A DNA stretch of 55,293 nucleotides. It comes from an uncultured Propionibacterium sp. GTDB lineage: Bacteria > Actinomycetota > Actinomycetes > Propionibacteriales > Propionibacteriaceae. Position 1 is the first letter of the stretch; each line of letters begins with the position of its first letter. Under the pieces are notes generated by a model. It did not search any database and was not told the DNA's origin. It was given only the letters and a program-made list of their open reading frames with translations. Positions 1-55,293 of this stretch are shown in pieces. The stretch lies in NCBI GenBank assembly GCA_937867175.1, contig CALMKG010000553.1, forward strand, positions 1 through 55,293, given 5' to 3'. The position numbers were made by a program, and so were the translations under genes.

Positions 1-12
1 GACATCACATCG

Positions 13-46
13 TAGCGGGGGCAGGATTTGAACCTGCGACCTCTGG
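13..46 (-). other. Attachment site: 3' fragment of tRNA-Met (initiator type)
   Basis: Read on the minus strand, these 34 bases are the 3' part of a tRNA: the end of the anticodon stem, the T arm (GGTTCAAATCC) and the acceptor strand ending GCCCCCGCTA. They match the actinobacterial initiator tRNA-Met as I remember it. The 5' half is absent, so this is not a working gene. A 3' tRNA fragment is what an integrative element leaves at one end after tyrosine-recombinase insertion into a tRNA gene; the orientation puts the element to the right and chromosome in the first 12 bases. The intact tRNA should lie at the other end, outside the window. The isoacceptor is less certain than the att interpretation. 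Confidence 0.75.
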
Positions 47-65
47 AATCGCACGGGGCGATTCC
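45..65. other. Perfect hairpin abutting the att core
   Basis: GGAATCGC and GCGATTCC form a perfect 8-bp inverted repeat around a 5-base loop, beginning on the last bases of the tRNA homology. The next 100 bases hold further GAATCGC and CCGGTCGCTACCGG-like pieces, as expected of arm-type binding sites near an attP core. There is no U tract, so a terminator is unlikely. Its role in excision is an inference. Confidence 0.4.
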
Positions 66-234
66 GAGTGCTACCGAACGTTGCGGGAAACAGCCGAATC
101 GCTTGTGCTGACGCGTAATCCGCTGTCTCTGACCCTCCCGACTGTACCCGGTCGCTACCGGTCCGACCCGACTGAATCCGGAGGGTAAGTGGTGGGCGAT
201 CGAGTCCCACTTGACCTGGTCGCCAACGAAGGAG

Positions 235-1023
235 TCATGCGGAGTAGTGGGCCGCCCTGCGACCGATGCACGCCATCACCATCGCCATGATCCATCCAAC
301 CACTGTCCAGCCTAGGAAGAAGCAAAGCAGTCCAGTCGCCGTACTGTTGGTGGAGCGGCGTGTTACGGCTACGGCCCATGGCAACATGTAGCCGACCGTC
401 AGCACGGTCAGTATCCATGCGATCGTCACGACCATCTGACCCGTCTTCTGGGGCGCCGTTCCGAAGGCATGCGCTGGGGCCACGTGCCATGCCGGTTGGC
501 CCAGTGGCTCTTGTGCAACGTTCCATGCCGCGCCGTTCCAGTGTCGGAGTCCGTCGGGCGTGGAGTACCAGCCGGGCGGTGCACTTAACGACGGAGCCAG
601 GGGGCCGTGGACAGTCGCGGTCTTAAGCTCCGCAACTCGACGCCGACGATCCTTGATGTGTGAGTAGGCCTTAACTCCAGCGAAAATGCCCGCACCTACT
701 GCGGCGATTGCGGCGAGGTCGCCCAGGGACAAGTCAACGTCGTTGGCTGTCTGCGATTCATCTGCATCCTCGCCATCTTCGTCTTCGTCGCCCTCTCCAT
801 GGGGCACTTCGAACGCGAAGTCATCGTGCTCGTTGAAGCTGGTGGGGTGTGCGTACCCGTCCCGAACCTCGAACATCGGCAGCCCGAAGTCATCCCGCTC
901 GTTGAACGTAGTCGGGAACACCTCCGACCCTCGGATCTCGAACACAGGCAGGAAGTCCTCGAAATCGTCGGACACAAGGGGATAGACCTCTGTCCCGCGG
1001 ACCTCGTAGCTGTTGTACCCCAC
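235..1023 (-). CDS. Membrane protein with DUF2510 and superinfection-immunity-like domains
   Basis: 262 aa with a GTG start. Residues 1-75 hold three imperfect repeats of about 23 aa, each with an E[VI]RG-type motif and an (F/S)xxDDF end. An acidic stretch follows, then one hydrophobic segment (about 98-118), a DUF2510 domain (PPGWYSTPDGLRHWNGAAW), and two C-terminal membrane segments resembling the superinfection immunity family (Imm_superinfect), including GWTVVGWIMAMV. Family knowledge suggests an inner-membrane protein; in phage such proteins block later DNA entry. A role in excluding related elements is my inference. No clear Shine-Dalgarno is visible at the GTG, so the start is uncertain. 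It sits next to the att site and transcribes towards it. Confidence 0.7.
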   Translation of the reverse strand: MGYNSYEVRGTEVYPLVSDDFEDFLPVFEIRGSEVFPTTFNERDDFGLPMFEVRDGYAHPTSFNEHDDFAFEVPHGEGDEDEDGEDADESQTANDVDLSLGDLAAIAAVGAGIFAGVKAYSHIKDRRRRVAELKTATVHGPLAPSLSAPPGWYSTPDGLRHWNGAAWNVAQEPLGQPAWHVAPAHAFGTAPQKTGQMVVTIAWILTVLTVGYMLPWAVAVTRRSTNSTATGLLCFFLGWTVVGWIMAMVMACIGRRAAHYSA

Positions 1024-1089
1024 AGGAGCATTCTGCCCGCTAAATCGTTCTCGGTGCCCGGTTCAGGGATCGATCCCAGGTCCCGCCCG

Positions 1090-1435
1090 CTACAGCCCCA
1101 AGTTCCGACTGGTCGTGGTCGCCATCGCTTCGGCGGGGCGGATGTAGTGGTGGAGCAGGGTTCCGAGATCACTGTGACGGGTCTGGGCAGCGATTCGGTC
1201 AATCGGGACACCGTTGACGGCGGCGGCGGTCGGTGGGCTTGTCGGCGGGGCGCGACGCGCATGATCCGGCGCAGCCCACGGCGCACACGTCGTACGACGA
1301 CGTCGGCGGTCGGGTCGGACAGGCCCTCCTGGTGGTGCCGATGTGCGATGCCGGAGCAGTATCCATCGAGGGTCCCGAAGGTGAGCCCGGTCTCGGCCCG
1401 CTCGGTGAGGTACGCGGCCAACCCTTCTTCCCCGC
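1090..1435 (-). pseudogene. Tyrosine recombinase (integrase) with internal deletion
   Basis: Two parts of one integrase are joined out of frame. Upstream on the minus strand is the N-terminal SAM-like DNA-binding part ([20 protein letters not shown] ... [20 protein letters not shown]). Near 1222-1232 this switches frame to the C-terminal tail ([20 protein letters not shown] ... [21 protein letters not shown], stop at 1090-1092). About 150 residues between them are gone, including the first catalytic Arg and the H-x-x-R box; the nucleophilic Tyr in HHYIRP remains. It cannot be active. It may be the former integrase of this or an earlier element at the same site. Confidence 0.85.
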
Positions 1436-1542
1436 GCCCAAGGCTCCAAATGGAACACCGTCGCCGCGAGTCCGTCCGGCCTGCAGACCGCTGCAAGGTG
1501 AGCAGCAGGCGGCCCGCCAGACGGAAAACTTCCCTGTGCCCC

Positions 1543-1660
1543 CTCCGCGAGCTCGACGAGGTCGCCTACCTACGGTTCGCCAGCGTCTACCGATGGGTTC
1601 GAGTCGGCCGACGACCTCGAGACCGAGATCGCGATGCTCCGCGGCGAGTCGTGGGATTAA
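1543..1660 (+). pseudogene. nrdR: 3' fragment of nrdR, frameshifted
   Basis: The translation [16 protein letters not shown] (1543-1590) is the conserved end of the ATP-cone region of NrdR, the zinc-finger/ATP-cone repressor of ribonucleotide reductase genes. One extra base at about 1593 then shifts the frame, after which GFESADDLETEIAMLRGESWD and TAA (1658-1660) complete a normal NrdR C-terminus. The zinc ribbon and most of the ATP-cone are missing upstream. This is a relic of a chromosomal gene, or of an nrdR copy carried by an earlier element, not a working regulator. Confidence 0.75.
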
Positions 1661-1913
1661 CCCCGTACGGACGCCACCAGGAGGACAAGGAGCCGCCAGC
1701 CGGAGTGTGCCGGGACTTCAGCATCGACAACAGCGCGCAGAACGACACGGGTCCCGGGCCAACACGCCTCTGAACTGCGGTTTTGCGGGTTCGGATTGGC
1801 CGAACGAGTTCCGCAGGCGGCGCGACCGACAACTCCGGAGAGGACTGGTCGAAGTACCAGTAGACGCTAGTGCTGTCCGACCTCCATGGTCCGCGGCGAA
1901 GGGGTGAGACCAG

Positions 1914-2279
1914 GTGACTGGACAGCAGAACGAGGGTGGGACCGTGAAGGAGATCTTGTGGTTGGTGATCATCGCCAGCGGCTCGACGAGCACCGGCGGC
2001 GCGATCGCGCGCGCCTTCGACCCGACGACGGTGCCGAAGGCGCTCGTGGTGGCGATGTTCGTCATCTGCCTGCTCTCATGCGCGGTCAGCATGGCGATGG
2101 CGACCTTCCTGGAGGTCCTCACCACCCTCGGCGAAGAGCGGCGCCGGGACCACGAGGCCGGTCTGCCGCCCCGCTCCGGGTGGCTTCGCCGCGGACACCA
2201 GCCATCGGCGCCGACACCACCGCCCGAGCCGCGCGAGCTGGCCACCGTTCCACCCGCGTGCCCTGACCCGACCACCTGA
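1914..2279 (+). CDS. Small membrane protein, function unknown
   Basis: 121 aa from a GTG start, with AAGGGG about 10 bases upstream. Two hydrophobic stretches (about residues 14-32 and 43-65) suggest two membrane helices or a re-entrant hairpin; the tail is Pro/Arg-rich and probably cytoplasmic. A second possible start (GTG at the VKEILW codons) would remove 10 residues. I do not recognise a family. It lies between the integrase/nrdR relics and another small ORF on the same strand. Confidence 0.5.
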   Translation: MTGQQNEGGTVKEILWLVIIASGSTSTGGAIARAFDPTTVPKALVVAMFVICLLSCAVSMAMATFLEVLTTLGEERRRDHEAGLPPRSGWLRRGHQPSAPTPPPEPRELATVPPACPDPTT

Positions 2280-2397
2280 CCCAGATCCGCCACCGTCGCC
2301 ACTTCGCGCGCGTGCCGGCTCCCCACCTCGGCCGGCACCAGGCATGGTTTGGCACATGCCTGGACGGAACTGCGTACCCCAGGGGAACCCGACCGAG

Positions 2398-2565
2398 ATG
2401 CTCGAGACCCTCTCGATCCTGACCACCGACATCGACGAGCTACGCACGAAGGTCGCCTCCGGCGCGGCAACAGAGGCCGACGCCCTCGACCGTGCCCTCC
2501 GCGGCCTCCAGGAACTCGCCGGCGTCCTCGAACCGGTCGTCCGGTTCTACAAGCAGAAGATGTAG
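2398..2565 (+). CDS. Small acidic helical protein, unknown
   Basis: 55 aa (MLETLSILTTDIDELRTKVA ... VRFYKQKM). I chose ATG 2398 because AGGGGAA lies about 10 bases upstream; an in-frame upstream start at 2344 would add a Pro/Gly-rich leader without a good ribosome site. The heptad-like pattern suggests a short helical or coiled-coil protein. It converges with the regulator at 2580-2909, with only 14 bases between the stops. Confidence 0.5.
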   Translation: MLETLSILTTDIDELRTKVASGAATEADALDRALRGLQELAGVLEPVVRFYKQKM

Positions 2566-2579
2566 CCCGCGGCCGTGTG

Positions 2580-2909
2580 TCAGTCGCGGAGAATGGCGAA
2601 CCGCCGTACATGGCCACCCATGCCACCGCGGCGCGAGATCTGCCCGACCCGGGACACACTCAACCCGGTCGCCTCCGCGATCCGCTCCAGCGTCCACCCC
2701 TGCTGACGCAGCTGCCGAACCGCATCCTGACGCACGTCGGCAACAGCTTCGAGCTCGAAGTCGAGCTGCGCGAAGAAATCGTTCACCGCCCGCACCACAA
2801 CCTGGGAGTCCCCCAGCCCTGCGAGCCGCTCGACCTCCGCCGCCAGCGCGGCCTGAAACTCCGGGGAGATGTCACCCGGACGGGACCCGGCACGACGACG
2901 AGGAGGCAC
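2580..2909 (-). CDS. Helix-turn-helix protein (sigma region 4-like)
   Basis: 109 aa from GTG 2909. The C-terminal half (AVRQLRQQGWTLERIAEATG followed by LSVSRVGQISRR) is a helix-turn-helix of the sigma-70 region 4/HTH_23 kind. The N-terminal half is helical (PEFQAALAAEVERLAGLGDS), possibly a dimerisation part. An upstream extension of the frame is open to 3149, but the two TTGCAGA palindromes at 2926-2941 and 2975-2990 would then be coding; placing the start at 2909 leaves them in the leader, where an autoregulator would bind. Start choice and autoregulation are inferences. Confidence 0.6.
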   Translation of the reverse strand: MPPRRRAGSRPGDISPEFQAALAAEVERLAGLGDSQVVVRAVNDFFAQLDFELEAVADVRQDAVRQLRQQGWTLERIAEATGLSVSRVGQISRRGGMGGHVRRFAILRD

Positions 2910-2925
2910 ACCCGCACTCGATCGT

Positions 2926-2941
2926 TTGCAGAGGTCTGCAA
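2926..2941. promoter_or_regulatory. Palindromic operator 1 (TTGCAGA-GG-TCTGCAA)
   Basis: A perfect inverted repeat with 7-bp arms and a 2-base centre lies 17 bases upstream of the GTG chosen for the HTH gene at 2580-2909. A 13/16 match begins 49 bases further upstream. Likely operator of the adjacent regulator. Confidence 0.5.
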
Positions 2942-2974
2942 GAAAGTCGGCACGCCGGTCGCCGCCCGACCCAG

Positions 2975-2990
2975 TTGCAGAGCACTGCAC
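2975..2990. promoter_or_regulatory. Palindromic operator 2 (TTGCAGA-GC-ACTGCAC)
   Basis: Second, less perfect copy of the operator at 2926-2941; 13 of 16 positions agree. Distance between starts is 49 bp, close to five helical turns, so two dimers could sit on one DNA face. Confidence 0.45.
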
Positions 2991-3477
2991 GAACGTCGTC
3001 CGAATCGCACCCGCCGAGCTGGCTGACAATCGGCCTCCGTGACCGGCATCCAGGAGGACAAGGCACGCAATCATCGCCGCACTCGACCACCAGCGCGTCG
3101 TCTCCTTCGACTTCCACCAACCCACCCGCTCGGCGACGCGACACTCCACATCCCCGACGTCCCCACCCCAGGGCGGCTATCGACGTAGCGTGTGTCCTGT
3201 CGCACTTTCCGTGTGCGCAGCCATCCCGAATTCGTCCAGACCGGGGACGCCACGGACCATCAGCTGCAACACGCACCTCAAGTCCGAACGGGCCCGACCC
3301 GGCCGCCGCAACCTCGGTCTTGTCGGTCACTTTTCTGGCCTGCGGAGCATGCCCAGAACAGTCCTCGACGAGGCTCTGCGGCGCCGCCTGTGACACGCCG
3401 AGAACCCGAGCTGTTTGCACACGCCACCGGCATCTGTCACCGTTACTGCAGGCGGAAGAAGTGCGCCCGCAGCCCAA
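2991..3477. other. No gene recognised
   Basis: About 490 bases with open frames on both strands but none with family resemblance, a good ribosome site or consistent codon bias. Short stretches read like decayed coding sequence. I see no repeat or RNA gene in it. Confidence 0.4.
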
Positions 3478-3504
3478 CCCCGACACCGACCCGGTCGGGG
3501 TTTT
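3478..3504 (+). terminator. Rho-independent terminator
   Basis: CCCCGAC and GTCGGGG form a 7-bp stem around a 9-base loop, followed directly by TTTT. It faces into the HTH gene at 3581 and would insulate that gene from upstream transcription. Confidence 0.6.
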
Positions 3505-3542
3505 CGCGTTCCACGGTCCAATTTCGGTGCGGTGGCTAGAAC

Positions 3543-3556
3543 CTGCAACGTTGCAG
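3543..3556. promoter_or_regulatory. Perfect palindrome upstream of HTH gene
   Basis: CTGCAACGTTGCAG is a perfect 14-bp palindrome that ends 24 bases before the ATG at 3581. It shares the TTGCA/TGCAA half-sites with the operators near 2930. A probable operator for the 3581 gene. Confidence 0.5.
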
Positions 3557-3580
3557 TGTCACGCAGATACCGTTGGACCC

Positions 3581-4351
3581 ATGAGGGTCTGGGAGCTTGC
3601 CGAACAGCTGCGGATTCCGGCCTTAGCTGTCATCGACTTGCTTCGCGCCGAAGGCGAGCACGTCACCAGCCACCTCAACCACGTCCCCGGCACCCTCGTC
3701 CACGTCGTGATCGCGAACGCTCCCCGGCCGTCGAAGACCGACGCCGACTACGAACCCCAGCCACCCACCAAAGCCGAGCTCGCCGAGTGGGCCCGCTGGC
3801 GCGCGGAGCGTGACGCCGAAACCCGACGCATGCGACGCCGACGCCCGGGCCCGCGACCCGTCACTCTCAGCCAACACTGGGACGGTGACGACGACTACTA
3901 CGACCCTGACGAGGACTTCCGCCGACAAGACGAAGCCAGCACCCGCGACATCACCTTCTACGCCGGCGTCAAAGCAGCCACCGTCCGCCAGTGGGTCAAA
4001 CGCGGCTACATCACCCCGATCCGCAAAGAACGCGGCTCCCACGTCTTCAACACCAACGACTTCCTCACCGCCCTCAACGCCATCCAGCGCCGCCGCAGCT
4101 ACTCAGCTCGCCCCCGACGCCGACGGGCCATCCGACAACCTGCCATGGCCAACAACCAGTTCGAGAAGCTCCACCGCGTCTACCCCAACCACCTCCTCAC
4201 CCTCACCCAGGCAGCCGACATCGCCGGCCTCGCCCCCGCCACCATCCGGTCCTGGATTCGGCGCGGACACCTCAAACCACACCCCAGCAGCCGACCACGA
4301 GCCACCAAGGTCACGGTCGCCGCCCTCCACAACGCCATTCACCGGCGCTGA
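3581..4351 (+). CDS. IF2-N-like domain plus two helix-turn-helix domains; regulator
   Basis: 256 aa from ATG 3581. Residues 1-40 (MRVWELAEQLRIPALAVIDL ... GEHVTSHLNHV) resemble the N-terminal module of translation initiation factor IF-2. A charged linker follows, then two MerR/HTH_17-like modules: about 133-170 (ITFYAGVKAATVRQWVKRGY) and about 205-240 (LTLTQAADIAGLAPATIRSW, IRRGH). No IF-2 GTPase part is present. Known families with two such modules bind DNA; here the protein is most likely a regulator of this end of the element. The frame stays open far upstream, but the perfect palindrome and terminator before 3581 favour the short form. No strong Shine-Dalgarno is seen, so translation may be leaderless. 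Confidence 0.65.
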   Translation: MRVWELAEQLRIPALAVIDLLRAEGEHVTSHLNHVPGTLVHVVIANAPRPSKTDADYEPQPPTKAELAEWARWRAERDAETRRMRRRRPGPRPVTLSQHWDGDDDYYDPDEDFRRQDEASTRDITFYAGVKAATVRQWVKRGYITPIRKERGSHVFNTNDFLTALNAIQRRRSYSARPRRRRAIRQPAMANNQFEKLHRVYPNHLLTLTQAADIAGLAPATIRSWIRRGHLKPHPSSRPRATKVTVAALHNAIHRR

Positions 4352-4399
4352 CCCGAAAGGAGACCAACCCCAGGCGTAACGAACCGCGCCACCAACCCA

Positions 4400-4424
4400 G
4401 GCCCGCCCACAGCGGGCCTTCTTC
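4400..4424 (+). terminator. Rho-independent terminator
   Basis: GGCCCGC and GCGGGCC form a perfect 7-bp stem with a 5-base loop, followed by TTCTTC. It lies 49 bases after the stop of the IF2-N/HTH gene and before the small membrane gene. Confidence 0.55.
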
Positions 4425-4444
4425 ATGCCCAAAGAAGGAACCAC

Positions 4445-4633
4445 GTGAAGAAGATCAACGCGTTCGGCACCAGCGCCGCAGCTGTCGCAGCTGTCAGCTA
4501 CGGGCCGACGGCGCTGCTCCTCGTCGCGCTCCTCATCGCCGGCATCGCATGCCTGCTCCGCTGGTACGCAAACTTGAGCCCCGCTCAGTGGCGTGCCTTC
4601 GAGCGCATCGTGCGCGCCTGGCGGCAGCGCTGA
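4445..4633 (+). CDS. Small single-helix membrane protein
   Basis: 62 aa from GTG with AAGAAGGAA placed 6-14 bases upstream, one of the clearer ribosome sites here. One hydrophobic helix (about residues 15-40), then a short basic tail (SPAQWRAFERIVRAWRQR). No family recognised. Small proteins of this type are common in actinobacterial mobile elements. Confidence 0.55.
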   Translation: MKKINAFGTSAAAVAAVSYGPTALLLVALLIAGIACLLRWYANLSPAQWRAFERIVRAWRQR

Positions 4634-5003
4634 CAGAGCACCGGACGCGATGAGGGAACGACAGACCCGTGGGCGCTTTCAGCATTGCCCAAAATTGCAG
4701 ACCTCTTCAAGCGGCCAGGGGCTGAAGCGCCCGCATGAAGCCGCTAGCGTCGAGCACGGTGCCCGCTTCGGAGACCCACCGCACCGAGATGCCGACAGCT
4801 ATAAGGGCAGGTAGCGCAACGCCGCGCAACGCCGCGGAAAGTCCGGGGGCGCGATGACCCGCTCCAGGTCCGGGCTAACCGGAGGGCGATCGAGTCTTAC
4901 GTCTACGCGTCGCGGGCGCGTCACTCCGCCAGTCGGGTGGGCGGCGAGTCTCGCGTGCAAGCGCAGCCTGATCGCATAGGCGGTCCGGTCACCGATCCGT
5001 TGG
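4634..5003. other. No gene recognised
   Basis: 370 bases between the small membrane gene and the ung 3' end. The short sequence GGAGGGCGATCGAGTC near 4880 resembles GGTGGGCGATCGAGTCCCAC at 190-210, so the area may contain debris related to the left end. Nothing else is supported. Confidence 0.35.
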
Positions 5004-5037
5004 TTATTGCTCGGCCCAGTTGATCGGGCGCCGTCCT
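5004..5037 (-). pseudogene. ung: Displaced 3' end of ung
   Basis: On the minus strand this reads GRRPINWAEQ and TAA. Joined to the ung part right of the insertion sequence at the shared CCT target duplication, it restores VELGRRPINWAEQ, a normal end for family 1 uracil-DNA glycosylase (P-I-[DN]-W is typical). It is therefore the last ten codons of ung, cut off by the IS. Confidence 0.85.
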
Positions 5038-5053
5038 TGAAGCGCCCCAGGTT
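5038..5053 (+). repeat. IS3 left terminal inverted repeat
   Basis: Sixteen bases (TGAAGCGCCCCAGGTT) that match the right end in reverse orientation without mismatch. Confidence 0.95.
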
Positions 5054-5081
5054 TGATGCCGCATCCTTGTGAGTTGGAAGG

Positions 5082-5402
5082 ATGCGAACCATGCCGAAGA
5101 AGATCGATCCGAAGGTCAAGGAGCGCTGCGTCCGGCAGGTGCTCGAGCACTTGCCGGAGTACCCGTCGCTGACCGCGGCGGCTGAGGCAGTCGCCCGCCG
5201 CGAGGGCTTGGGCAAGGAGACGGTGCGCCGCTGGGTCTTGCAGGCCCAGATCGATGGCGGTCAGCGCCAGGGCGCGACCAGCGAGGAGCTGGCTGAGATC
5301 AAGGACCTGAAGGCCAAGGTCCGTCGGCTCGAGGAAGACAACGAGATCCTGCGCCGGGCCTCGATTTTCTTCGCCGGGGAGCTCGACCCCCGCAATCGCT
5401 GA
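5082..5402 (+). CDS. IS3 transposase OrfA (helix-turn-helix subunit)
   Basis: 106 aa. Residues 1-60 form the HTH that binds the IS ends (IDPKVKERCVRQVLEHLPEY; KETVRRWVLQAQ). Residues 70-95 are a leucine-zipper-like helix (IKDLKAKVRRLEEDNEILRR), the usual dimerisation part. A run of four T at 5365-5368 near its end is the probable -1 slippage site that produces the OrfAB transposase. Complete for the family. Confidence 0.9.
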   Translation: MRTMPKKIDPKVKERCVRQVLEHLPEYPSLTAAAEAVARREGLGKETVRRWVLQAQIDGGQRQGATSEELAEIKDLKAKVRRLEEDNEILRRASIFFAGELDPRNR

Positions 5403-6370
5403 TCGTCGCGTTCATCGACGAGCTGCGGGCCGAGGGCCACGCGGTCGAGTCGATCTGCCGGGTCCTGCGCGAGCAGGGCTGTCAGATCGCCGCGCGGACC
5501 TACCGGGACTGGGCACGCACCGACCGTCGGGTCGCGGCCCGCACGATCAGTGACGCCACGGTGACCAACCAGGTCCGCGACCTGGCGTGGAAGGTCGACC
5601 ACGAGGGCGTGCGCCGGATGACCCCCGAGGGTCTCTACGGGCGTCGGAAGATGACCGCGCTGGTACGACGCTCCAGCCCGGACGCGTCGCCCGGCGCAGT
5701 CGATCGGGCGATGAGATCGCTTGCCCTGCAGGGGATCCGACGCTCGAAGGGGATTCGGACCACGATCCCGGCCAAGGACGGCAAACGGGCCGGCGACCTG
5801 CTCGACCGCGACTTCACCGCCGAAGCGCCGAACCGGACCTGGGTCATGGACTTCACCTACGTCCGCACCTGGGCCGGGTTCGTCTACACCGCGTTCATCC
5901 TCGACGTGTTCGCCCAGAAAATCGTCGCCTGGAACGTGGCACCCACCAAGGCCGTCGAGCTCGTCGACGTGCCCCTGCGGATGGCGCTGTGGCAGCGCGG
6001 TCGCGAAGGCCATCCGGTCGTGCCCGGCGAGCTGATCGGCCACGCCGACGCCGGCTCGCAGTACACGTCCATCACGTTCACCGACCACCTCGCCGACGAG
6101 GGCATCCGGCCTTCGATCGGGTCGGTGGCCGACGCGTATGACAATGCGCTGATGGAGTGCGTGATCGGGCTCTACAAGACCGAGTGCATCCGCACCACGG
6201 TCTTCCACGCCGGGCCCTACCGGAGGATCGGCGACGTCGAGTACGCCACCGCCGGCTGGGTCGACTGGTACAACAACAGGCGCCTGCACAGCACCCTTGG
6301 GATGATGTCCCCAGTGGAGTTCGAGCAGGCCCACTACGCGACTCTCAACCGAGAGCCGCAACCCGTATAG
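5366..6370 (+). CDS. IS3 transposase OrfB (DDE integrase core), expressed by -1 frameshift
   Basis: In frame from the slippery T run. The order is an HTH_21-like region (about 5400-5560), then the rve catalytic core: first Asp in WVMDFTYV (near 5848), second Asp in HADAGSQYTS (near 6050), Glu in NALMECVIGLYKTE (near 6155), giving a complete DDE triad. The end WYNNRRLHSTLGMMSPVEFE is the standard IS3 terminus. An internal ATG at 5561 exists but would drop the N-terminal part, so I treat this as the OrfAB extension. Confidence 0.9.
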   Translation, partial: FLRRGARPPQSLIVAFIDELRAEGHAVESICRVLREQGCQIAARTYRDWARTDRRVAARTISDATVTNQVRDLAWKVDHEGVRRMTPEGLYGRRKMTALVRRSSPDASPGAVDRAMRSLALQGIRRSKGIRTTIPAKDGKRAGDLLDRDFTAEAPNRTWVMDFTYVRTWAGFVYTAFILDVFAQKIVAWNVAPTKAVELVDVPLRMALWQRGREGHPVVPGELIGHADAGSQYTSITFTDHLADEGIRPSIGSVADAYDNALMECVIGLYKTECIRTTVFHAGPYRRIGDVEYATAGWVDWYNNRRLHSTLGMMSPVEFEQAHYATLNREPQPV

Positions 6371-6381
6371 GAGCGGCGGGG

Positions 6382-6397
6382 AACCTGGGGCGCTTCA
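6382..6397 (-). repeat. IS3 right terminal inverted repeat
   Basis: AACCTGGGGCGCTTCA is the exact reverse complement of 5038-5053. CCT follows as the target duplication. Confidence 0.95.
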
Positions 6398-7110
6398 CCT
6401 AGCTCGACAAGCAGATCGTTGGCCTTGGCGAAGGTCTTCGCGGAGCGGAAGTCCGGTTGCTCCTTGCGGGCGGCGGGGTGCGGGGCCTCAACAAGGCCGT
6501 GGCGTCCGAAGTCGATGACATCCCAGCGCTTGATCTTCCGCGCCCTGGCTCCCCAGAGGACGAAGACGACTGGCTCCGGATGGGAGTTGAGTGCCTGCAA
6601 GACCGCCTTGGTGAATGGCCGCCAGCGTCGGAGGTGTCCACCCGCCTGGCCCTTCGGGACGGTGAGGCCGAGGTTCAGCAGCAACACGCCTTGCTTGGCC
6701 CAGCCTGTCAGGTCGCCGTGCTCAGGTGGTTCGTACCCGTCCTGGGTCATCGCGAGGTGGATGTTCCTCAATGAGGTAGGCAGTTTGGTACCCACCGGCA
6801 CCGAGAAGGCCAACCCCATGGCCTCATCCGGATTGGGGTAAGGGTCTTGCCCGATGAGCACGACCTTGACCCTCTCGTAGGGCGTCAAGTGGAACGCAGC
6901 GAACACGTCGTGCAGCGGGGGGTAGACCTCGCCCCGGCGACGTTCCTCGCGGATGAACTGTCGAAGATCCCGGTAGTAGTCCTTGGCCCACTCGTCGTCG
7001 AGGACGCTAGGCCACGGCTGCTGGGACGTGGCCAGCGCCGCCAATCCCTCGGCCTCCTCGGGATCGGCGTCGGCGAGAAGCGCGATGGCCTCGTGGTCGG
7101 TGTTGCTCAC
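6398..7110 (-). pseudogene. ung: Uracil-DNA glycosylase, 3' end interrupted by IS
   Basis: Family 1 uracil-DNA glycosylase, which removes uracil from DNA. GTG start at 7110, with GGAG 7 bases upstream and its codons overlapping the end of the upstream gene. Visible motifs are IGQDPYPNPDEAMGLAFSV (water-activating loop), LLLNLGLTV, and HPAARKEQPDF with KTFAKAND (DNA-intercalation region). The IS removes the last ten codons; reading continues into the IS to a stop at 6334, adding about 20 foreign residues. The catalytic Asp and His remain, so partial activity is possible. Its presence on an element might relate to uracil-containing phage or transfer DNA, but that is speculation. Confidence 0.85.
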
Positions 7111-7397
7111 GCCGTCGGCTCCAATCCAGGCCAACGGCCCAGGCTCATCATCAGTTCGTCGACTGCGTCTGGGAGCGATCCGATTTCGTGGCACTCGCCC
7201 CCAGGGATGACCACCAATGCCCCGCCGAAAAGCATCTCGTCGGGGTGGGCTGGATCGCGAGGGGCGACTACCCAGACCTCGTGGGTCCCGTCCCAGTGCG
7301 CGGGTCCAGCGGCCAAGCTCGAACCTTGCGCGCGTAGGTGAGCGTTGGCGATGCGCTTCGCTGCCTGATGCCTCATTCGCCAGCCTTGTGAGGGCAT
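7107..7397 (-). CDS. Imm35/YrhB-like small protein
   Basis: 96 aa. ATG 7397 is preceded by GGAGGAGG with ideal spacing, better than the upstream start at 7487. The C-terminal part (VWVVAPRDPAHPDEMLFGGA, then LVVIPGGECHEIGSLPDAVD) resembles the YrhB/Imm35 immunity fold, in which a strand with GG precedes a short turn and a helix. Such proteins neutralise polymorphic toxins; no toxin is seen beside it, so function is uncertain. Its stop overlaps the ung start (GTGA), indicating coupled translation. Confidence 0.5.
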   Translation of the reverse strand: MPSQGWRMRHQAAKRIANAHLRAQGSSLAAGPAHWDGTHEVWVVAPRDPAHPDEMLFGGALVVIPGGECHEIGSLPDAVDELMMSLGRWPGLEPTA

Positions 7398-7521
7398 CGC
7401 CGCCTCCTCCGGATCTCGATCTCGTGTCCCGCTGAGACTAGAGGGCGAGTCCGACACACGAGCCTGATGTATGCCCATTTCGCTCATCTGCGTCCTTCCG
7501 AGGTCTGTGGGGTAGCTGAGG

Positions 7522-7614
7522 TCAAAGTCCGAGGTCGCGGCTGGTGCTCGTAGCGAGTGCGTCGGCGGGACGGATGTAGTGGTTCAGGAGCGTGCCGAGA
7601 TCGCGGTGCCGGGT
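7522..7614 (-). pseudogene. C-terminal tail of a second tyrosine recombinase
   Basis: Thirty codons encode TRHRDLGTLLNHYIRPADAL and ATSTSRDLGL followed by TGA, the same tail as the relic at 1090 but clearly diverged at the DNA level. Sequence upstream (PPF and beyond) no longer matches an integrase. This is a remnant of a different integrase, not a recent copy of the first. Confidence 0.8.
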
Positions 7615-7682
7615 AAAGGGAGGGCTATCAAGTCCAGCTGCGGCTCGCAGCACCCGCGTCGCTTCGCCGCGACCGCCGATCC

Positions 7683-7898
7683 CTATCCCACGCGGCCGGG
7701 AGACCGTCTCTCTTTCCTGACCCAGTGCGGAGTTCGACTCTTCGACTTCGAGGTCAGGTGCCAGGCTTTGCAGAGGCCGCACCAGTAGGACCCCGTCGGA
7801 GCCTTTCGACCGCGTGACCGGCAGGACTCCTGAATCGCCTGCAACGCGCGTTCCGCGGCCCACTGGCTTGGATAGGACTTCTTCGAGCAGTCGAACAC
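7683..7898 (-). CDS. Small zinc-knuckle-like protein
   Basis: 71 aa. It begins MFDCSKKSYPSQWAAERALQ and has a core YWCGLCKAWHLTSK. The pattern (Cys, spaced helix, then C-x2-C-x3-H) is common in short actinobacterial and phage proteins with the ending C-x-x-WHLTS, and a single zinc site is likely. Function unknown. Confidence 0.55.
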   Translation of the reverse strand: MFDCSKKSYPSQWAAERALQAIQESCRSRGRKAPTGSYWCGLCKAWHLTSKSKSRTPHWVRKERRSPGRVG

Positions 7899-8203
7899 CG
7901 CGACCGTTCCTCAGGGCGCGTGCTCAACTGGCTCATATCCAGCCCGGCACGATGGGTTCGCGGCTGAAGTCGCTCGGCCCGGTTCGGAGCGTGTGTGTCT
8001 CCGACTGACGAGAGGAGGATACCGAGCAGCTCCTGTCGATGGCCAGCCCCACCGTGCACAGTCGACGTGCGTCACACCGCTGCCAGTCGGGCCTCCGAAA
8101 ATGCGCCGCTGCGCGCGCATGTCCTTCCGCATACAAGTAGGAGGGTAGACATCACATGGCCAGCGGGGGCCCGGCCCCTCCACCTGGGCACAGGCAGGGT
8201 CAA
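7899..8203. other. No gene recognised; carries an att-like duplicate
   Basis: About 300 bases with no convincing gene. At 8148-8170 GACATCACAT and AGCGGGGGC recur with the order and near-spacing seen at 1-22 across the att site (4 bases between instead of 3), suggesting a decayed second attachment site. Everything else looks like non-coding filler. Confidence 0.35.
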
Positions 8204-8467
8204 TCACCCGAGGTCGACCGCGCCGCCGCAATTCGGGCAGCGACCACGCTTGAGGTCGGAACGCTCACCATCCTCCCCGCACTCCGGGCACAGCCACTCA
8301 GCCCAGCCGATCCCAGCCGGGCTGAGTGGATCGACAAAGTCGTCCCAACGGTCGCTCACATCGACATCTTGGCGGTGCCCACCGACACTTGCGTCCTGTT
8401 CCCGATCCAGACCCCGCTCGGGCATTGGAAGGTCGGTTTTGCCCACCCGCGGCGGGGCGGTCACCAT
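8204..8467 (-). CDS. Zinc-ribbon protein, unknown
   Basis: 87 aa. The C-terminus carries CPECGE and CPNCGG, a four-cysteine zinc ribbon; the rest is acidic and low in structure. ATG 8467 lacks a Shine-Dalgarno, and a later ATG near 8425 is possible. It is divergent from the HEPN gene with only 11 bases between start codons, so the two must share a control region. Confidence 0.5.
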   Translation of the reverse strand: MVTAPPRVGKTDLPMPERGLDREQDASVGGHRQDVDVSDRWDDFVDPLSPAGIGWAEWLCPECGEDGERSDLKRGRCPNCGGAVDLG

Positions 8468-8478
8468 AATGGGGCGTC

Positions 8479-10233
8479 GTGACTACTACCGATGGTGTGG
8501 CGGCGAATGAGGCCCGGGTGCTCAAGGCGCACCTCGATGACGCCGTCGCGGCCCTCGGCCTGGCGATGCATGAGCGGTTCGCTCCCGGACTGAGCGCGGA
8601 GTTGGGCCGAACGTGGTTCAAACGAGTACGGCCGTCACAGGGAGCCTTCGCCGAGTTCGACTTTTCGAGCTATGCCGACTGTCTACTCGGTGACAATGAG
8701 CGGACGCGTGAACACCGAGATCTTTTTCGCCGGGTTGCTGGCAAGCGTTGGTCCGAGTACGGCACGACCCTGGAGTCCGCGAAGCGAGCGCGCAACGCCA
8801 TCAGCCACCCGAACCGCCGCTTCACGCGGGGTTGGGCCGCTCAACTACTCGATGACCTCGCCGCCTTCGCCCACGCACTTGACCTCGGCCCCGCGCCGGA
8901 CCTGGTTCAGCGCGCGCAGGCAGCCCGGACGGGAGACCTCGTTGATCGCGGCATTCCACATCTGGAGGGCCGGCGTGCGGCGGTCGTAGATCTCGCTACG
9001 GAGATCGAGCGGTTCGAAGAACAAAAGGCAGCGCTAGCAGAAGAACTCCGCGCCGCCGAAGCTAGAGAGTCCGAAACGGTCAAGGCCCTCGCGGCCGAGC
9101 GTGAGGAGCGTGAACGAGAGCAGGAACTGCGCCGTCGGGCGGAAGAGCGCCTGGCCTTATCTAAGGGCGATCAGTCTGAACGTGAACGGCTCGAGCGCGA
9201 GACCGCGCGTCATCAACGCACGGCCGAGGAGGCACGCAGTCGGGCCGCGGTAGCGAAGCGGGATGCGGCCTCCGCTCAAGCGGCGCGGGACGAGCTCGAA
9301 CGGCGGTTCCAAGCCTCACAGGCGCAACTCTCAGAGCTGCAAGAGCAGTCGAGGCAGTTGACCGCTGAGGTTGCCCCGGCGGAAGAGCCGACGACCGTTG
9401 ACCTCGAAGAACTTCGGCGCCTGATCGAGTCCATGCTCGGACGGCCCGAAGGGGCGCAGGACCAACCTGAGGCAGTCGGCGATTCGGAAGTCACTCGGGT
9501 CGATGGGGCCAGCTCGAGGCGTACGCCCGCTCGCAGAGAACTCGGTCCCGATGCCCTGGCTTATCACTCGGTGTTGCCTGGGGAAAAGTGGCCGTACGGC
9601 GCTGGCGAGCACAGCTACTCACTTCGCCCCTCGACACAAGACATCTACCACTACGACACAGACACCTGGCTCTCCGACGTCATCGGCAGGAAGAAGACCA
9701 AGAAGGTCTTCGCACGCCTCGCCGAACATCGCCCAGAGGGCGGAACTATTCGGGTCGACTCCGACGGAGACGTGAGCACACAACGCAAGGCTGGCGGAGG
9801 CCGGTTCTATCTCGGCCGCGTAACAACCGACGAGTGGTTCCCCGACGTCATCGAAGACGAGTCCGTCGACCCGAGCAGCCGACGAGCGGGCGTTCCCGGT
9901 GCTCCTGCACTTCGAACCGACGTTGGGCCCGCAACCCATTCGGTGTTGCCTGGGGAAAAGTGGCCGTACGGCGCTGGCGAGCACAGCTACTCACTTCGCC
10001 CCTCGACACAAGACATCTACCACTACGACACAGACACCTGGCTCTCCGACGTCATCGGCAGGAAGAAGACCAAGAAGGTCTTCGCACGCCTCGCCGAACA
10101 TCGCCCAGAGGGCGGAACTATTCGGGTCGACTCCGACGGAGACGTGAGCACACAACGCAAGGCTGGCGGAGGCCGGTTCTATCTCGGCCGCGTAACAACA
10201 GACGAGTGGTTCCCCGACGTCATCGAGAAGTGA
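8479..10233 (+). CDS. HEPN (Swt1-like) coiled-coil protein with duplicated C-terminal domain
   Basis: 584 aa from GTG. Residues 1-140 form a helical domain with an intact R-N-x-x-x-H motif (RNAISH, R105 to H110), the catalytic signature of HEPN RNases of the Swt1 type. Residues about 165-315 are a long charged coiled coil (EIERFEEQKAALAEELRAAE and following). Two copies of a 96-aa domain (364-459 and 488-583), beginning HSVLPGEKWPYGAGEH, are nearly identical in DNA sequence. I do not recognise that domain. By family analogy this is a toxin-type ribonuclease held inactive by, or sensing through, the repeated domain. A CATAAT hexamer 8 bases before the GTG would fit a leaderless transcript. Confidence 0.65.
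   Translation: MTTTDGVAANEARVLKAHLDDAVAALGLAMHERFAPGLSAELGRTWFKRVRPSQGAFAEFDFSSYADCLLGDNERTREHRDLFRRVAGKRWSEYGTTLESAKRARNAISHPNRRFTRGWAAQLLDDLAAFAHALDLGPAPDLVQRAQAARTGDLVDRGIPHLEGRRAAVVDLATEIERFEEQKAALAEELRAAEARESETVKALAAEREEREREQELRRRAEERLALSKGDQSERERLERETARHQRTAEEARSRAAVAKRDAASAQAARDELERRFQASQAQLSELQEQSRQLTAEVAPAEEPTTVDLEELRRLIESMLGRPEGAQDQPEAVGDSEVTRVDGASSRRTPARRELGPDALAYHSVLPGEKWPYGAGEHSYSLRPSTQDIYHYDTDTWLSDVIGRKKTKKVFARLAEHRPEGGTIRVDSDGDVSTQRKAGGGRFYLGRVTTDEWFPDVIEDESVDPSSRRAGVPGAPALRTDVGPATHSVLPGEKWPYGAGEHSYSLRPSTQDIYHYDTDTWLSDVIGRKKTKKVFARLAEHRPEGGTIRVDSDGDVSTQRKAGGGRFYLGRVTTDEWFPDVIEK
9568..9854 (+). repeat. Direct repeat, copy 1 (287 bp)
   Basis: Identical to 9940-10226 except one base (C versus A in the final GTAACAAC[CA]GAC). 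The period is 372 bp, or 124 codons, so the reading frame is kept. It encodes the repeated domain of the HEPN protein. Confidence 0.97.
9940..10226 (+). repeat. Direct repeat, copy 2 (287 bp)
   Basis: Second copy of 9568-9854. Such identity, including third codon positions, means a very recent duplication or ongoing gene conversion. Confidence 0.97.
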
Positions 10234-10513
10234 TCGCATTCGCGGGTAGTTCGTGGGCCTGCCGTCTCACACTTTGCGACAGTGCTTGTGCAAGCAAGAT
10301 GGCGGCAAGGAACGCAACCGCACAGACTTGTCGACCCAGATTCCCAGAGGTGAGGTCCACCGAACTGGCCCGGTGGCCAAGCCCGCACTCGTGAGAGGCC
10401 CATAGGCTCGAATGCCTCGCGGCTTGTCCGGCGTCAGAGGCCCAGTTCGTGGTTCGTGGGGGGCTGCCGAATCCGATGCCATGAGGGACGCGACTGACGA
10501 CCCCGAGGGCTCG

Positions 10514-11656
10514 TCACCATCCCGGGTACCGGTCCGTCCATCGCGTGAAGGGACCGTAGTCGCCGTGGAGCCGACCTCCGGATGTGAATTCGTAGAGGAA
10601 GTCGTCGGCCAGCGTGAGGATCGTGTCGCGTCCTTCAACCTCGAAGGCGAACTCCGGGGGCAGCGCCGTCTCGCCGTGGAGCGCGCCGAGAATGTTGCCG
10701 CAGATCGCACCGGTGGAGTCGCTGTCACCAGAGTGCGACACGGACAGGGCCAGGGCGTCGAGAACCTGGGTTGGCTCGGGGTACACGAGCGAGGCATAGA
10801 TCGCCATCGAAAGCGCCTCCTCTGCTACCCAGCCACCGCCAAGGGACTCGATGTGTTCAGGGCCGGGGCCCCGACGGGCGGTCTCGGTCGCCTGCTTGAT
10901 CGCCTGATAGACCTCCGCGTGGCCGTGGCGAGCACGAAGCTGACTCATTACCTCATCGATCGCGCGATGCAGGTCGTCAGCGCGCATGAGTGCGCCGATG
11001 AGAACGGCCAGCGCTCCCGAAGCCATTTGGCCGGTGGGGTGACCGTGCGTGTACCCCGCCGCCTCCGCGGCCGCGTCGAACTGCCAGTCCAACGGCCACA
11101 CCCACGGCGGCACAAGTCCGAACGGGGCGCTGCGCATGACGCCACCGCACCCTTTGGACGTGTTGGTTGCTTCGGCGCCGAACTGCTCAAGCTTGCGACG
11201 ACCACCTCGCGGGACCTCCAGCGCGGAGAGGCACGTGTTGCCCGGCGCTCTGCGGGAGTAGAGCCACTGTTCCGCGATCAGCCAGCCGTCTCGCTCGCCG
11301 TCCGGGTGGCTCTGAAGTTGAGTGTCGAGCCATCGGTCGTAGGCGTGATGGAGGACCGCAACGGTGAATCCGAGGCCTCGGTCTTGCCGGACCGAGGCAC
11401 GGATCATCCCTTCGACAGTGAACAGCGTCATCTGGGTATCGTCGGTGATGCGGCCGTAGATGCTGGTCCCGGCGACGCTCTCGGGCAGGTACTCCTTGAC
11501 TCCATCCCGTCCGCATTGGGCCTGAATCCGATCAAGACTCCAAAACTCGACTGGGCCACCGAGCGCGTCGCCGATCGCGCCTCCCAGCAGGCACCCCCGG
11601 ACTCGAGAGCGATAGCCCTCCAATTCCTGCCGTTCGGGAGTCTTGCCAGTCGTCAT
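10514..11656 (-). CDS. ADP-ribosylglycohydrolase (DraG/ARH family)
   Basis: 380 aa. This family removes ADP-ribose from modified proteins or nucleic acids, using two metal ions. Key motifs are present: GCLLGGAIGDALG (21-33), ITDDTQM (70-76), the central SKGCGGVMRSAPFGL, and HSGDSDSTGAICGNILGA (about 310), which supplies the C-terminal metal-binding Asp residues. Length is normal. It follows the SIR2 gene on the same strand with an 89-base gap, so the two probably form an operon. A link between SIR2-made ADP-ribose chemistry and its reversal is my inference from this pairing. Confidence 0.9.
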   Translation of the reverse strand: MTTGKTPERQELEGYRSRVRGCLLGGAIGDALGGPVEFWSLDRIQAQCGRDGVKEYLPESVAGTSIYGRITDDTQMTLFTVEGMIRASVRQDRGLGFTVAVLHHAYDRWLDTQLQSHPDGERDGWLIAEQWLYSRRAPGNTCLSALEVPRGGRRKLEQFGAEATNTSKGCGGVMRSAPFGLVPPWVWPLDWQFDAAAEAAGYTHGHPTGQMASGALAVLIGALMRADDLHRAIDEVMSQLRARHGHAEVYQAIKQATETARRGPGPEHIESLGGGWVAEEALSMAIYASLVYPEPTQVLDALALSVSHSGDSDSTGAICGNILGALHGETALPPEFAFEVEGRDTILTLADDFLYEFTSGGRLHGDYGPFTRWTDRYPGW

Positions 11657-11745
11657 GGGGAAACGCTATTGGGAAGAACCCACAGTTCGCGTCGGAATCG
11701 AGCGATGCTGCCCATTGCTTCGAAGAGTCGTCAGTTACCGGGCGA

Positions 11746-13590
11746 TCACCAGGTGCGCCCGTGCTGACGAATGAACTGAGAAGTGTCTTCGGCAGCCTTG
11801 CGGGCGCGCTCCACGTCACCGTCGAAGGCGCCGAGCATCGGCCAGTCCTCGCCGATTTCGGTGGCGATCTGGGCAGCGAGTCCGTCCCCATTCCCGTCTG
11901 ATCGGCTGTCCAGGATGAACTCGCCCATCCACGGCACGTGGCGGGTGGGTTCACGGGCGGCGTCGACCGCGACATACGACGCGAGGCACTCAAGGCGGTC
12001 ACATGCCGCGGCGTACGACTCGTCGTCGGGGATGAGCGACCTGACTGGCTCCCGTCCGTCCAGTCGCAACAGGTGGCTCGCCGGGTAGAGCCAATTGGTC
12101 GGCTGACCCCACCGCGGCATCTTGTTGAGCCAGTCGGGTTCGAGGAGCCAGATGGGGCGCAGCACGTCGGCGGCGGGTCGCGGTGTGCGGTCGTTGACCC
12201 AGGGGCGCCAACTCGGCTCAGTGAGGAGTTGGGCGAGGAAGTCCTCACGGTCGGCGGTGATGGCCACGACTCCGGCAACCCAGACAGCCAGCAGGGCCGG
12301 ATAGTGGCGATAGGACTCCAGGCCGGGCGTGTAGGTGCTACCGGGTTGGCCGCGGGCCGACATGAGCCGATTGACGGTGCGAATCCAGAGCCGGTCGTTG
12401 GTTCCGTCGTCGTGGAACACTCCGGTCGCCAGCAGGTACAGCAGCGTGTCGCTCTCGGTCCGCATCGACGCCAACCACTTGTCGTAGTCGGCAAACGCAA
12501 TGCTCGGTAAGTGGGTCGGGAACCGGTCGGTGTCCGCGACGTGGCCAACTACGCGGTCCGCTTCGTTCTGGAGGAGGTCCGTCACCTCAATCCGTCGCAC
12601 CGGGTCATGGAGTACCCGCTTCAACCGGGCCACGGCCATATCCCGGGTCAGGGGTGGAGCAGCGAGGCTGTCCAGTGCCTCCAGCCGCGCAAGGAGGCCG
12701 GCAAACAAGTCGTCGGCCGTCACATTCGCGATGACGGCACCGTCGTGCTGCGCGATCAGCCGAGTAGCCTTCTCCGACGGTGCCGCGTAGGCGCCCCAAA
12801 ACATTGGGTAACGGCGGGTCGCACGGCGCTCCAACGCCGCGACGAGCGCGTGGTCCCAGTCGGCTGACCAGCCGGACACGATCAGCCCATACTCGTCGAA
12901 GATCCTGTCCAGCAAGTCGTCGTACGCCTTGGGGTAGGTCGACAGCTCGTCGATGGTGTTTCGCTGCTCCAGGTCGAGGTAGTCGCCGTGCAGCTTCACG
13001 ATGGTCACCTTCGAGTGCGCCAACGGGGTAGCCGCCAGAACCTGCTCAGGCCGGTGCACCACCTGCGGCGATATTCCGACGTCCTCCAGAGCGCGCTCCA
13101 TCAGCCGGTCGAAGTTGGTCGTCAGTATCACCCGCACCGACCCGCGTGCCGCCAGGTCCGCGATTGCGCGGTGTGCCGCGGTTGGTGTCCTAGACCCTTC
13201 TTCAGGGTCGTCCTCCGACGGCTCGAAGTAGCCCGCCAGGAGGGCTTGACGGGCGGCCGACGTGCCCGCCAGCGCCGCGAGGAGGTTCGAGTAACCCAGC
13301 GGTTCGCCGTCGCCGTGCTCGGCCCACCACGCCTCCGGATGAGCAGTCGCAGCCGCGACCGCGGCTTCATCGTCCGGGCGGTTCGCAACGGCCGCCCGGC
13401 GCACCAGATCGACCACGACCTGCCAGCCCGTCGGGATACCCGCAGCCGTCGAGACGCCAGAGCCCAACAGCAGCGCGTACACACCTGGGCAGGCGTGTAC
13501 GCCCGTAGCCAGCGCCACCATCGGATCGAGACCACGGCCCGGCATCACCGGCTGTCCGGACGGCTGCGTCCGTTGCTCCTCATTGACCAC
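11746..13590 (-). CDS. SIR2-family NADase/ADP-ribosyltransferase, defence type
   Basis: 614 aa from GTG 13590. The N-terminal SIR2 domain has LLGSGVST (41-48, NAD binding), LTTNFDRLME (156-165, the catalytic Asn region) and KLHGDYLD (199-206, the catalytic His), all intact; SGWSADWDHAL follows. Residues about 300-614 are a helical region without a family I recognise, probably the sensor. Defence SIR2 proteins such as ThsA or DSR destroy NAD+ when phage is sensed. It is preceded by a nuclease-like gene and followed by an ADP-ribosylglycohydrolase gene. Confidence 0.85.
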   Translation of the reverse strand: MVNEEQRTQPSGQPVMPGRGLDPMVALATGVHACPGVYALLLGSGVSTAAGIPTGWQVVVDLVRRAAVANRPDDEAAVAAATAHPEAWWAEHGDGEPLGYSNLLAALAGTSAARQALLAGYFEPSEDDPEEGSRTPTAAHRAIADLAARGSVRVILTTNFDRLMERALEDVGISPQVVHRPEQVLAATPLAHSKVTIVKLHGDYLDLEQRNTIDELSTYPKAYDDLLDRIFDEYGLIVSGWSADWDHALVAALERRATRRYPMFWGAYAAPSEKATRLIAQHDGAVIANVTADDLFAGLLARLEALDSLAAPPLTRDMAVARLKRVLHDPVRRIEVTDLLQNEADRVVGHVADTDRFPTHLPSIAFADYDKWLASMRTESDTLLYLLATGVFHDDGTNDRLWIRTVNRLMSARGQPGSTYTPGLESYRHYPALLAVWVAGVVAITADREDFLAQLLTEPSWRPWVNDRTPRPAADVLRPIWLLEPDWLNKMPRWGQPTNWLYPASHLLRLDGREPVRSLIPDDESYAAACDRLECLASYVAVDAAREPTRHVPWMGEFILDSRSDGNGDGLAAQIATEIGEDWPMLGAFDGDVERARKAAEDTSQFIRQHGRTW

Positions 13591-13653
13591 GACCTAATCC
13601 TGCAGGACTGCTCCGACAGATTCAGCAATCGCGAGGTCAGGCGCTGGCCGGAC

Positions 13654-14139
13654 TCACTCCTCGATGGTGAGGTCGTCAGCAGCGTCTGGGAGTGAGACAT
13701 TGACCATCTTCTGGAGGTCCTGGGTCGCGACGATTTTCGCGCGGAGCTCGGGGGCGATGTCGACGAGGTGCAGCTCCACTCCGAAGACATCTGCGGCGCG
13801 CTTTACCCAGCCAGTGATTGAGGATCGGGCTTCCTCGCTTGCGAACACGATGATCGGTCGCACTTCGGCGTGGTCCGGTTCGTGTCGAAGTAGTGCCAGC
13901 TTCAGAACGTCCTGTGCGATCTTCTTCAACTGTCCGCCCTTGAGCGTTCCCTGCCGGGCGTATGCCTCCACAGCGAACTTCCCGTCCGCGCTCCAGGCGT
14001 CCAGCTGGATGCGCACTCCACCGCTCAGCGACAACGTCCCGCCGCAGACCAGGACAACGCCGAGCTTGGCGGCCAGGGCGTCGATGATCGCGCTCTCGGC
14101 GTCCCGCTGGACGGCTGAGTCGCTCTGGTGGATGGGCAT
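13654..14139 (-). CDS. Small protein, possible restriction-endonuclease fold
   Basis: 161 aa from ATG 14139 (MPIHQSDSAVQRDAESAIID); the frame extends upstream, but Gly/Arg-rich low-quality sequence there argues for this start. The core VRIQLDAWSADGKFAVEAYA with RQGTLKGGQLKKIAQDVLKL has a strand-turn-strand-helix pattern like PD-(D/E)xK nucleases (D in QLDAW, E in VEAYAR), but the usual E-x-K lysine is not obvious. The second half (VRPIIVFASEEARSSITGWV) is a Rossmann-like strand-helix unit. It lies 63 bases upstream of the SIR2 gene on the same strand. Function unproven; an accessory or sensor for the SIR2 protein is plausible. Confidence 0.6.
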   Translation of the reverse strand: MPIHQSDSAVQRDAESAIIDALAAKLGVVLVCGGTLSLSGGVRIQLDAWSADGKFAVEAYARQGTLKGGQLKKIAQDVLKLALLRHEPDHAEVRPIIVFASEEARSSITGWVKRAADVFGVELHLVDIAPELRAKIVATQDLQKMVNVSLPDAADDLTIEE

Positions 14140-14406
14140 GGACGCCAACCTATGGCCGCCGCCGCCACGATGACGTCCAAACGCACCCATTCCGCCGGAG
14201 CCCAGGCTTCTGTCAGCCGCCCGCGGCATGATGGACGGTTGTTTACGTTTGGATGGCTCGGCACAGACAGCGGGCAGCGCAGGAAGATCCTGGAAGAGTC
14301 GGAAGGCCGGATTCCGCCTTCCCAAGGGGCTGGGGCGACCGTACGGCTTGGAGCGCAGCATCCAGAATGAGCCGATTTTGTCGGACCTCGATGGAAGAAT
14401 CGAGGC

Positions 14407-14814
14407 ATGACAGACACCCGCTTCGAGGCGGTCTTCGAGGACACCGACGACCTGCTCGGCGGGATTGATGTCGACGAGATCGGTGACGTCGAGACTCTGC
14501 TGATGTTCCTGTTTGCGAGGCCAGTGGTGGTGGAGGAGGTGTGGGACGACGAAGGTGTCGCACCCTCACTTGAGGTCATCATGCAGGGGAACGACGAGGC
14601 AATCGGGTCCGTCTGCGCGTTTCCGTTGAGCATCATCGAATTGGCGCGATCATGCGCCGAGACGGTGGATGAGCTCGGTCCCTACACCGGAGACGGCGTC
14701 GCCGCGGAAGAGACGCCTGATGTTTCGGCCATGAGCGACGGCGAACTCATTGCTGCCCTGCAACAGGCCCTCGGCAAAGTCCGCCTGTTCAGCATGCTGG
14801 ATGGGGGCGAGTAG
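14407..14814 (+). CDS. Acidic protein, unknown, first gene of a three-gene operon
   Basis: 135 aa, strongly acidic (MTDTRFEAVFEDTDDLLGGI ...), no membrane segment and no family recognised. It starts a plus-strand group in which the second gene begins 4 bases after its stop and the third overlaps the second. It diverges from the SIR2 cassette; the 267 bases between them hold both promoters. Confidence 0.65.
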   Translation: MTDTRFEAVFEDTDDLLGGIDVDEIGDVETLLMFLFARPVVVEEVWDDEGVAPSLEVIMQGNDEAIGSVCAFPLSIIELARSCAETVDELGPYTGDGVAAEETPDVSAMSDGELIAALQQALGKVRLFSMLDGGE

Positions 14815-14818
14815 CCGC

Positions 14819-15469
14819 ATGATGCTGCCTCCAGTCGACGGCGCGCACGAGCCGTACGACGTGCCGCGTGGCACCTGCCCATCCTGTGGATCAGGCGAGG
14901 TCGTGCACCTGATCATTGGCATGCCGTCGGGACCGGACGCTGGGTCGGGCGACCCTGACTGGGTTCGGTGGGTGGGTTGCATGCACCCGGGTTTCGAGCG
15001 CGAGTGCAGCTCATGCGGGGCGACGTGGAACAGGCGCACCGCCGACGCTCTGAACCCGATCCGACTGCTGTCGGAGGCTGGCGCATCGTTCGCGCTGCTA
15101 CCCGCGCCAAGCCTCGTAAACTTCGACTACCCGTACACCCATCTGGTGGACATCGAACTGCTGACGCCCGATCGTCTCGTCCGTTACCTCGGGCGACCGC
15201 TCTCGCGAGACGCACTCGCAAGGCTCGCCGAAGCCTGGATGCAAGCAGCCCATGACGAGCACCCCGGGCAGACTGTCCCGACTGTTCAGGATGACGCCGC
15301 CGGCCTCGCTGTCGTTGTCAACCAGTCCACGCCGTTCGCTGTGACCCTGGAGATCCTGGTCGAGGCCAACCTTGGCGGCGATGTCCCCGACCAAGACGGA
15401 GTCTCATTCGACGTTGCCCGCTCCGGGCTGATCGACGCCGCACACTCGATAGAAGGGTGGTTGGCATGA
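14819..15469 (+). CDS. Zinc-ribbon protein, unknown, second gene of operon
   Basis: 216 aa from ATG 14819. The N-terminus is a four-cysteine zinc ribbon (TCPSCGSGEV, then ECSSCGATWN about 45 residues on). The C-terminal part (PDRLVRYLGRPLSRDALARL ... LIDAAHSIEGWLA) has alternating helices and strands and is not a family I know. Translational coupling to both neighbours (4-base gap before, ATGA overlap after) suggests the three act together. Confidence 0.6.
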   Translation: MMLPPVDGAHEPYDVPRGTCPSCGSGEVVHLIIGMPSGPDAGSGDPDWVRWVGCMHPGFERECSSCGATWNRRTADALNPIRLLSEAGASFALLPAPSLVNFDYPYTHLVDIELLTPDRLVRYLGRPLSRDALARLAEAWMQAAHDEHPGQTVPTVQDDAAGLAVVVNQSTPFAVTLEILVEANLGGDVPDQDGVSFDVARSGLIDAAHSIEGWLA

Positions 15470-16059
15470 GCTATCTCGGGACCACCATCGAACTCGACGA
15501 TGGCTCACGTCTCACGGGCGTTGGCCTTCGACCACTCGCACGCGAACTCTCGCACCGGGACGGGACGTTATACCTCCACGTAGTGATGCTGCCCGCCGGA
15601 CACGACGCAACCACCGCCAGCGGTGCCGCCGCGACCTTCATGCCTGCGACACTTGCGACGATCGACGGGAACCAGCCTGACGCCAGCACGTGGTTCGCGA
15701 CGTTCCAATTCGCTGCAGACGACCGCGATTCTGTGTGGGTTGCGCAAACAGCAGACGCGGCGATTCTCCGCGCCCTGAACCTCACCGGGTTGGGCGAGGA
15801 GAATGTATGGGGCCAAGCGCTCCGTGCCGACGACCTGCGCTCGGCCTACGAGGACGCCGGTGCCGGCGACGTGAGCGATTGGTCGGTCTCCGACCTGCTC
15901 ACCGGGTTGCTGATCGAGTTGACCAACACCGATCTCGCAACCGTTGTCGCAGACTGCGGTCGACGGGCGCTGCCCGATGGGGAAGGCGAACGCCGACGGA
16001 CACGACTGCACGAACTACTCACTTCCTGGGCCGCCACCTACGAAGGGCCGGCCGTATAG
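15466..16059 (+). CDS. Unknown protein, third gene of operon
   Basis: 197 aa from ATG 15466, which overlaps the stop of the preceding gene. The N-terminal half is beta-rich (MSYLGTTIELDDGSRLTGVG); the C-terminal half is helical (WSVSDLLTGLLIELTNTDLA). No recognised domain. The acidic + zinc-ribbon + mixed-fold trio lies between a SIR2 cassette and a GmrSD enzyme, a setting where unknown operons are often defence or immunity genes. Confidence 0.6.
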   Translation: MSYLGTTIELDDGSRLTGVGLRPLARELSHRDGTLYLHVVMLPAGHDATTASGAAATFMPATLATIDGNQPDASTWFATFQFAADDRDSVWVAQTADAAILRALNLTGLGEENVWGQALRADDLRSAYEDAGAGDVSDWSVSDLLTGLLIELTNTDLATVVADCGRRALPDGEGERRRTRLHELLTSWAATYEGPAV

Positions 16060-16235
16060 GAGAAGGCGGCGCCTATTCCCCAGAACGATGCTGACCCGGA
16101 CCGAACCGCAGGGCGTCCTAGGGATACACGACCCGCGAGTCGGGTGCCGCACTGGAGACGCTCCCGGCATGGCCCACGACCTCAACCTGATGGAGGCGGA
16201 CAATCACTCGGCCAGGCAACGTAGATCTTCGCGTC

Positions 16236-17945
16236 CTACCCCTCCAACGGACCGGGCCACGTCTTGATGATTCGTTCGACCATGACGGCGCTGCGCTTGC
16301 GGATGTCATCTGGTCGCCAGTGGTGCTTCTTGGTTATCTCCTTGGTCATCTGCAGCCCCGATCCATGCTTGGCGAGGACCGCCTTCTTGTCCGCGAAACT
16401 CTTGTTGCCCATCTGCGAGTTCCGCCCAGAGCGCGCCAGCGTCAGGTTTCCAAGCGTGTTGACCAAGCCGGAGTAGAGGAGGTCGACGTTCTCCCCCGGC
16501 GCTGCGCCGCTCTTTACCTCGGCGCGCCACGCAGCCGTAGGGGTCTGTGGCATCACATGCTCCACCGTGAAGTCGTCGGCCAATACGTACTCGCCACCGG
16601 CGAGTTCGAGTTCCAGCCAGGAGAGGATGAGTGTCTTCTGGAACGCTTTTCCGTGGTTGTAGAACGCCTTCGTTCCGACTTCCCGGCGGAGTTCGTCGTC
16701 TGTGGCCCAGTGCTTGTTCTCGCCAGAGAGGTAGCGACGAAGAGCAAGGTCAACGGGATCGTCGCTCTCCCGCATCGATTGCGGAGCCGCAAGCAGCACC
16801 CGGTTCATGTTGTCGGTGGCTCGGCCGATCACGACCCGTCGCACGAAGTAGCTCTCCAAGTACCGCATCGCACGAGCGACCTCGGCGCTCGTGGCGGCGC
16901 CGCGATCCCGTTCCTCAAGGAGGAACATCAGCACCGGCCAGACAGTGGTGGTCTTCCACTCCTTCAGGCGCTCCAGCCGGTTGCGGACAGGCTTGCTCGG
17001 CTCCCCCTCTGGTCGGAGTATCCGATCCCACAACGCGCCTGCCTGCACGACCTTGTCAATCTCTTTCTTCAGACCAGCCGTAGATACCTTGTGCAACTTC
17101 TTCTGTTGCTCGACGTAGGTCTGTCGTTGCGTGATCGTGGGGCGATCTCGAACGAGATCCAGCCAGAACAGCTGGGTCAACTCGTCCGCCGAGAACCTCT
17201 CCTCCAATGGCTTCCACGTGTACTCGTGGAAGTCCTCGGCATTCGAGCTAAGCCGCATGAAGACGTAGTTCCGGATGAGGTCAGCCTGGGTAAGTGGCTG
17301 GCCGCGATTGTTGAGGGACTCGAAGATCCTGTGGACGTTGTCGCTGGCGTCGGCGACCACCGAGACGCATTCGAGACCGTCGAGCAAGGCTCGGACCACC
17401 TCAGCGGTCGTCACTCCCTCGACGTTCTCATCCTGTCCTTGCTGCATCAACACCAGTCGCTTCAGGAAGAACTGGTAAGCCTTCGACGCCTCGCGTCCTG
17501 GCTCGAGTTCCTGCCGATGCACAACTCGGGAGAACGCGTTCTGGTCGAACTGTGTAGGTAGCAGCTTGAGGCGCTTCAGCGGCCCGCCCCTCCCACCGGG
17601 CACGAGGAGGCACCGCTCGACACGGGTACGAAGTGCCGCTGGTAGCCGTGGCTCACTGTCCCGCAGGGCACAGAGCAGCAGGCTGGTCGTCAGTAGTCGT
17701 TGCTGGCCGTCGATCACCAGCCGCGCATGGGCAGCTCCGTTCGGGGTCGGCGCCAGGACAACAGACCCGAGGAAGTGCCGTGCGCCCGGGTCGGTCTTTT
17801 GATCGAGCGCGAGGTGGAGTACGTCGTCCCAAAGAGCCGTCCACTCATCCCGCTTCCACGCGTAGCGACGTTGGTACAGCGGCACGCGCAGTTGGTACTT
17901 GCCGGAGAGGACTGCAGCGAATCTGGTCTGCTTTGCCGAAACCAT
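16236..17945 (-). CDS. GmrSD-type restriction enzyme (DUF262-DUF1524)
   Basis: 569 aa in one chain. The N-terminal DUF262 nucleotide-binding domain has VPLYQRRYAW (21-30) and IDGQQRLLT (78-86), followed by SLNNRGQPLTQADLIRNY. The C-terminal DUF1524 HNH nuclease has TVEHVMPQ and LVNTLGNLTL with NSQMGNKSFADKK. This is the architecture of type IV enzymes such as GmrSD and BrxU that cut modified phage DNA. ATG 17945 has AAGGGG 9 bases upstream. It stands alone as a complete, single-gene defence unit. Confidence 0.9.
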   Translation of the reverse strand: MVSAKQTRFAAVLSGKYQLRVPLYQRRYAWKRDEWTALWDDVLHLALDQKTDPGARHFLGSVVLAPTPNGAAHARLVIDGQQRLLTTSLLLCALRDSEPRLPAALRTRVERCLLVPGGRGGPLKRLKLLPTQFDQNAFSRVVHRQELEPGREASKAYQFFLKRLVLMQQGQDENVEGVTTAEVVRALLDGLECVSVVADASDNVHRIFESLNNRGQPLTQADLIRNYVFMRLSSNAEDFHEYTWKPLEERFSADELTQLFWLDLVRDRPTITQRQTYVEQQKKLHKVSTAGLKKEIDKVVQAGALWDRILRPEGEPSKPVRNRLERLKEWKTTTVWPVLMFLLEERDRGAATSAEVARAMRYLESYFVRRVVIGRATDNMNRVLLAAPQSMRESDDPVDLALRRYLSGENKHWATDDELRREVGTKAFYNHGKAFQKTLILSWLELELAGGEYVLADDFTVEHVMPQTPTAAWRAEVKSGAAPGENVDLLYSGLVNTLGNLTLARSGRNSQMGNKSFADKKAVLAKHGSGLQMTKEITKKHHWRPDDIRKRSAVMVERIIKTWPGPLEG

Positions 17946-18320
17946 TACCGTGCCCCTTCTGGCGTCAACCGGCGTTCGGTTGCTCGATATCCGCAGCGAG
18001 CCTACGGGGGACGGACTTCCGACGGCCGGTTTCCGGCCTCAACTCTCTCTAGTGAGTTCCACGTTCGCCGACGCGTCTTGCAAACGACGCTGGCGTCTTC
18101 GTGCAGGCTCAGGGTTACCGCGGTCATGGAGTTGCGCCCCCATCCCCGGAATCGAGCCGGTGCCGGCCAGTAGGACGCTTGGTCTAACGCGGCCGGTCCG
18201 CAGGTCCGGGCGAGGAAGGCAGACAGGGTGTGGTACCTGCACTCCTCGATTCGGAACTCCCCGCACTGGGCGCGGAGCACTTCGCGGGCACCTCCGGGCA
18301 CCTCCGTGCACCTCGAGTGC
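17946..18320. other. Divergent promoter region with 10-bp repeats
   Basis: 375 bases between divergent genes. Three adjacent 10-bp units (GGGCACCTCC twice, then GTGCACCTCG) at 18286-18315 end 5 bases before the DUF4192 ATG. A small GGCCGG-TTT-CCGGCC hairpin is at 18024-18038. No gene seen. Confidence 0.4.
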
Positions 18321-19322
18321 ATGACGCTCTCCGTACGGAACCCCGACGAGCTGGTCGCGGCCATCCCGCACCTGCTCGGCTTCAGGCCCCAAGAGTCCAT
18401 CGTCTTCGTGCCGATGCGCTCAGACCTCCCCGTCGCCAGAGTCGACCTACCGACGACACCGCGAGACCGCGAGTTGGTCTGGCGATCCATCCGCGACGGC
18501 CTCACTCGCTACGCCAAGCCCGGCTCCAGCGTCGGCATCGTCTGCATCACCGCTGACCGGCAGATGGCAGAGGAGGTCGGCAACGAGTTCGCCGCTCGTC
18601 TCGACACCATCGGGATCGACACCCGCGTCCTGCTGTGGGCCGACGAGACCCGGTGGGCCGACCTCGCCAGCGGCGACATGGGCCTCCAAACCGACGCCGC
18701 CCGGGAGCGCATCGCCGCCCGGACCGTCCTGGGCGGCAGAACTCAGCCGGCTGCCAGCCGCGACTCACTCGCCGAGTCGTTGGTTGGCGACCGAGGGCCG
18801 GTGGCGAAGATGCTGCCGGGGACCCGAGAGTCGGCACGCGAGAACACCCCGAAGCTGGAGGGCCGCTGGGCGCTCAGCCGCGTCCAGCGGTTCCACGGCG
18901 ACGGCGTAAGGCTCTCCGACTCCGATTCAGCGAGGCTGCTTGTCGCCGTCGAGTCCATCCCGGTCCGAGACCGCCTGTGGCTCGACATGAGCCGAGGCAA
19001 CGCGGCATCGCACGTCGCGCTCTGGACCGACATGACCCGGCGCGCACCCGACGAGGTGCGCGCTGCGCCGGCATCGCTCCTCGCGTTCGGGAGTTGGCTC
19101 AGCGGCCACGGCGCGATGGCGTGGTGCGCCCTCGACCAAGTGCCCGAAGGCAAGCCCTACGCCCTGGCCAACCTCGTCGCAGCGGCTGTCCAGGGCGGGA
19201 TGCACCCGCGCGAGTGGGAGGCAGTCAAGTCCCTCCCCGCCGAGCGCGGCATCGACCGGGCTTCCGACTTCGCTCCGCTCCGGCAGAGCGGACAGGTCGG
19301 GTCCGTCCGGCACGGAATCTGA
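18321..19322 (+). CDS. DUF4192 family protein
   Basis: 333 aa from ATG 18321 (MTLSVRNPDELVAAIPHLLG, then FRPQESIVFVPM), the standard DUF4192 beginning. The family is widespread in Actinobacteria and has no known function; it is often chromosomal, with a strand-rich N-terminal part and a helical C-terminus (LSGHGAMAWCALDQVPEGKP is present). Here it lies in a defence island. A good ribosome site (GAGGAGG) right after its stop leads into a small ORF, suggesting a two-gene transcript. Confidence 0.8.
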   Translation: MTLSVRNPDELVAAIPHLLGFRPQESIVFVPMRSDLPVARVDLPTTPRDRELVWRSIRDGLTRYAKPGSSVGIVCITADRQMAEEVGNEFAARLDTIGIDTRVLLWADETRWADLASGDMGLQTDAARERIAARTVLGGRTQPAASRDSLAESLVGDRGPVAKMLPGTRESARENTPKLEGRWALSRVQRFHGDGVRLSDSDSARLLVAVESIPVRDRLWLDMSRGNAASHVALWTDMTRRAPDEVRAAPASLLAFGSWLSGHGAMAWCALDQVPEGKPYALANLVAAAVQGGMHPREWEAVKSLPAERGIDRASDFAPLRQSGQVGSVRHGI

Positions 19323-19331
19323 GGAGGACCG

Positions 19332-19478
19332 ATGGACGCTGTCTACCGTCGTCGGCAGCCGGTCAGTCGGCTCGAACGCCGTCTGGCTCGTCTCCTGCTC
19401 CGCAGGTCATACCCAGGGCCTGCTGACCCCCGCGTTGACTTGGTGCATGCCGAGGATGCCGATTTCACGCAGGCTTGA
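19332..19478 (+). CDS. Small basic ORF downstream of DUF4192
   Basis: 48 aa (MDAVYRRRQPVSRLERRLAR ... EDADFTQA). ATG lies 9 bases after the DUF4192 stop with GAGGAGG just before it, the strongest ribosome site in this part. The first half is Arg-rich. Its last codons overlap the 3' end of the convergent NERD gene by 14 bases. No family known. Confidence 0.5.
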   Translation: MDAVYRRRQPVSRLERRLARLLLRRSYPGPADPRVDLVHAEDADFTQA

Positions 19479-20334
19479 AGTGCGAGGCCAACGCCTCGCG
19501 GGTCGCGGACACGTCGACCGATCCCTCTGCCTCGACAAGCAGCTTCACGAGTCGCTTCGGCCAGAGCGCATGCACACCTCTGGTCGTGAACGCTCCGCCC
19601 ATGAGCGGCCAGTCAGCCTCAACGAAGCAGAGCGCCCCGGTGACCGGGAGGTCGCCTACGACTTCCCGGACGAGGTCGATCTGTTTCAGCACACCATCGA
19701 CCAACATGGTGCAGTCGCGACGGCCAACTAAGACCTTCTCGACGCGTGACCGAAGGATGCCGCCCTCGATCTTCAGCTCGGGGCGACCCCTGTATCGCTT
19801 GGCGTCGATCACCCAGATCCCTGCGGCCGTGATGGCGATGTGGTCGATGTTGGCCTTCGTGCCCGGGATGCGTCGGTCATGCAGCACCGCGATGGTGTCC
19901 GACGCCAGGGAGTCGAGTCGAGCGCCTAAACGCTCCTCGCCGACCGCGCCAGTTGCCCACGCCTTCGTGCTCTGCTTCTCGTCGGAGAGAGCGACGGCGA
20001 TGCCTCCGAGCTTGCCCCACTTCTGGCGAAGACGTTCCTCGTCCTTGGCCTTGCGACGCTCGTACTCGCGCCGCGCCGACGACCCCGCGACTCCGCTGAC
20101 GTCGACGGTCGTCGCAGGTGCAGGGCCTCCCACAGCGATGGCCGCGTCGGACGTGGTCTCGATGACCACCGAAGAATCAGTCGGACACTCCACGCATCGA
20201 ACGGTCTTGGTGGACCGCTCATAGATTGCTTCGGCACGAGCGGCCAGGTCGGTCCCGCAGAGGCGGCACACGCCGGCGTAGCGGAGCTTCATCCGCTTGT
20301 CGTCAGTCTCCGACCCCGCCTCTCCGTTGGTCAT
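19465..20334 (-). CDS. Zinc-finger NERD nuclease-like protein
   Basis: 289 aa. The N-terminus has two Cys pairs (CRLCGTD and RCVECP) forming a zinc finger. A coiled charged linker follows, then the NERD domain: GEERLGARLDSL, IPGTKANIDHIAITAAGIWV and IDAKRYRGRP, with the D-(x)n-D-x-K pattern of PD-(D/E)xK nucleases. ATG 20334 overlaps the stop of the upstream helicase gene by 4 bases (ATGA), so it is the last gene of the 14-kb operon. Known NERD proteins act in DNA processing and defence. Probably an effector or end-processing nuclease of this system. Confidence 0.8.
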   Translation of the reverse strand: MTNGEAGSETDDKRMKLRYAGVCRLCGTDLAARAEAIYERSTKTVRCVECPTDSSVVIETTSDAAIAVGGPAPATTVDVSGVAGSSARREYERRKAKDEERLRQKWGKLGGIAVALSDEKQSTKAWATGAVGEERLGARLDSLASDTIAVLHDRRIPGTKANIDHIAITAAGIWVIDAKRYRGRPELKIEGGILRSRVEKVLVGRRDCTMLVDGVLKQIDLVREVVGDLPVTGALCFVEADWPLMGGAFTTRGVHALWPKRLVKLLVEAEGSVDVSATREALASHFKPA

Positions 20335-23300
20335 ATTGAGCACCAAACTGTGAGCGGAGCGTTGATAGTTGTCTTGACGTAGGTCTCGACGGCGGCAAGC
20401 AGGTCGGCCTGCTGTTGGCTGACCTGCAATGCACTCAGCCCCGGTTGAACGATGATGATTTCCATTCGCCGTCTGTGGACCTGAGACTTCGCCTGAAGTT
20501 GAAGCAACCCAGCAGCGTCGCCTGCTTCGAATGGGCTTACTCCGGTGCGCTGGTGCTTCGCCTGCGCACGACGGGCGAGCTGCTTGAAGAACGGACCGAG
20601 GTCGCTCCGCCGCCATGCCACGGACTTCTCAGCTTGACCGCAGACTTCGTAGAGGTCGGCCACTCGCGCGCCTGGCGCAACATCACTTGAGTACTTGCAG
20701 TGAATGAGACGGACGAGGAGGCCCTCATCGTCCAGTCTCATCGCGACAACGTCGGCGATCTCCCCTGGGCCATCGTCATCGACGACGACATCCCAGCCGT
20801 CGGTCTCGGCGAGGATGTCCCGAATCACGCGATGCTGAATCGAGTGGTCGAGCTTCTTGTCAGTCTGCGACTCGACCTTGATGTCCGTGCCCGCCCAGTC
20901 GACAACAACGAGGTTGCTGGCGTCGTACGGCGCACGGTCCCATTTAGGCCGGTAGAGAAGTCCGCCTTCAACCATCCGGTCGTCATCCAGCAAGAAGATC
21001 AAGCCGCTCTGGTTGAGCCAGGTGCTAAGAGGAAGTTCCGAACGCGGTCGGATCACTTTGATCTCGTCAGAGGTGGTACACGAGTACGACACGTCCCCTT
21101 CAGCGCTGACTGCTGCTAGGTAGGACACGGTCCATGCGCCGTTCGAGATGGTGAACTTGAACGGCCCCGTGGTGCTCGAAGTGTCTGGAATGAGGTCGCA
21201 GTAGACGGCCTCGACCGTCTTGTCGTCGTAGTTGAGTCTCATGCTCTCCGCGTTCTGGACGTGCAGCTCCCACGGCCACTCGACGCCAAGGAGCACGCCC
21301 TCTGGCCGTCCCTTCAGCGGCTCGGGGAGGATGAAGTGCCCGATGACGTGCTCGATCGTGACTGTGTCGTCCAAGAGTTTCGTACCGATCGCGTCACACC
21401 AGTCGCACCATTGCTTCAGGCTCGTCGCAGTCGAATGTGACCAGATCCGGCCCTTTTGCGAGGCGCTGATGTTGACGCGCTCGCCTTCGCGAAAGCCCGA
21501 GCCAGAGATGTTCGTCTGGGTCTTCGTCCCTGCCTCCGCTGCTGTGAAGCTCTCGGTGACGTCGGAGCCGACGTGCATTGAGAATCTGCGGAACTGGCTG
21601 CGAGCGTCAAGGACTCCGACGTTCGTCGGCACCAGGCGCTGGACGTCGCCCATGACGCGGTAGACCTGTGTCCCGTTGAATCGCACTGCCCCAGTTCCCA
21701 AGACGGCCCCTGCAAGTTCCTCGAAGACCCCGTCGTTGGCCGAGTTATTGATGTAGAGCAGCTTGCGTTCGCTGTCGAAGTACAAGACGTACAGCTCGTA
21801 GCCCACCTCGTCGAGTGTCTTGAGGTCCGCCCAGCGGACCGGGGTTCGACGCTCGACCACGCACCAAGCGACGCCGGTCTGGGCGTTGATACCGATTGGG
21901 TTGGTGAGCAGAACGTCCTCGCCGAAGTACTCCACGATTGCATCGGTGTCCCACTGGGACGACGGCGCTCTGTAGACGACAGTGCTCATCTTGGGGAGCA
22001 GGCTTCGGAGTGCGACCTCGTCCGGCAGGCTGCCGAATCCGGCCTCGAAGTCGCTGATCTCCCGCTGTTCATCGACGGCGGCCTCGGAGATATCCCGGAG
22101 GATGAAGTTCCAGTCAGCGTCCTCGGCGTACAGACTTCGTAGACGCGGATCAGGCTCAAGTTCTGTCCGGGAGACGAACATCGCCGCGTCACCGAACTCG
22201 CCGCCCGACGATGTTCGTGCGAACCGTCCGATGAACTGGAGGGTTACGCCAAGGCTCCTATGTGAGTCATGTACGGCTGCGACCTTCAACGCCGGTAGGT
22301 CAAATCCCTCCCCCAGCATGTCGACGCAAACCACTACACGGGACGTCCGAGCCATCAAGGCTTCGACGGCCGCCTTGCGGGTCTTCGCGTTGAGTTGGCT
22401 GTAGATGACGACGGGCTTGAGGTCGGATGCCACTTGCTCGTAGACGGCCAGGATCGCCTTGGCTCGCGGGATGCTCTTGACCCGTGCCATCAGGACATGG
22501 TCTTTGCCAGCCTCAAGGTCAGCGCGCAATCGCGCGACGGCTTCTGCCGCCAGTGCAGCATCGGGGTTCTCGAAGTCAACCACGGACTTGAAGTCAATCT
22601 GCGAGAAGTACCCCTGCGCTTGAGCCTCTCGGAGCGGGAAGGAGTAGATGACGCGGCCTTGCAGATGCTTACCGTCCTCGCGGAAGGGCGTCGCAGTGAA
22701 CTGGACCACCGGCTTGTCTGCGAAGGCTGCACGGATGTCGGTCCAGGTTGACGCGGCAACATGATGAGCCTCGTCCACGAACAGATGGCTGAACTCGGAG
22801 AGGAACGCCGCTCTCACCTCGGGGGTAGACGAGTGAAGGGCAGCAGGCGTGCTCACCACGACGTTGCACGCCTGCGCAAAGGCAACCGCCTCACCTTCTT
22901 CAGAGAACTTGTGACCGACTCGGCCAACGACCGGGCGGAGTGCACCAGGCGCGACTACCCCGAGCTCTTGCAGTACCCCGAGCCGGTCGAACTTGGCCGC
23001 GATCTGCTCCCTCAGTGCATCTGACGGGACGATCACGAGCAGACGCCCTGGCCTTGCTGTTACAAGAAGGCCGAGCATCGTCTCTGTCTTGCCGGTACCG
23101 GTCGGCATGACGACAGTCGCTGGTTCGGATCGCTTCGTCGTCCAGTACCCAAGCACTGCGTGGATCGCACCCAACTGGGGAGAACGGAGCCCGACCTCAC
23201 CCTCACCTGGCTCTTCGAGCCGGAGCGCACCACGGTAGGTGTCGAGCACTTCGGCTGACGTGCGACGTGGCAGCTCGTCAGGTCGATTCCACGACGCGCT

Positions 23301-23555
23301 TCGCACGCGGTCGCCTGCCTGTGCGCCGACTGGAAGCTTGAGCCAGAGCTCGTCGGCCGGCAACGGCTCGTCTACCGTTGAGGCGGACCAGATCCCGAAG
23401 CGGTTCGACACTTCCAGCACGCCAGCAGTTTCCGAAACGACGGTGAAGTCGGCAGCGGGCACGACGAGTTGGCGGGCGATGTTGTCATCAACGACGAGCG
23501 GCTCCGACCATTGGTCAGCGCTGCGCCACGCGTTGGCGTCCTGCCCCTCCGCCAT
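20331..23555 (-). CDS. DEAH-box helicase with C-terminal nuclease-like domain
   Basis: 1074 aa. Superfamily 2 helicase motifs: PTGTGKTETM (about 150), VDEAHH (about 260), FTATPFR, and QFIGRFART (about 440). A long middle region of unknown fold follows. Near residues 930-960 ADVVAMRLDDEGLLVRLIHC with KYSS has the D...x-K pattern of a restriction-endonuclease fold. It begins 8 bases after the DUF499 stop and overlaps the NERD start. Likely role: ATP-driven translocation and cleavage of foreign DNA in the operon's complex. It differs from a type III Res subunit, since no Mod partner is adjacent. Confidence 0.85.
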   Translation of the reverse strand: MAEGQDANAWRSADQWSEPLVVDDNIARQLVVPAADFTVVSETAGVLEVSNRFGIWSASTVDEPLPADELWLKLPVGAQAGDRVRSASWNRPDELPRRTSAEVLDTYRGALRLEEPGEGEVGLRSPQLGAIHAVLGYWTTKRSEPATVVMPTGTGKTETMLGLLVTARPGRLLVIVPSDALREQIAAKFDRLGVLQELGVVAPGALRPVVGRVGHKFSEEGEAVAFAQACNVVVSTPAALHSSTPEVRAAFLSEFSHLFVDEAHHVAASTWTDIRAAFADKPVVQFTATPFREDGKHLQGRVIYSFPLREAQAQGYFSQIDFKSVVDFENPDAALAAEAVARLRADLEAGKDHVLMARVKSIPRAKAILAVYEQVASDLKPVVIYSQLNAKTRKAAVEALMARTSRVVVCVDMLGEGFDLPALKVAAVHDSHRSLGVTLQFIGRFARTSSGGEFGDAAMFVSRTELEPDPRLRSLYAEDADWNFILRDISEAAVDEQREISDFEAGFGSLPDEVALRSLLPKMSTVVYRAPSSQWDTDAIVEYFGEDVLLTNPIGINAQTGVAWCVVERRTPVRWADLKTLDEVGYELYVLYFDSERKLLYINNSANDGVFEELAGAVLGTGAVRFNGTQVYRVMGDVQRLVPTNVGVLDARSQFRRFSMHVGSDVTESFTAAEAGTKTQTNISGSGFREGERVNISASQKGRIWSHSTATSLKQWCDWCDAIGTKLLDDTVTIEHVIGHFILPEPLKGRPEGVLLGVEWPWELHVQNAESMRLNYDDKTVEAVYCDLIPDTSSTTGPFKFTISNGAWTVSYLAAVSAEGDVSYSCTTSDEIKVIRPRSELPLSTWLNQSGLIFLLDDDRMVEGGLLYRPKWDRAPYDASNLVVVDWAGTDIKVESQTDKKLDHSIQHRVIRDILAETDGWDVVVDDDGPGEIADVVAMRLDDEGLLVRLIHCKYSSDVAPGARVADLYEVCGQAEKSVAWRRSDLGPFFKQLARRAQAKHQRTGVSPFEAGDAAGLLQLQAKSQVHRRRMEIIIVQPGLSALQVSQQQADLLAAVETYVKTTINAPLTVWCSI

Positions 23556-23563
23556 CCCCCGGG

Positions 23564-26500
23564 TCAGCTCTCCTCGAAGCCCGACTGGTCGAACTTGAGC
23601 GTCTTGGCGTTCTCCGAGACCGTGCGGACCTTGCCGTCGCCGAAGCCGGTCTTGTTGGTCGCTTCGATCTCGATGCGGACCGTCAGTTCGGTGCCGTCAT
23701 CCGCGCGGAGATTGGCGATGACCTCGTCGGCGATGTTCTTGAAGTCCATCGCGATCTTGTCGGAGTTGAGGGTCTTCACGCCGTAGAAGCGGGTCTTGGG
23801 CTTTGGAAAGACGACGTCGACCTTCGGAGCGTTCGGGTCGTGCTCCGTGGTGCCACCGTGCTTCTCGGCCAGTTCGGCGAGGTGCTCCTCCGGTGACTGC
23901 TTGGGTATCGACTCTTCCTCGATCTGCTTGGAGGTCACTTCGGGCTTCACGAGCAGGAGCGTGTCGGTGGTGGCCGGCGGCAGCGACTTGCCGTCCGTTG
24001 TCGGATACCACAGCCCGATGTAGCGGCCGGTCGACTCGTCGTAGCCGGTGGCGAGGGCGAAGGCGTCGGTCTGCCAGATCATCGGCATGTCGACGATGCC
24101 TTCGTTGAGCACCTTCCGGTCGCGCAGACGCGGCATGTACGGGTACTGCGAGTACAGACCCCAGAGCGCACCGAGCGCAACGTGGCCGTCCTTCCAGATC
24201 TGCGGCACTTTGTTGATCGCCAACCGGATGGTTGCAGCGGCCTGTCGAGTCGAGAGGTCGCCGTCATTGCCCAGACGCCTCGAAACCCGCTCTGCGAGTG
24301 ACTGAGACTGACCCTCGACCTTGGTCTCGCGAATCAGGAATGGCGAGCTCGGGTCCGGCTGCGTCGGGACAAGCGCCCAGGTGAAGCTCTGCAACAGACG
24401 CGCGGTGACGGTCTGGTCAGCCTGCGCCTGGCGCTGCGCGGCCTGATTCTTCTGGTTCTGCGTCAGGTCGAGGTCGGCCTCGTTGGCGAGGACGTGGGTC
24501 CAGCCGAGATAGTCACGAGTCGCGGCGTCGAGCTCCTCGAGTCTGGCCTCGTCGGCAGCGAGGTAGACGACAGTGTTCCGGTGGGTCCGGTTGGCGCTGC
24601 CACGCTGCTCGGTCGCCTTCTGAGCGAACGCCTTTGCCTCCGACTCGGTCTTGCCCTTGTGCGCCACCTTCGGGTGAAGGATCACCAGCCGCGCCTCGTC
24701 GGTGTCAGGGATGTCGGCGTTTGACTCCGGACAGACATGGACGCCGGCGAAGTCACCACGCGTGCGGCCCTGGCTCTGGAGACGTTTGACGATCTCAGCC
24801 CATACGTCCTCCTTGTGGAGGCGCTCGGCCTGATCCTTGGCGGTCCGGGTGATGTTGGGCTGCAGGTCATACCAGTACTTGCCAGAGCCGGAGTAGAAGT
24901 ACGTCGCCCGGTCGCCAAGCTGCGTCAGTGCGGCGTGGAAGTTGCCCGGCACGTCACCGGGGACCGCAGTACCGAGAAACACGCGCTGGGTCCCAATGCC
25001 CTTATGCGTCGAACCCGGCGCGATGGTCGGGGCAGCACCGAAGAACACCGTCCGGGCGAGTCGCTTGGTGAGAGCCCGCTGGCCGAACAGCGGCTTCTCC
25101 TTGTCGATCCGACCGGGCTCGGAGTTGGGACCGTCGACATCAGCGTCGATGATCGTCTTCCACGAATCCTGGAGGTACTGCGTCAACTCCGCATTGACAT
25201 TGGCGGTGGCGAGCGGGATCGAGCCGGGCATGATCAGCGGCGAAGCGTCCTCGCCCGTCCAGAGCGCGTGGATCACGGTGCTCATTAGGCGCAGCACACC
25301 GCGGGTGCGCTGGAAGCGTTCGAGCGACGACCACTCCTCGTAGAGAGTGTCGAACAGCTCCGGGTGGATCGGGTAGGTCCGCTTGATGCGGTCCTCATAC
25401 GCCGCGTCGCGAACCTCGCGCGGGAAGTCGTCGGTGTACTTGCGGTACATCTCGACATACGCCTTGGCAGTTGCTCCGATGGACGCCAGCCCTGCGGCAT
25501 CGGGCTGCTTGAACAGCCGCTGCTTGACGATGTGGTACGCCTCGTCGGAGGACGCCGGACGCCACTGGTCCGCCACGCGACGCACCACGTTTTGGAGCCG
25601 CTTGAGCGCCTCAAGCCCGTGAGCCCCGCCGACCTCCTCGGCATTCCCGACGGCGATCTCCGCGTCGTCGCCACTCTCCGAGGCAGGGATCGAGATGGCT
25701 AGCAACACCCCAGGGGTGCCCTTGCAGGCCTCGGTCAACGACTGCGCGAAGGTGAACTGATCATCAAACGTGCCGCCGGCCAAGTCGTCGCGCCCGACGA
25801 GGGATCGCGCGTACGCGACCCACTCGTCGATCAGGATCACGGCCGGCGCGTACTTCCTCAGGAGCTCGTGAAGCGCATCGCCGGGGTGGGTCCGGTCACC
25901 GTCGGCCTTCGCAACGAGCGTGTAGGCCTCGGGACCGCCGAGCTGCCAAGCGAGCTCGCCCCAGATCGTGTTGACGTGGGTGCCGTCGTCCTTGATCACG
26001 CCGGAGGGGCTGAAGTGGTTGCCGACAATGGCGACGCGGTTGACCTTGGCGCCCTGGTAGCCGCTAGCGAGCAGCAGCTCCTGCGTCTCCTGCGGGAAGT
26101 CGCCCACCGGCAGGCCGGCGGCGACGTGCCACAAGGACAGCATCGAGTGGGTCTTGCCGCCACCGAAGTTGGTCTGGAGGTTGATGACCGGAGACGCGTT
26201 ATCGTCACCCGACAGACGCCGAACCGCACGGCCGATGAGGTCACTCAGACCTTCGGTGAGGTAGGTGCGTTTGAAGAACTCGACGGGGTCGGCATAGTCC
26301 GAGTCGACCTCGCCGCCCGTGGCCACCTTGTAGAGGTCAGCAGCGAACTCCGAAGCATGGAAGTTGCCGGTCGCGACATCATCATGCGGCTGGAGCACCT
26401 CACGCCAGGGCTTGAGCCCGCCCACCGCCTCGGGGTTGTCGACCGCGGCCTTGAGAACCTTCTTGTCGTCTCGGTCCGCAGTGACCCGCCGGAGGTTGAG

Positions 26501-26926
26501 GCGGATCGACTTGACCTGGTCAGCCTCCGAGGGCTTCCCCAGCAACGTCATCAGTCGCTCGGCCGTGTCCAGCGCGCGGTAGGCATCGTCGTCCGTGAAC
26601 GAGCCGTTGTGCGCCCAGGTGTTGCGGGCGTTCTTCAACTCGGTGGCGAACGCCTCGCCCACCCGTCCGAGCGTGTCGGAGAACGGGTACCAACGCGGCT
26701 TCACGTTGGTAGTGATCGAGGACTCCGTCAGCATGCGGAGCTGGACCTGCGGGTCGAGCGGGTCGTACACCTTGCCGGCGTGACCATCCTTCGCCGCGAC
26801 AAGTTGGACCCAGTTCGCACCGGCCGACGCGTCGACGGCGCCGATGACCGACGAGATGTAGTCGTCAAGCGCTGGGGCGATGACCTCGAACAGCTTGCCG
26901 ATACGGTCGCGGTTGCTCACTGCCAT
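23564..26926 (-). CDS. HEPN (Swt1-like)-DUF499 ATPase
   Basis: 1120 aa. Residues 1-140 are a Swt1-type HEPN domain with R-N-x-x-x-H intact (RNTWAH, 101-106). The DUF499 AAA-like ATPase follows: Walker A NFGGGKTHSML (about 251-261) and ILIDEWVAYARSL as the Walker B region. The long C-terminus carries strand-rich repeats. DUF499 ATPases occur beside DUF1156 methylases in defence loci. The HEPN part suggests that ATPase activation could unleash RNA cleavage. The start codon lies one base after the methylase stop. Confidence 0.85.
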   Translation of the reverse strand: MAVSNRDRIGKLFEVIAPALDDYISSVIGAVDASAGANWVQLVAAKDGHAGKVYDPLDPQVQLRMLTESSITTNVKPRWYPFSDTLGRVGEAFATELKNARNTWAHNGSFTDDDAYRALDTAERLMTLLGKPSEADQVKSIRLNLRRVTADRDDKKVLKAAVDNPEAVGGLKPWREVLQPHDDVATGNFHASEFAADLYKVATGGEVDSDYADPVEFFKRTYLTEGLSDLIGRAVRRLSGDDNASPVINLQTNFGGGKTHSMLSLWHVAAGLPVGDFPQETQELLLASGYQGAKVNRVAIVGNHFSPSGVIKDDGTHVNTIWGELAWQLGGPEAYTLVAKADGDRTHPGDALHELLRKYAPAVILIDEWVAYARSLVGRDDLAGGTFDDQFTFAQSLTEACKGTPGVLLAISIPASESGDDAEIAVGNAEEVGGAHGLEALKRLQNVVRRVADQWRPASSDEAYHIVKQRLFKQPDAAGLASIGATAKAYVEMYRKYTDDFPREVRDAAYEDRIKRTYPIHPELFDTLYEEWSSLERFQRTRGVLRLMSTVIHALWTGEDASPLIMPGSIPLATANVNAELTQYLQDSWKTIIDADVDGPNSEPGRIDKEKPLFGQRALTKRLARTVFFGAAPTIAPGSTHKGIGTQRVFLGTAVPGDVPGNFHAALTQLGDRATYFYSGSGKYWYDLQPNITRTAKDQAERLHKEDVWAEIVKRLQSQGRTRGDFAGVHVCPESNADIPDTDEARLVILHPKVAHKGKTESEAKAFAQKATEQRGSANRTHRNTVVYLAADEARLEELDAATRDYLGWTHVLANEADLDLTQNQKNQAAQRQAQADQTVTARLLQSFTWALVPTQPDPSSPFLIRETKVEGQSQSLAERVSRRLGNDGDLSTRQAAATIRLAINKVPQIWKDGHVALGALWGLYSQYPYMPRLRDRKVLNEGIVDMPMIWQTDAFALATGYDESTGRYIGLWYPTTDGKSLPPATTDTLLLVKPEVTSKQIEEESIPKQSPEEHLAELAEKHGGTTEHDPNAPKVDVVFPKPKTRFYGVKTLNSDKIAMDFKNIADEVIANLRADDGTELTVRIEIEATNKTGFGDGKVRTVSENAKTLKFDQSGFEES

Positions 26927-26927
26927 G

Positions 26928-29681
26928 TCACTCGTCCTCGTCGAACTCGAACGCGCCCTGTGCCTGGGCGGGTTTCTTCACGGAGCGGGCCACCTCAAGA
27001 ATCTCAGGCCAGCTCGTCACGAGGTTGTTGAAGGAGAGCGCGTCGGCGGTCCAGCCATTACCTTCGGCAACGCGGAAGAGTAAGTGCGCCAACTCCTTCA
27101 CAAGGTCAGCGTCCACTGCGCCATCAGCGCGACTGAGCGCGCCCTGCAGGAAGTCGCCGGCGGGGGCAATGCCGTCTCGCTCTAGGACCTTGATCAGGTG
27201 GTGCATTGCTTCCCAGTTGCTCGTGTGGGTGTCTTTGAGGACGTCGTAGTCCCACGGCAGGTTGGCAGGCTTGATGAGTTGGACTTTGCCGGCGCGGCTC
27301 GTCAGGATCTCGTCCCGATCCATGGTGCCAACGCTCGTGTTGCGCGCCCGAGCGAGGTTGTCAGCGTCGCCAAACTTGCCGACGCCATACCCATGCCCGC
27401 GATACCACGCAATCGCGAACCGTGACGTGGGGTCGAAGTCACCTTCCTGTTCGTTCAGTACCTGATCGAGAATCTCGTTGATGCGCGCGAGTGCGCTTCG
27501 AACCGACATCCTCGAGCCATCCGACTCAAGCACCGCAGAGTAGTGGCTGAAAACTGCCATACCGGGGCCGATGGCTGCTTGCGGAAGGTCAACAGGCGCG
27601 ACCTGACCCTGCTGCAATCGCCGCAGCGCACCTGGTAGTTCAGCTTCGAGATCGGCGATGAACCCGCGCCGATCAATAGTCCCGGCTGACTCGGTCCGGG
27701 GCCTGAGGCTCAGTACGATGGAGGAAGCGAGCGCATTCGCCCCAATGTCACGCATCCGTCCCGCGCTCTCGGTTCGGACCGGCCACGTCGACGTGATTTC
27801 CCAGCCTGAACTGATCATGCCTTCGAGGAGCGTCTCCCAGCCGCTGGATGCCTCTCCCTCTGCGCCACGGTCGACCTGGCGGAATGCGTAGTAGACAGTG
27901 ATAGGCAGCGAAGGATCAGCGGAGTGGCGTGCGCGCTCGAAGACTCGTCGAAACCCGTCCTCAAAGAACGTCTTTGCACCGTCACGACCGTGCCGCTGCG
28001 TATCTGCAACCAGCTCCTCCGACTTCGGCACGAGCAGCGTCGAAGTTAGCTCGGGATAGATAGTTCTTAAGGCACGACGGAGCCATACGTAGAAGAAGTC
28101 AGACAGATCCGCGTAGGGCACATTGTCGTAATACGGGGGGTCAGTACTGATGAGCGCGCCCGCCGGCGCACCGTCCTGCGCTGGCGCTTGGTACGCCGAG
28201 GCTGTTCCACGAGCAGGTAGCCGCTCCAGCGCGTTCGCAACAGCCCCTGTCATCTTGATCAAGCTACCGGAACTGGCCGCGAACGGATTGCCCTCTGCGA
28301 AGTCCCATGCCATGGACAAAGCCTGGCGGGAGAATACGTTCCTCAAGATCTCCATTTGGGGATTGCTCGCCCACGTCGTGAGGTTCGATTGATAATCGGT
28401 CAACCGGCTAACAACAAATGCAAGGTAAAGAGCCAGGGCATCGGCGTACTCCGCGTCCGCGCCGTCTTCGACTGCACGCGCCCTGGCCTCGCCCACGAGA
28501 TCGCAGAACGTCGTAAGAGCAAGTAGCTGGCGATCAGTAAAGAGTGCAGACGTCGACATCATCCCGTACAACGGGGCGCCCATATACTGCGAGTGAGTCG
28601 ACAACTCCGCATCCGGTACGTCCTCAGCCCGCGGCACGCGCGCCGCCTCGGAATGCGAGTCACTTGGGTCGCAGTACATACGCCGACGGTCACCCTCGGC
28701 GACAACGGCCATCAGCGAAGCGCCGAGACGACCGCCTAGACCCTTAGTCTTGATGTGCTCGCGAGTAATCGCTGCTTCGCAGGAAAGGCATACTCCACCC
28801 TGCCGGCCGACCATGGTCGGGGGAACGGGTGGCCCGCCAGCTCCTGTGCCGATGGAGAAGGTGACGCGGAGTCCGGACGGATCTCCAGGGTCCGTAGTCA
28901 CCGACGGCACGACGAACGCTTCCTTTCCCTTCTTCTTCCCGAGCCACCAGGACTTCACGAGGGGTGCTTCGATGCGGCAGGCCGGGTTCGGGCATCTAAC
29001 CGTCCGTGCCCAGATCCAGGCGATTACTGTCGCCTCTCGCCCGTCGTTCAGCTTGGCCTTCGGGTAGAGGGAGCCGATGCGCTGCTGAGCCTGATCGCGA
29101 AGCCATGCGCCATACGCCCGGACGTCGGCTGCGAGACCCTCAGATCCCTTCCAGTTCCGAATCTCGGAATCCACAATCCCCGGGAACACCGGTGCCCGTC
29201 CGCTGAACTTCGGCGGGATCTCAATCAGCGCCTTGTTGATCAGGACAGATACAGGATTGAGATCTGACGCGCTGGCCTCAAGCCCCAGCCTCTGTGCCTC
29301 CAGCGGAATGGTTCCGCCGCCCGCAAACGGGTCATGGATGGCCGGCGGTGCACCGTCCGTCGACTTCAGGATCTCTGCCTTCGCCTCGGCATAGAGTTGC
29401 TCGTCACCAATGTTCTCCCAGATGACGAGCCGTTCAATAATGCTGTGGAGGCGCTCCCGCTCCTTGCGCTGCAGTTCCTCGGTGGGGAACTCCTCAGGGC
29501 GTGCGCTCGGATCGTCAACGAGTTGGGCGAAGATCACTGCGCGCGCCGTCGCCAGCGGGCGCCGAGCCCACCACAGGTGGAGCGTGGAGGGATGACCGTG
29601 GCGGATCGACTTCTCGCGGCCCGACTCCTTATTCATCGCCTCCAGCGGCAACGCCACCTCGATCAGTTTGCGCTTCTGCAC
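26928..29681 (-). CDS. DUF1156 DNA methyltransferase
   Basis: 917 aa from GTG 29681, with GAGGGG 8 bases upstream; the frame opens 28 codons earlier without a better site. The N-terminus is DUF1156 (KLIEVALPLEAMNKES and LHLWWARRPLATARAVIFAQ). SAM-binding motif I is DPFAGGGTIPLEAQ (about 117) and catalytic motif IV is DPPYYDNVPYADLSDFFYVW (about 514). Cys pairs (CPNPAC and CLSC) form a zinc site between them. DPPY marks an exocyclic amino methylase (N6A or N4C). It likely marks self DNA for the surrounding helicase/nuclease genes. Central gene of the window. Confidence 0.9.
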   Translation of the reverse strand: MQKRKLIEVALPLEAMNKESGREKSIRHGHPSTLHLWWARRPLATARAVIFAQLVDDPSARPEEFPTEELQRKERERLHSIIERLVIWENIGDEQLYAEAKAEILKSTDGAPPAIHDPFAGGGTIPLEAQRLGLEASASDLNPVSVLINKALIEIPPKFSGRAPVFPGIVDSEIRNWKGSEGLAADVRAYGAWLRDQAQQRIGSLYPKAKLNDGREATVIAWIWARTVRCPNPACRIEAPLVKSWWLGKKKGKEAFVVPSVTTDPGDPSGLRVTFSIGTGAGGPPVPPTMVGRQGGVCLSCEAAITREHIKTKGLGGRLGASLMAVVAEGDRRRMYCDPSDSHSEAARVPRAEDVPDAELSTHSQYMGAPLYGMMSTSALFTDRQLLALTTFCDLVGEARARAVEDGADAEYADALALYLAFVVSRLTDYQSNLTTWASNPQMEILRNVFSRQALSMAWDFAEGNPFAASSGSLIKMTGAVANALERLPARGTASAYQAPAQDGAPAGALISTDPPYYDNVPYADLSDFFYVWLRRALRTIYPELTSTLLVPKSEELVADTQRHGRDGAKTFFEDGFRRVFERARHSADPSLPITVYYAFRQVDRGAEGEASSGWETLLEGMISSGWEITSTWPVRTESAGRMRDIGANALASSIVLSLRPRTESAGTIDRRGFIADLEAELPGALRRLQQGQVAPVDLPQAAIGPGMAVFSHYSAVLESDGSRMSVRSALARINEILDQVLNEQEGDFDPTSRFAIAWYRGHGYGVGKFGDADNLARARNTSVGTMDRDEILTSRAGKVQLIKPANLPWDYDVLKDTHTSNWEAMHHLIKVLERDGIAPAGDFLQGALSRADGAVDADLVKELAHLLFRVAEGNGWTADALSFNNLVTSWPEILEVARSVKKPAQAQGAFEFDEDE

Positions 29682-29751
29682 TCCGACGACCCCTCTGCCT
29701 GTTCCAGGCGTGACAAGCAGCGCAAATGCACCGCAATCTCCAGATCCAAAC

Positions 29752-30246
29752 CTAACCGGCTCCACCGACAGAGTTGGGTTGAACCGGAGCGAGGCTCAGC
29801 CGAAGTGCATCACGGAACGACAGATCGGGGTGAACTCGGTGGGTCCAGCGCTGCCAGCGTGACGGGTGACGCGGCCCGTCTCCGACGACCCACACGGGCC
29901 GGGACAGTACATCGACGCGTTCTCGCAGCCAGGCGACCTGATCGCGGAAGTGAACCCGTGCCGGGCCAGACGGCGGTGTCGCACCGTACGCCAAGAGCAC
30001 ACCGCCGGCCACCGCGAGCCCAGCCTCGAGGGGCTCTCTCGCCGCCACCCAGCCCTTCCCGCTCGCTCCCAGCTTGCCAATCGCAGCAGTCGACTGCGAA
30101 GGAAGAGCGAACAGATTCGCCACTACGAACTCGCCAAAGCCCAACAGGTCGGCCGCAAGCGCCACTCGATTCAACGTCCGTTTGCCATCGGTCAGTGGTG
30201 GATTGGTGAGAACGGCCACCAGCGTCGATCCGCAAGCGACTCCCAT
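29752..30246 (-). CDS. DUF1643-like protein
   Basis: 164 aa. The start ATG 30246 overlaps the helicase stop as TGATG, which strongly favours this start over an upstream one. STLVAVLTNPPLTDGKRTLN with the following FGEFVVANLFALPSQ and VWVVGDGPRHP resemble DUF1643 (L-NPS-AD ... NLFA ... GxPxHP). DUF1643 is uncharacterised. It is embedded in the operon between helicase and methylase genes, so it probably belongs to the system and is not a passenger. Confidence in the family name is moderate. Confidence 0.65.
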   Translation of the reverse strand: MGVACGSTLVAVLTNPPLTDGKRTLNRVALAADLLGFGEFVVANLFALPSQSTAAIGKLGASGKGWVAAREPLEAGLAVAGGVLLAYGATPPSGPARVHFRDQVAWLRERVDVLSRPVWVVGDGPRHPSRWQRWTHRVHPDLSFRDALRLSLAPVQPNSVGGAG

Positions 30247-33200
30247 CAGAATGGCGCCGTTCCCTTGGACCACGTCCTCGCCCAGTCACCACGGATGCCG
30301 GTGGCGTCGAAGTCCCCGAGATCGGTGGTAGCGAAAGGGTCGTCGAGGTAGCGGACCTCGTCGTACTGGGCTCCGCGCGGGTCGACGCGGACGAGGGCGA
30401 GACGGTAGCGCGGGACGGCGTTCTTACCGGTCATCACCTCGTTGTGGGTGATGAAGAAGTCCGTCGCACCTTCAATTCGAGCCTTGACCTCGATGCGGTA
30501 GGTGTCGCCCTTGGCGTCAGTCGAGAGGATGTCGAAGCCCGGGTTGTTGAACGCCTGCTCGACGGGCTTGCGGCCGAGCTCCCGCTCCCGGGCGAGGACG
30601 AGGTCGACGCCCCGGCGTTCGACCTCTTTGGTCTCCTTGGCGTGCATCGGCGCGGTCGCAGGCAGTTCAGCTTCGAGCATCCCGACTGGGAGCACCAGTG
30701 CGGCAGTGACGATGCGCGGCGGCTTGGTCGACATGAGTTGCTGCTGGTCGAGCAGTTCGAGGCGCTTGCGGAGGCGCACGTCGAGTTCGACGGCCTTGCG
30801 GTTGAGGCTTTCCGAGGTCTCCTTCGCCTTGTCGCCCGCCCGCTCCTTCTCCGACGCGATGGCCGCGTCGAGGAGGAGGCGGTCGCGTTCGCCTTCGAGG
30901 CGCTTGGTGACGAGGTCGCGCGCCTTGCTCAACTCGGCGAGGCGTCGCGGCTGGACCTCGGCGAGGTATTCCGGGAGTTGGTTGGCAATGATCCAGCTTG
31001 TTGCCTTGTCCTCGGCGTCAGCCAGCCACGGAAGCGCGCGTGCGGCGTCGGTGACCGGGCTGTTTGGTGCCGCGACGCAGTCGAGGTAGGGCGCAGGACC
31101 GGCCGGGGTCACTGTGCCGAAGCTGTCGACGAAGGCGTAGCCGAAACGGCGTGACACGGACCCTCCGGTCGCGTCGGCGACCTCCTCCACCACGCCGACC
31201 AGCAGGTGCGGCTCCTCCAAGGTCGAGGAGACCAGGACCGTCCCGCGGTTGAGGGTGCCTCCGAACTGGCGAACGGCTTCGCCCATCACCGCGTCGTGCA
31301 GCGGGTGGCCCGGCGCGAGGAGGTCAGCTCGCGTGAGTTCCTCTGCATGGACCTTGCCGAGCTCGAAGGTGACGCGGTCGTACTTGGTGGCGATTGGTCC
31401 CTTGCCTGCCGCGCGGATCTGCTGGGGTACGTTGGCGATCTCGTAGCGGCCCTGCTCGCGCTTCACGATGCGGCCACCGAGCCGGCTGAACGCTGCCTTG
31501 AACGCCAACTCGATGTAGTGCGGCTGGAGCCGCCGAGCGCGGGCCTCGTCCATCGCAGCGCGGAGCGCTTGAAGGTCGGCCTCAGCGAGGTTCTCCGAGG
31601 CGAGGGCGCGCTCCTCCAGGAGGTCCTTGAGGCCGTCACCGACGGAGGCGTCAATGACCTCGTGCATCTTCGCCTTCACGTCGGGGCGTTCGCCGTACTG
31701 GATAGCGTCGAGCAGGAGGTTGCGCAGCGGTGTCTCGGTGAACGCTTCGCCGAGGACGTCGAAAACCTTGCCGCCGTAGGTCTGCCGCATCTGTTCGAGT
31801 TTCTCCAGCAGTCGGGTAAAGACCTCACCCTCGCGGGTGTTGGACGCGACGAGGTTCCACAGGCGGCAGACCTCCTCTTGTCCGATGCGGTGGATGCGAC
31901 CGAAACGCTGCTCGATGCGGTTGGGGTTCCATGGCAGGTCGTAGTTGACCATCAGGTGCGCAGCCTGGAGGTTGAGACCCTCGCCGGCGGCGTCGGTGGC
32001 GAGTAGGATCTGGACGTCGCGGTTCTTGGTGAACTCCTCGGTGATCAGACGCCGTTCACCGCGGCGCACGCCTCCGTGGATCGCCTTGACCGAGTCCGGT
32101 TTGCCGAGCAAGGAGCCGATCTTGCTCTGGAGGTAGTCCAGGGTGTCGCGGTGCTCGGTGAAGATGATGAACTTCCGCGGCCACCCGTCGCCGTCCGTGG
32201 TCAGCGCGTTGTCCTGGAGGATCGTGGACAGCTCAGTCCACTTGCGGTCCGTGCCGGCCTCGCGGACCTTCTTGGCGGTCTCGATGAGGTCGGCCAGTTC
32301 GATGAGTTCGGCGTCGAGCTCCTCGACCGTCTGCGCGGCGGTGGCCGCGTCCATCACGTCCTCCTCGAGCTGCTCCAGTTCCTCGGCGTTGTACTCATCT
32401 TCATCGAACTCGCTGATGTCGATGGTGGACTCGGTCTCGCGGTAGGTGCCGTTGAGGATCTCGGCCTTCTTGCGTTCCAACCGCTCGGTGCGTCGGACGA
32501 GGCTCCTGTAAATCGCCTCGGGACTTGAGGCGAGGCGACGTTGCAGAACGGTGAGGGCGAAGCCGACGGTGTTCTTGCGCTTGCCGCCCAGCTTCTCGGC
32601 GCGGTTCATCCCCTCCCGGACATAATGGGTGACGTCCTCGTAGAGGTCCTGCTCCAACGCGGTCAACTCGTAGGGCACGGTCTCGGCGATGCGCTCAGGA
32701 AAGAGCTTCCTGCCCTCGAAAGTGAGCAGGTCCTCCTTCACCATTCGGCGCATGACACCGCTGACGTCGACGGACTTCTTCTGCTTTCCCTCAAAGCGGT
32801 CGCGGTCGAGCAGAGTGAGGAAGAGTTGGAAGTCCTCTTCCTTGCCCGAATGCGGTGTCGCGGTCATCAGCAGCAGGTGGCGGGTGACCTGACCGAGCAG
32901 CTCACCGAGTTGGAACCGCTTGGTCTTCTCCAACTTCCCGCCGAAATAGTGCGCTCCCATGCGGTGCGCCTCGTCGACGATGATCAGGTCCCACTCAGTC
33001 TCCTTGAGCTGGCCCTGGAGTGCTTCGTTGCGCGACAGCTGATCCATGCGGGCGATCAGCAGCGGATTGGTCTCGAAGACGTTGAGATTGATGTTGGCGT
33101 CGATCAACTGGTTGGTCAGCAGGTCGAAGCGAAGGCCGAACTTGAAGAACAGCTCGTCCTGCCACTGCTCCACCAGACCGCCGGGGGCGACGATGAGGCA

Positions 33201-33656
33201 CTGCTTCACGTCGTCGCGCAGCAACAGCTCCTTGATGTAGAGGCCGGCCATGATCGTCTTGCCCGCTCCCGGGTCGTCGGCCAACAAGAAGCGCAGCGGG
33301 GTGCGCGGCAGGAGCTCGCCGTACACAGCGCGGATCTGATGTGGGAGCGGCTGCACGTCACTTGTCGCCACCGCGAGCATCGGGTCGAACAGGCCAGCCA
33401 GCGTGATCCGTTGCGCCTCGGCCACCAGCTTGAAGTCACCCGCGGTCGCGTCGAACGGCCGGCTGCCGGTCTGCGCAACCGACAGGCTGCCCTCGTCCTT
33501 GCGGAACACAACCTGCTGCCCGAGCGCACCCTTGGCGTTCTTGTAGGTCAGCTCGAGTGCGTCCGTGCCGTGCCACTGCGTCGCGATGACGGTGATGACC
33601 TCGGCGGGGATGAGTCCCTCGACCCTCAACCCCGGCTTGAGTTCCTCCAACTGCAC
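30246..33656 (-). CDS. SNF2-family helicase with C-terminal DUF3883
   Basis: 1136 aa from GTG 33656, with AGGAGG 8 bases upstream. SNF2/HepA-type motifs: LADDPGAGKTIMAG (about 125), IIVDEAHRMGAHYFGG (about 224), TATPHSG, and RFGRIHRIGQ (about 583). The C-terminus is DUF3883 (GFDILSTDAKGDTYRIEVKA, about 1040-1080), a domain with a restriction-endonuclease-like E-x-K. Similar helicase-DUF3883 proteins (DrmD-like) occur in class 1 DISARM and in Hma-type loci. It is the first gene of the operon, and its promoter lies in the 137 bases shared with the divergent gene at 33794. Confidence 0.85.
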   Translation of the reverse strand: MQLEELKPGLRVEGLIPAEVITVIATQWHGTDALELTYKNAKGALGQQVVFRKDEGSLSVAQTGSRPFDATAGDFKLVAEAQRITLAGLFDPMLAVATSDVQPLPHQIRAVYGELLPRTPLRFLLADDPGAGKTIMAGLYIKELLLRDDVKQCLIVAPGGLVEQWQDELFFKFGLRFDLLTNQLIDANINLNVFETNPLLIARMDQLSRNEALQGQLKETEWDLIIVDEAHRMGAHYFGGKLEKTKRFQLGELLGQVTRHLLLMTATPHSGKEEDFQLFLTLLDRDRFEGKQKKSVDVSGVMRRMVKEDLLTFEGRKLFPERIAETVPYELTALEQDLYEDVTHYVREGMNRAEKLGGKRKNTVGFALTVLQRRLASSPEAIYRSLVRRTERLERKKAEILNGTYRETESTIDISEFDEDEYNAEELEQLEEDVMDAATAAQTVEELDAELIELADLIETAKKVREAGTDRKWTELSTILQDNALTTDGDGWPRKFIIFTEHRDTLDYLQSKIGSLLGKPDSVKAIHGGVRRGERRLITEEFTKNRDVQILLATDAAGEGLNLQAAHLMVNYDLPWNPNRIEQRFGRIHRIGQEEVCRLWNLVASNTREGEVFTRLLEKLEQMRQTYGGKVFDVLGEAFTETPLRNLLLDAIQYGERPDVKAKMHEVIDASVGDGLKDLLEERALASENLAEADLQALRAAMDEARARRLQPHYIELAFKAAFSRLGGRIVKREQGRYEIANVPQQIRAAGKGPIATKYDRVTFELGKVHAEELTRADLLAPGHPLHDAVMGEAVRQFGGTLNRGTVLVSSTLEEPHLLVGVVEEVADATGGSVSRRFGYAFVDSFGTVTPAGPAPYLDCVAAPNSPVTDAARALPWLADAEDKATSWIIANQLPEYLAEVQPRRLAELSKARDLVTKRLEGERDRLLLDAAIASEKERAGDKAKETSESLNRKAVELDVRLRKRLELLDQQQLMSTKPPRIVTAALVLPVGMLEAELPATAPMHAKETKEVERRGVDLVLARERELGRKPVEQAFNNPGFDILSTDAKGDTYRIEVKARIEGATDFFITHNEVMTGKNAVPRYRLALVRVDPRGAQYDEVRYLDDPFATTDLGDFDATGIRGDWARTWSKGTAPF

Positions 33657-33793
33657 TTCTGACCTCCTGATCGACAGTCGGCCAACGTTACGGGAGCGGT
33701 CCGACAAACGTGCTGCGAGCATGCCCCTCAGCAACACCAATCTTCCCAGTTAGTGTCCGCGAGCGTCCCGATGTTGCGGTGGATGTCGGTGGC

Positions 33794-35110
33794 ATGCGTG
33801 AGACTCGCCTTGTGGCTGACTGGAGTCCCCTACGCGAATTGCTCGCCAATGTTGATGAGTCGGTGACCCTTGCTTGGGACGAGCTCAGCGCCCTGGTCGG
33901 CGGGTTGCCAACCTCCGCCTACAAGCACAGCGCCTTCTGGAAGGGTGATCGTTCAGGATGGGCCGGCTTCACAACTTCGCGCGTGAAGGTCGGCGAGTCT
34001 GTGACTTTCGTTCGCCGGGGCGCCCGACGGGCTGCCGAGGCGAAGCCCGCCATCGCTACGGTCGGGGACACCGGCGAGGCAGCGGACCTGATCCTTGTGG
34101 GCTGCGTCAAGAGCAAGCTCGGCGTCCCGGCACCCGCCAAGGACCTCTACACCTCTGCGCTCTTCCGGAAGGAGCGCGCCTACGCCGAGCGCGCCGGCGC
34201 TCGATGGTTCATCCTGTCGGCCGAGCATGGGCTGGTCGCGCCTGACACGGTCTTGGCGCCGTACGACCTTCGGCTCTCGAAGACGCCTCGCGACTACCGC
34301 CGATCCTGGGGCCGCCGTGTCGTCGAGCAACTCCACGGGGCCGTCGGCCCGATCACCGGCAAGACCGTCGAAATCCACGCTGGATCGGCGTACTCCGACG
34401 CAATCCGGGAGTTACTCAGCCGCGACGGAGCGACTGTCATCGAACCCCTTGCCGGCCTGACGATGGGCGCCCGGCTCGCTTGGTTCGGATCTGCGACCGA
34501 GCCTGTGGCCTCAGTCGCGACGCCGACGGTTCCTGAGGCTGACGCCGCGGAGTTGATTGACATGCTCACCCGTGCCGAGGATGCGATCTCTCCCCCTGAG
34601 TTCCTGGCCCGCGCGGGGGACGGCCTTCGGTCGCCCGGCCTCTACAGCTGGTGGGTGGATGAGGTCGGCGCTGCATACCTCAGCAAGGGGCTCGGCCAGA
34701 CGGTGCACGCTGGACTGATCTACGCCGGGTTGGCCGGCGCCACTCGATCGCGAAGCGGACGCCGGTCGAAGAACACCCTCTGGGGTCGCATCAAGACAAT
34801 GCACCTGGGTGGCAAACACGAGTTCTCCACCTTCCGACTCAGCCTCGGGTCGATCTTGGCCGAGGCTCGAGGGGACGACGAGATCGACGAGGCAGCACTG
34901 ACTGCTTGGATGCACGAGCATCTTCGGCTCATCGCAGTCCCGGTGGCCGACGCCGACACCCTCGGAGACACGGAGACCAACGTCCTCGCCGAGCTGAACC
35001 CGCCGCTCAACCTCGACAAGGTCAAGCGTGACCCGCTCCGAGTCCAGCTCTCGGGGCTGCGGAAGAAGTACGGCCGTCGAGGACGCGCCGCAGAAGCAGC
35101 ACCGGACTAA
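33794..35110 (+). CDS. DUF7662-DUF6884-GIY-YIG fusion protein
   Basis: 438 aa from ATG 33794; an in-frame ATG at 33710 is possible but would add unlike sequence. Three modules are visible: residues about 8-75 (WSPLRELLANVDESVTLAWD ... YKHSAFWKGD) fit DUF7662; about 98-215 (DLILVGCVKSKLGVPAPAKD, WFILSAEHGLVAPD, YDLRLSK) fit DUF6884/YaaA-like; about 290-420 (SPGLYSWWV, LIYAGLAG, NTLWGRI, NVLAELNPPLNLDK) fit a GIY-YIG nuclease-like fold with Y-x-G and a terminal E/N region. It is divergent from the defence operon. The combination suggests a DNA-repair or defence accessory. Its end overlaps the next gene tail to tail by 89 bases. Confidence 0.75.
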   Translation: MRETRLVADWSPLRELLANVDESVTLAWDELSALVGGLPTSAYKHSAFWKGDRSGWAGFTTSRVKVGESVTFVRRGARRAAEAKPAIATVGDTGEAADLILVGCVKSKLGVPAPAKDLYTSALFRKERAYAERAGARWFILSAEHGLVAPDTVLAPYDLRLSKTPRDYRRSWGRRVVEQLHGAVGPITGKTVEIHAGSAYSDAIRELLSRDGATVIEPLAGLTMGARLAWFGSATEPVASVATPTVPEADAAELIDMLTRAEDAISPPEFLARAGDGLRSPGLYSWWVDEVGAAYLSKGLGQTVHAGLIYAGLAGATRSRSGRRSKNTLWGRIKTMHLGGKHEFSTFRLSLGSILAEARGDDEIDEAALTAWMHEHLRLIAVPVADADTLGDTETNVLAELNPPLNLDKVKRDPLRVQLSGLRKKYGRRGRAAEAAPD

Positions 35111-35372
35111 GCGCAGCGGTCACGGCGAACTTCAGGGCGTTCCACGCGAACAACATCACCAGCACGTTGAGGTAACCGGGACCGCCGCGCTCGATGATCG
35201 TCATGCAGACGCTCATGGCGAACAGGTATGCCGGAGTCGCCAGGATCGCGACGGGGATCGCCCACTTGATGTCACCCGGCGAGCGGAGCCAGTCGACGGC
35301 ACGATTGGTTGGCATGTAGAAGGCCAGGTAGCCGCGGATCGCTGCGGCGAGACGGATGCAGATGGCGAGCAT
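35022..35372 (-). CDS. Small membrane protein of the conjugative backbone
   Basis: 116 aa from ATG 35372, with AAGGAG 7 bases upstream. RGYLAFYMPTNRAVDWLRSP precedes two membrane helices (about 35-55 and 65-95), a pattern I know from actinobacterial integrative elements, where the product is an uncharacterised membrane protein near the relaxase. It follows the relaxase on the same strand. Its C-terminus runs into the DUF6884 gene, so this end may have been reshaped when cargo was inserted. Confidence 0.65.
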   Translation of the reverse strand: MLAICIRLAAAIRGYLAFYMPTNRAVDWLRSPGDIKWAIPVAILATPAYLFAMSVCMTIIERGGPGYLNVLVMLFAWNALKFAVTAALSPVLLLRRVLDGRTSSAAPRAGLGAGHA

Positions 35373-35484
35373 GGCGGGCTCCTTCGGGTCAGCTCGGTCC
35401 ACCTGTACGTCCGGCGATCGACACTGATAGAGCACGAGCCTGTCCGGCTGGGGATAACCCCGCCCAAAGTCGCTCCGTGCATCC

Positions 35485-38400
35485 TCACTCGAGGACTGGG
35501 CCATCCGCCGCCACTCCGCTCCTGCCCCGGTCGCCAGCCTCCGCGGCGATGTCGGCGGCCCTGCGAATTGCCCTACGCGCCCGCGCCTCGTCGATCCGTT
35601 GGCGGTCGGAGTCGCCGGCCGGGCCGACTGGCTTGTCGCTATCGACCTGCCATAGGTCGCGGTAGGCGGCGACCACTCGAACCTCCTGCACCCAGAGGTC
35701 ACGCTGCCGAGAGTCGACCGGTGGTGCGCCGAGTCGGCGGACCCAAGCCGCGCGCCCGGCGACAGCCACTTCGGCGAGCGCGGTCGCCCGTGACTCGAGC
35801 AGGTCCTGACGCTCGATAAGGGCTCGACGCATCCTGTTCGACATCGGCCCGTCCGCGACCGGGACGAGGCCGGCGATCAGGCTCGGCCGGCGTCGAGCGC
35901 CGTTTCCACGGCCCGAGGTGGCGTGGCGGACGCGGCTGATGAGGACGGCGCCGATGTCCTGGGCGTCGGCGAACCCACGCTGAGCGACCACCTGGGGCAG
36001 CACAACGGAGATGTCGACGCCACTCGACTCGGCGCGGCGAAGCTCGGCGGCGAGCGGCCCGAACGACTCCGACCCGATCACGTCGTCGATCTGCTCGGCC
36101 GACAGGCCCGCTGCCGAGAGCTCGCCAACCCAACGGTCGCGTTGGGCGACCGCTGCGATGGTGAGATACTCCCCCACGATCTGCTTGAAGGAGGACCAGT
36201 GCTCCTGCTCCTCCTTGATCGTCTGGTGGGCGGAGAGCTCGACGCCGGAATGCTGGAGCACCCCGAACAGGATCGTCTTCGCGGTGACCTCTTCGGGCGA
36301 CGGCGCAGCGTGAGAATCGTCCGGTCGGTCGAGGGCGACGTACGCGAGGTTGGACTCGCGCCCCCGCGTCATTGCGACGTAGAAGTTCTCCCGGGTGGTT
36401 GAACCGGTCACGACGACATGCGCGGTGTCGACCGTCATCCCCTGTGCGCGGTGGGCGGTGATGGCGTAGCCGAGGTCGACGTGCTCGGCGACGTAGTCGG
36501 CCGGTAGCACAACAGAGCCGCCCAACCTCATTCCGAGCCGATGGACCACGACCGACCCGTCGTCGTTAACGTCGGTGACGCGCCAGCGGTCACCGTTCTT
36601 GACCCAACCTCCGCGCAGCGCGTGGATGCGGCGGTGGTTCTGCCGAGTGATGACCAGGTCGCCGACGGACGCACGGGTGCCGTCCCGGAGTCCGACCTCA
36701 CGGCTGGGCAGGGTCTCGCCGTCCCTGAGCCGCTCGGCGCGGGCGCGCTCGTTCAGTTCGACCATCGCGTCCGTCGACTCGGTGACGAGCAGACTGCTGC
36801 GACCGGCCCTCAGGTCGGCACGCCAGCACCGGTACGCGGCGTCGACCATCTCGACGTGGGTGCCGTCCTTGACCCGCTGGTGGCGAAAGTAGGCGCTGAT
36901 GACCTTGGTGCGTCCCAGGCGGAGGTCGACCGAGGCGTCCTTCTCCCACTTGTTGACGAAACGGTGGACCTCGGTCAGCTCCGGGGTGTCGTCTCGCGCC
37001 TCGGCCAACAGGGGGAAGGCTCCGCCCGCGTCGACCGATTGAAGTTGCGCCCAGTCACCGACGAGCAGCACCTTGGCTCCCGCGTCGGCGGCGAAGCCAG
37101 TGAGCCGGTCGAGGGTAAGGGTTCCGGCGAGGGTCGCCTCGTCGATGATGACGAGCTGACCTTTCCTGAAGGTGGCTCGCCCGCTGTCGTGCTCGTGGAG
37201 CCATTTCGCCGTGTTGTCGCAGGCAACGCCGAGGTCCTGGGCGAGGACGTCGGCTGCGGCGGCCGACGGGGCGAGCCCGACCACGCTGTCCTTGCCGTGG
37301 ACACTCGTCCAAGCGGCGTGGAGCGCACGCATGGCTGTCGTCTTGCCCGCTCCGGCCGGGCCGATGAGAAGGTCGACCTGTCGCCCGGACACCGCGATCG
37401 ACGTGAGGGTCGCGACCTGTTCGTCGGTGAGCAGGTGTCCCAGCACCTCGTTCTCCGAGACGGCCTCGATGACCTCCAGATCGACCACGGGCGAGCTTCG
37501 GTTCACGCCACGGGCGAGTAGTCGATCCTCGGCCGCGAGGATCTCGTCGGACGTGAAGGTGACCGAGTGCTTGGGGCGGAACAGGCTCGTGCCGTCGTTG
37601 CGTCTGAAGACGCCCGGGCTGTAGGCAAGCGCTGGCGGCGTGAGAGAGATCGAGATGCGCTTGGCCTCCTCCACGATTCGGCCAACCACCTGCTCCCGGT
37701 CCGCGACGGTGGCGAAGCGCCACTCCATCGTCTGCCGGGATGCCTCGGCCCAGAGGTTCCAGTGCTTCCAGGTCGATCGCTTCTGGCTGACCGCGCCGAC
37801 GGTGGCTCGGGCCACCTCGGTGATCGCCATGGCCGACACGTCACCCGCGCGCAGCAGACCACGCGCGAGTTCGACCGAGTCGCCCCGGGCACCACGGGCG
37901 AGTAGCGCCCGCGCCCATCTCGTCGCGTCGCCGCCGAGAACCCGGTTGGCCCGCGTCCGCCAGCTCTCGGTGAGTTCAGCGAGCGAGTGAACGTGCTTCT
38001 CGGGCCGGGTGGTGAGCGTGGCGGTGGCGCGAAGCTTGATGACCGCGGCGGCGTCAGGTGCTCGCCCGTGGTCGCGCTCGTACTGCTCGATCAGCCGATT
38101 CTTCTCGATCTCGATCGCCCTGGAACGGTTGGAGAACTCCGCCACCAGCTCCTCGCCGACCCCGGCAATCTCGAAAGCGGGGTTGCGGTTCGCGCCCCGC
38201 TCACGCATCTCCCACTCGACCCCGAACGAGCGGCGAAGGATGTCGGCGAGCACGGCGTTGTAGTGCTCGGACAGTGCGACGACAGAGGCGAACATCGGCC
38301 GACTGTCGAGGGACCGCCACCGGCCGTCGAAGAGGGTGCGGACCTTGTTCGAGACGACGACGTGCGTGTGCAACTGCGGGTCCCCGGCACGGGAGTCCCA

Positions 38401-39042
38401 GTGGTCGTACGCCGTCGCTGCCACGCCGACGACGTCATGGTGCGCGGATGCTCCGTCGCGGGCGTTCGCGCCGGCCCGGGTGACGGCGACCTCCCGCTCC
38501 AGCATCGCGAGCACTTCGGCGATGGCCTGGTGGTGCGCGTCGACGATCAGCGCCTGGCTACCAGCGTCAGCGACGCCCCACAGGACCGACACTGACTTCG
38601 GGACGCTGAACGTGTAGTCGAAGCCTGCGGTCGCGGTTTGCGACCCCTTCGCCATCTCCTCGGCCTCGATCTCGTCCAGGAATTGGGCGCGTTCCTCGTC
38701 GGACAGGTGCGGGTTGAGACTGACGGTTCGTTCGTCCACTCGCTGCTTGAGGGTGGCGAACCGCTGGAATGCCGACCCGAGCTGCTCGCCCGTGATCGGG
38801 TCTCGCCCCTGCCCGATGAGGAGCACCAACTGCGGCTCGGACACCGTGCTGCCGACGGTGAGCTGGCCGGAGCCGAACTCGGTGACTCCCGAGCCCATCC
38901 AGACACCGGGCGGAGTGCCTGCCTCGGCGTAGTAACGGGTCAGCGGAGTCGACAGGCTCCGGTTGCCGTCACCGGAGACCACGCTCCGGAGCAGGTACTT
39001 GTAGCCCTCGCCCGCCGACATCTTGCGCATGGACACGGTCAT
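35485..39042 (-). CDS. MobF-family relaxase/helicase (TrwC/TraI type)
   Basis: 1185 aa. The start ATG 39042 has GAGGAGG 10 bases upstream; the frame is open further but without support. The N-terminal TrwC relaxase domain carries the metal-binding HTHVVVSNK (about 223, with DPQLHTH) and N-terminal tyrosines (GYKYLLR, RYYAEAG) that can attack oriT. The C-terminal part is a RecD-like superfamily 1 helicase: GPAGAGKTTAMRAL (about 560), VIIDEATLA, and the ending ITAHRAQGMTVDTAHV with YVAMTRGR. It nicks and unwinds the element for transfer. Complete for the family. It contains four copies of the 11-bp backbone motif in different reading frames. Confidence 0.93.
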   Translation of the reverse strand: MTVSMRKMSAGEGYKYLLRSVVSGDGNRSLSTPLTRYYAEAGTPPGVWMGSGVTEFGSGQLTVGSTVSEPQLVLLIGQGRDPITGEQLGSAFQRFATLKQRVDERTVSLNPHLSDEERAQFLDEIEAEEMAKGSQTATAGFDYTFSVPKSVSVLWGVADAGSQALIVDAHHQAIAEVLAMLEREVAVTRAGANARDGASAHHDVVGVAATAYDHWDSRAGDPQLHTHVVVSNKVRTLFDGRWRSLDSRPMFASVVALSEHYNAVLADILRRSFGVEWEMRERGANRNPAFEIAGVGEELVAEFSNRSRAIEIEKNRLIEQYERDHGRAPDAAAVIKLRATATLTTRPEKHVHSLAELTESWRTRANRVLGGDATRWARALLARGARGDSVELARGLLRAGDVSAMAITEVARATVGAVSQKRSTWKHWNLWAEASRQTMEWRFATVADREQVVGRIVEEAKRISISLTPPALAYSPGVFRRNDGTSLFRPKHSVTFTSDEILAAEDRLLARGVNRSSPVVDLEVIEAVSENEVLGHLLTDEQVATLTSIAVSGRQVDLLIGPAGAGKTTAMRALHAAWTSVHGKDSVVGLAPSAAAADVLAQDLGVACDNTAKWLHEHDSGRATFRKGQLVIIDEATLAGTLTLDRLTGFAADAGAKVLLVGDWAQLQSVDAGGAFPLLAEARDDTPELTEVHRFVNKWEKDASVDLRLGRTKVISAYFRHQRVKDGTHVEMVDAAYRCWRADLRAGRSSLLVTESTDAMVELNERARAERLRDGETLPSREVGLRDGTRASVGDLVITRQNHRRIHALRGGWVKNGDRWRVTDVNDDGSVVVHRLGMRLGGSVVLPADYVAEHVDLGYAITAHRAQGMTVDTAHVVVTGSTTRENFYVAMTRGRESNLAYVALDRPDDSHAAPSPEEVTAKTILFGVLQHSGVELSAHQTIKEEQEHWSSFKQIVGEYLTIAAVAQRDRWVGELSAAGLSAEQIDDVIGSESFGPLAAELRRAESSGVDISVVLPQVVAQRGFADAQDIGAVLISRVRHATSGRGNGARRRPSLIAGLVPVADGPMSNRMRRALIERQDLLESRATALAEVAVAGRAAWVRRLGAPPVDSRQRDLWVQEVRVVAAYRDLWQVDSDKPVGPAGDSDRQRIDEARARRAIRRAADIAAEAGDRGRSGVAADGPVLE
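37485..37518 (-). repeat. Backbone motif pair, 12-bp gap
   Basis: Two copies of CCACGGGCGAG (37485-37495 and 37508-37518), separated by 12 bases, inside the relaxase gene. The two copies lie in different reading frames (LLARG and SSPVV), so protein constraint does not explain them. Confidence 0.7.
37892..37902 (-). repeat. Backbone motif, single copy
   Basis: Exact CCACGGGCGAG in the relaxase gene; a one-mismatch copy is at 37859-37869. Confidence 0.6.
38061..38071 (+). repeat. Backbone motif, single copy, opposite orientation
   Basis: Exact CTCGCCCGTGG on the plus strand of the relaxase gene. Confidence 0.6.
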
Positions 39043-39350
39043 CACCGCACACCTCCTCGGCGTGCAGGTGTGCAGCAGGTTCCACAGCCCGACTTCGCGA
39101 CGGTTCATCCACCGACCGCCCACGGAAGCCCCCTCACGGTGCCAGACGTGTGGACGCTGAAGGAGGCGGTGGCCCGGGAGGACGGGAGGCGGCGGGCACC
39201 TGGTGAACGGAGAGGACCTACGCGGCGGGAAGGAGGAAGGTGAGGATGAGCGACGGTTGCGCATTCCGGTCAGGCAGTGACTCAATAGGACAGGACGGTG
39301 CTGACACGGTTCGCCGGCGGTGTCGTCTACGCCGTTCGCGGGAGACCGCG
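39043..39350. other. Divergent region; candidate oriT
   Basis: 308 bases between the relaxase and the lipoprotein gene, which point away from each other. It includes the inverted repeat at 39047-39073 and purine-rich stretches (39161-39245). MobF relaxases usually act at an oriT close to their own gene, so this is the best oriT candidate in the window; no nick site can be assigned by eye. Confidence 0.4.
39047..39073. promoter_or_regulatory. Inverted repeat over the relaxase ribosome site
   Basis: GCACACCT and AGGTGTGC form a perfect 8-bp inverted repeat with 11 bases between. The relaxase Shine-Dalgarno (GAGGAGG on the minus strand) lies in the loop and one arm, so a hairpin or a bound repressor would block translation. 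Confidence 0.5.
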
Positions 39351-39971
39351 ATGGAAGTCGGGAACTCGGGCATGACGATATTTCGAGGGGTAAGCGCACT
39401 CGCGGCAGCAGCAATGGTGATGGCCGCTCTGACGTCGTGCACCGACGAGGGCCAAGACCCAGCGGCGAGTGGGACCCCCTCCCCCAGCTCGCCGGCCCCG
39501 GCAACAAGCTCATCGACGCCGCCGTCCGATAGCGAGATCGCCTCCGAGGCGGCGTCCGCGGTCGTGTGGAAGTACTTCAAGACGGTGGACCTCGTCCGGC
39601 AGGACTCGAACCGGCCCGCGTCCGAACTGAAAGCCGTTGCGGCGAGCTCGCAACTCACCGCTCAGAAGAACCTGCTGAAGAGCCAACGCCAGGCGGACCG
39701 CCGCCAGGTCGGTGAGACCAAGCTGGTTGAGGTCAAGGTCGAGTCCGTCAGCCTAGACGAGCCGGCAACGGCCTACGTCGACGTCTGCTGGGACGTCAGT
39801 GATGTCGACATCGTCGATGGTGATGGGAAGTCGGTCGTGACACCGGACCGCAAGGACGTGGGCTGGACCCGCTTCACCGTCACCAACGCGACGTGGGAGA
39901 CGGCACCTTCCGATGGTTGGCGGGTGTCTGGCGGATCAGATCTGGAGAAAGAGCCGTGCGTCGGCTCCTGA
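39351..39971 (+). CDS. Lipoprotein of the transfer/pilus region
   Basis: 206 aa from ATG 39351, with GGGAGA just upstream; ATG 39372 is an alternative. A signal peptide ends in the lipobox LTSC (Cys about 30), so the protein is exported and lipid-anchored. A Ser/Pro/Thr linker follows, then a folded domain with SAVVWKYFKTVDLVRQDSNR and ATAYVDVCWDVSDV, like the NTF2-like lipoproteins often encoded at the start of actinobacterial Tad or conjugation operons. It overlaps the next gene by 16 bases. Confidence 0.75.
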   Translation: MEVGNSGMTIFRGVSALAAAAMVMAALTSCTDEGQDPAASGTPSPSSPAPATSSSTPPSDSEIASEAASAVVWKYFKTVDLVRQDSNRPASELKAVAASSQLTAQKNLLKSQRQADRRQVGETKLVEVKVESVSLDEPATAYVDVCWDVSDVDIVDGDGKSVVTPDRKDVGWTRFTVTNATWETAPSDGWRVSGGSDLEKEPCVGS

Positions 39972-40915
39972 CCCTGGCGCTCACGATTGCAGCCCTCGCT
40001 GGCGGGCTGGTTGGGCTCATGTCGTTGGCGGCGCACGGCGACACCGTCTGCGGGCAGACCGACCCGGCGACCGGCGAGTGTCTGATCTGGATCGAGGTGC
40101 CCGGCAACCCCGGCGACCCGGGCGAGCCCGGTGACGACGGGCCGAAGGACACCGGTTCCGGCGCGGCCTGCTACTGGGACGGCACCGATCAGGGCATCAC
40201 CAAACCTCCGCCTGGGCCAGTCCCCTGCAGTTCCCAATTCGGCTACTGGTCCAACGGCTACCGCTGCTACATCCAGCTCCTGGACCCACAACCAGCGGCG
40301 GGCGATCCGAGTTGGCAGGGCCACGAACCCGACGATGGTGCCGTCTATCAGTGCTACCAGCCACAGACCGACCTGCTCGTTCTCGTCTGGTCGGCTGACC
40401 CCCCACCCGACTCCGGCACTGGACCGACGCCCCGGGAGGTGGCACAGCTCGCCATCGCCGACATGCGGCTCACGGCGATCAACATCGGCATTGCACCGAA
40501 GGCCGAGGACGGCAGCGTCGGGATCGTCGGGATGCCTGTCTGGATGTGGGTGGCGAACCCGAACGAGCACACCTGGGGACCGATCACGGCGTCGGCGAGC
40601 GCGGGCGGAGTCTCCGTCACTGCCACAGCTCAGGTCCACAAGGTCACCTGGGACATGGGTGACGGCAACCAGGTCACCTGCACAACCGCCGGGACGCCGT
40701 ACGAGGCGGCGTACGGCAACAAGAAGTCGCCCGACTGCGGCCACGTCTACATCACCTCCAGCTCGTCCGAGTCCGACCAGAAGTTCACGGTCACGGCGAC
40801 GTCGGACTGGGTCATCGACTGGGAGGGCGCAGGACAGACGGGAACCATCCGGCTGAACGGACTCGTCCGGGAGGCGCAGATCGCCATAGGAGAAGCGCAG
40901 GTGCTCGTGCAGTAA
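39956..40915 (+). CDS. Secreted Cys-containing protein of the Tad/transfer operon
   Basis: 319 aa from GTG 39956. A typical signal peptide (RRLLTLALTIAALAGGLVGL, cleavage after about AHG) is followed by a Gly/Pro/Asp-rich linker (GNPGDPGEPGDDG) and a domain with many Cys (CYWDGT, YRCYIQL, YQCYQPQ, QVTCTT, DCGHVY). This resembles secreted proteins misnamed ATP/GTP-binding proteins in Streptomyces elements. Extracellular role unknown; translation is coupled to the lipoprotein. Confidence 0.7.
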   Translation: MRRLLTLALTIAALAGGLVGLMSLAAHGDTVCGQTDPATGECLIWIEVPGNPGDPGEPGDDGPKDTGSGAACYWDGTDQGITKPPPGPVPCSSQFGYWSNGYRCYIQLLDPQPAAGDPSWQGHEPDDGAVYQCYQPQTDLLVLVWSADPPPDSGTGPTPREVAQLAIADMRLTAINIGIAPKAEDGSVGIVGMPVWMWVANPNEHTWGPITASASAGGVSVTATAQVHKVTWDMGDGNQVTCTTAGTPYEAAYGNKKSPDCGHVYITSSSSESDQKFTVTATSDWVIDWEGAGQTGTIRLNGLVREAQIAIGEAQVLVQ

Positions 40916-40932
40916 CGGGCGAAGGAGAGGCA

Positions 40933-41613
40933 GTGGGTATGAGCAAGACGGCCCCCCGGGACGACAGGACACTCGACCAGGCGTCGGGTCCCGCCGCGAG
41001 TCAGCTTGTGCCCCCGCCGAAGCTCCGACGGCGGCCGGCGCTCCTCGCTGCCGCACTCGTGGCGATCTGCGTCGGCGCCTTGCTCGCGGCGTGGGCCTGG
41101 ACGGCAACGACGAAGACGCAGGAGATCCTCGTCGCCCGGCACACGATCGAGCGGGGGGCAGTGATCGAGGCGGATGACCTCGCCCGGGTGCGAGTGAGCG
41201 CCGACCCGGCACTCACGCCGGTCTCGGCCAGCCAGTTCGACCAGATCGTCGGGCAGCGAGCGGCGTACGACGTGGCGGCGGGCGGGATGCTCACCCCCGA
41301 CTCATTCACCTCCGGTGTGGTTCCCGACGGGAGCAACTCCATTGTCGGCGTCGCACTCACCCCGGCCCGAGCGCCCGGGTTGAGTCTCACCACGGGCGAC
41401 CGAGTGAGGGCTGTGGTGACTCCGGCGCAGGGCGAGGAGTTGCCCGCGGGTGGGCCGCAGTTCAGCGAGGCGACAGTCGCAGGAGTCCACGTCTCTGAGG
41501 AGACGGGCGAGTTGATCGTCGACCTGCTGGTTCCTCACGCCGACGCCGCAGTCCTTGCCGCCCGTGCCGCCACCGGGAACGTCTCGCTCGTCCTGGACTC
41601 TCGGGAGCGCTGA
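40933..41613 (+). CDS. SAF-domain (CpaB/RcpC-like) pilus assembly protein
   Basis: 226 aa from GTG 40933, with GGAG 5 bases before it. One membrane helix (about residues 36-58) follows a Pro-rich cytoplasmic start. The SAF domain (ILVARHTIERGAVIEADDLA, about 66-130) is the module used by CpaB/RcpC in Tad pilus biogenesis. The C-terminal part is beta-rich. It overlaps the TadZ-like gene by one base (TGATG). Confidence 0.8.
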   Translation: MGMSKTAPRDDRTLDQASGPAASQLVPPPKLRRRPALLAAALVAICVGALLAAWAWTATTKTQEILVARHTIERGAVIEADDLARVRVSADPALTPVSASQFDQIVGQRAAYDVAAGGMLTPDSFTSGVVPDGSNSIVGVALTPARAPGLSLTTGDRVRAVVTPAQGEELPAGGPQFSEATVAGVHVSEETGELIVDLLVPHADAAVLAARAATGNVSLVLDSRER

Positions 41614-42380
41614 TGGCTGTCATCGCACTCACCTCCGCGTCCGGCTCACCCGGGGTCACCACGACCGCATTCGGCATGGCGCTCCTCTGGCCTCGGCCGG
41701 TCCTGCTCCTCGAGGCCGACCCCACCGGCGGGTCTGGTTTGCTCGCCGGCTACTTCCGAGGGACGCGAGAGTACGTCGGCGGGCTGATCGAGCTGGCGCT
41801 CACGTCGAGCAGCATCCACGACGGACTCGCCGAGGTGTCCGAACGCATCGACGGCACCACCGTTTCGTTCGTCGCCGGAACCCGGTCGCACACCCAGGCA
41901 GCCGCCTTGCGCGATCTCTGGCAGCCGCTCTCGGAGGAACTGGCCGACCTTGAGTCAACCGGCCAGGACGTGATCGTCGATGCCGGCCGGCTCGGACTCG
42001 TCGGCGCCCCGGAGCCGCTGCTCGCGAACGCCGACCTGACGCTCATCGTCACCCGCACCACCCTTCCCGCCATTTCGGCGGCGCGCTCCTGGGCCGACTC
42101 CGTCCAGCGCGGGGCGTTCGATTGGCAGCAGCCGGGAGTGCTCGTTGTCGGCGAGGGACAGCCGTACAGCTCCCGTGAAGTCGCCCGTGCGCTGAACTTG
42201 CCCGTGGTCGCCACCGTCCCCGACGACCCCGAGTCGGCGGCGGTGTTCTCGCGCGGTGCGCAGCCACCCAAGCGGTTCCAGGCAGGCGCACTCGCCCGTG
42301 GTCTCCATGCCGCCATCGCCTCGATCCACTCGACTGTCTCGCACCGTCGGGGCGAGCTGCTGGAAGGAGTTCGCCCGTGA
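41613..42380 (+). CDS. TadZ/CpaE-like ParA-family ATPase
   Basis: 255 aa. The N-terminus MAVIALTSASGSPGVTTTAF contains a deviant Walker A without the usual GKG lysine (GSPGVTTT), like TadZ proteins that bind ATP weakly and mark the pole. EADPTGGSG and IVDAGRLG follow as further nucleotide-site elements. It positions the pilus machine in the cell by family analogy. The end overlaps tadA. Confidence 0.75.
   Translation: MAVIALTSASGSPGVTTTAFGMALLWPRPVLLLEADPTGGSGLLAGYFRGTREYVGGLIELALTSSSIHDGLAEVSERIDGTTVSFVAGTRSHTQAAALRDLWQPLSEELADLESTGQDVIVDAGRLGLVGAPEPLLANADLTLIVTRTTLPAISAARSWADSVQRGAFDWQQPGVLVVGEGQPYSSREVARALNLPVVATVPDDPESAAVFSRGAQPPKRFQAGALARGLHAAIASIHSTVSHRRGELLEGVRP
42291..42301 (+). repeat. 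Backbone motif, single copy
   Basis: Exact CTCGCCCGTGG near the end of the TadZ-like gene; a one-base variant lies at 42370. Confidence 0.6.
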
Positions 42381-43852
42381 CCAGCGAGAGCATGGACGAC
42401 AAGCCCAGAGACCTGACTGCGCTGCCCCTGTTCGCCCAACCGGTCCCCGCGAGCGGACCACGGGCGAGTTCCATGCCACGTCCGGTCACATCTCTCCATC
42501 CGGCATCCGACTTGCCCGTGAACGACGTCGACTGGTCGCTCGTGGCAGCGCTGCGAGCACAGGCGTCCGAGCAACTCAGTCAGGCGGTCGCCGCGGATCG
42601 GGCGCGCCTCGACAAGGCAGCTCAAGAAGAGCTCGGCCGTTCGATCGTGCTCGACCTGATCGATGCGACGGTGTCGGATCGGGTGAACGCCGGTGACAGG
42701 GCGTGGTCGCTGGCCGAACAGAACGCACTCGCTCGGGCCGTCTTCGACTCACTTTTCCGGCTCGGCCGACTTCAGCCGCTCGTCGACAACGACGAGGTCG
42801 AGAACATCATCATCGCGGGCCACGACAACGTGCTGCTCGAACTGATCGACGGTTCCTTGGTGGAGGGGCCATCCGTGGCGGACTCCGACCAAGAACTGAT
42901 CGACTTCCTCGTCTTCCTAGCGTCCCGCTCGGAGGTCAACGCCCGCGGATTCTCCGAGGCGCAGCCCCGACTCCACCTCCGCCTCGACGGCGGCGCCCGA
43001 CTCGCGGCAGCGGCGTGGGTGACGCCCCGTCCATCGGTCGTAGTCCGACGGCACCGGCTGATGCAGGTCACTCTGGACGACCTGGTCGAGCGAGACATGC
43101 TCAGCCCAGTCGCGGCATCGTTCTTGCGGGCAGCGGTGAGAGCGCGCAAGAGCATTGTCATCGCCGGCAGCCAGGGCGCAGGCAAGACCACCCTCGTGAG
43201 GGCGCTGTGTGCGGAGATCGACCCGCTGGAGGCGATCGGCACCTTCGAGACGGAGTACGAGCTGCACCTCCATGAGCTGAAGCGCCACAAGATCGTGCAC
43301 CCATGGGAGGCACGCCCAGGGTCTGGTGAACGTGGTCCGGACGGTCGGATGGCCGGGGAGTTCACGCTTGACGACGCGCTCGTCGACTCGTTCCGCTTCA
43401 ACCTCTCCCGCCAGATCGTCGGCGAGGTCCGAGGCAAGGAGATCTGGGCGATGATCAAGGCGATGGAGTCCGGGACCGGGTCCATCTCCACGACCCACGC
43501 CTCGGACGCCGTCGCGGCGGTCCGGAAGCTGGTGACCTGTGCGATGGAAGCGGGGCCACACGTCACTCACGAGCTGGCGACGTCGAAGCTGGCAGCCACC
43601 ATCGACCTGATTGTCCAGCTCGACCTGCGAACCACGATGGCGAACGGCGTCTCCCACCGGCAACGCCGGATCGCCGAGATCATCGCCCTCGAACCTGGTG
43701 AGCGCGAGACCGGTTACGCCACCACCCACGTCTTCGCTCCCGACAGCGACGGCAGCGCCGTACCCTCCGTCCTTCCGCACGAGTACCGGGCACTCGCGTC
43801 GTACGGCTTCGATCTGGCGGGCTACCTGATGCTGCAGGCGACCCGGCCATGA
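42377..43852 (+). CDS. tadA: Tad/CpaF secretion ATPase
   Basis: 491 aa from GTG 42377, with GGAAGGA upstream. Walker A is GSQGAGKTTLVRAL (about 263-276). TEYELHLHEL and SRQIVGEVRGKEIWAMIKAM (Walker B/His-box area) with GSISTTHASD match the VirB11/CpaF/TadA family. It powers pilus polymerisation. Complete. It overlaps tadB by four bases (ATGA). Confidence 0.92.
   Translation: MTSESMDDKPRDLTALPLFAQPVPASGPRASSMPRPVTSLHPASDLPVNDVDWSLVAALRAQASEQLSQAVAADRARLDKAAQEELGRSIVLDLIDATVSDRVNAGDRAWSLAEQNALARAVFDSLFRLGRLQPLVDNDEVENIIIAGHDNVLLELIDGSLVEGPSVADSDQELIDFLVFLASRSEVNARGFSEAQPRLHLRLDGGARLAAAAWVTPRPSVVVRRHRLMQVTLDDLVERDMLSPVAASFLRAAVRARKSIVIAGSQGAGKTTLVRALCAEIDPLEAIGTFETEYELHLHELKRHKIVHPWEARPGSGERGPDGRMAGEFTLDDALVDSFRFNLSRQIVGEVRGKEIWAMIKAMESGTGSISTTHASDAVAAVRKLVTCAMEAGPHVTHELATSKLAATIDLIVQLDLRTTMANGVSHRQRRIAEIIALEPGERETGYATTHVFAPDSDGSAVPSVLPHEYRALASYGFDLAGYLMLQATRP
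42458..42468 (-). repeat. Backbone motif, single copy
   Basis: Exact CCACGGGCGAG in the 5' part of tadA. Confidence 0.6.
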
Positions 43853-44703
43853 TCGCGCTCGTCCCCGCTCTGGCCGGCGCACTGATCGTCGCGGGCGTCA
43901 TCGGCGTGATCGCCGGTCTGCGCCCGGCGCCGGTTCCGGAGAGACGCCCCCGCTCGCGACGGGTGCGGCGTCTTCAGAGTCTCGACCGCACGACCCGACG
44001 CCTCCTACTCGGCGGCCTTGGGGCAGGGGTGTTGGCGTGGCTCGTCACCGGCTGGGCGCTCGCCGTCATTGCTGTCCCTGTCGCGGCCGTCGGACTCCCG
44101 ATCCTCCTGTCGGCGGGCTCGGCCGCCTCCCGCATCCAGCGGCTCGAAGCGATGGAGGAATGGACCCGGTCCCTGTCGGGGGTGCTCACGGTGGGAGTCG
44201 GCCTGGAGCAGGCCCTAGTTGCCACCCTGCGATCCACCCCTGCTCCCATCACACCGGAGGTCACGCGCCTTGTCGCACGTCTTCGTGCCCGCTGGGTCAC
44301 GGAGGACGCGCTGCGTGCGTTTGCCGACGAGCTGGACGACTCCACCGGTGACCTCATCGCCGCGAACCTCATCCTCGGTGCTCGGCGCCGCGGCGCGGGC
44401 CTGTCCAACGTCCTCGAAGGGTTGGCCGAGTCGGTGGCGGCAGACGTCCGCGCTCGGCGTCAGGTGGAAGCGGACCGGGCCAAGCCCCGTGCGACCGCTC
44501 GGTGGGTCACGCTCATCAGCGCGGGAGTGCTCGTGATCCTGGCGGTCTCGGGCACCTACGTCGAGCCCTACAAGAGCCCCCTCGGCCAGGTGATCCTGAT
44601 CGCCCTTCTCGCGGCCTACGTCGCCACACTCGTCTGGATGAAGCGCATGGCGCAGGGCCGCAACCTGCCCCGATTCCTCGACGCCCAAGGCGGCACGGCA
44701 TGA
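43849..44703 (+). CDS. tadB: Tad inner-membrane platform protein TadB
   Basis: 284 aa. Membrane segments at the N-terminus and around residues 45-85 and 215-260 enclose the cytoplasmic type II secretion F domain (RLEAMEEWTRSLSGVLTVGV and VLEGLAESVAADVRARRQVE). It overlaps both neighbours, as in typical tad operons. Confidence 0.85.
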   Translation: MIALVPALAGALIVAGVIGVIAGLRPAPVPERRPRSRRVRRLQSLDRTTRRLLLGGLGAGVLAWLVTGWALAVIAVPVAAVGLPILLSAGSAASRIQRLEAMEEWTRSLSGVLTVGVGLEQALVATLRSTPAPITPEVTRLVARLRARWVTEDALRAFADELDDSTGDLIAANLILGARRRGAGLSNVLEGLAESVAADVRARRQVEADRAKPRATARWVTLISAGVLVILAVSGTYVEPYKSPLGQVILIALLAAYVATLVWMKRMAQGRNLPRFLDAQGGTA

Positions 44704-45605
44704 CCACCGGACTCCAACTCGCCCTCGCGTCAGGCGCGCTCGTCGCGCTCGGAGTCGTGCTCCTAGTTATGCGCCTGATGCCTGCGGAACCGGATCTCGC
44801 CGAGGCACTCAGCCGGCTGACACCCACTCGTGGGCGAGCACGCTCGCTCGAATCGCCTTCTGCCGCGACTGGCAAGGAGAGGATCGGCGTCTGGGCGATG
44901 AAGGCACTCCCACCTGCGTTGTGGGTGCGCACCCCGACCCGGGAACTCGCGATCCTCAGAATCCCGCTCGCCCGGTTCTACGGCGACAAGTTGACCTTCG
45001 CCGGGCTCGGCCTGGTCATCCCGCCACTCCTTGCGTGGTTCTTTGACCTCATCGGCCTGGGCTTCCCCGTCGCGATCCCGGCATTGGCGTCGCTCGGCCT
45101 GGCGGCCGTCATGTTCTTCATGCCCAACTACAACGCGGTCGACGACGCACGGAAGGCCCGGCTCGAGTTCTCCCGGGCTCTCGGGGCATACATCGACCTC
45201 GTCGCCTTGGAGCGCAACAACGGCTCCGGCGTGCGCCAGGCGATGGAGTTGGCGGCGGAGGTGGGCGACTCGTGGGTCTTCACGCGGCTATCCGAGGAGC
45301 TGACCCGATCCCGTTGGTCAGGGCTCCCGCCGTGGGACGCGCTGCACACCTTGGCCGAGGAGCTCGGGCTCCCCGAGCTCGACGACTTCGCCGACATCAT
45401 GCGGCTCTCCGGGGAGGAGGGAGCTTCGGTCTACGCCACACTCCGCGCCCGCTCAGCCGCGATGCGCACGGCGATGCTCAACGACGAGATCGCCGAAGCC
45501 AATGCCGTTGGCGAGCGAATGACGATCCCTGGCTCCCTGCTCGGCGTGATCTTCATGGCTCTGCTAGTCGCTCCGTCGCTGCTGCGGATGTTCAGCAACA
45601 CCTGA
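44700..45605 (+). CDS. tadC: Tad inner-membrane platform protein TadC
   Basis: 301 aa from ATG 44700. Membrane helices about 5-23, 100-140 and at the C-terminus; the F domain includes YIDLVALERNNGSGVRQAME and AMRTAMLNDEIAEANAVGER. It pairs with TadB. The Flp-like pilin gene follows after 45 bases. Confidence 0.85.
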   Translation: MTTGLQLALASGALVALGVVLLVMRLMPAEPDLAEALSRLTPTRGRARSLESPSAATGKERIGVWAMKALPPALWVRTPTRELAILRIPLARFYGDKLTFAGLGLVIPPLLAWFFDLIGLGFPVAIPALASLGLAAVMFFMPNYNAVDDARKARLEFSRALGAYIDLVALERNNGSGVRQAMELAAEVGDSWVFTRLSEELTRSRWSGLPPWDALHTLAEELGLPELDDFADIMRLSGEEGASVYATLRARSAAMRTAMLNDEIAEANAVGERMTIPGSLLGVIFMALLVAPSLLRMFSNT

Positions 45606-45650
45606 TCCCTGACCTCTGGAGGAAGACCACGAACAGGAAGGAACCCACCT

Positions 45651-45839
45651 ATGGAACGACTCATCCGAGCGCTGCTCGCGCTCACGTACGGACTGGAATC
45701 GCGACTGCTGCGCCGTGAGGAGCGCGGCTCGGTGACCACCGAGCACGTCCTCTGGGCGGTCGCAGTGATCGCGATCGTCGGGATCGTCGTCGCCGCGGTG
45801 AAGGCGTATGTCACTAGTCAGGCCGGGAACATCAAGTAG
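45651..45839 (+). CDS. Flp-like pilin
   Basis: 62 aa. The sequence RREERGSVTTEHVLWAVAVI with the hydrophobic IAIVGIVVAAVKAY has the pilin layout: a positively charged leader, a Gly/Glu pair near the cleavage point (E at +5 in TTEH), and one hydrophobic helix. AAGGAA precedes the ATG. This should be the major pilus subunit of the operon. Confidence 0.75.
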   Translation: MERLIRALLALTYGLESRLLRREERGSVTTEHVLWAVAVIAIVGIVVAAVKAYVTSQAGNIK

Positions 45840-46218
45840 CCGTCGGCAGGACGAACGTGGCTCGGCGACCGTCGAGCTGATGATCCTCCTGCCGGCACTC
45901 TTCGCCGTGATGTTCCTGGGCATGCAGGCGGCGCTATTCCATCACGCGCGGTCGGTGGCAATCGCTGCCGCGCAGGAAGGCGCCCGTGCTGCCGGAGGCG
46001 AGAACGGCAAGGAGTCCGACGGCGTGCAGGCGGCCGCTGCGTTCATCGAGGACGCCGGCGGCGACGACGTGCTGTCCGGAGCCACCACCACGGCCAACCG
46101 CACGACGACGACGGTGACCGTCGTCGTCCAAGGGCACTCGCTGAGCGTGATCCCGGGCTGGTCGCCCGTGGTTCGGCAAGTAGCGTCCGTGCCCGTGGAG
46201 AGGCTGACGACACCATGA
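45808..46218 (+). CDS. TadE-like pseudopilin 1
   Basis: 136 aa. The region RRQDERGSATVELMILLPAL with FAVMFLGMQAALF is the TadE-like start: a basic leader, ERGS-x-x-VE, then a hydrophobic helix. It overlaps the pilin gene by 32 bases. The C-terminus is exported. Confidence 0.8.
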   Translation: MSLVRPGTSSSRRQDERGSATVELMILLPALFAVMFLGMQAALFHHARSVAIAAAQEGARAAGGENGKESDGVQAAAAFIEDAGGDDVLSGATTTANRTTTTVTVVVQGHSLSVIPGWSPVVRQVASVPVERLTTP

Positions 46219-46649
46219 CTCGCTCGAGTTCGCGCGACGAACGCGGATCGGCCTCCGTTGAGGCCGCCGTCGGCGTGCCCGCGTTCGTGCTGTTCGTCGG
46301 GCTGATCATCTTCGGCGGCCGGACAGCGACGACCTACCAGTCCGTGGAGACCGCCGCGGCCTACGCCGCCCGTGCAGCCTCAATCGAGCGCACAGCAGGC
46401 TCGGCGAAGGCGAATGCCATCTCTGCGGCGACCACAAGCCTGTCGAACCAGGGTGTCCACTGCCTCGACGTGGACGTCACGGTCGATGCAAGCCAGTTCA
46501 GCCGCACCGTGGGCGAGACGGCGACCGTCTCCGTGACGGTTCACTGCCGCCTGGACCTTTCAGACCTGTCGGTCCCGGGAGTGCCCGGAAGCCGCCTGAT
46601 CGAAGCGACGATGACCAGCCCGATCGACACCTGGAGGGAGCGCGGATGA
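46215..46649 (+). CDS. TadE-like pseudopilin 2
   Basis: 144 aa. It begins RDERGSASVEAAVGVPAFVL and has one hydrophobic helix; the rest is a small extracellular domain. Overlaps neighbours by four bases on each side. Confidence 0.8.
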   Translation: MTRSSSRDERGSASVEAAVGVPAFVLFVGLIIFGGRTATTYQSVETAAAYAARAASIERTAGSAKANAISAATTSLSNQGVHCLDVDVTVDASQFSRTVGETATVSVTVHCRLDLSDLSVPGVPGSRLIEATMTSPIDTWRERG

Positions 46650-47071
46650 TGCGGCGAGCTCGCGACGAACGCGGCTCAATCTCGATCTGGATGGTGACCG
46701 CCAGCTTCGTGATGATGGTCCTCGTCGGCCTCGCCGTCGACCTCGGCGGCCAGGTCCACGCCAAGCAGCGCGCCCACAATATCGCCGCCGAAGCCGCCCG
46801 CACCGGAGGTGAGCAGGTGGAGGCCGCTCCCGCTATCGAGGGCCGCTACGTCAACGTTGACACCGCCGCCGCACGAACGGCGGCCCAGCAGTACCTCGCC
46901 GCCGCGGGCGTCGGCGGGGCGGTGACGGTAACCGGCGGCGACACCATCCACGTCGAGGTGACCGACACCTACAGGCCCAAGTTCTTGGGCTTCATCGGCA
47001 TCGGCAACCTCACCGTCACATCCGAAGCCTCCGCCCGCATCGTCCGCAGTCTGGGAGGGACCGAACAGTGA
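46646..47071 (+). CDS. TadG-like pseudopilin
   Basis: 141 aa. DERGSISIWMVTASFVMMVL with GLAVDLGGQVHAKQRAHNIA matches the Flp pilus-assembly TadG N-terminus (a helix then A-x-x-A-A). Shorter than full TadG, lacking a von Willebrand domain. Confidence 0.8.
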   Translation: MMRRARDERGSISIWMVTASFVMMVLVGLAVDLGGQVHAKQRAHNIAAEAARTGGEQVEAAPAIEGRYVNVDTAAARTAAQQYLAAAGVGGAVTVTGGDTIHVEVTDTYRPKFLGFIGIGNLTVTSEASARIVRSLGGTEQ

Positions 47072-50000
47072 CCGCACGTACTCGTCTCGCTGGGCTGGGC
47101 GCGACCCTGCTCATCCTCCTGCTCGTCACCGGCACGCCTCTGCTGCTTGTCGCGATCGGCGCAACCCCGTGGCACGAGAACCTCGGCAATCTCGGAACAC
47201 TCCTCACCAGCCCGGACGACGGCACCCTGGCGCTGTTCGTCATCGGGGCCGTGGCGTGGATCGCCTGGGCGATCATGGTGGTCTCGTTCGGCGTGGAGAT
47301 CCTTGCCGCGGTCCGCGGCGTGCCCGCTCCGCGACTCCCGGGCCTCGCGCTCCCGCAGGGCCTCGCCAGCCAGCTGGTCACGGTTGCGGCTCTCCTCTTC
47401 GCCGTGGCGCCGAGCGTAGTGCCCGTGTTCGCCCCACAGCCGGCCCAAGCCGCGCCGGCGGCCGAAGCGCCACGGCTCATCAGCCTGCCGGAGACCTTGC
47501 CGCTGCTGCCCGTCGAGGCGGCCCCGCCCACGGTGACGACGTCGGATTCCGAGACACCCACGGTCGAGTACACGGTGCGTCGAGGCGACAGCCTGTGGAA
47601 GATCGCCGAGGAAAACCTCGGCGACGGGATGCGGTATCGAGAGATCGTCGTCCTCAACCACGACGTACTCCCCGCGAATCCTGACTTCATTGACCCCGGG
47701 TTGGTTCTTCGGCTGCCGAGCGATGGGGAGTCGGCGATCGAGAAGACCGAGGAACCACGGCCCAAGGAGACGTACGTCGTCGAGCCCGGCGACACCTTGT
47801 GGGACATCGCGGAGGACAATCTTGGCGAGGGCGAGCGCTACCCCGAGGTCTTCGAGGCTTCACGAGACACCGTGCAGCCGGACGAACAGCACCTCACCGA
47901 CCCTGACCTGATCCGGCCGGGCTGGGAGCTCACAATCCCCGGGACAGACGACGACTCGCCCGTGGTCGAGCCACCAGTGATCGCGCACCCGCCCGTGGCG
48001 CCTAGCGGCAAGCACCTCGAACCCGATCCGGTCGAGAAGACTCCGCCGGTCGAGAGGCCGGACGCGTCGACGCCCACCGCAGAGCCGAGCGACTCACCCG
48101 TGACGGATGAGCCCGACGCGACCGACGACGAGGACGCCTCGGCCTCTTGGCTGCTTCCCGGACTGTTGGGTGCGGGGACGCTTCTGGCTGGCTCGATCCT
48201 CGTCGCCGTGCGCGCGCATAGGCGAACCCAGCAGCGCTATCGCCGACCGGGGTTCACCATCTCCCCGCCGCCGCCCGAGGTCCGCGCGGTCGAGAGGACG
48301 GCCGCCGTCGCCGGCGCTCCCGTGGCCGACGTGATCGACCAGCTCGACCGACTCCTCCGCCACCTGGCAGCGACGACGGACGAGGCGCCGCAGCTCGACC
48401 TCGTCGAGGTCGGCAAGCAGACGGTCACGCTCCATCTCGCTGAGTCGGCCGAACTGCCTGAGCCATGGGTCGGCTCTGAGGGCAAGTGGTCCGCGAACCT
48501 CGACGCAGCCGTCGGCGACGAGGACGTCCTCCCGCCTTACCCGCTGTTGGCAAGCGTCGGGCAGGGCGAGGACGGACACCTCTGGCTGCTCAACCTTGAG
48601 CAACTCGGGACAATCGCGCTCACGGGCGACCTGGACCGTGCCACGGCGCTGGCCCGCCACCTCGCCGCGGAACTGGCGCTGAGCCCGTGGGCAGTCGTCT
48701 CGCAAGTCGACGCGATGGGCCTCGCCACCGAACTGGCAGCGCTCGACGTGCTGCGGCTCCGCTGCCACCCCGGTGACGACACCGAGTTCCTCGGCCGACT
48801 ACAGCGCGACGTCACCCAGGCACTGAACAACGGCCACGGCGATCCGGAACCGTTCCGCGCCCTGCTCGTCTCCAGCCCTCGGACGGACCAGGTACGCGCG
48901 CTCGCCGGCCTCGTCCACCACCAGACTTCACGGTCGGGCCTCGCGGTCGTCGTCCTCGGCGACGCCGAGCATGGCGACGCGGTGGTCGAGCTGACCAGAG
49001 ACGGCCGACTTCGCATCCCCCACCTCAGCCTCGACTTGGCCACGGCGGGCCTGTCCGCGGGAGAGGCGTCAGCCACCGCGGCCATCGTCGACCTGACTCG
49101 CGAGGCGACGGTGGTGCCGATGCCCCGGGAGGAGGGAGCCCACGGCTGGCGCGCCTTGGCGGACCAGGCGGGCGCGCTCGTCCCCGACCTGACCGAGGCC
49201 CGACCACACGGCGAGGCGGGGGCCACCTCGCTCCTACCGGAGGCAACGCAGCGATACGAGGCCGTGGCACCCACGACCCCCGAGGACGTCGAGACACTGG
49301 CGCCGGTTGTTCCAGAGAAGTCCCGCCGCGTGGTCGAAGAGACGGACCCCAGCCTCGACGACGACCTGGCGCAGTGGCATGACCCGACGAGCGCACTGCC
49401 CAAGCTGCAGCTCCTCGGGCCGGTGACCGTGTTCGCTCAGGGAGAGCCGCCGACGGCTGTCACCGAACGACGCGCGTACTTCAACGAGCTGGTCACGTTC
49501 CTTGCGCTTCACCCCTCAGGCGTCTCGTCGCGTCAGGTCCGGGACTCCTTCGGGATGACTCAGTCACGAGCTCGGACCGACCTCGGGTACATCAGGACAT
49601 GGTTCGGCACCAACCCGCGAACCAACGAACCTCACCTCCCGCCCGCGACGACCTCGCCCGCTCACAAGGACCGAGGCGCGAGCGGGTACCAGTTGAACGA
49701 CGTCCTGGTCGACCTCGACCTGTTCCGGCGGTTGCGCGCCCGGGCGCAGGCTCGCGGGGCCGAGGGCATTGAGGATCTCGTGGCCGCGCTGCAACTGGTC
49801 ACGGGAGAGCCGTTCAGCGCGTTGCGCAACCCCGGCTGGACCTGGATGCTTGACGACGAGCGTGTCCACGAGACCGCGACGTTCGCCGTGGTCGACGTGG
49901 CCCACCTCGTCGCCACCGACGCCTTCTCGCGTGGCGATCTGGAGCGGGCGAAGTTCGCTGCAGAGACCGGTTGCATGGCCGCGCCGTACGACGAGGTCTG

Positions 50001-50184
50001 CCGCCTCGACCTGGCGAAGGTCGCGGAGGCTGAAGGGCACGACACACTCGCGGAGCAGATCCTCGACGAGCACGTCTTCAATCGGACCGACGACCACCTG
50101 CCCCCGATAGACCTCCCCGAACGCACCAAGACGGTCGTCAAGAACAACGGCTGGGGCGATCCGAAGCGGCCTCGCAAGGGCTGA
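47068..50184 (+). CDS. Membrane protein with two LysM domains and a C-terminal BTAD regulator domain
   Basis: 1038 aa. The N-terminus has two to three membrane helices (about 10-30, 52-75, 105-122). LysM1 is at about 165-212 (YTVRRGDSLWKIAEENLGDG) and LysM2 at about 234-285 (YVVEPGDTLWDIAEDNLGEG), facing the cell wall. A further helix (358-380) leads to a large cytoplasmic part. Near 776-870 a winged-HTH-like unit (LLGPVTVFAQGEP ... RAYFNELVTFLALHPSGVSS) leads into a BTAD domain (about 880-1010). This looks like a regulator that senses the wall and acts on DNA. It is the last gene of the tad operon. Confidence 0.8.
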   Translation: MTARTRLAGLGATLLILLLVTGTPLLLVAIGATPWHENLGNLGTLLTSPDDGTLALFVIGAVAWIAWAIMVVSFGVEILAAVRGVPAPRLPGLALPQGLASQLVTVAALLFAVAPSVVPVFAPQPAQAAPAAEAPRLISLPETLPLLPVEAAPPTVTTSDSETPTVEYTVRRGDSLWKIAEENLGDGMRYREIVVLNHDVLPANPDFIDPGLVLRLPSDGESAIEKTEEPRPKETYVVEPGDTLWDIAEDNLGEGERYPEVFEASRDTVQPDEQHLTDPDLIRPGWELTIPGTDDDSPVVEPPVIAHPPVAPSGKHLEPDPVEKTPPVERPDASTPTAEPSDSPVTDEPDATDDEDASASWLLPGLLGAGTLLAGSILVAVRAHRRTQQRYRRPGFTISPPPPEVRAVERTAAVAGAPVADVIDQLDRLLRHLAATTDEAPQLDLVEVGKQTVTLHLAESAELPEPWVGSEGKWSANLDAAVGDEDVLPPYPLLASVGQGEDGHLWLLNLEQLGTIALTGDLDRATALARHLAAELALSPWAVVSQVDAMGLATELAALDVLRLRCHPGDDTEFLGRLQRDVTQALNNGHGDPEPFRALLVSSPRTDQVRALAGLVHHQTSRSGLAVVVLGDAEHGDAVVELTRDGRLRIPHLSLDLATAGLSAGEASATAAIVDLTREATVVPMPREEGAHGWRALADQAGALVPDLTEARPHGEAGATSLLPEATQRYEAVAPTTPEDVETLAPVVPEKSRRVVEETDPSLDDDLAQWHDPTSALPKLQLLGPVTVFAQGEPPTAVTERRAYFNELVTFLALHPSGVSSRQVRDSFGMTQSRARTDLGYIRTWFGTNPRTNEPHLPPATTSPAHKDRGASGYQLNDVLVDLDLFRRLRARAQARGAEGIEDLVAALQLVTGEPFSALRNPGWTWMLDDERVHETATFAVVDVAHLVATDAFSRGDLERAKFAAETGCMAAPYDEVCRLDLAKVAEAEGHDTLAEQILDEHVFNRTDDHLPPIDLPERTKTVVKNNGWGDPKRPRKG
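47955..47965 (+). repeat. Backbone motif, single copy
   Basis: Exact CTCGCCCGTGG in the LysM-BTAD gene, with a near copy at 47988. Confidence 0.6.
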
Positions 50185-50256
50185 GCGGGAGTCTCGCCGA
50201 AGTCTCTCCTGAGCCACAACGGGCTCGGCTGACCTGCGGAAACGTCCCTTCGGAGA

Positions 50257-50290
50257 CTCGCCCGTGGTCCGTTTGGCTACTCGCCCGTGG
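50257..50290 (+). promoter_or_regulatory. Backbone motif pair in the PrimPol promoter region
   Basis: CTCGCCCGTGG at 50257-50267 and 50280-50290, again 12 bases apart, in the only non-coding gap of this stretch. The second copy ends 37 bases before the PrimPol ATG. The position fits an operator or a binding site for a replication or partition protein. Confidence 0.7.
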
Positions 50291-50327
50291 GCGAAATTTG
50301 GTGCCCCGCTCGGCGCAATGTCGAGGC

Positions 50328-51227
50328 ATGAACAACTCGGCACAAATGCAGTCCCGGACTTCGCGGTGGAATCCGCGGCTGCCCGTCTCCTTGTCCGATG
50401 CACAGGACCTCGCCACCGCTTCCACGATGCTCGCCTCCCGCAACATCCCCGTCTTCCCCTGCACGCCCGGCGGCAAGCAGCCGCTGACCACCCACGGTTT
50501 CCACGACGCCAGCACCGACCTCGCGACGGTGAGCAGCTGGTGGCAACGCTGGCCCGACGCCAACATTGGGATGCCGACGGGGGCGGCGTCAGGGGTCGAC
50601 GTCGTCGACATCGACGTCCACGTCGGCGGCAAAGGCTTCGCCGCATTCGAGCGGGCACGGTCGGCCGGGCTCGCGGATGGGTGGGCGTGGCTGGTCCGAA
50701 CGCCATCGGGCGGCGTCCACGCCTACTACCTCCGTGGCCTTGTCGACGAGCAGCGGTCCTGGCAGGTGCCCGGTCAGCACGTCGACTTCCGGGGAGACGG
50801 CGGCTACATCATTGCTCCGCCGTCGCGGGTCGACGGTCGGCCGTACGAGCTGATCACCGTCGCCCAACACAGGGCCACCCCCGTTGATGCCGCTGCTCTC
50901 CGCTCGTTCCTCGAACCGCCGCGGCCGAATCGACCGCCGACCTCGATGCCCGCGATCGGGTCTCGCCCCGACAAGCTGGCTGACTGGGTTGCTTCACGAC
51001 CCGAAGGGGCACGCAACCATGGGCTGTTCTGGGCGGCCTGCCGGATGGTCGAGGAGGGGCACCCCTTCGACTCGACCGCCAACCTCCTCGGCGACTCAGC
51101 TCGCTCGGCCGGGCTCTCCGACCAGGAGGCCATGACGACGATCCGATCGGCGTACCGGATCGCTTCGCGTCTGGGGACGGCCGACATCGTCCGCCCTACG
51201 AACGCGGCTGAGGCGGTGTCGCTATGA
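50328..51227 (+). CDS. PrimPol (bifunctional DNA primase/polymerase) replication protein
   Basis: 299 aa from ATG 50328. VFPCTPGGKQPLTTHGFHDA, then WWQRWPDANIGMPTGAASG, VVDIDVH (catalytic Asp pair, about 91-95), RTPSGGVHAYYL and VDFRGDGGYIIAPPS are the standard AEP primase-polymerase motifs. There is no helicase domain. Such proteins start replication of actinobacterial integrative elements and plasmids. The promoter region contains the paired 11-bp motif. It overlaps the next gene by four bases. Confidence 0.88.
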   Translation: MNNSAQMQSRTSRWNPRLPVSLSDAQDLATASTMLASRNIPVFPCTPGGKQPLTTHGFHDASTDLATVSSWWQRWPDANIGMPTGAASGVDVVDIDVHVGGKGFAAFERARSAGLADGWAWLVRTPSGGVHAYYLRGLVDEQRSWQVPGQHVDFRGDGGYIIAPPSRVDGRPYELITVAQHRATPVDAAALRSFLEPPRPNRPPTSMPAIGSRPDKLADWVASRPEGARNHGLFWAACRMVEEGHPFDSTANLLGDSARSAGLSDQEAMTTIRSAYRIASRLGTADIVRPTNAAEAVSL

Positions 51228-51595
51228 ACAACAACGACCACTACGAGCGGCGCGAGGACCGGGTCATGCCCGAGCAGGCGATACCCCAGCCGCAGACCGA
51301 CGACACCGTCAACGCACTCGTGTTGCACCGGGACCCGTCCGTTCCGGTCGCCAAGCCGGTGGCCGCGCGACCAGCTCAGCGCGGGATCGCCTGGGTGCGT
51401 CCCAGCGAACTGCCGACGCTCGTCGGCTCGAGATGGACCAACCGTGGCATCGACCTCCAGTCCGAGTTGGTTCGTCGCTCGCGGCGTGCGCCGGTCAAGG
51501 CAGCGAAAGCCGGGCGACGGATCAGCCGAACCGCCATCGCCCGTCCAGGGCCGGTGACCCCGTCGGTGACCTCGACCGAGGAGCTGGGGCTATGA
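51224..51595 (+). CDS. Basic unstructured protein of the replication operon
   Basis: 123 aa. Mostly disordered; the C-terminal half is Arg/Lys-rich (SRWTNRGIDLQSELVRRSRR), so nucleic-acid binding is plausible. It is coupled to both neighbours by overlapping start/stop codons. Conserved position in this backbone is likely, but no family name can be given. Confidence 0.6.
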   Translation: MNNNDHYERREDRVMPEQAIPQPQTDDTVNALVLHRDPSVPVAKPVAARPAQRGIAWVRPSELPTLVGSRWTNRGIDLQSELVRRSRRAPVKAAKAGRRISRTAIARPGPVTPSVTSTEELGL

Positions 51596-52518
51596 GCAGC
51601 GCACTCGACGAAGCGCCCCTGGACTTCACCACCACCGAGGGACTCCGGCTCATGCTGGTCCGGCTGCGCTACCGCTCGGACGGCTGGAGCCACGATCCGG
51701 AGGCGTCGGACCTCATGAGCTACGCGATGGAGAAGTACGGCGCCCTCGCCCGCAAGTACGGGTACGAACCCGTCGAAGCCGCCATCGCGGCGTTCGAAGC
51801 CATGCACACCCGAGCAGTGCGTGTCGCAGAGGATCCGTGGGCCGTCGTGACGCGAGCGGTCGAGCTCACCCTCGTCTACGACCAACGGGCCGACGGTCTT
51901 CTGTGCTCGAACCATCAAGCACGACGCGAAGCCGCCATTGAACGCCACGACGCCGAGCGGTTCAGCGACCGTGAGGCCGAGCTCGCCGACTTCCACCCAG
52001 CCTTCGCCGTCCCCGCACCGCAGGACCTCATCGACTTCGACCCGATCGCAGCACCCCAGAACGACGAGACCGAAGACGACGAGAAAGATTCCAGCGACCT
52101 GGAAGGTGAGGACGCCGAGGACGAGCCCACGAACGCCTGGTTCGCGGTGGACGACGCGGTTGACGTCTTCGTCGCCCTCCGATGGCCAGAGGACGTGGCA
52201 CGAAACGCCATCGAGTACATCTGCACGAAGCTGATGCGCTCAGGCAACCGAAAGACCGCCTTCGAGGCCCTCCGTCGGGACCGGCACGCCCACGCGCTCC
52301 TCGACGTCGGCCAGCGAGCCTGGTTGATGTTCCTCCGAGTGATCCTCGGCAACCAGCACCCCGACCGGCGACACACCTCGGCGGGTCGAGGGATGCTGCT
52401 GCGACTCGTCATCGGGGACACGCCCGAAGACCTCCTCGCCGACAAGGCACTCGTCGCCGAGATCGCCAGTATCCGCCAGCCGGTCCGCGTCCGGACCGCG
52501 GGAGGTCGGCGTGTCTGA
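51592..52518 (+). CDS. Protein of unknown function, replication operon
   Basis: 308 aa from ATG 51592. The N-terminal half is helical (GLRLMLVRLRYRSDGWSHDP, and YGALARKYGYEPVEAAIAAF). A very acidic spacer follows (about 160-190), then a second helical part (WPEDVARNAIEYICTKLMRS). Two-domain helical proteins of this size accompany PrimPol and ParB in actinobacterial elements. Not recognised further. Confidence 0.6.
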   Translation: MSSALDEAPLDFTTTEGLRLMLVRLRYRSDGWSHDPEASDLMSYAMEKYGALARKYGYEPVEAAIAAFEAMHTRAVRVAEDPWAVVTRAVELTLVYDQRADGLLCSNHQARREAAIERHDAERFSDREAELADFHPAFAVPAPQDLIDFDPIAAPQNDETEDDEKDSSDLEGEDAEDEPTNAWFAVDDAVDVFVALRWPEDVARNAIEYICTKLMRSGNRKTAFEALRRDRHAHALLDVGQRAWLMFLRVILGNQHPDRRHTSAGRGMLLRLVIGDTPEDLLADKALVAEIASIRQPVRVRTAGGRRV

Positions 52519-53503
52519 GCACGACGGTCACATCGAACTGGAACGCCGGGTCGATTCGATCTCCGTCGGGGTCCGGCACCGCCAACACCCCGAGGACGGC
52601 ATCGAGCCACTGATGATGTCCATCCAGAAGCTGGGGCTGTTGCAGCCGGTGACCATCACCCCGGACGGCGTCCTGGTGTGTGGCGCTCGCCGGCTCGAAG
52701 CGGTGAAGCGGTTGGGCTGGCGCACCTTGAAGGTATGGGTACGGTCCGGGATCTCTGACGATCTGAACCGACTGCTCGCGCAGCAGGACGAGAACGAGCA
52801 GCGCAAGCCGCTCAACCAGTTGGAGCAGGCTGCCCTGTTCCGGGAGCTCCGGAGGCTGATTGCCGAGGATGCTGCCCGCCGTCAGAAGGAATCGCAGTTC
52901 GGAGAGGGCGGAAAACCGAGAGAAGTTAGCGGTCCCGGCTCCGGGCCGGGACCGCTGCCAGGGCACGGAGACACTCGCCACCAGGCCGCTGTGGCGGTGA
53001 CCGGCAAGGCGTCGTACCACCACCTCGAACGGATCTCGGCAATCGAGCGCGTTGCCGCCGACCGAAGCCTCCCCGAGACCCTTCGCAAGATCGCCGAGGC
53101 GGAGTTGGACGACATAGCGGAGGGTGGCGATGTCAGGCCGGCGTATGAGCGGGTGATGGCGGCGAAGGAACTGATCGCGGTGGACGACACCGCCATGCCG
53201 ACCGGGTCGATCACCCCCGAAGAGATCGAGACCCTCACGAACGAAGCGACCGGGATCGTCAATCAGCGAAGCAAGCGTCGCGGCGCGAAGGGCAGGAGGA
53301 ATCCCGGCACCTCGCACCGAAGCCTTCGTGCCTTCGTGCTGACGTGGGGCGATCTCGACGGCTGGTCTCGCTACTACAACCCGGCTGAGATCGCGGCCGA
53401 GCTCAAGAACGACGACTGGGACATGTTCGAGCGGGTGCTCGCAGAGACCATCGCCTTCGCCGACGAGGTCCGGGCGTTGCGAGCGGCCACCATCTCCGCG
53501 TAG
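52511..53503 (+). CDS. ParB-like partition/regulatory protein
   Basis: 330 aa from GTG 52511. The N-terminal ParB nuclease-like domain has ISVGVRHRQHPEDGIEPLMM, GVLVCGARRLEAVKRLGW (GxRRxxA motif) and the ENEQRKPLNQLEQA helix. The C-terminal part is basic then acidic and unlike classical ParB. No ParA gene is adjacent. It is a good candidate to bind the 11-bp backbone motif; that link is inference. Confidence 0.8.
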   Translation: MSEHDGHIELERRVDSISVGVRHRQHPEDGIEPLMMSIQKLGLLQPVTITPDGVLVCGARRLEAVKRLGWRTLKVWVRSGISDDLNRLLAQQDENEQRKPLNQLEQAALFRELRRLIAEDAARRQKESQFGEGGKPREVSGPGSGPGPLPGHGDTRHQAAVAVTGKASYHHLERISAIERVAADRSLPETLRKIAEAELDDIAEGGDVRPAYERVMAAKELIAVDDTAMPTGSITPEEIETLTNEATGIVNQRSKRRGAKGRRNPGTSHRSLRAFVLTWGDLDGWSRYYNPAEIAAELKNDDWDMFERVLAETIAFADEVRALRAATISA

Positions 53504-53558
53504 CGGAGCATCCGGCACACCTGCCTGCTACCCGTGACCGAAGCTTCCGAGGTGCAGC

Positions 53559-54239
53559 ATGCTCTACCCGACCATTTCAGACGACCTCCGTCGACGCCGC
53601 CTCATCGTCATCGGCGTCGTGATCGCTGTGTTGGCGATCGCCTTCATTGCGTACGCCGTTCTGGTTCACCGTTCGCACTCCTCGACCGGGAGCTCGCCCA
53701 GCGCCACGAACGGAACCGTCGAGTTACCACCGATCGACACGCAGCCTGCGCTCACCGAACTCCGGTCGCTGCCGCCGACAACGGACCCCGAGACCTTTGC
53801 CCGCCAAGTCGCCGAGGCGCTGTTCTGGTGGGATACCGCCACGGTCGTTAAGCGCACCGATCACATCGAGCAGTTGGTCGCGGTCGCCGATCCGACCGGT
53901 GAGTCCACGCCCGGGCTCGTGTCGGACCTCGACAACTACTTGCCCACGGAGGATGCCTGGATCGAGCTCGCGAAGTACGAGACACGCCAGTGGATCGTCA
54001 TCGACTCGGTAACCACGCCGACGAAGTGGTCCGATGCGCAAGACCAGGCCGGCGACGAGCTGCTGCCGGGCACGGCCGCCTTGACGATTCATGGCACGCG
54101 CCACCGCGCAGGCGTCTGGGAGGGCGACCCAGTCGCGTCCGAGCACGACGTGGCCTTCACCCTCTTCCTCGTGTGCGGGCCGTCGTATCCCGAGTGCCAC
54201 CTGCTGCGGTTGTCGATGCTCGACAATCCTCTGGAGTGA
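53559..54239 (+). CDS. Single-pass membrane protein, transfer apparatus
   Basis: 226 aa. A short cytoplasmic start, one helix (about residues 14-36) and an extracellular domain with TFARQVAEALFWWDTATVVK and PTEDAWIELAKYETRQWIVI. The layout fits the VirB8/TcpC-like or NTF2-like conjugation proteins of Gram-positive systems. It directly precedes the wall peptidase gene by 3 bases. Confidence 0.6.
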   Translation: MLYPTISDDLRRRRLIVIGVVIAVLAIAFIAYAVLVHRSHSSTGSSPSATNGTVELPPIDTQPALTELRSLPPTTDPETFARQVAEALFWWDTATVVKRTDHIEQLVAVADPTGESTPGLVSDLDNYLPTEDAWIELAKYETRQWIVIDSVTTPTKWSDAQDQAGDELLPGTAALTIHGTRHRAGVWEGDPVASEHDVAFTLFLVCGPSYPECHLLRLSMLDNPLE

Positions 54240-54242
54240 GCG

Positions 54243-55293
54243 ATGGCCAAGGCGATCGCTGCCGGGGTGGTTGCACTTCTCTTGGCACCCGCGAGCATCC
54301 TGCTCGGTCTCGGGTCGCTGCTCGGTCCCGCGGCACAGGCGCAGTGCCTCCCCAGCACTTCCTCGGTCTCGACCGCAGCCAACTCGGTGGTTCCGGAGAC
54401 GTCGCATGTCGTCTTCCCGCTCCCAGCCGGAACCTGGGTGCGGACCAGTGGCTTCGGCATTCGCGTGCACCCGATCACGGGCGAGCGCAAGCTGCACACC
54501 GGCGTCGACTTCGCCGCTCCCGGCGGGACGCACATCCTCGCTGCCGCAGATGGCCGCGTAGCGTTCGCCGGCCCGGCCACGGGCTACGGCCACCTCATTC
54601 TGATCGAGCACACCGTCGGCGGTCAGCAGGTCGCCACTGGCTACGCGCACATGTATGCCAACGACATCCACGTCGTGGCTGGCGACTCAGTCACGGCCGG
54701 GCAGTACCTCGCCGACGTCGGCAGCGACGGGTACTCCACCGGCTCACACCTCCACTTCGAGGTACGGCCGGGCGGGGCAGACGGCGCCCCGATCGACCCA
54801 GAGCCTTGGCTCGCCTCGAACGGTGCCGCAAACGTCGAGGGCGGCGCCGCTGGAAGCGAGGCGGGATGCGGCACCGGCGGCGGTCCGGCCTCCCCGTACA
54901 GCGGGGAGCGCCCGGACAACCTCGTCGGCGACCCGACGTCGGAGGGCCAGATCACCGAGCGGACCGCCCACGCACTCGCCGAGGTTCAGAAGAACTTCCC
55001 CGGCACCCACTGGTCCTGCTGGTCCGAGCGTCCAGGAACGAAGTCGGAGCACCCGCTCGGCCGCGCCTGTGACGGCACCTTCGGCAACTCCATCGGCACC
55101 GCCGCGACCGGCCTGGCGCTCGACCGCGGGTGGAAGGTCACCAACTGGCTCAAGTCGAGCGCCGAGACGCTCGGCGTCGAGTACCTCATCTGGCAGGGAC
55201 GCATCTGGTCCGTCGCGCGAGACTCCGAGGGATGGCGTCCGTACGACGGCGGAGGGATGCACGACCCCAACGGCGTGACCGGCGGCCACTACG
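54243..55293 (+). CDS. M23 peptidase, conjugative cell-wall hydrolase, 3' end outside window
   Basis: At least 350 codons, running off the right edge. A signal peptide or membrane anchor (AAGVVALLLAPASILLGLGS) is followed by an M23 metallopeptidase domain: SGFGIRVHPITGERKLHTGV, H-x-x-x-D (H85, in HTGVDF) and H-L-H (about 169, in HLHFEVRPGG). This cuts peptidoglycan cross-links. A second domain without a name follows (WSCWSERPGTKSEHPLGRAC), similar to the ARB-07466-like C-terminal region seen in actinobacterial conjugation genes. It should open the wall for the transfer channel. Confidence 0.88.
   Translation, partial: MAKAIAAGVVALLLAPASILLGLGSLLGPAAQAQCLPSTSSVSTAANSVVPETSHVVFPLPAGTWVRTSGFGIRVHPITGERKLHTGVDFAAPGGTHILAAADGRVAFAGPATGYGHLILIEHTVGGQQVATGYAHMYANDIHVVAGDSVTAGQYLADVGSDGYSTGSHLHFEVRPGGADGAPIDPEPWLASNGAANVEGGAAGSEAGCGTGGGPASPYSGERPDNLVGDPTSEGQITERTAHALAEVQKNFPGTHWSCWSERPGTKSEHPLGRACDGTFGNSIGTAATGLALDRGWKVTNWLKSSAETLGVEYLIWQGRIWSVARDSEGWRPYDGGGMHDPNGVTGGHY

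Follow-up and report, generated by a model that had tools for sequence, protein, structure and literature searches.

Lineage-specific short repeats beside replication genes and within transfer genes suggest a self-recognition or silencing switch in actinobacterial conjugative elements

The conjugative backbone in the window (the whole 55,293-nucleotide stretch of uncultured Propionibacterium sp. DNA analysed here) carries a short repeat, CTCGCCCGTGG, in its transfer genes and beside its replication gene. Roughly 30 syntenic elements from Nocardioides, Aeromicrobium and others, with a MobF relaxase, a Tad-type pilus and Prim-Pol, and several further ones in the window's own genome likewise have a short repeat upstream of Prim-Pol, its sequence by lineage being CTCGCCCGTGG, CGCCCGTCC, CGCCCCTCC, GGATACCTG, GCGTTCCCC or GTACCCC. 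Such lineage-own tags within transfer genes and next to replication genes suggest a self-recognition or gene-silencing switch that is undescribed for elements of this kind. With moderate confidence we read the 9-12 bp repeat as the putative recognition site of an element-encoded regulator, which would autoregulate the Prim-Pol operon and silence the transfer genes.

Computational analysis confirmed all nine exact copies of the 11-mer at the positions given by the original prediction, together with their absence from the cargo half and the equal 12-base gap in two pairs (23 bp from start to start). These nine copies lie within 13 kb, against 0.19 expected from 100 dinucleotide shuffles (maximum 2), in line with the earlier estimate of a chance expectation well below one. 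Allowing one mismatch gives 20 copies where 4.6 would be expected, and 17 of the 20 lie at 37-55 kb. The core TCGCCCGTG, shorter than 11 bp, occurs 17 times, always between 35784 and 54484, and tops all backbone 9-mers for enrichment. The motif is not equally dense on the host: the whole genome (4.31 Mb) holds 15 copies of CTCGCCCGTGG, nine in the window and six across the remaining 4.25 Mb, and three of the 15 are on another TrwC-relaxase contig (C294). Codon use had been dismissed as an explanation, the relaxase copies lying in differing frames and both orientations, as we also find; the codon-matched control, named beforehand as a refuting test, leaves the enrichment standing: seven copies are coding, whereas 1000 synonymous-codon shuffles yield 0.29 on average and never more than 3. 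The enrichment recurs in two independent Nocardioides genomes: in one, Nocardioides sp. PD653-B2, a single 13-kb stretch holds 13 of the 36 genomic copies, and in the other, two regions together hold 16 of 27. Backbone genes and motif copies are listed in Table 1.

Table 1. Backbone genes, motif copies and conserved core in the window
Feature	Position	Strand	Remarks
MobF/TrwC relaxase-helicase	35485..39513	-	PF08751 E=3.8e-87; NF041492
Exact pair 37485-37495 and 37508-37518	37485..37518	-	In relaxase gene, 23-bp spacing; same 23-bp pair in L047
One-mismatch copy 37859 and exact copy 37892	37859..37902	-	In relaxase gene
Exact copy	38061..38071	+	In relaxase gene, opposite orientation; orthologous copy in L047 (column 525.1-)
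Tad-type pilus operon	41613..50184	+	o255, T2SSE, two T2SSF, two TadE, Tad, LysM protein
Exact copy	42291..42301	+	In o255; codon position identical across the four type-A elements (226.2+)
Exact copy	42458..42468	-	In T2SSE (CpaF/TadA-like) ATPase gene; same position in L046, L047 (31.2-)
Exact copy	47955..47965	+	In LysM-protein gene; same position in L046, L047 (310.1+)
Conserved core TGACCTGCGGAAAC	50230..50243	+	Adjoins motif copies; single in each element, at almost every typed locus
Exact pair 50257-50267 and 50280-50290	50257..50290	+	Intergenic, upstream of Prim-Pol, 23-bp spacing
Prim-Pol	50298..51227	+	PF09250 E=1.5e-33; start probably ATG at 50329
o123	51224..51595	+	Small protein conserved in Prim-Pol operon
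o308	51592..52518	+	N-domain with sigma-region-2-like fold; C-terminal helical domain with helix-turn-helix
ParB-family protein	52511..53503	+	CTPase-type N-domain; KorB/Noc/Spo0J relatives

The intergenic pair upstream of Prim-Pol is the primary site. Its second copy builds the inverted repeat TCGCCCGTGGGCGA, and its location holds the lineage-specific repeats in the syntenic elements. Two to six copies, direct or inverted, lie there. Many neighbouring copies are 21-25 bp apart. Motif counts are almost orthogonal by type: TCGCCCGTG occurs 7-17 times in type A and 0-4 times in the others, and CGCCCGTCC 7-27 times in types B and L060/L061 and at most twice in types A, D, E and F. Even where the architecture of the region is common, as in L114 and its relatives L070, L072 and C304, the copies consistently differ (GGGGGAACG versus GGGGGTACG), and elements binned in one genome present five motif types.

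In the CTCGCCCGTGG, CGCCCGTCC and CGCCCCTCC types the repeat is also dispersed in both orientations through relaxase and Tad genes, at a density of 0.80 per kb in transfer genes versus 0.04 per kb in the Prim-Pol, o123 and ParB genes (p=2e-6). The coding sites are maintained by selection: 11 of 15 copies are kept from L088 to L090, a type-B element of Nocardioides phosphati (15.5% for GC-matched 9-mers, p=9e-7), 7 of 14 from L047 to the window (14%, p=0.0014) and 5 of 7 from L069 to L060 (7%, p=2.5e-5). At four relaxase positions a type-A motif in one element is matched by a type-B motif in another on the identical base and strand; some of these coincidences could be explained by the common core CGCCCGT alone. 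Orientation is unbiased (67 sense, 52 antisense) and the sites are largely asymmetric, type B having no dyad (2.01 arm matches versus 2.20 expected) and type A a weak one resting mainly on two positions (2.76 versus 1.86). Types D, E and F, whose motifs contain A+T, have the repeat near Prim-Pol only, so scattered sites are dispensable in part of the family.

The regulator is most likely encoded in the Prim-Pol operon, where we slightly favour o308 over the ParB-like protein as candidate reader. For both proteins, distance follows motif distance beyond what the backbone explains (partial r 0.41 for o308 and 0.45 for full-length ParB), with control values below 0 for o255 and T2SSF1 and of 0.27 for LysM; the covariation may stem merely from physical linkage to the upstream region. 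The helix-turn-helix of o308 varies inside type B, where the motif is constant. Residue 219, a serine in types E and E2, in L062 and in part of C, was considered as a specificity residue, yet it is free within type B and we therefore attach no specificity claim to it. The C-domain of o308 gave no convincing fold match, and the protein matched neither solved structures by PDB sequence nor phage proteins. The ParB-like protein hits TIGR00180 at E=2e-11, under that model's curated cut-off, and ParB/Spo0J in the PDB at E=3e-10; its Foldseek matches are ParB, Noc and KorB, including KorB structure 8qa9. Between related elements with differing motifs (L114 versus C304/L072/L070; L062 versus L057) its recognition helix changes little or not at all, with an unchanged helix start in L114 versus C304/L072 and in L062 versus L057. 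The helix does not follow motif distance (partial r -0.01), whereas other parts of the protein covary with that distance.

Among the three candidates originally put forward, the operator of an element regulator fits best, because the sites lie upstream of the Prim-Pol operon in almost all typed elements, are under selection and vary by lineage; the ParB-type site, for which the true ParB-family protein of the operon speaks, is weakened by the near-constant helix and the largely asymmetric sites, and nothing links the repeat to DNA transfer itself. A distributed centromere, in which the ParB-like protein would slide along the backbone from parS-like loading sites and partition the circular form, silencing being secondary, is rather unlikely in our judgement. 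It would accommodate the genuine ParB-family N-domain with its Spo0J, Noc and KorB relatives, the presence of a relative of the gene in 19 of 19 genomes searched and the covariation of the full-length protein; the near-constant recognition helix argues against it, as does the missing or weak dyad when set against palindromic parS and KorB operators. A transfer-recognition repeat that binds or orients the DNA-transfer machinery, comparable to Streptomyces plasmid TraB repeats or FtsK orienting sequences, is very improbable. Although copies are concentrated in the transfer region, they show no orientation bias, their constant location is upstream of Prim-Pol and away from the relaxase, and the MobF relaxase implies single-strand transfer. 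No FtsK/TraB-type protein was found among the backbone ORFs scanned on this contig, which ends inside the element; a ParA partner was likewise sought, and o255 within the Tad operon is CpaE/Ssd-like. A lone query, a VirB4-type ATPase of pYJNG, matched nothing in the genome that contains the window and so did not locate the other half of the element.

Iterons resemble the repeats described here: they are plasmid-specific, recur in direct orientation at intervals of roughly two turns of the helix and adjoin a replication gene. The Prim-Pol gene adjoining our repeats is of a type linked to replication in actinobacterial ICEs (PMC3218068), and the copies upstream of it might bind an initiator at an origin, with dispersed copies titrating the initiator or mediating handcuffing and copy control, and lineage specificity reflecting incompatibility groups. 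The intervals of 21-25 bp between many neighbouring copies, the repeat arms on both sides of the conserved core TGACCTGCRNAAAC and the five motif types in one genome agree with this; we nevertheless judge it unlikely, since most type-A and type-B copies lie kilobases away within transfer genes, on both strands and outside any ori array, and just two copies occupy the presumed origin in the window. An artefact of composition or codon use, or a decayed protein repeat, has next to no probability. G+C content is high and the motif itself is G+C rich, and in five IMG/VR contigs with exact pairs the spacing is mostly divisible by 3, so that these pairs were taken as protein repeats; the dinucleotide shuffles, genome count and synonymous-codon shuffles rule this explanation out, 23 bp is not divisible by 3, the copies vary in frame and strand, and the A+T-containing types D, E and F act alike near Prim-Pol.

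Other leads were followed as well. The core TGACCTGCRNAAAC, considered as a possible origin or origin of transfer, is widespread at intergenic positions in many genomes; it came near the gathering score of no Rfam family and had no match in the literature. T2SSE relatives were not found in IMG/VR. Plasmid pYJNG encodes a CpaF-like ATPase that is 77% identical, yet it has no type-A scatter, and its repeat around AGTGAATGTGACATTCAC is a palindrome between accessory-region genes that we judged a separate operator.

Dispersed coevolving operator sets are already known from phages (stoperators) and IncP plasmids (KorB operators). In the Cluster A mycobacteriophages L5, Bxb1 and TipsytheTRex (PMC9283540, PMC6550527), stoperators are, like our sites, short, asymmetric and spread over the element in up to about 30 copies, one site lies upstream of the regulator itself, and the host is actinobacterial. 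Their motif, too, is lineage-specific, and it drifts along with the repressor, as ours may with its candidate reader. They belong to phages rather than a conjugative element and lie mostly in one orientation, whereas ours are unbiased and limited to backbone genes, and o308 shares no sequence match with solved structures or phage proteins. KorB, a ParB-family protein encoded by the conjugative plasmid RK2, acts at several dispersed operators to silence genes at a distance (PMC11790492), and it recurs among the fold matches of our ParB-like protein; its operator is palindromic (TTTAGCGGCTAAA, oligonucleotide in PMC11790492), whereas the sites here are mainly asymmetric, dense within genes and type-variable. 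Element-specific short repeats occur in other actinobacterial conjugative elements too, as clt/TraB repeats in Streptomyces plasmids and in AICEs (PMC3218068), but TraB is an FtsK-type double-strand translocase, unlike the MobF relaxase and Tad-like pilus found here.

We infer, then, that a protein, probably o308 or the ParB-like protein, would bind the copies upstream of Prim-Pol for autoregulation of the replication and maintenance operon, and those inside the relaxase and Tad operons so as to quiet transfer genes while the element is resident. Silencing might proceed by roadblock or spreading, much as at the stoperators of mycobacteriophages or at KorB operators in RK2. The specificity of reader and sites would drift jointly, which would give each lineage its own tag, and the element may thereby distinguish itself from co-resident relatives. 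This regulator-site reading is supported by the enrichment relative to shuffled sequence, to the genome and to the synonymous-codon control, by differing motifs at one intergenic position in about 30 syntenic elements, by coding-copy retention, A/B positional overlap and low density in Prim-Pol operon genes, and by the covariation of o308 and ParB beyond the backbone; it is weakened by the helix-turn-helix variation in type B, the lack of scatter in types D, E and F, the unbiased orientation and the LysM covariation. More tentatively, and rather doubtful as a whole, two-domain o308 might read a rapidly re-specified 9-12 bp tag seeded in the transfer genes of these ICEs, so that related elements coexist under different tags, as a self-recognition and silencing counterpart of phage superinfection immunity.

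With six motif types at one homologous place, this large actinobacterial ICE/plasmid family is a natural experiment in how a putative regulator and dozens of sites switch specificity together; a given codon can hold one motif type in one element and a second type in another. The motif flags o308 as an unannotated candidate DNA-binding protein with a sigma-like fold, and it offers a sequence-only means of sorting elements into types and of predicting which may coexist.

The original prediction located nine exact copies of the 11-mer CTCGCCCGTGG; all are present, each at its predicted base, and the window holds no others. Dinucleotide shuffles yield 0.19 copies on average, in agreement with a predicted chance expectation below one, and with one mismatch allowed the window has 20 copies against 4.6 expected. 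The motif core, TCGCCCGTG, occurs 17 times in the window, in every case within 35.8-54.5 kb. Beyond the nine, only six copies of the 11-mer were found in the 4.31-Mb genome (607 contigs; Microbacteriaceae, to judge from related genomes and plasmids), three of them on contig C294, the carrier of a second TrwC relaxase. The seven coding copies compare with a mean of 0.29 and a maximum of 3 in 1,000 synonymous-codon shuffles of the backbone genes. Both proposed refutations of the enrichment, equal density on the host chromosome and a count explicable by codon use, therefore fail.

Features of the window
Feature	Position	Strand	Remark
SIR2-like protein	11746-13590		cargo, 11746-17945
GmrSD-type restriction endonuclease	16236-17945		cargo, 11746-17945
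HmaC	23564-26926		cargo half
HmaB	26928-29765		cargo half
HmaA	30246-33740		cargo half
MobF/TrwC relaxase	35485-39513	minus	
Tad-type pilus operon	41613-50184		CpaF-like ATPase, two T2SSF, TadE/Tad proteins, large LysM protein
TGACCTGCGGAAAC (TGACCTGCRNAAAC)	50230-50243	plus	adjoins motif copies upstream of Prim-Pol
Motif pair	50257/50280		gap between LysM gene and Prim-Pol
Prim-Pol	50298-51227		likely start 50329
o123			between Prim-Pol and o308
o308	51592-52518		308 aa
ParB-family protein	52511-53503		
o226, then M23 peptidase			after ParB-family gene; M23 peptidase interrupted by contig end

The cargo half includes a complete Hma defence system; with the SIR2-like protein and the GmrSD-type endonuclease, the cargo looks like a defence island.

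An alignment of the CpaF-like ATPase, searched once against 84,980 genomes, gave 80 loci, for the most part in Nocardioides, about 30 of which have Prim-Pol at the same place within reach; five further partial elements lie in the window's own genome (C457, C379, C304, C376 and C294). Nearly every locus with this Prim-Pol arrangement carries a short repeat, in two to six copies, in the gap upstream of Prim-Pol, and its sequence differs by lineage. Types were assigned by eye from repeat tables, with L057, L058 and L071 as weaker examples of type E. Counted across all elements, the scattered types are nearly orthogonal. Relative to type F, a set of sites in locus L114 has changed coherently: in a type-F layout, its copies read GGGGGAACG where type F has GGGGGTACG.

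Repeat types upstream of Prim-Pol
Type	Repeat	Elements
A	CTCGCCCGTGG	window, L046, L047, L050
B	CGCCCGTCC	L069, L077, L084, L088, L090, C457
C	CGCCCCTCC	C379, L060, L061
D	GGATACCTG	C376, L062, L079
E	GCGTTCCCC	L049, L057, L063, L067, L068, L073 and others
F	GTACCCC	C304, L070, L072, L074

Other Prim-Pol elements in the window's genome (C158, C306, C475) are without the repeat. In the accessory region of the Microbacterium plasmid pYJNG (NZ_CP060403.1; L030-L032), a palindromic repeat around AGTGAATGTGACATTCAC recurs about 19 times between small genes; these copies look like the operators of a different regulator. The core TGACCTGCGGAAAC, conserved across nearly all typed elements, is present in each of these as a single plus-strand copy upstream of Prim-Pol. 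It is also common in intergenic spots of other genomes (185/294 in the order; reversed control about zero), where several copies adjoin tRNA genes or att-like ends; it has no match in Rfam and none in the literature.

Repeats of types A, B and C are also dispersed within the genes of the relaxase, the Tad pilus and the LysM protein; those of types D, E and F are confined to the vicinity of Prim-Pol. The highest scattered count is 27 copies of CGCCCGTCC in 21 kb of L090, and 11 type-C copies lie in L051, an element whose Prim-Pol is out of reach. Transfer genes contain 0.80 motif copies per kb, compared with 0.04 for the genes of Prim-Pol, o123 and ParB (p=2e-6), and the copies point in both directions (67 sense, 52 antisense). 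A single 13-kb element stretch holds 13 of the 36 copies in the genome of Nocardioides sp. PD653-B2 (L047), two regions hold 16 of 27 in N. pocheonensis, and element contig C122 holds 8 of the 11 copies of GCGCCCGTCCT in the type-B genome of L088; type-B enrichment is weaker in the genomes of L090, L084 and L077.

Retention of motif 9-mers at the aligned base of a relative was compared with that of all G+C-matched 9-mers in the same genes. For element pairs that are partly non-independent, it amounted to 7/14 versus 14% from L047 to the window (p=0.0014), 11/15 versus 15.5% from L088 to L090 (p=9e-7) and 5/7 versus 7% from L069 to L060 (p=2.5e-5); it was not significant for some distant pairs (window to L050, 2/13; L090 to L060, 2/22). 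At relaxase columns 563.2-, 581.2+, 592.2+ and 1285.2-, the A motif of a type-A element and the B motif of a type-B element share base and strand, an argument weakened, not removed, by the 7-base core common to both. The motif is enriched, lineage-specific and selectively retained; it avoids the Prim-Pol operon's own genes, and its placement at the operon's upstream region is fixed.

In behaviour, the closest systems are the stoperators of Cluster A mycobacteriophages, which are asymmetric, scattered genome-wide and drift together with their repressor (PMC9283540, PMC6550527), and the KorB operators of RK2 (PMC11790492). However, the element repeats show neither the orientation bias of stoperators nor the palindromy of parS/KorB sites, and were therefore placed in neither group. 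A limited search of the open-access literature found no paper on this repeat.

The constant position of the repeat upstream of one operon suggests that its reader is encoded by the Prim-Pol operon. After removal of backbone distance, motif distance covaries with full-length ParB (0.45) and o308 (0.41), weakly with LysM, and with neither o255, the CpaE/Ssd-like gene of the Tad operon, nor T2SSF1, a comparison confounded by the physical linkage between the operon and the region upstream of it. The ParB-like protein belongs genuinely to the ParB family. Its recognition helix is nonetheless identical or almost identical in elements with different motifs: L114 compared with its type-F relatives, and L062 (type D) compared with relatives of type E. 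Divergence of the helix does not track that of the motif (partial r -0.01). For the helix-turn-helix of o308 the value is 0.19 (p=0.025). Conserved o308 is without a Pfam or NCBIfam match; among plasmids a single record carries a relative, and among phages none does. In its predicted model (mean pLDDT 73), all 20 best fold matches of the N-domain are sigma-factor region 2, with Z falling from 8.8 to 5.6 against 4.4 for the match that follows, although at a level below that safe for helical matches. We tentatively favour o308 as the reader, at somewhat under an even chance; some other protein is less likely, and the ParB-like protein is the least probable of the three.

Five motif types (A, B, C, D and F) are represented among the several partial elements of this family in the window's genome bin, and N. 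jensenii carries type B alongside the L114 type. Since N. pocheonensis has two elements that are both type A, and the bin has a reported contamination of 7.8%, this coexistence is only suggestive. We propose that the motif is bound by a protein that would autoregulate the Prim-Pol operon, and that occupied copies within the relaxase and Tad genes would keep the transfer genes low. Differences between types may limit cross-talk among co-resident elements.
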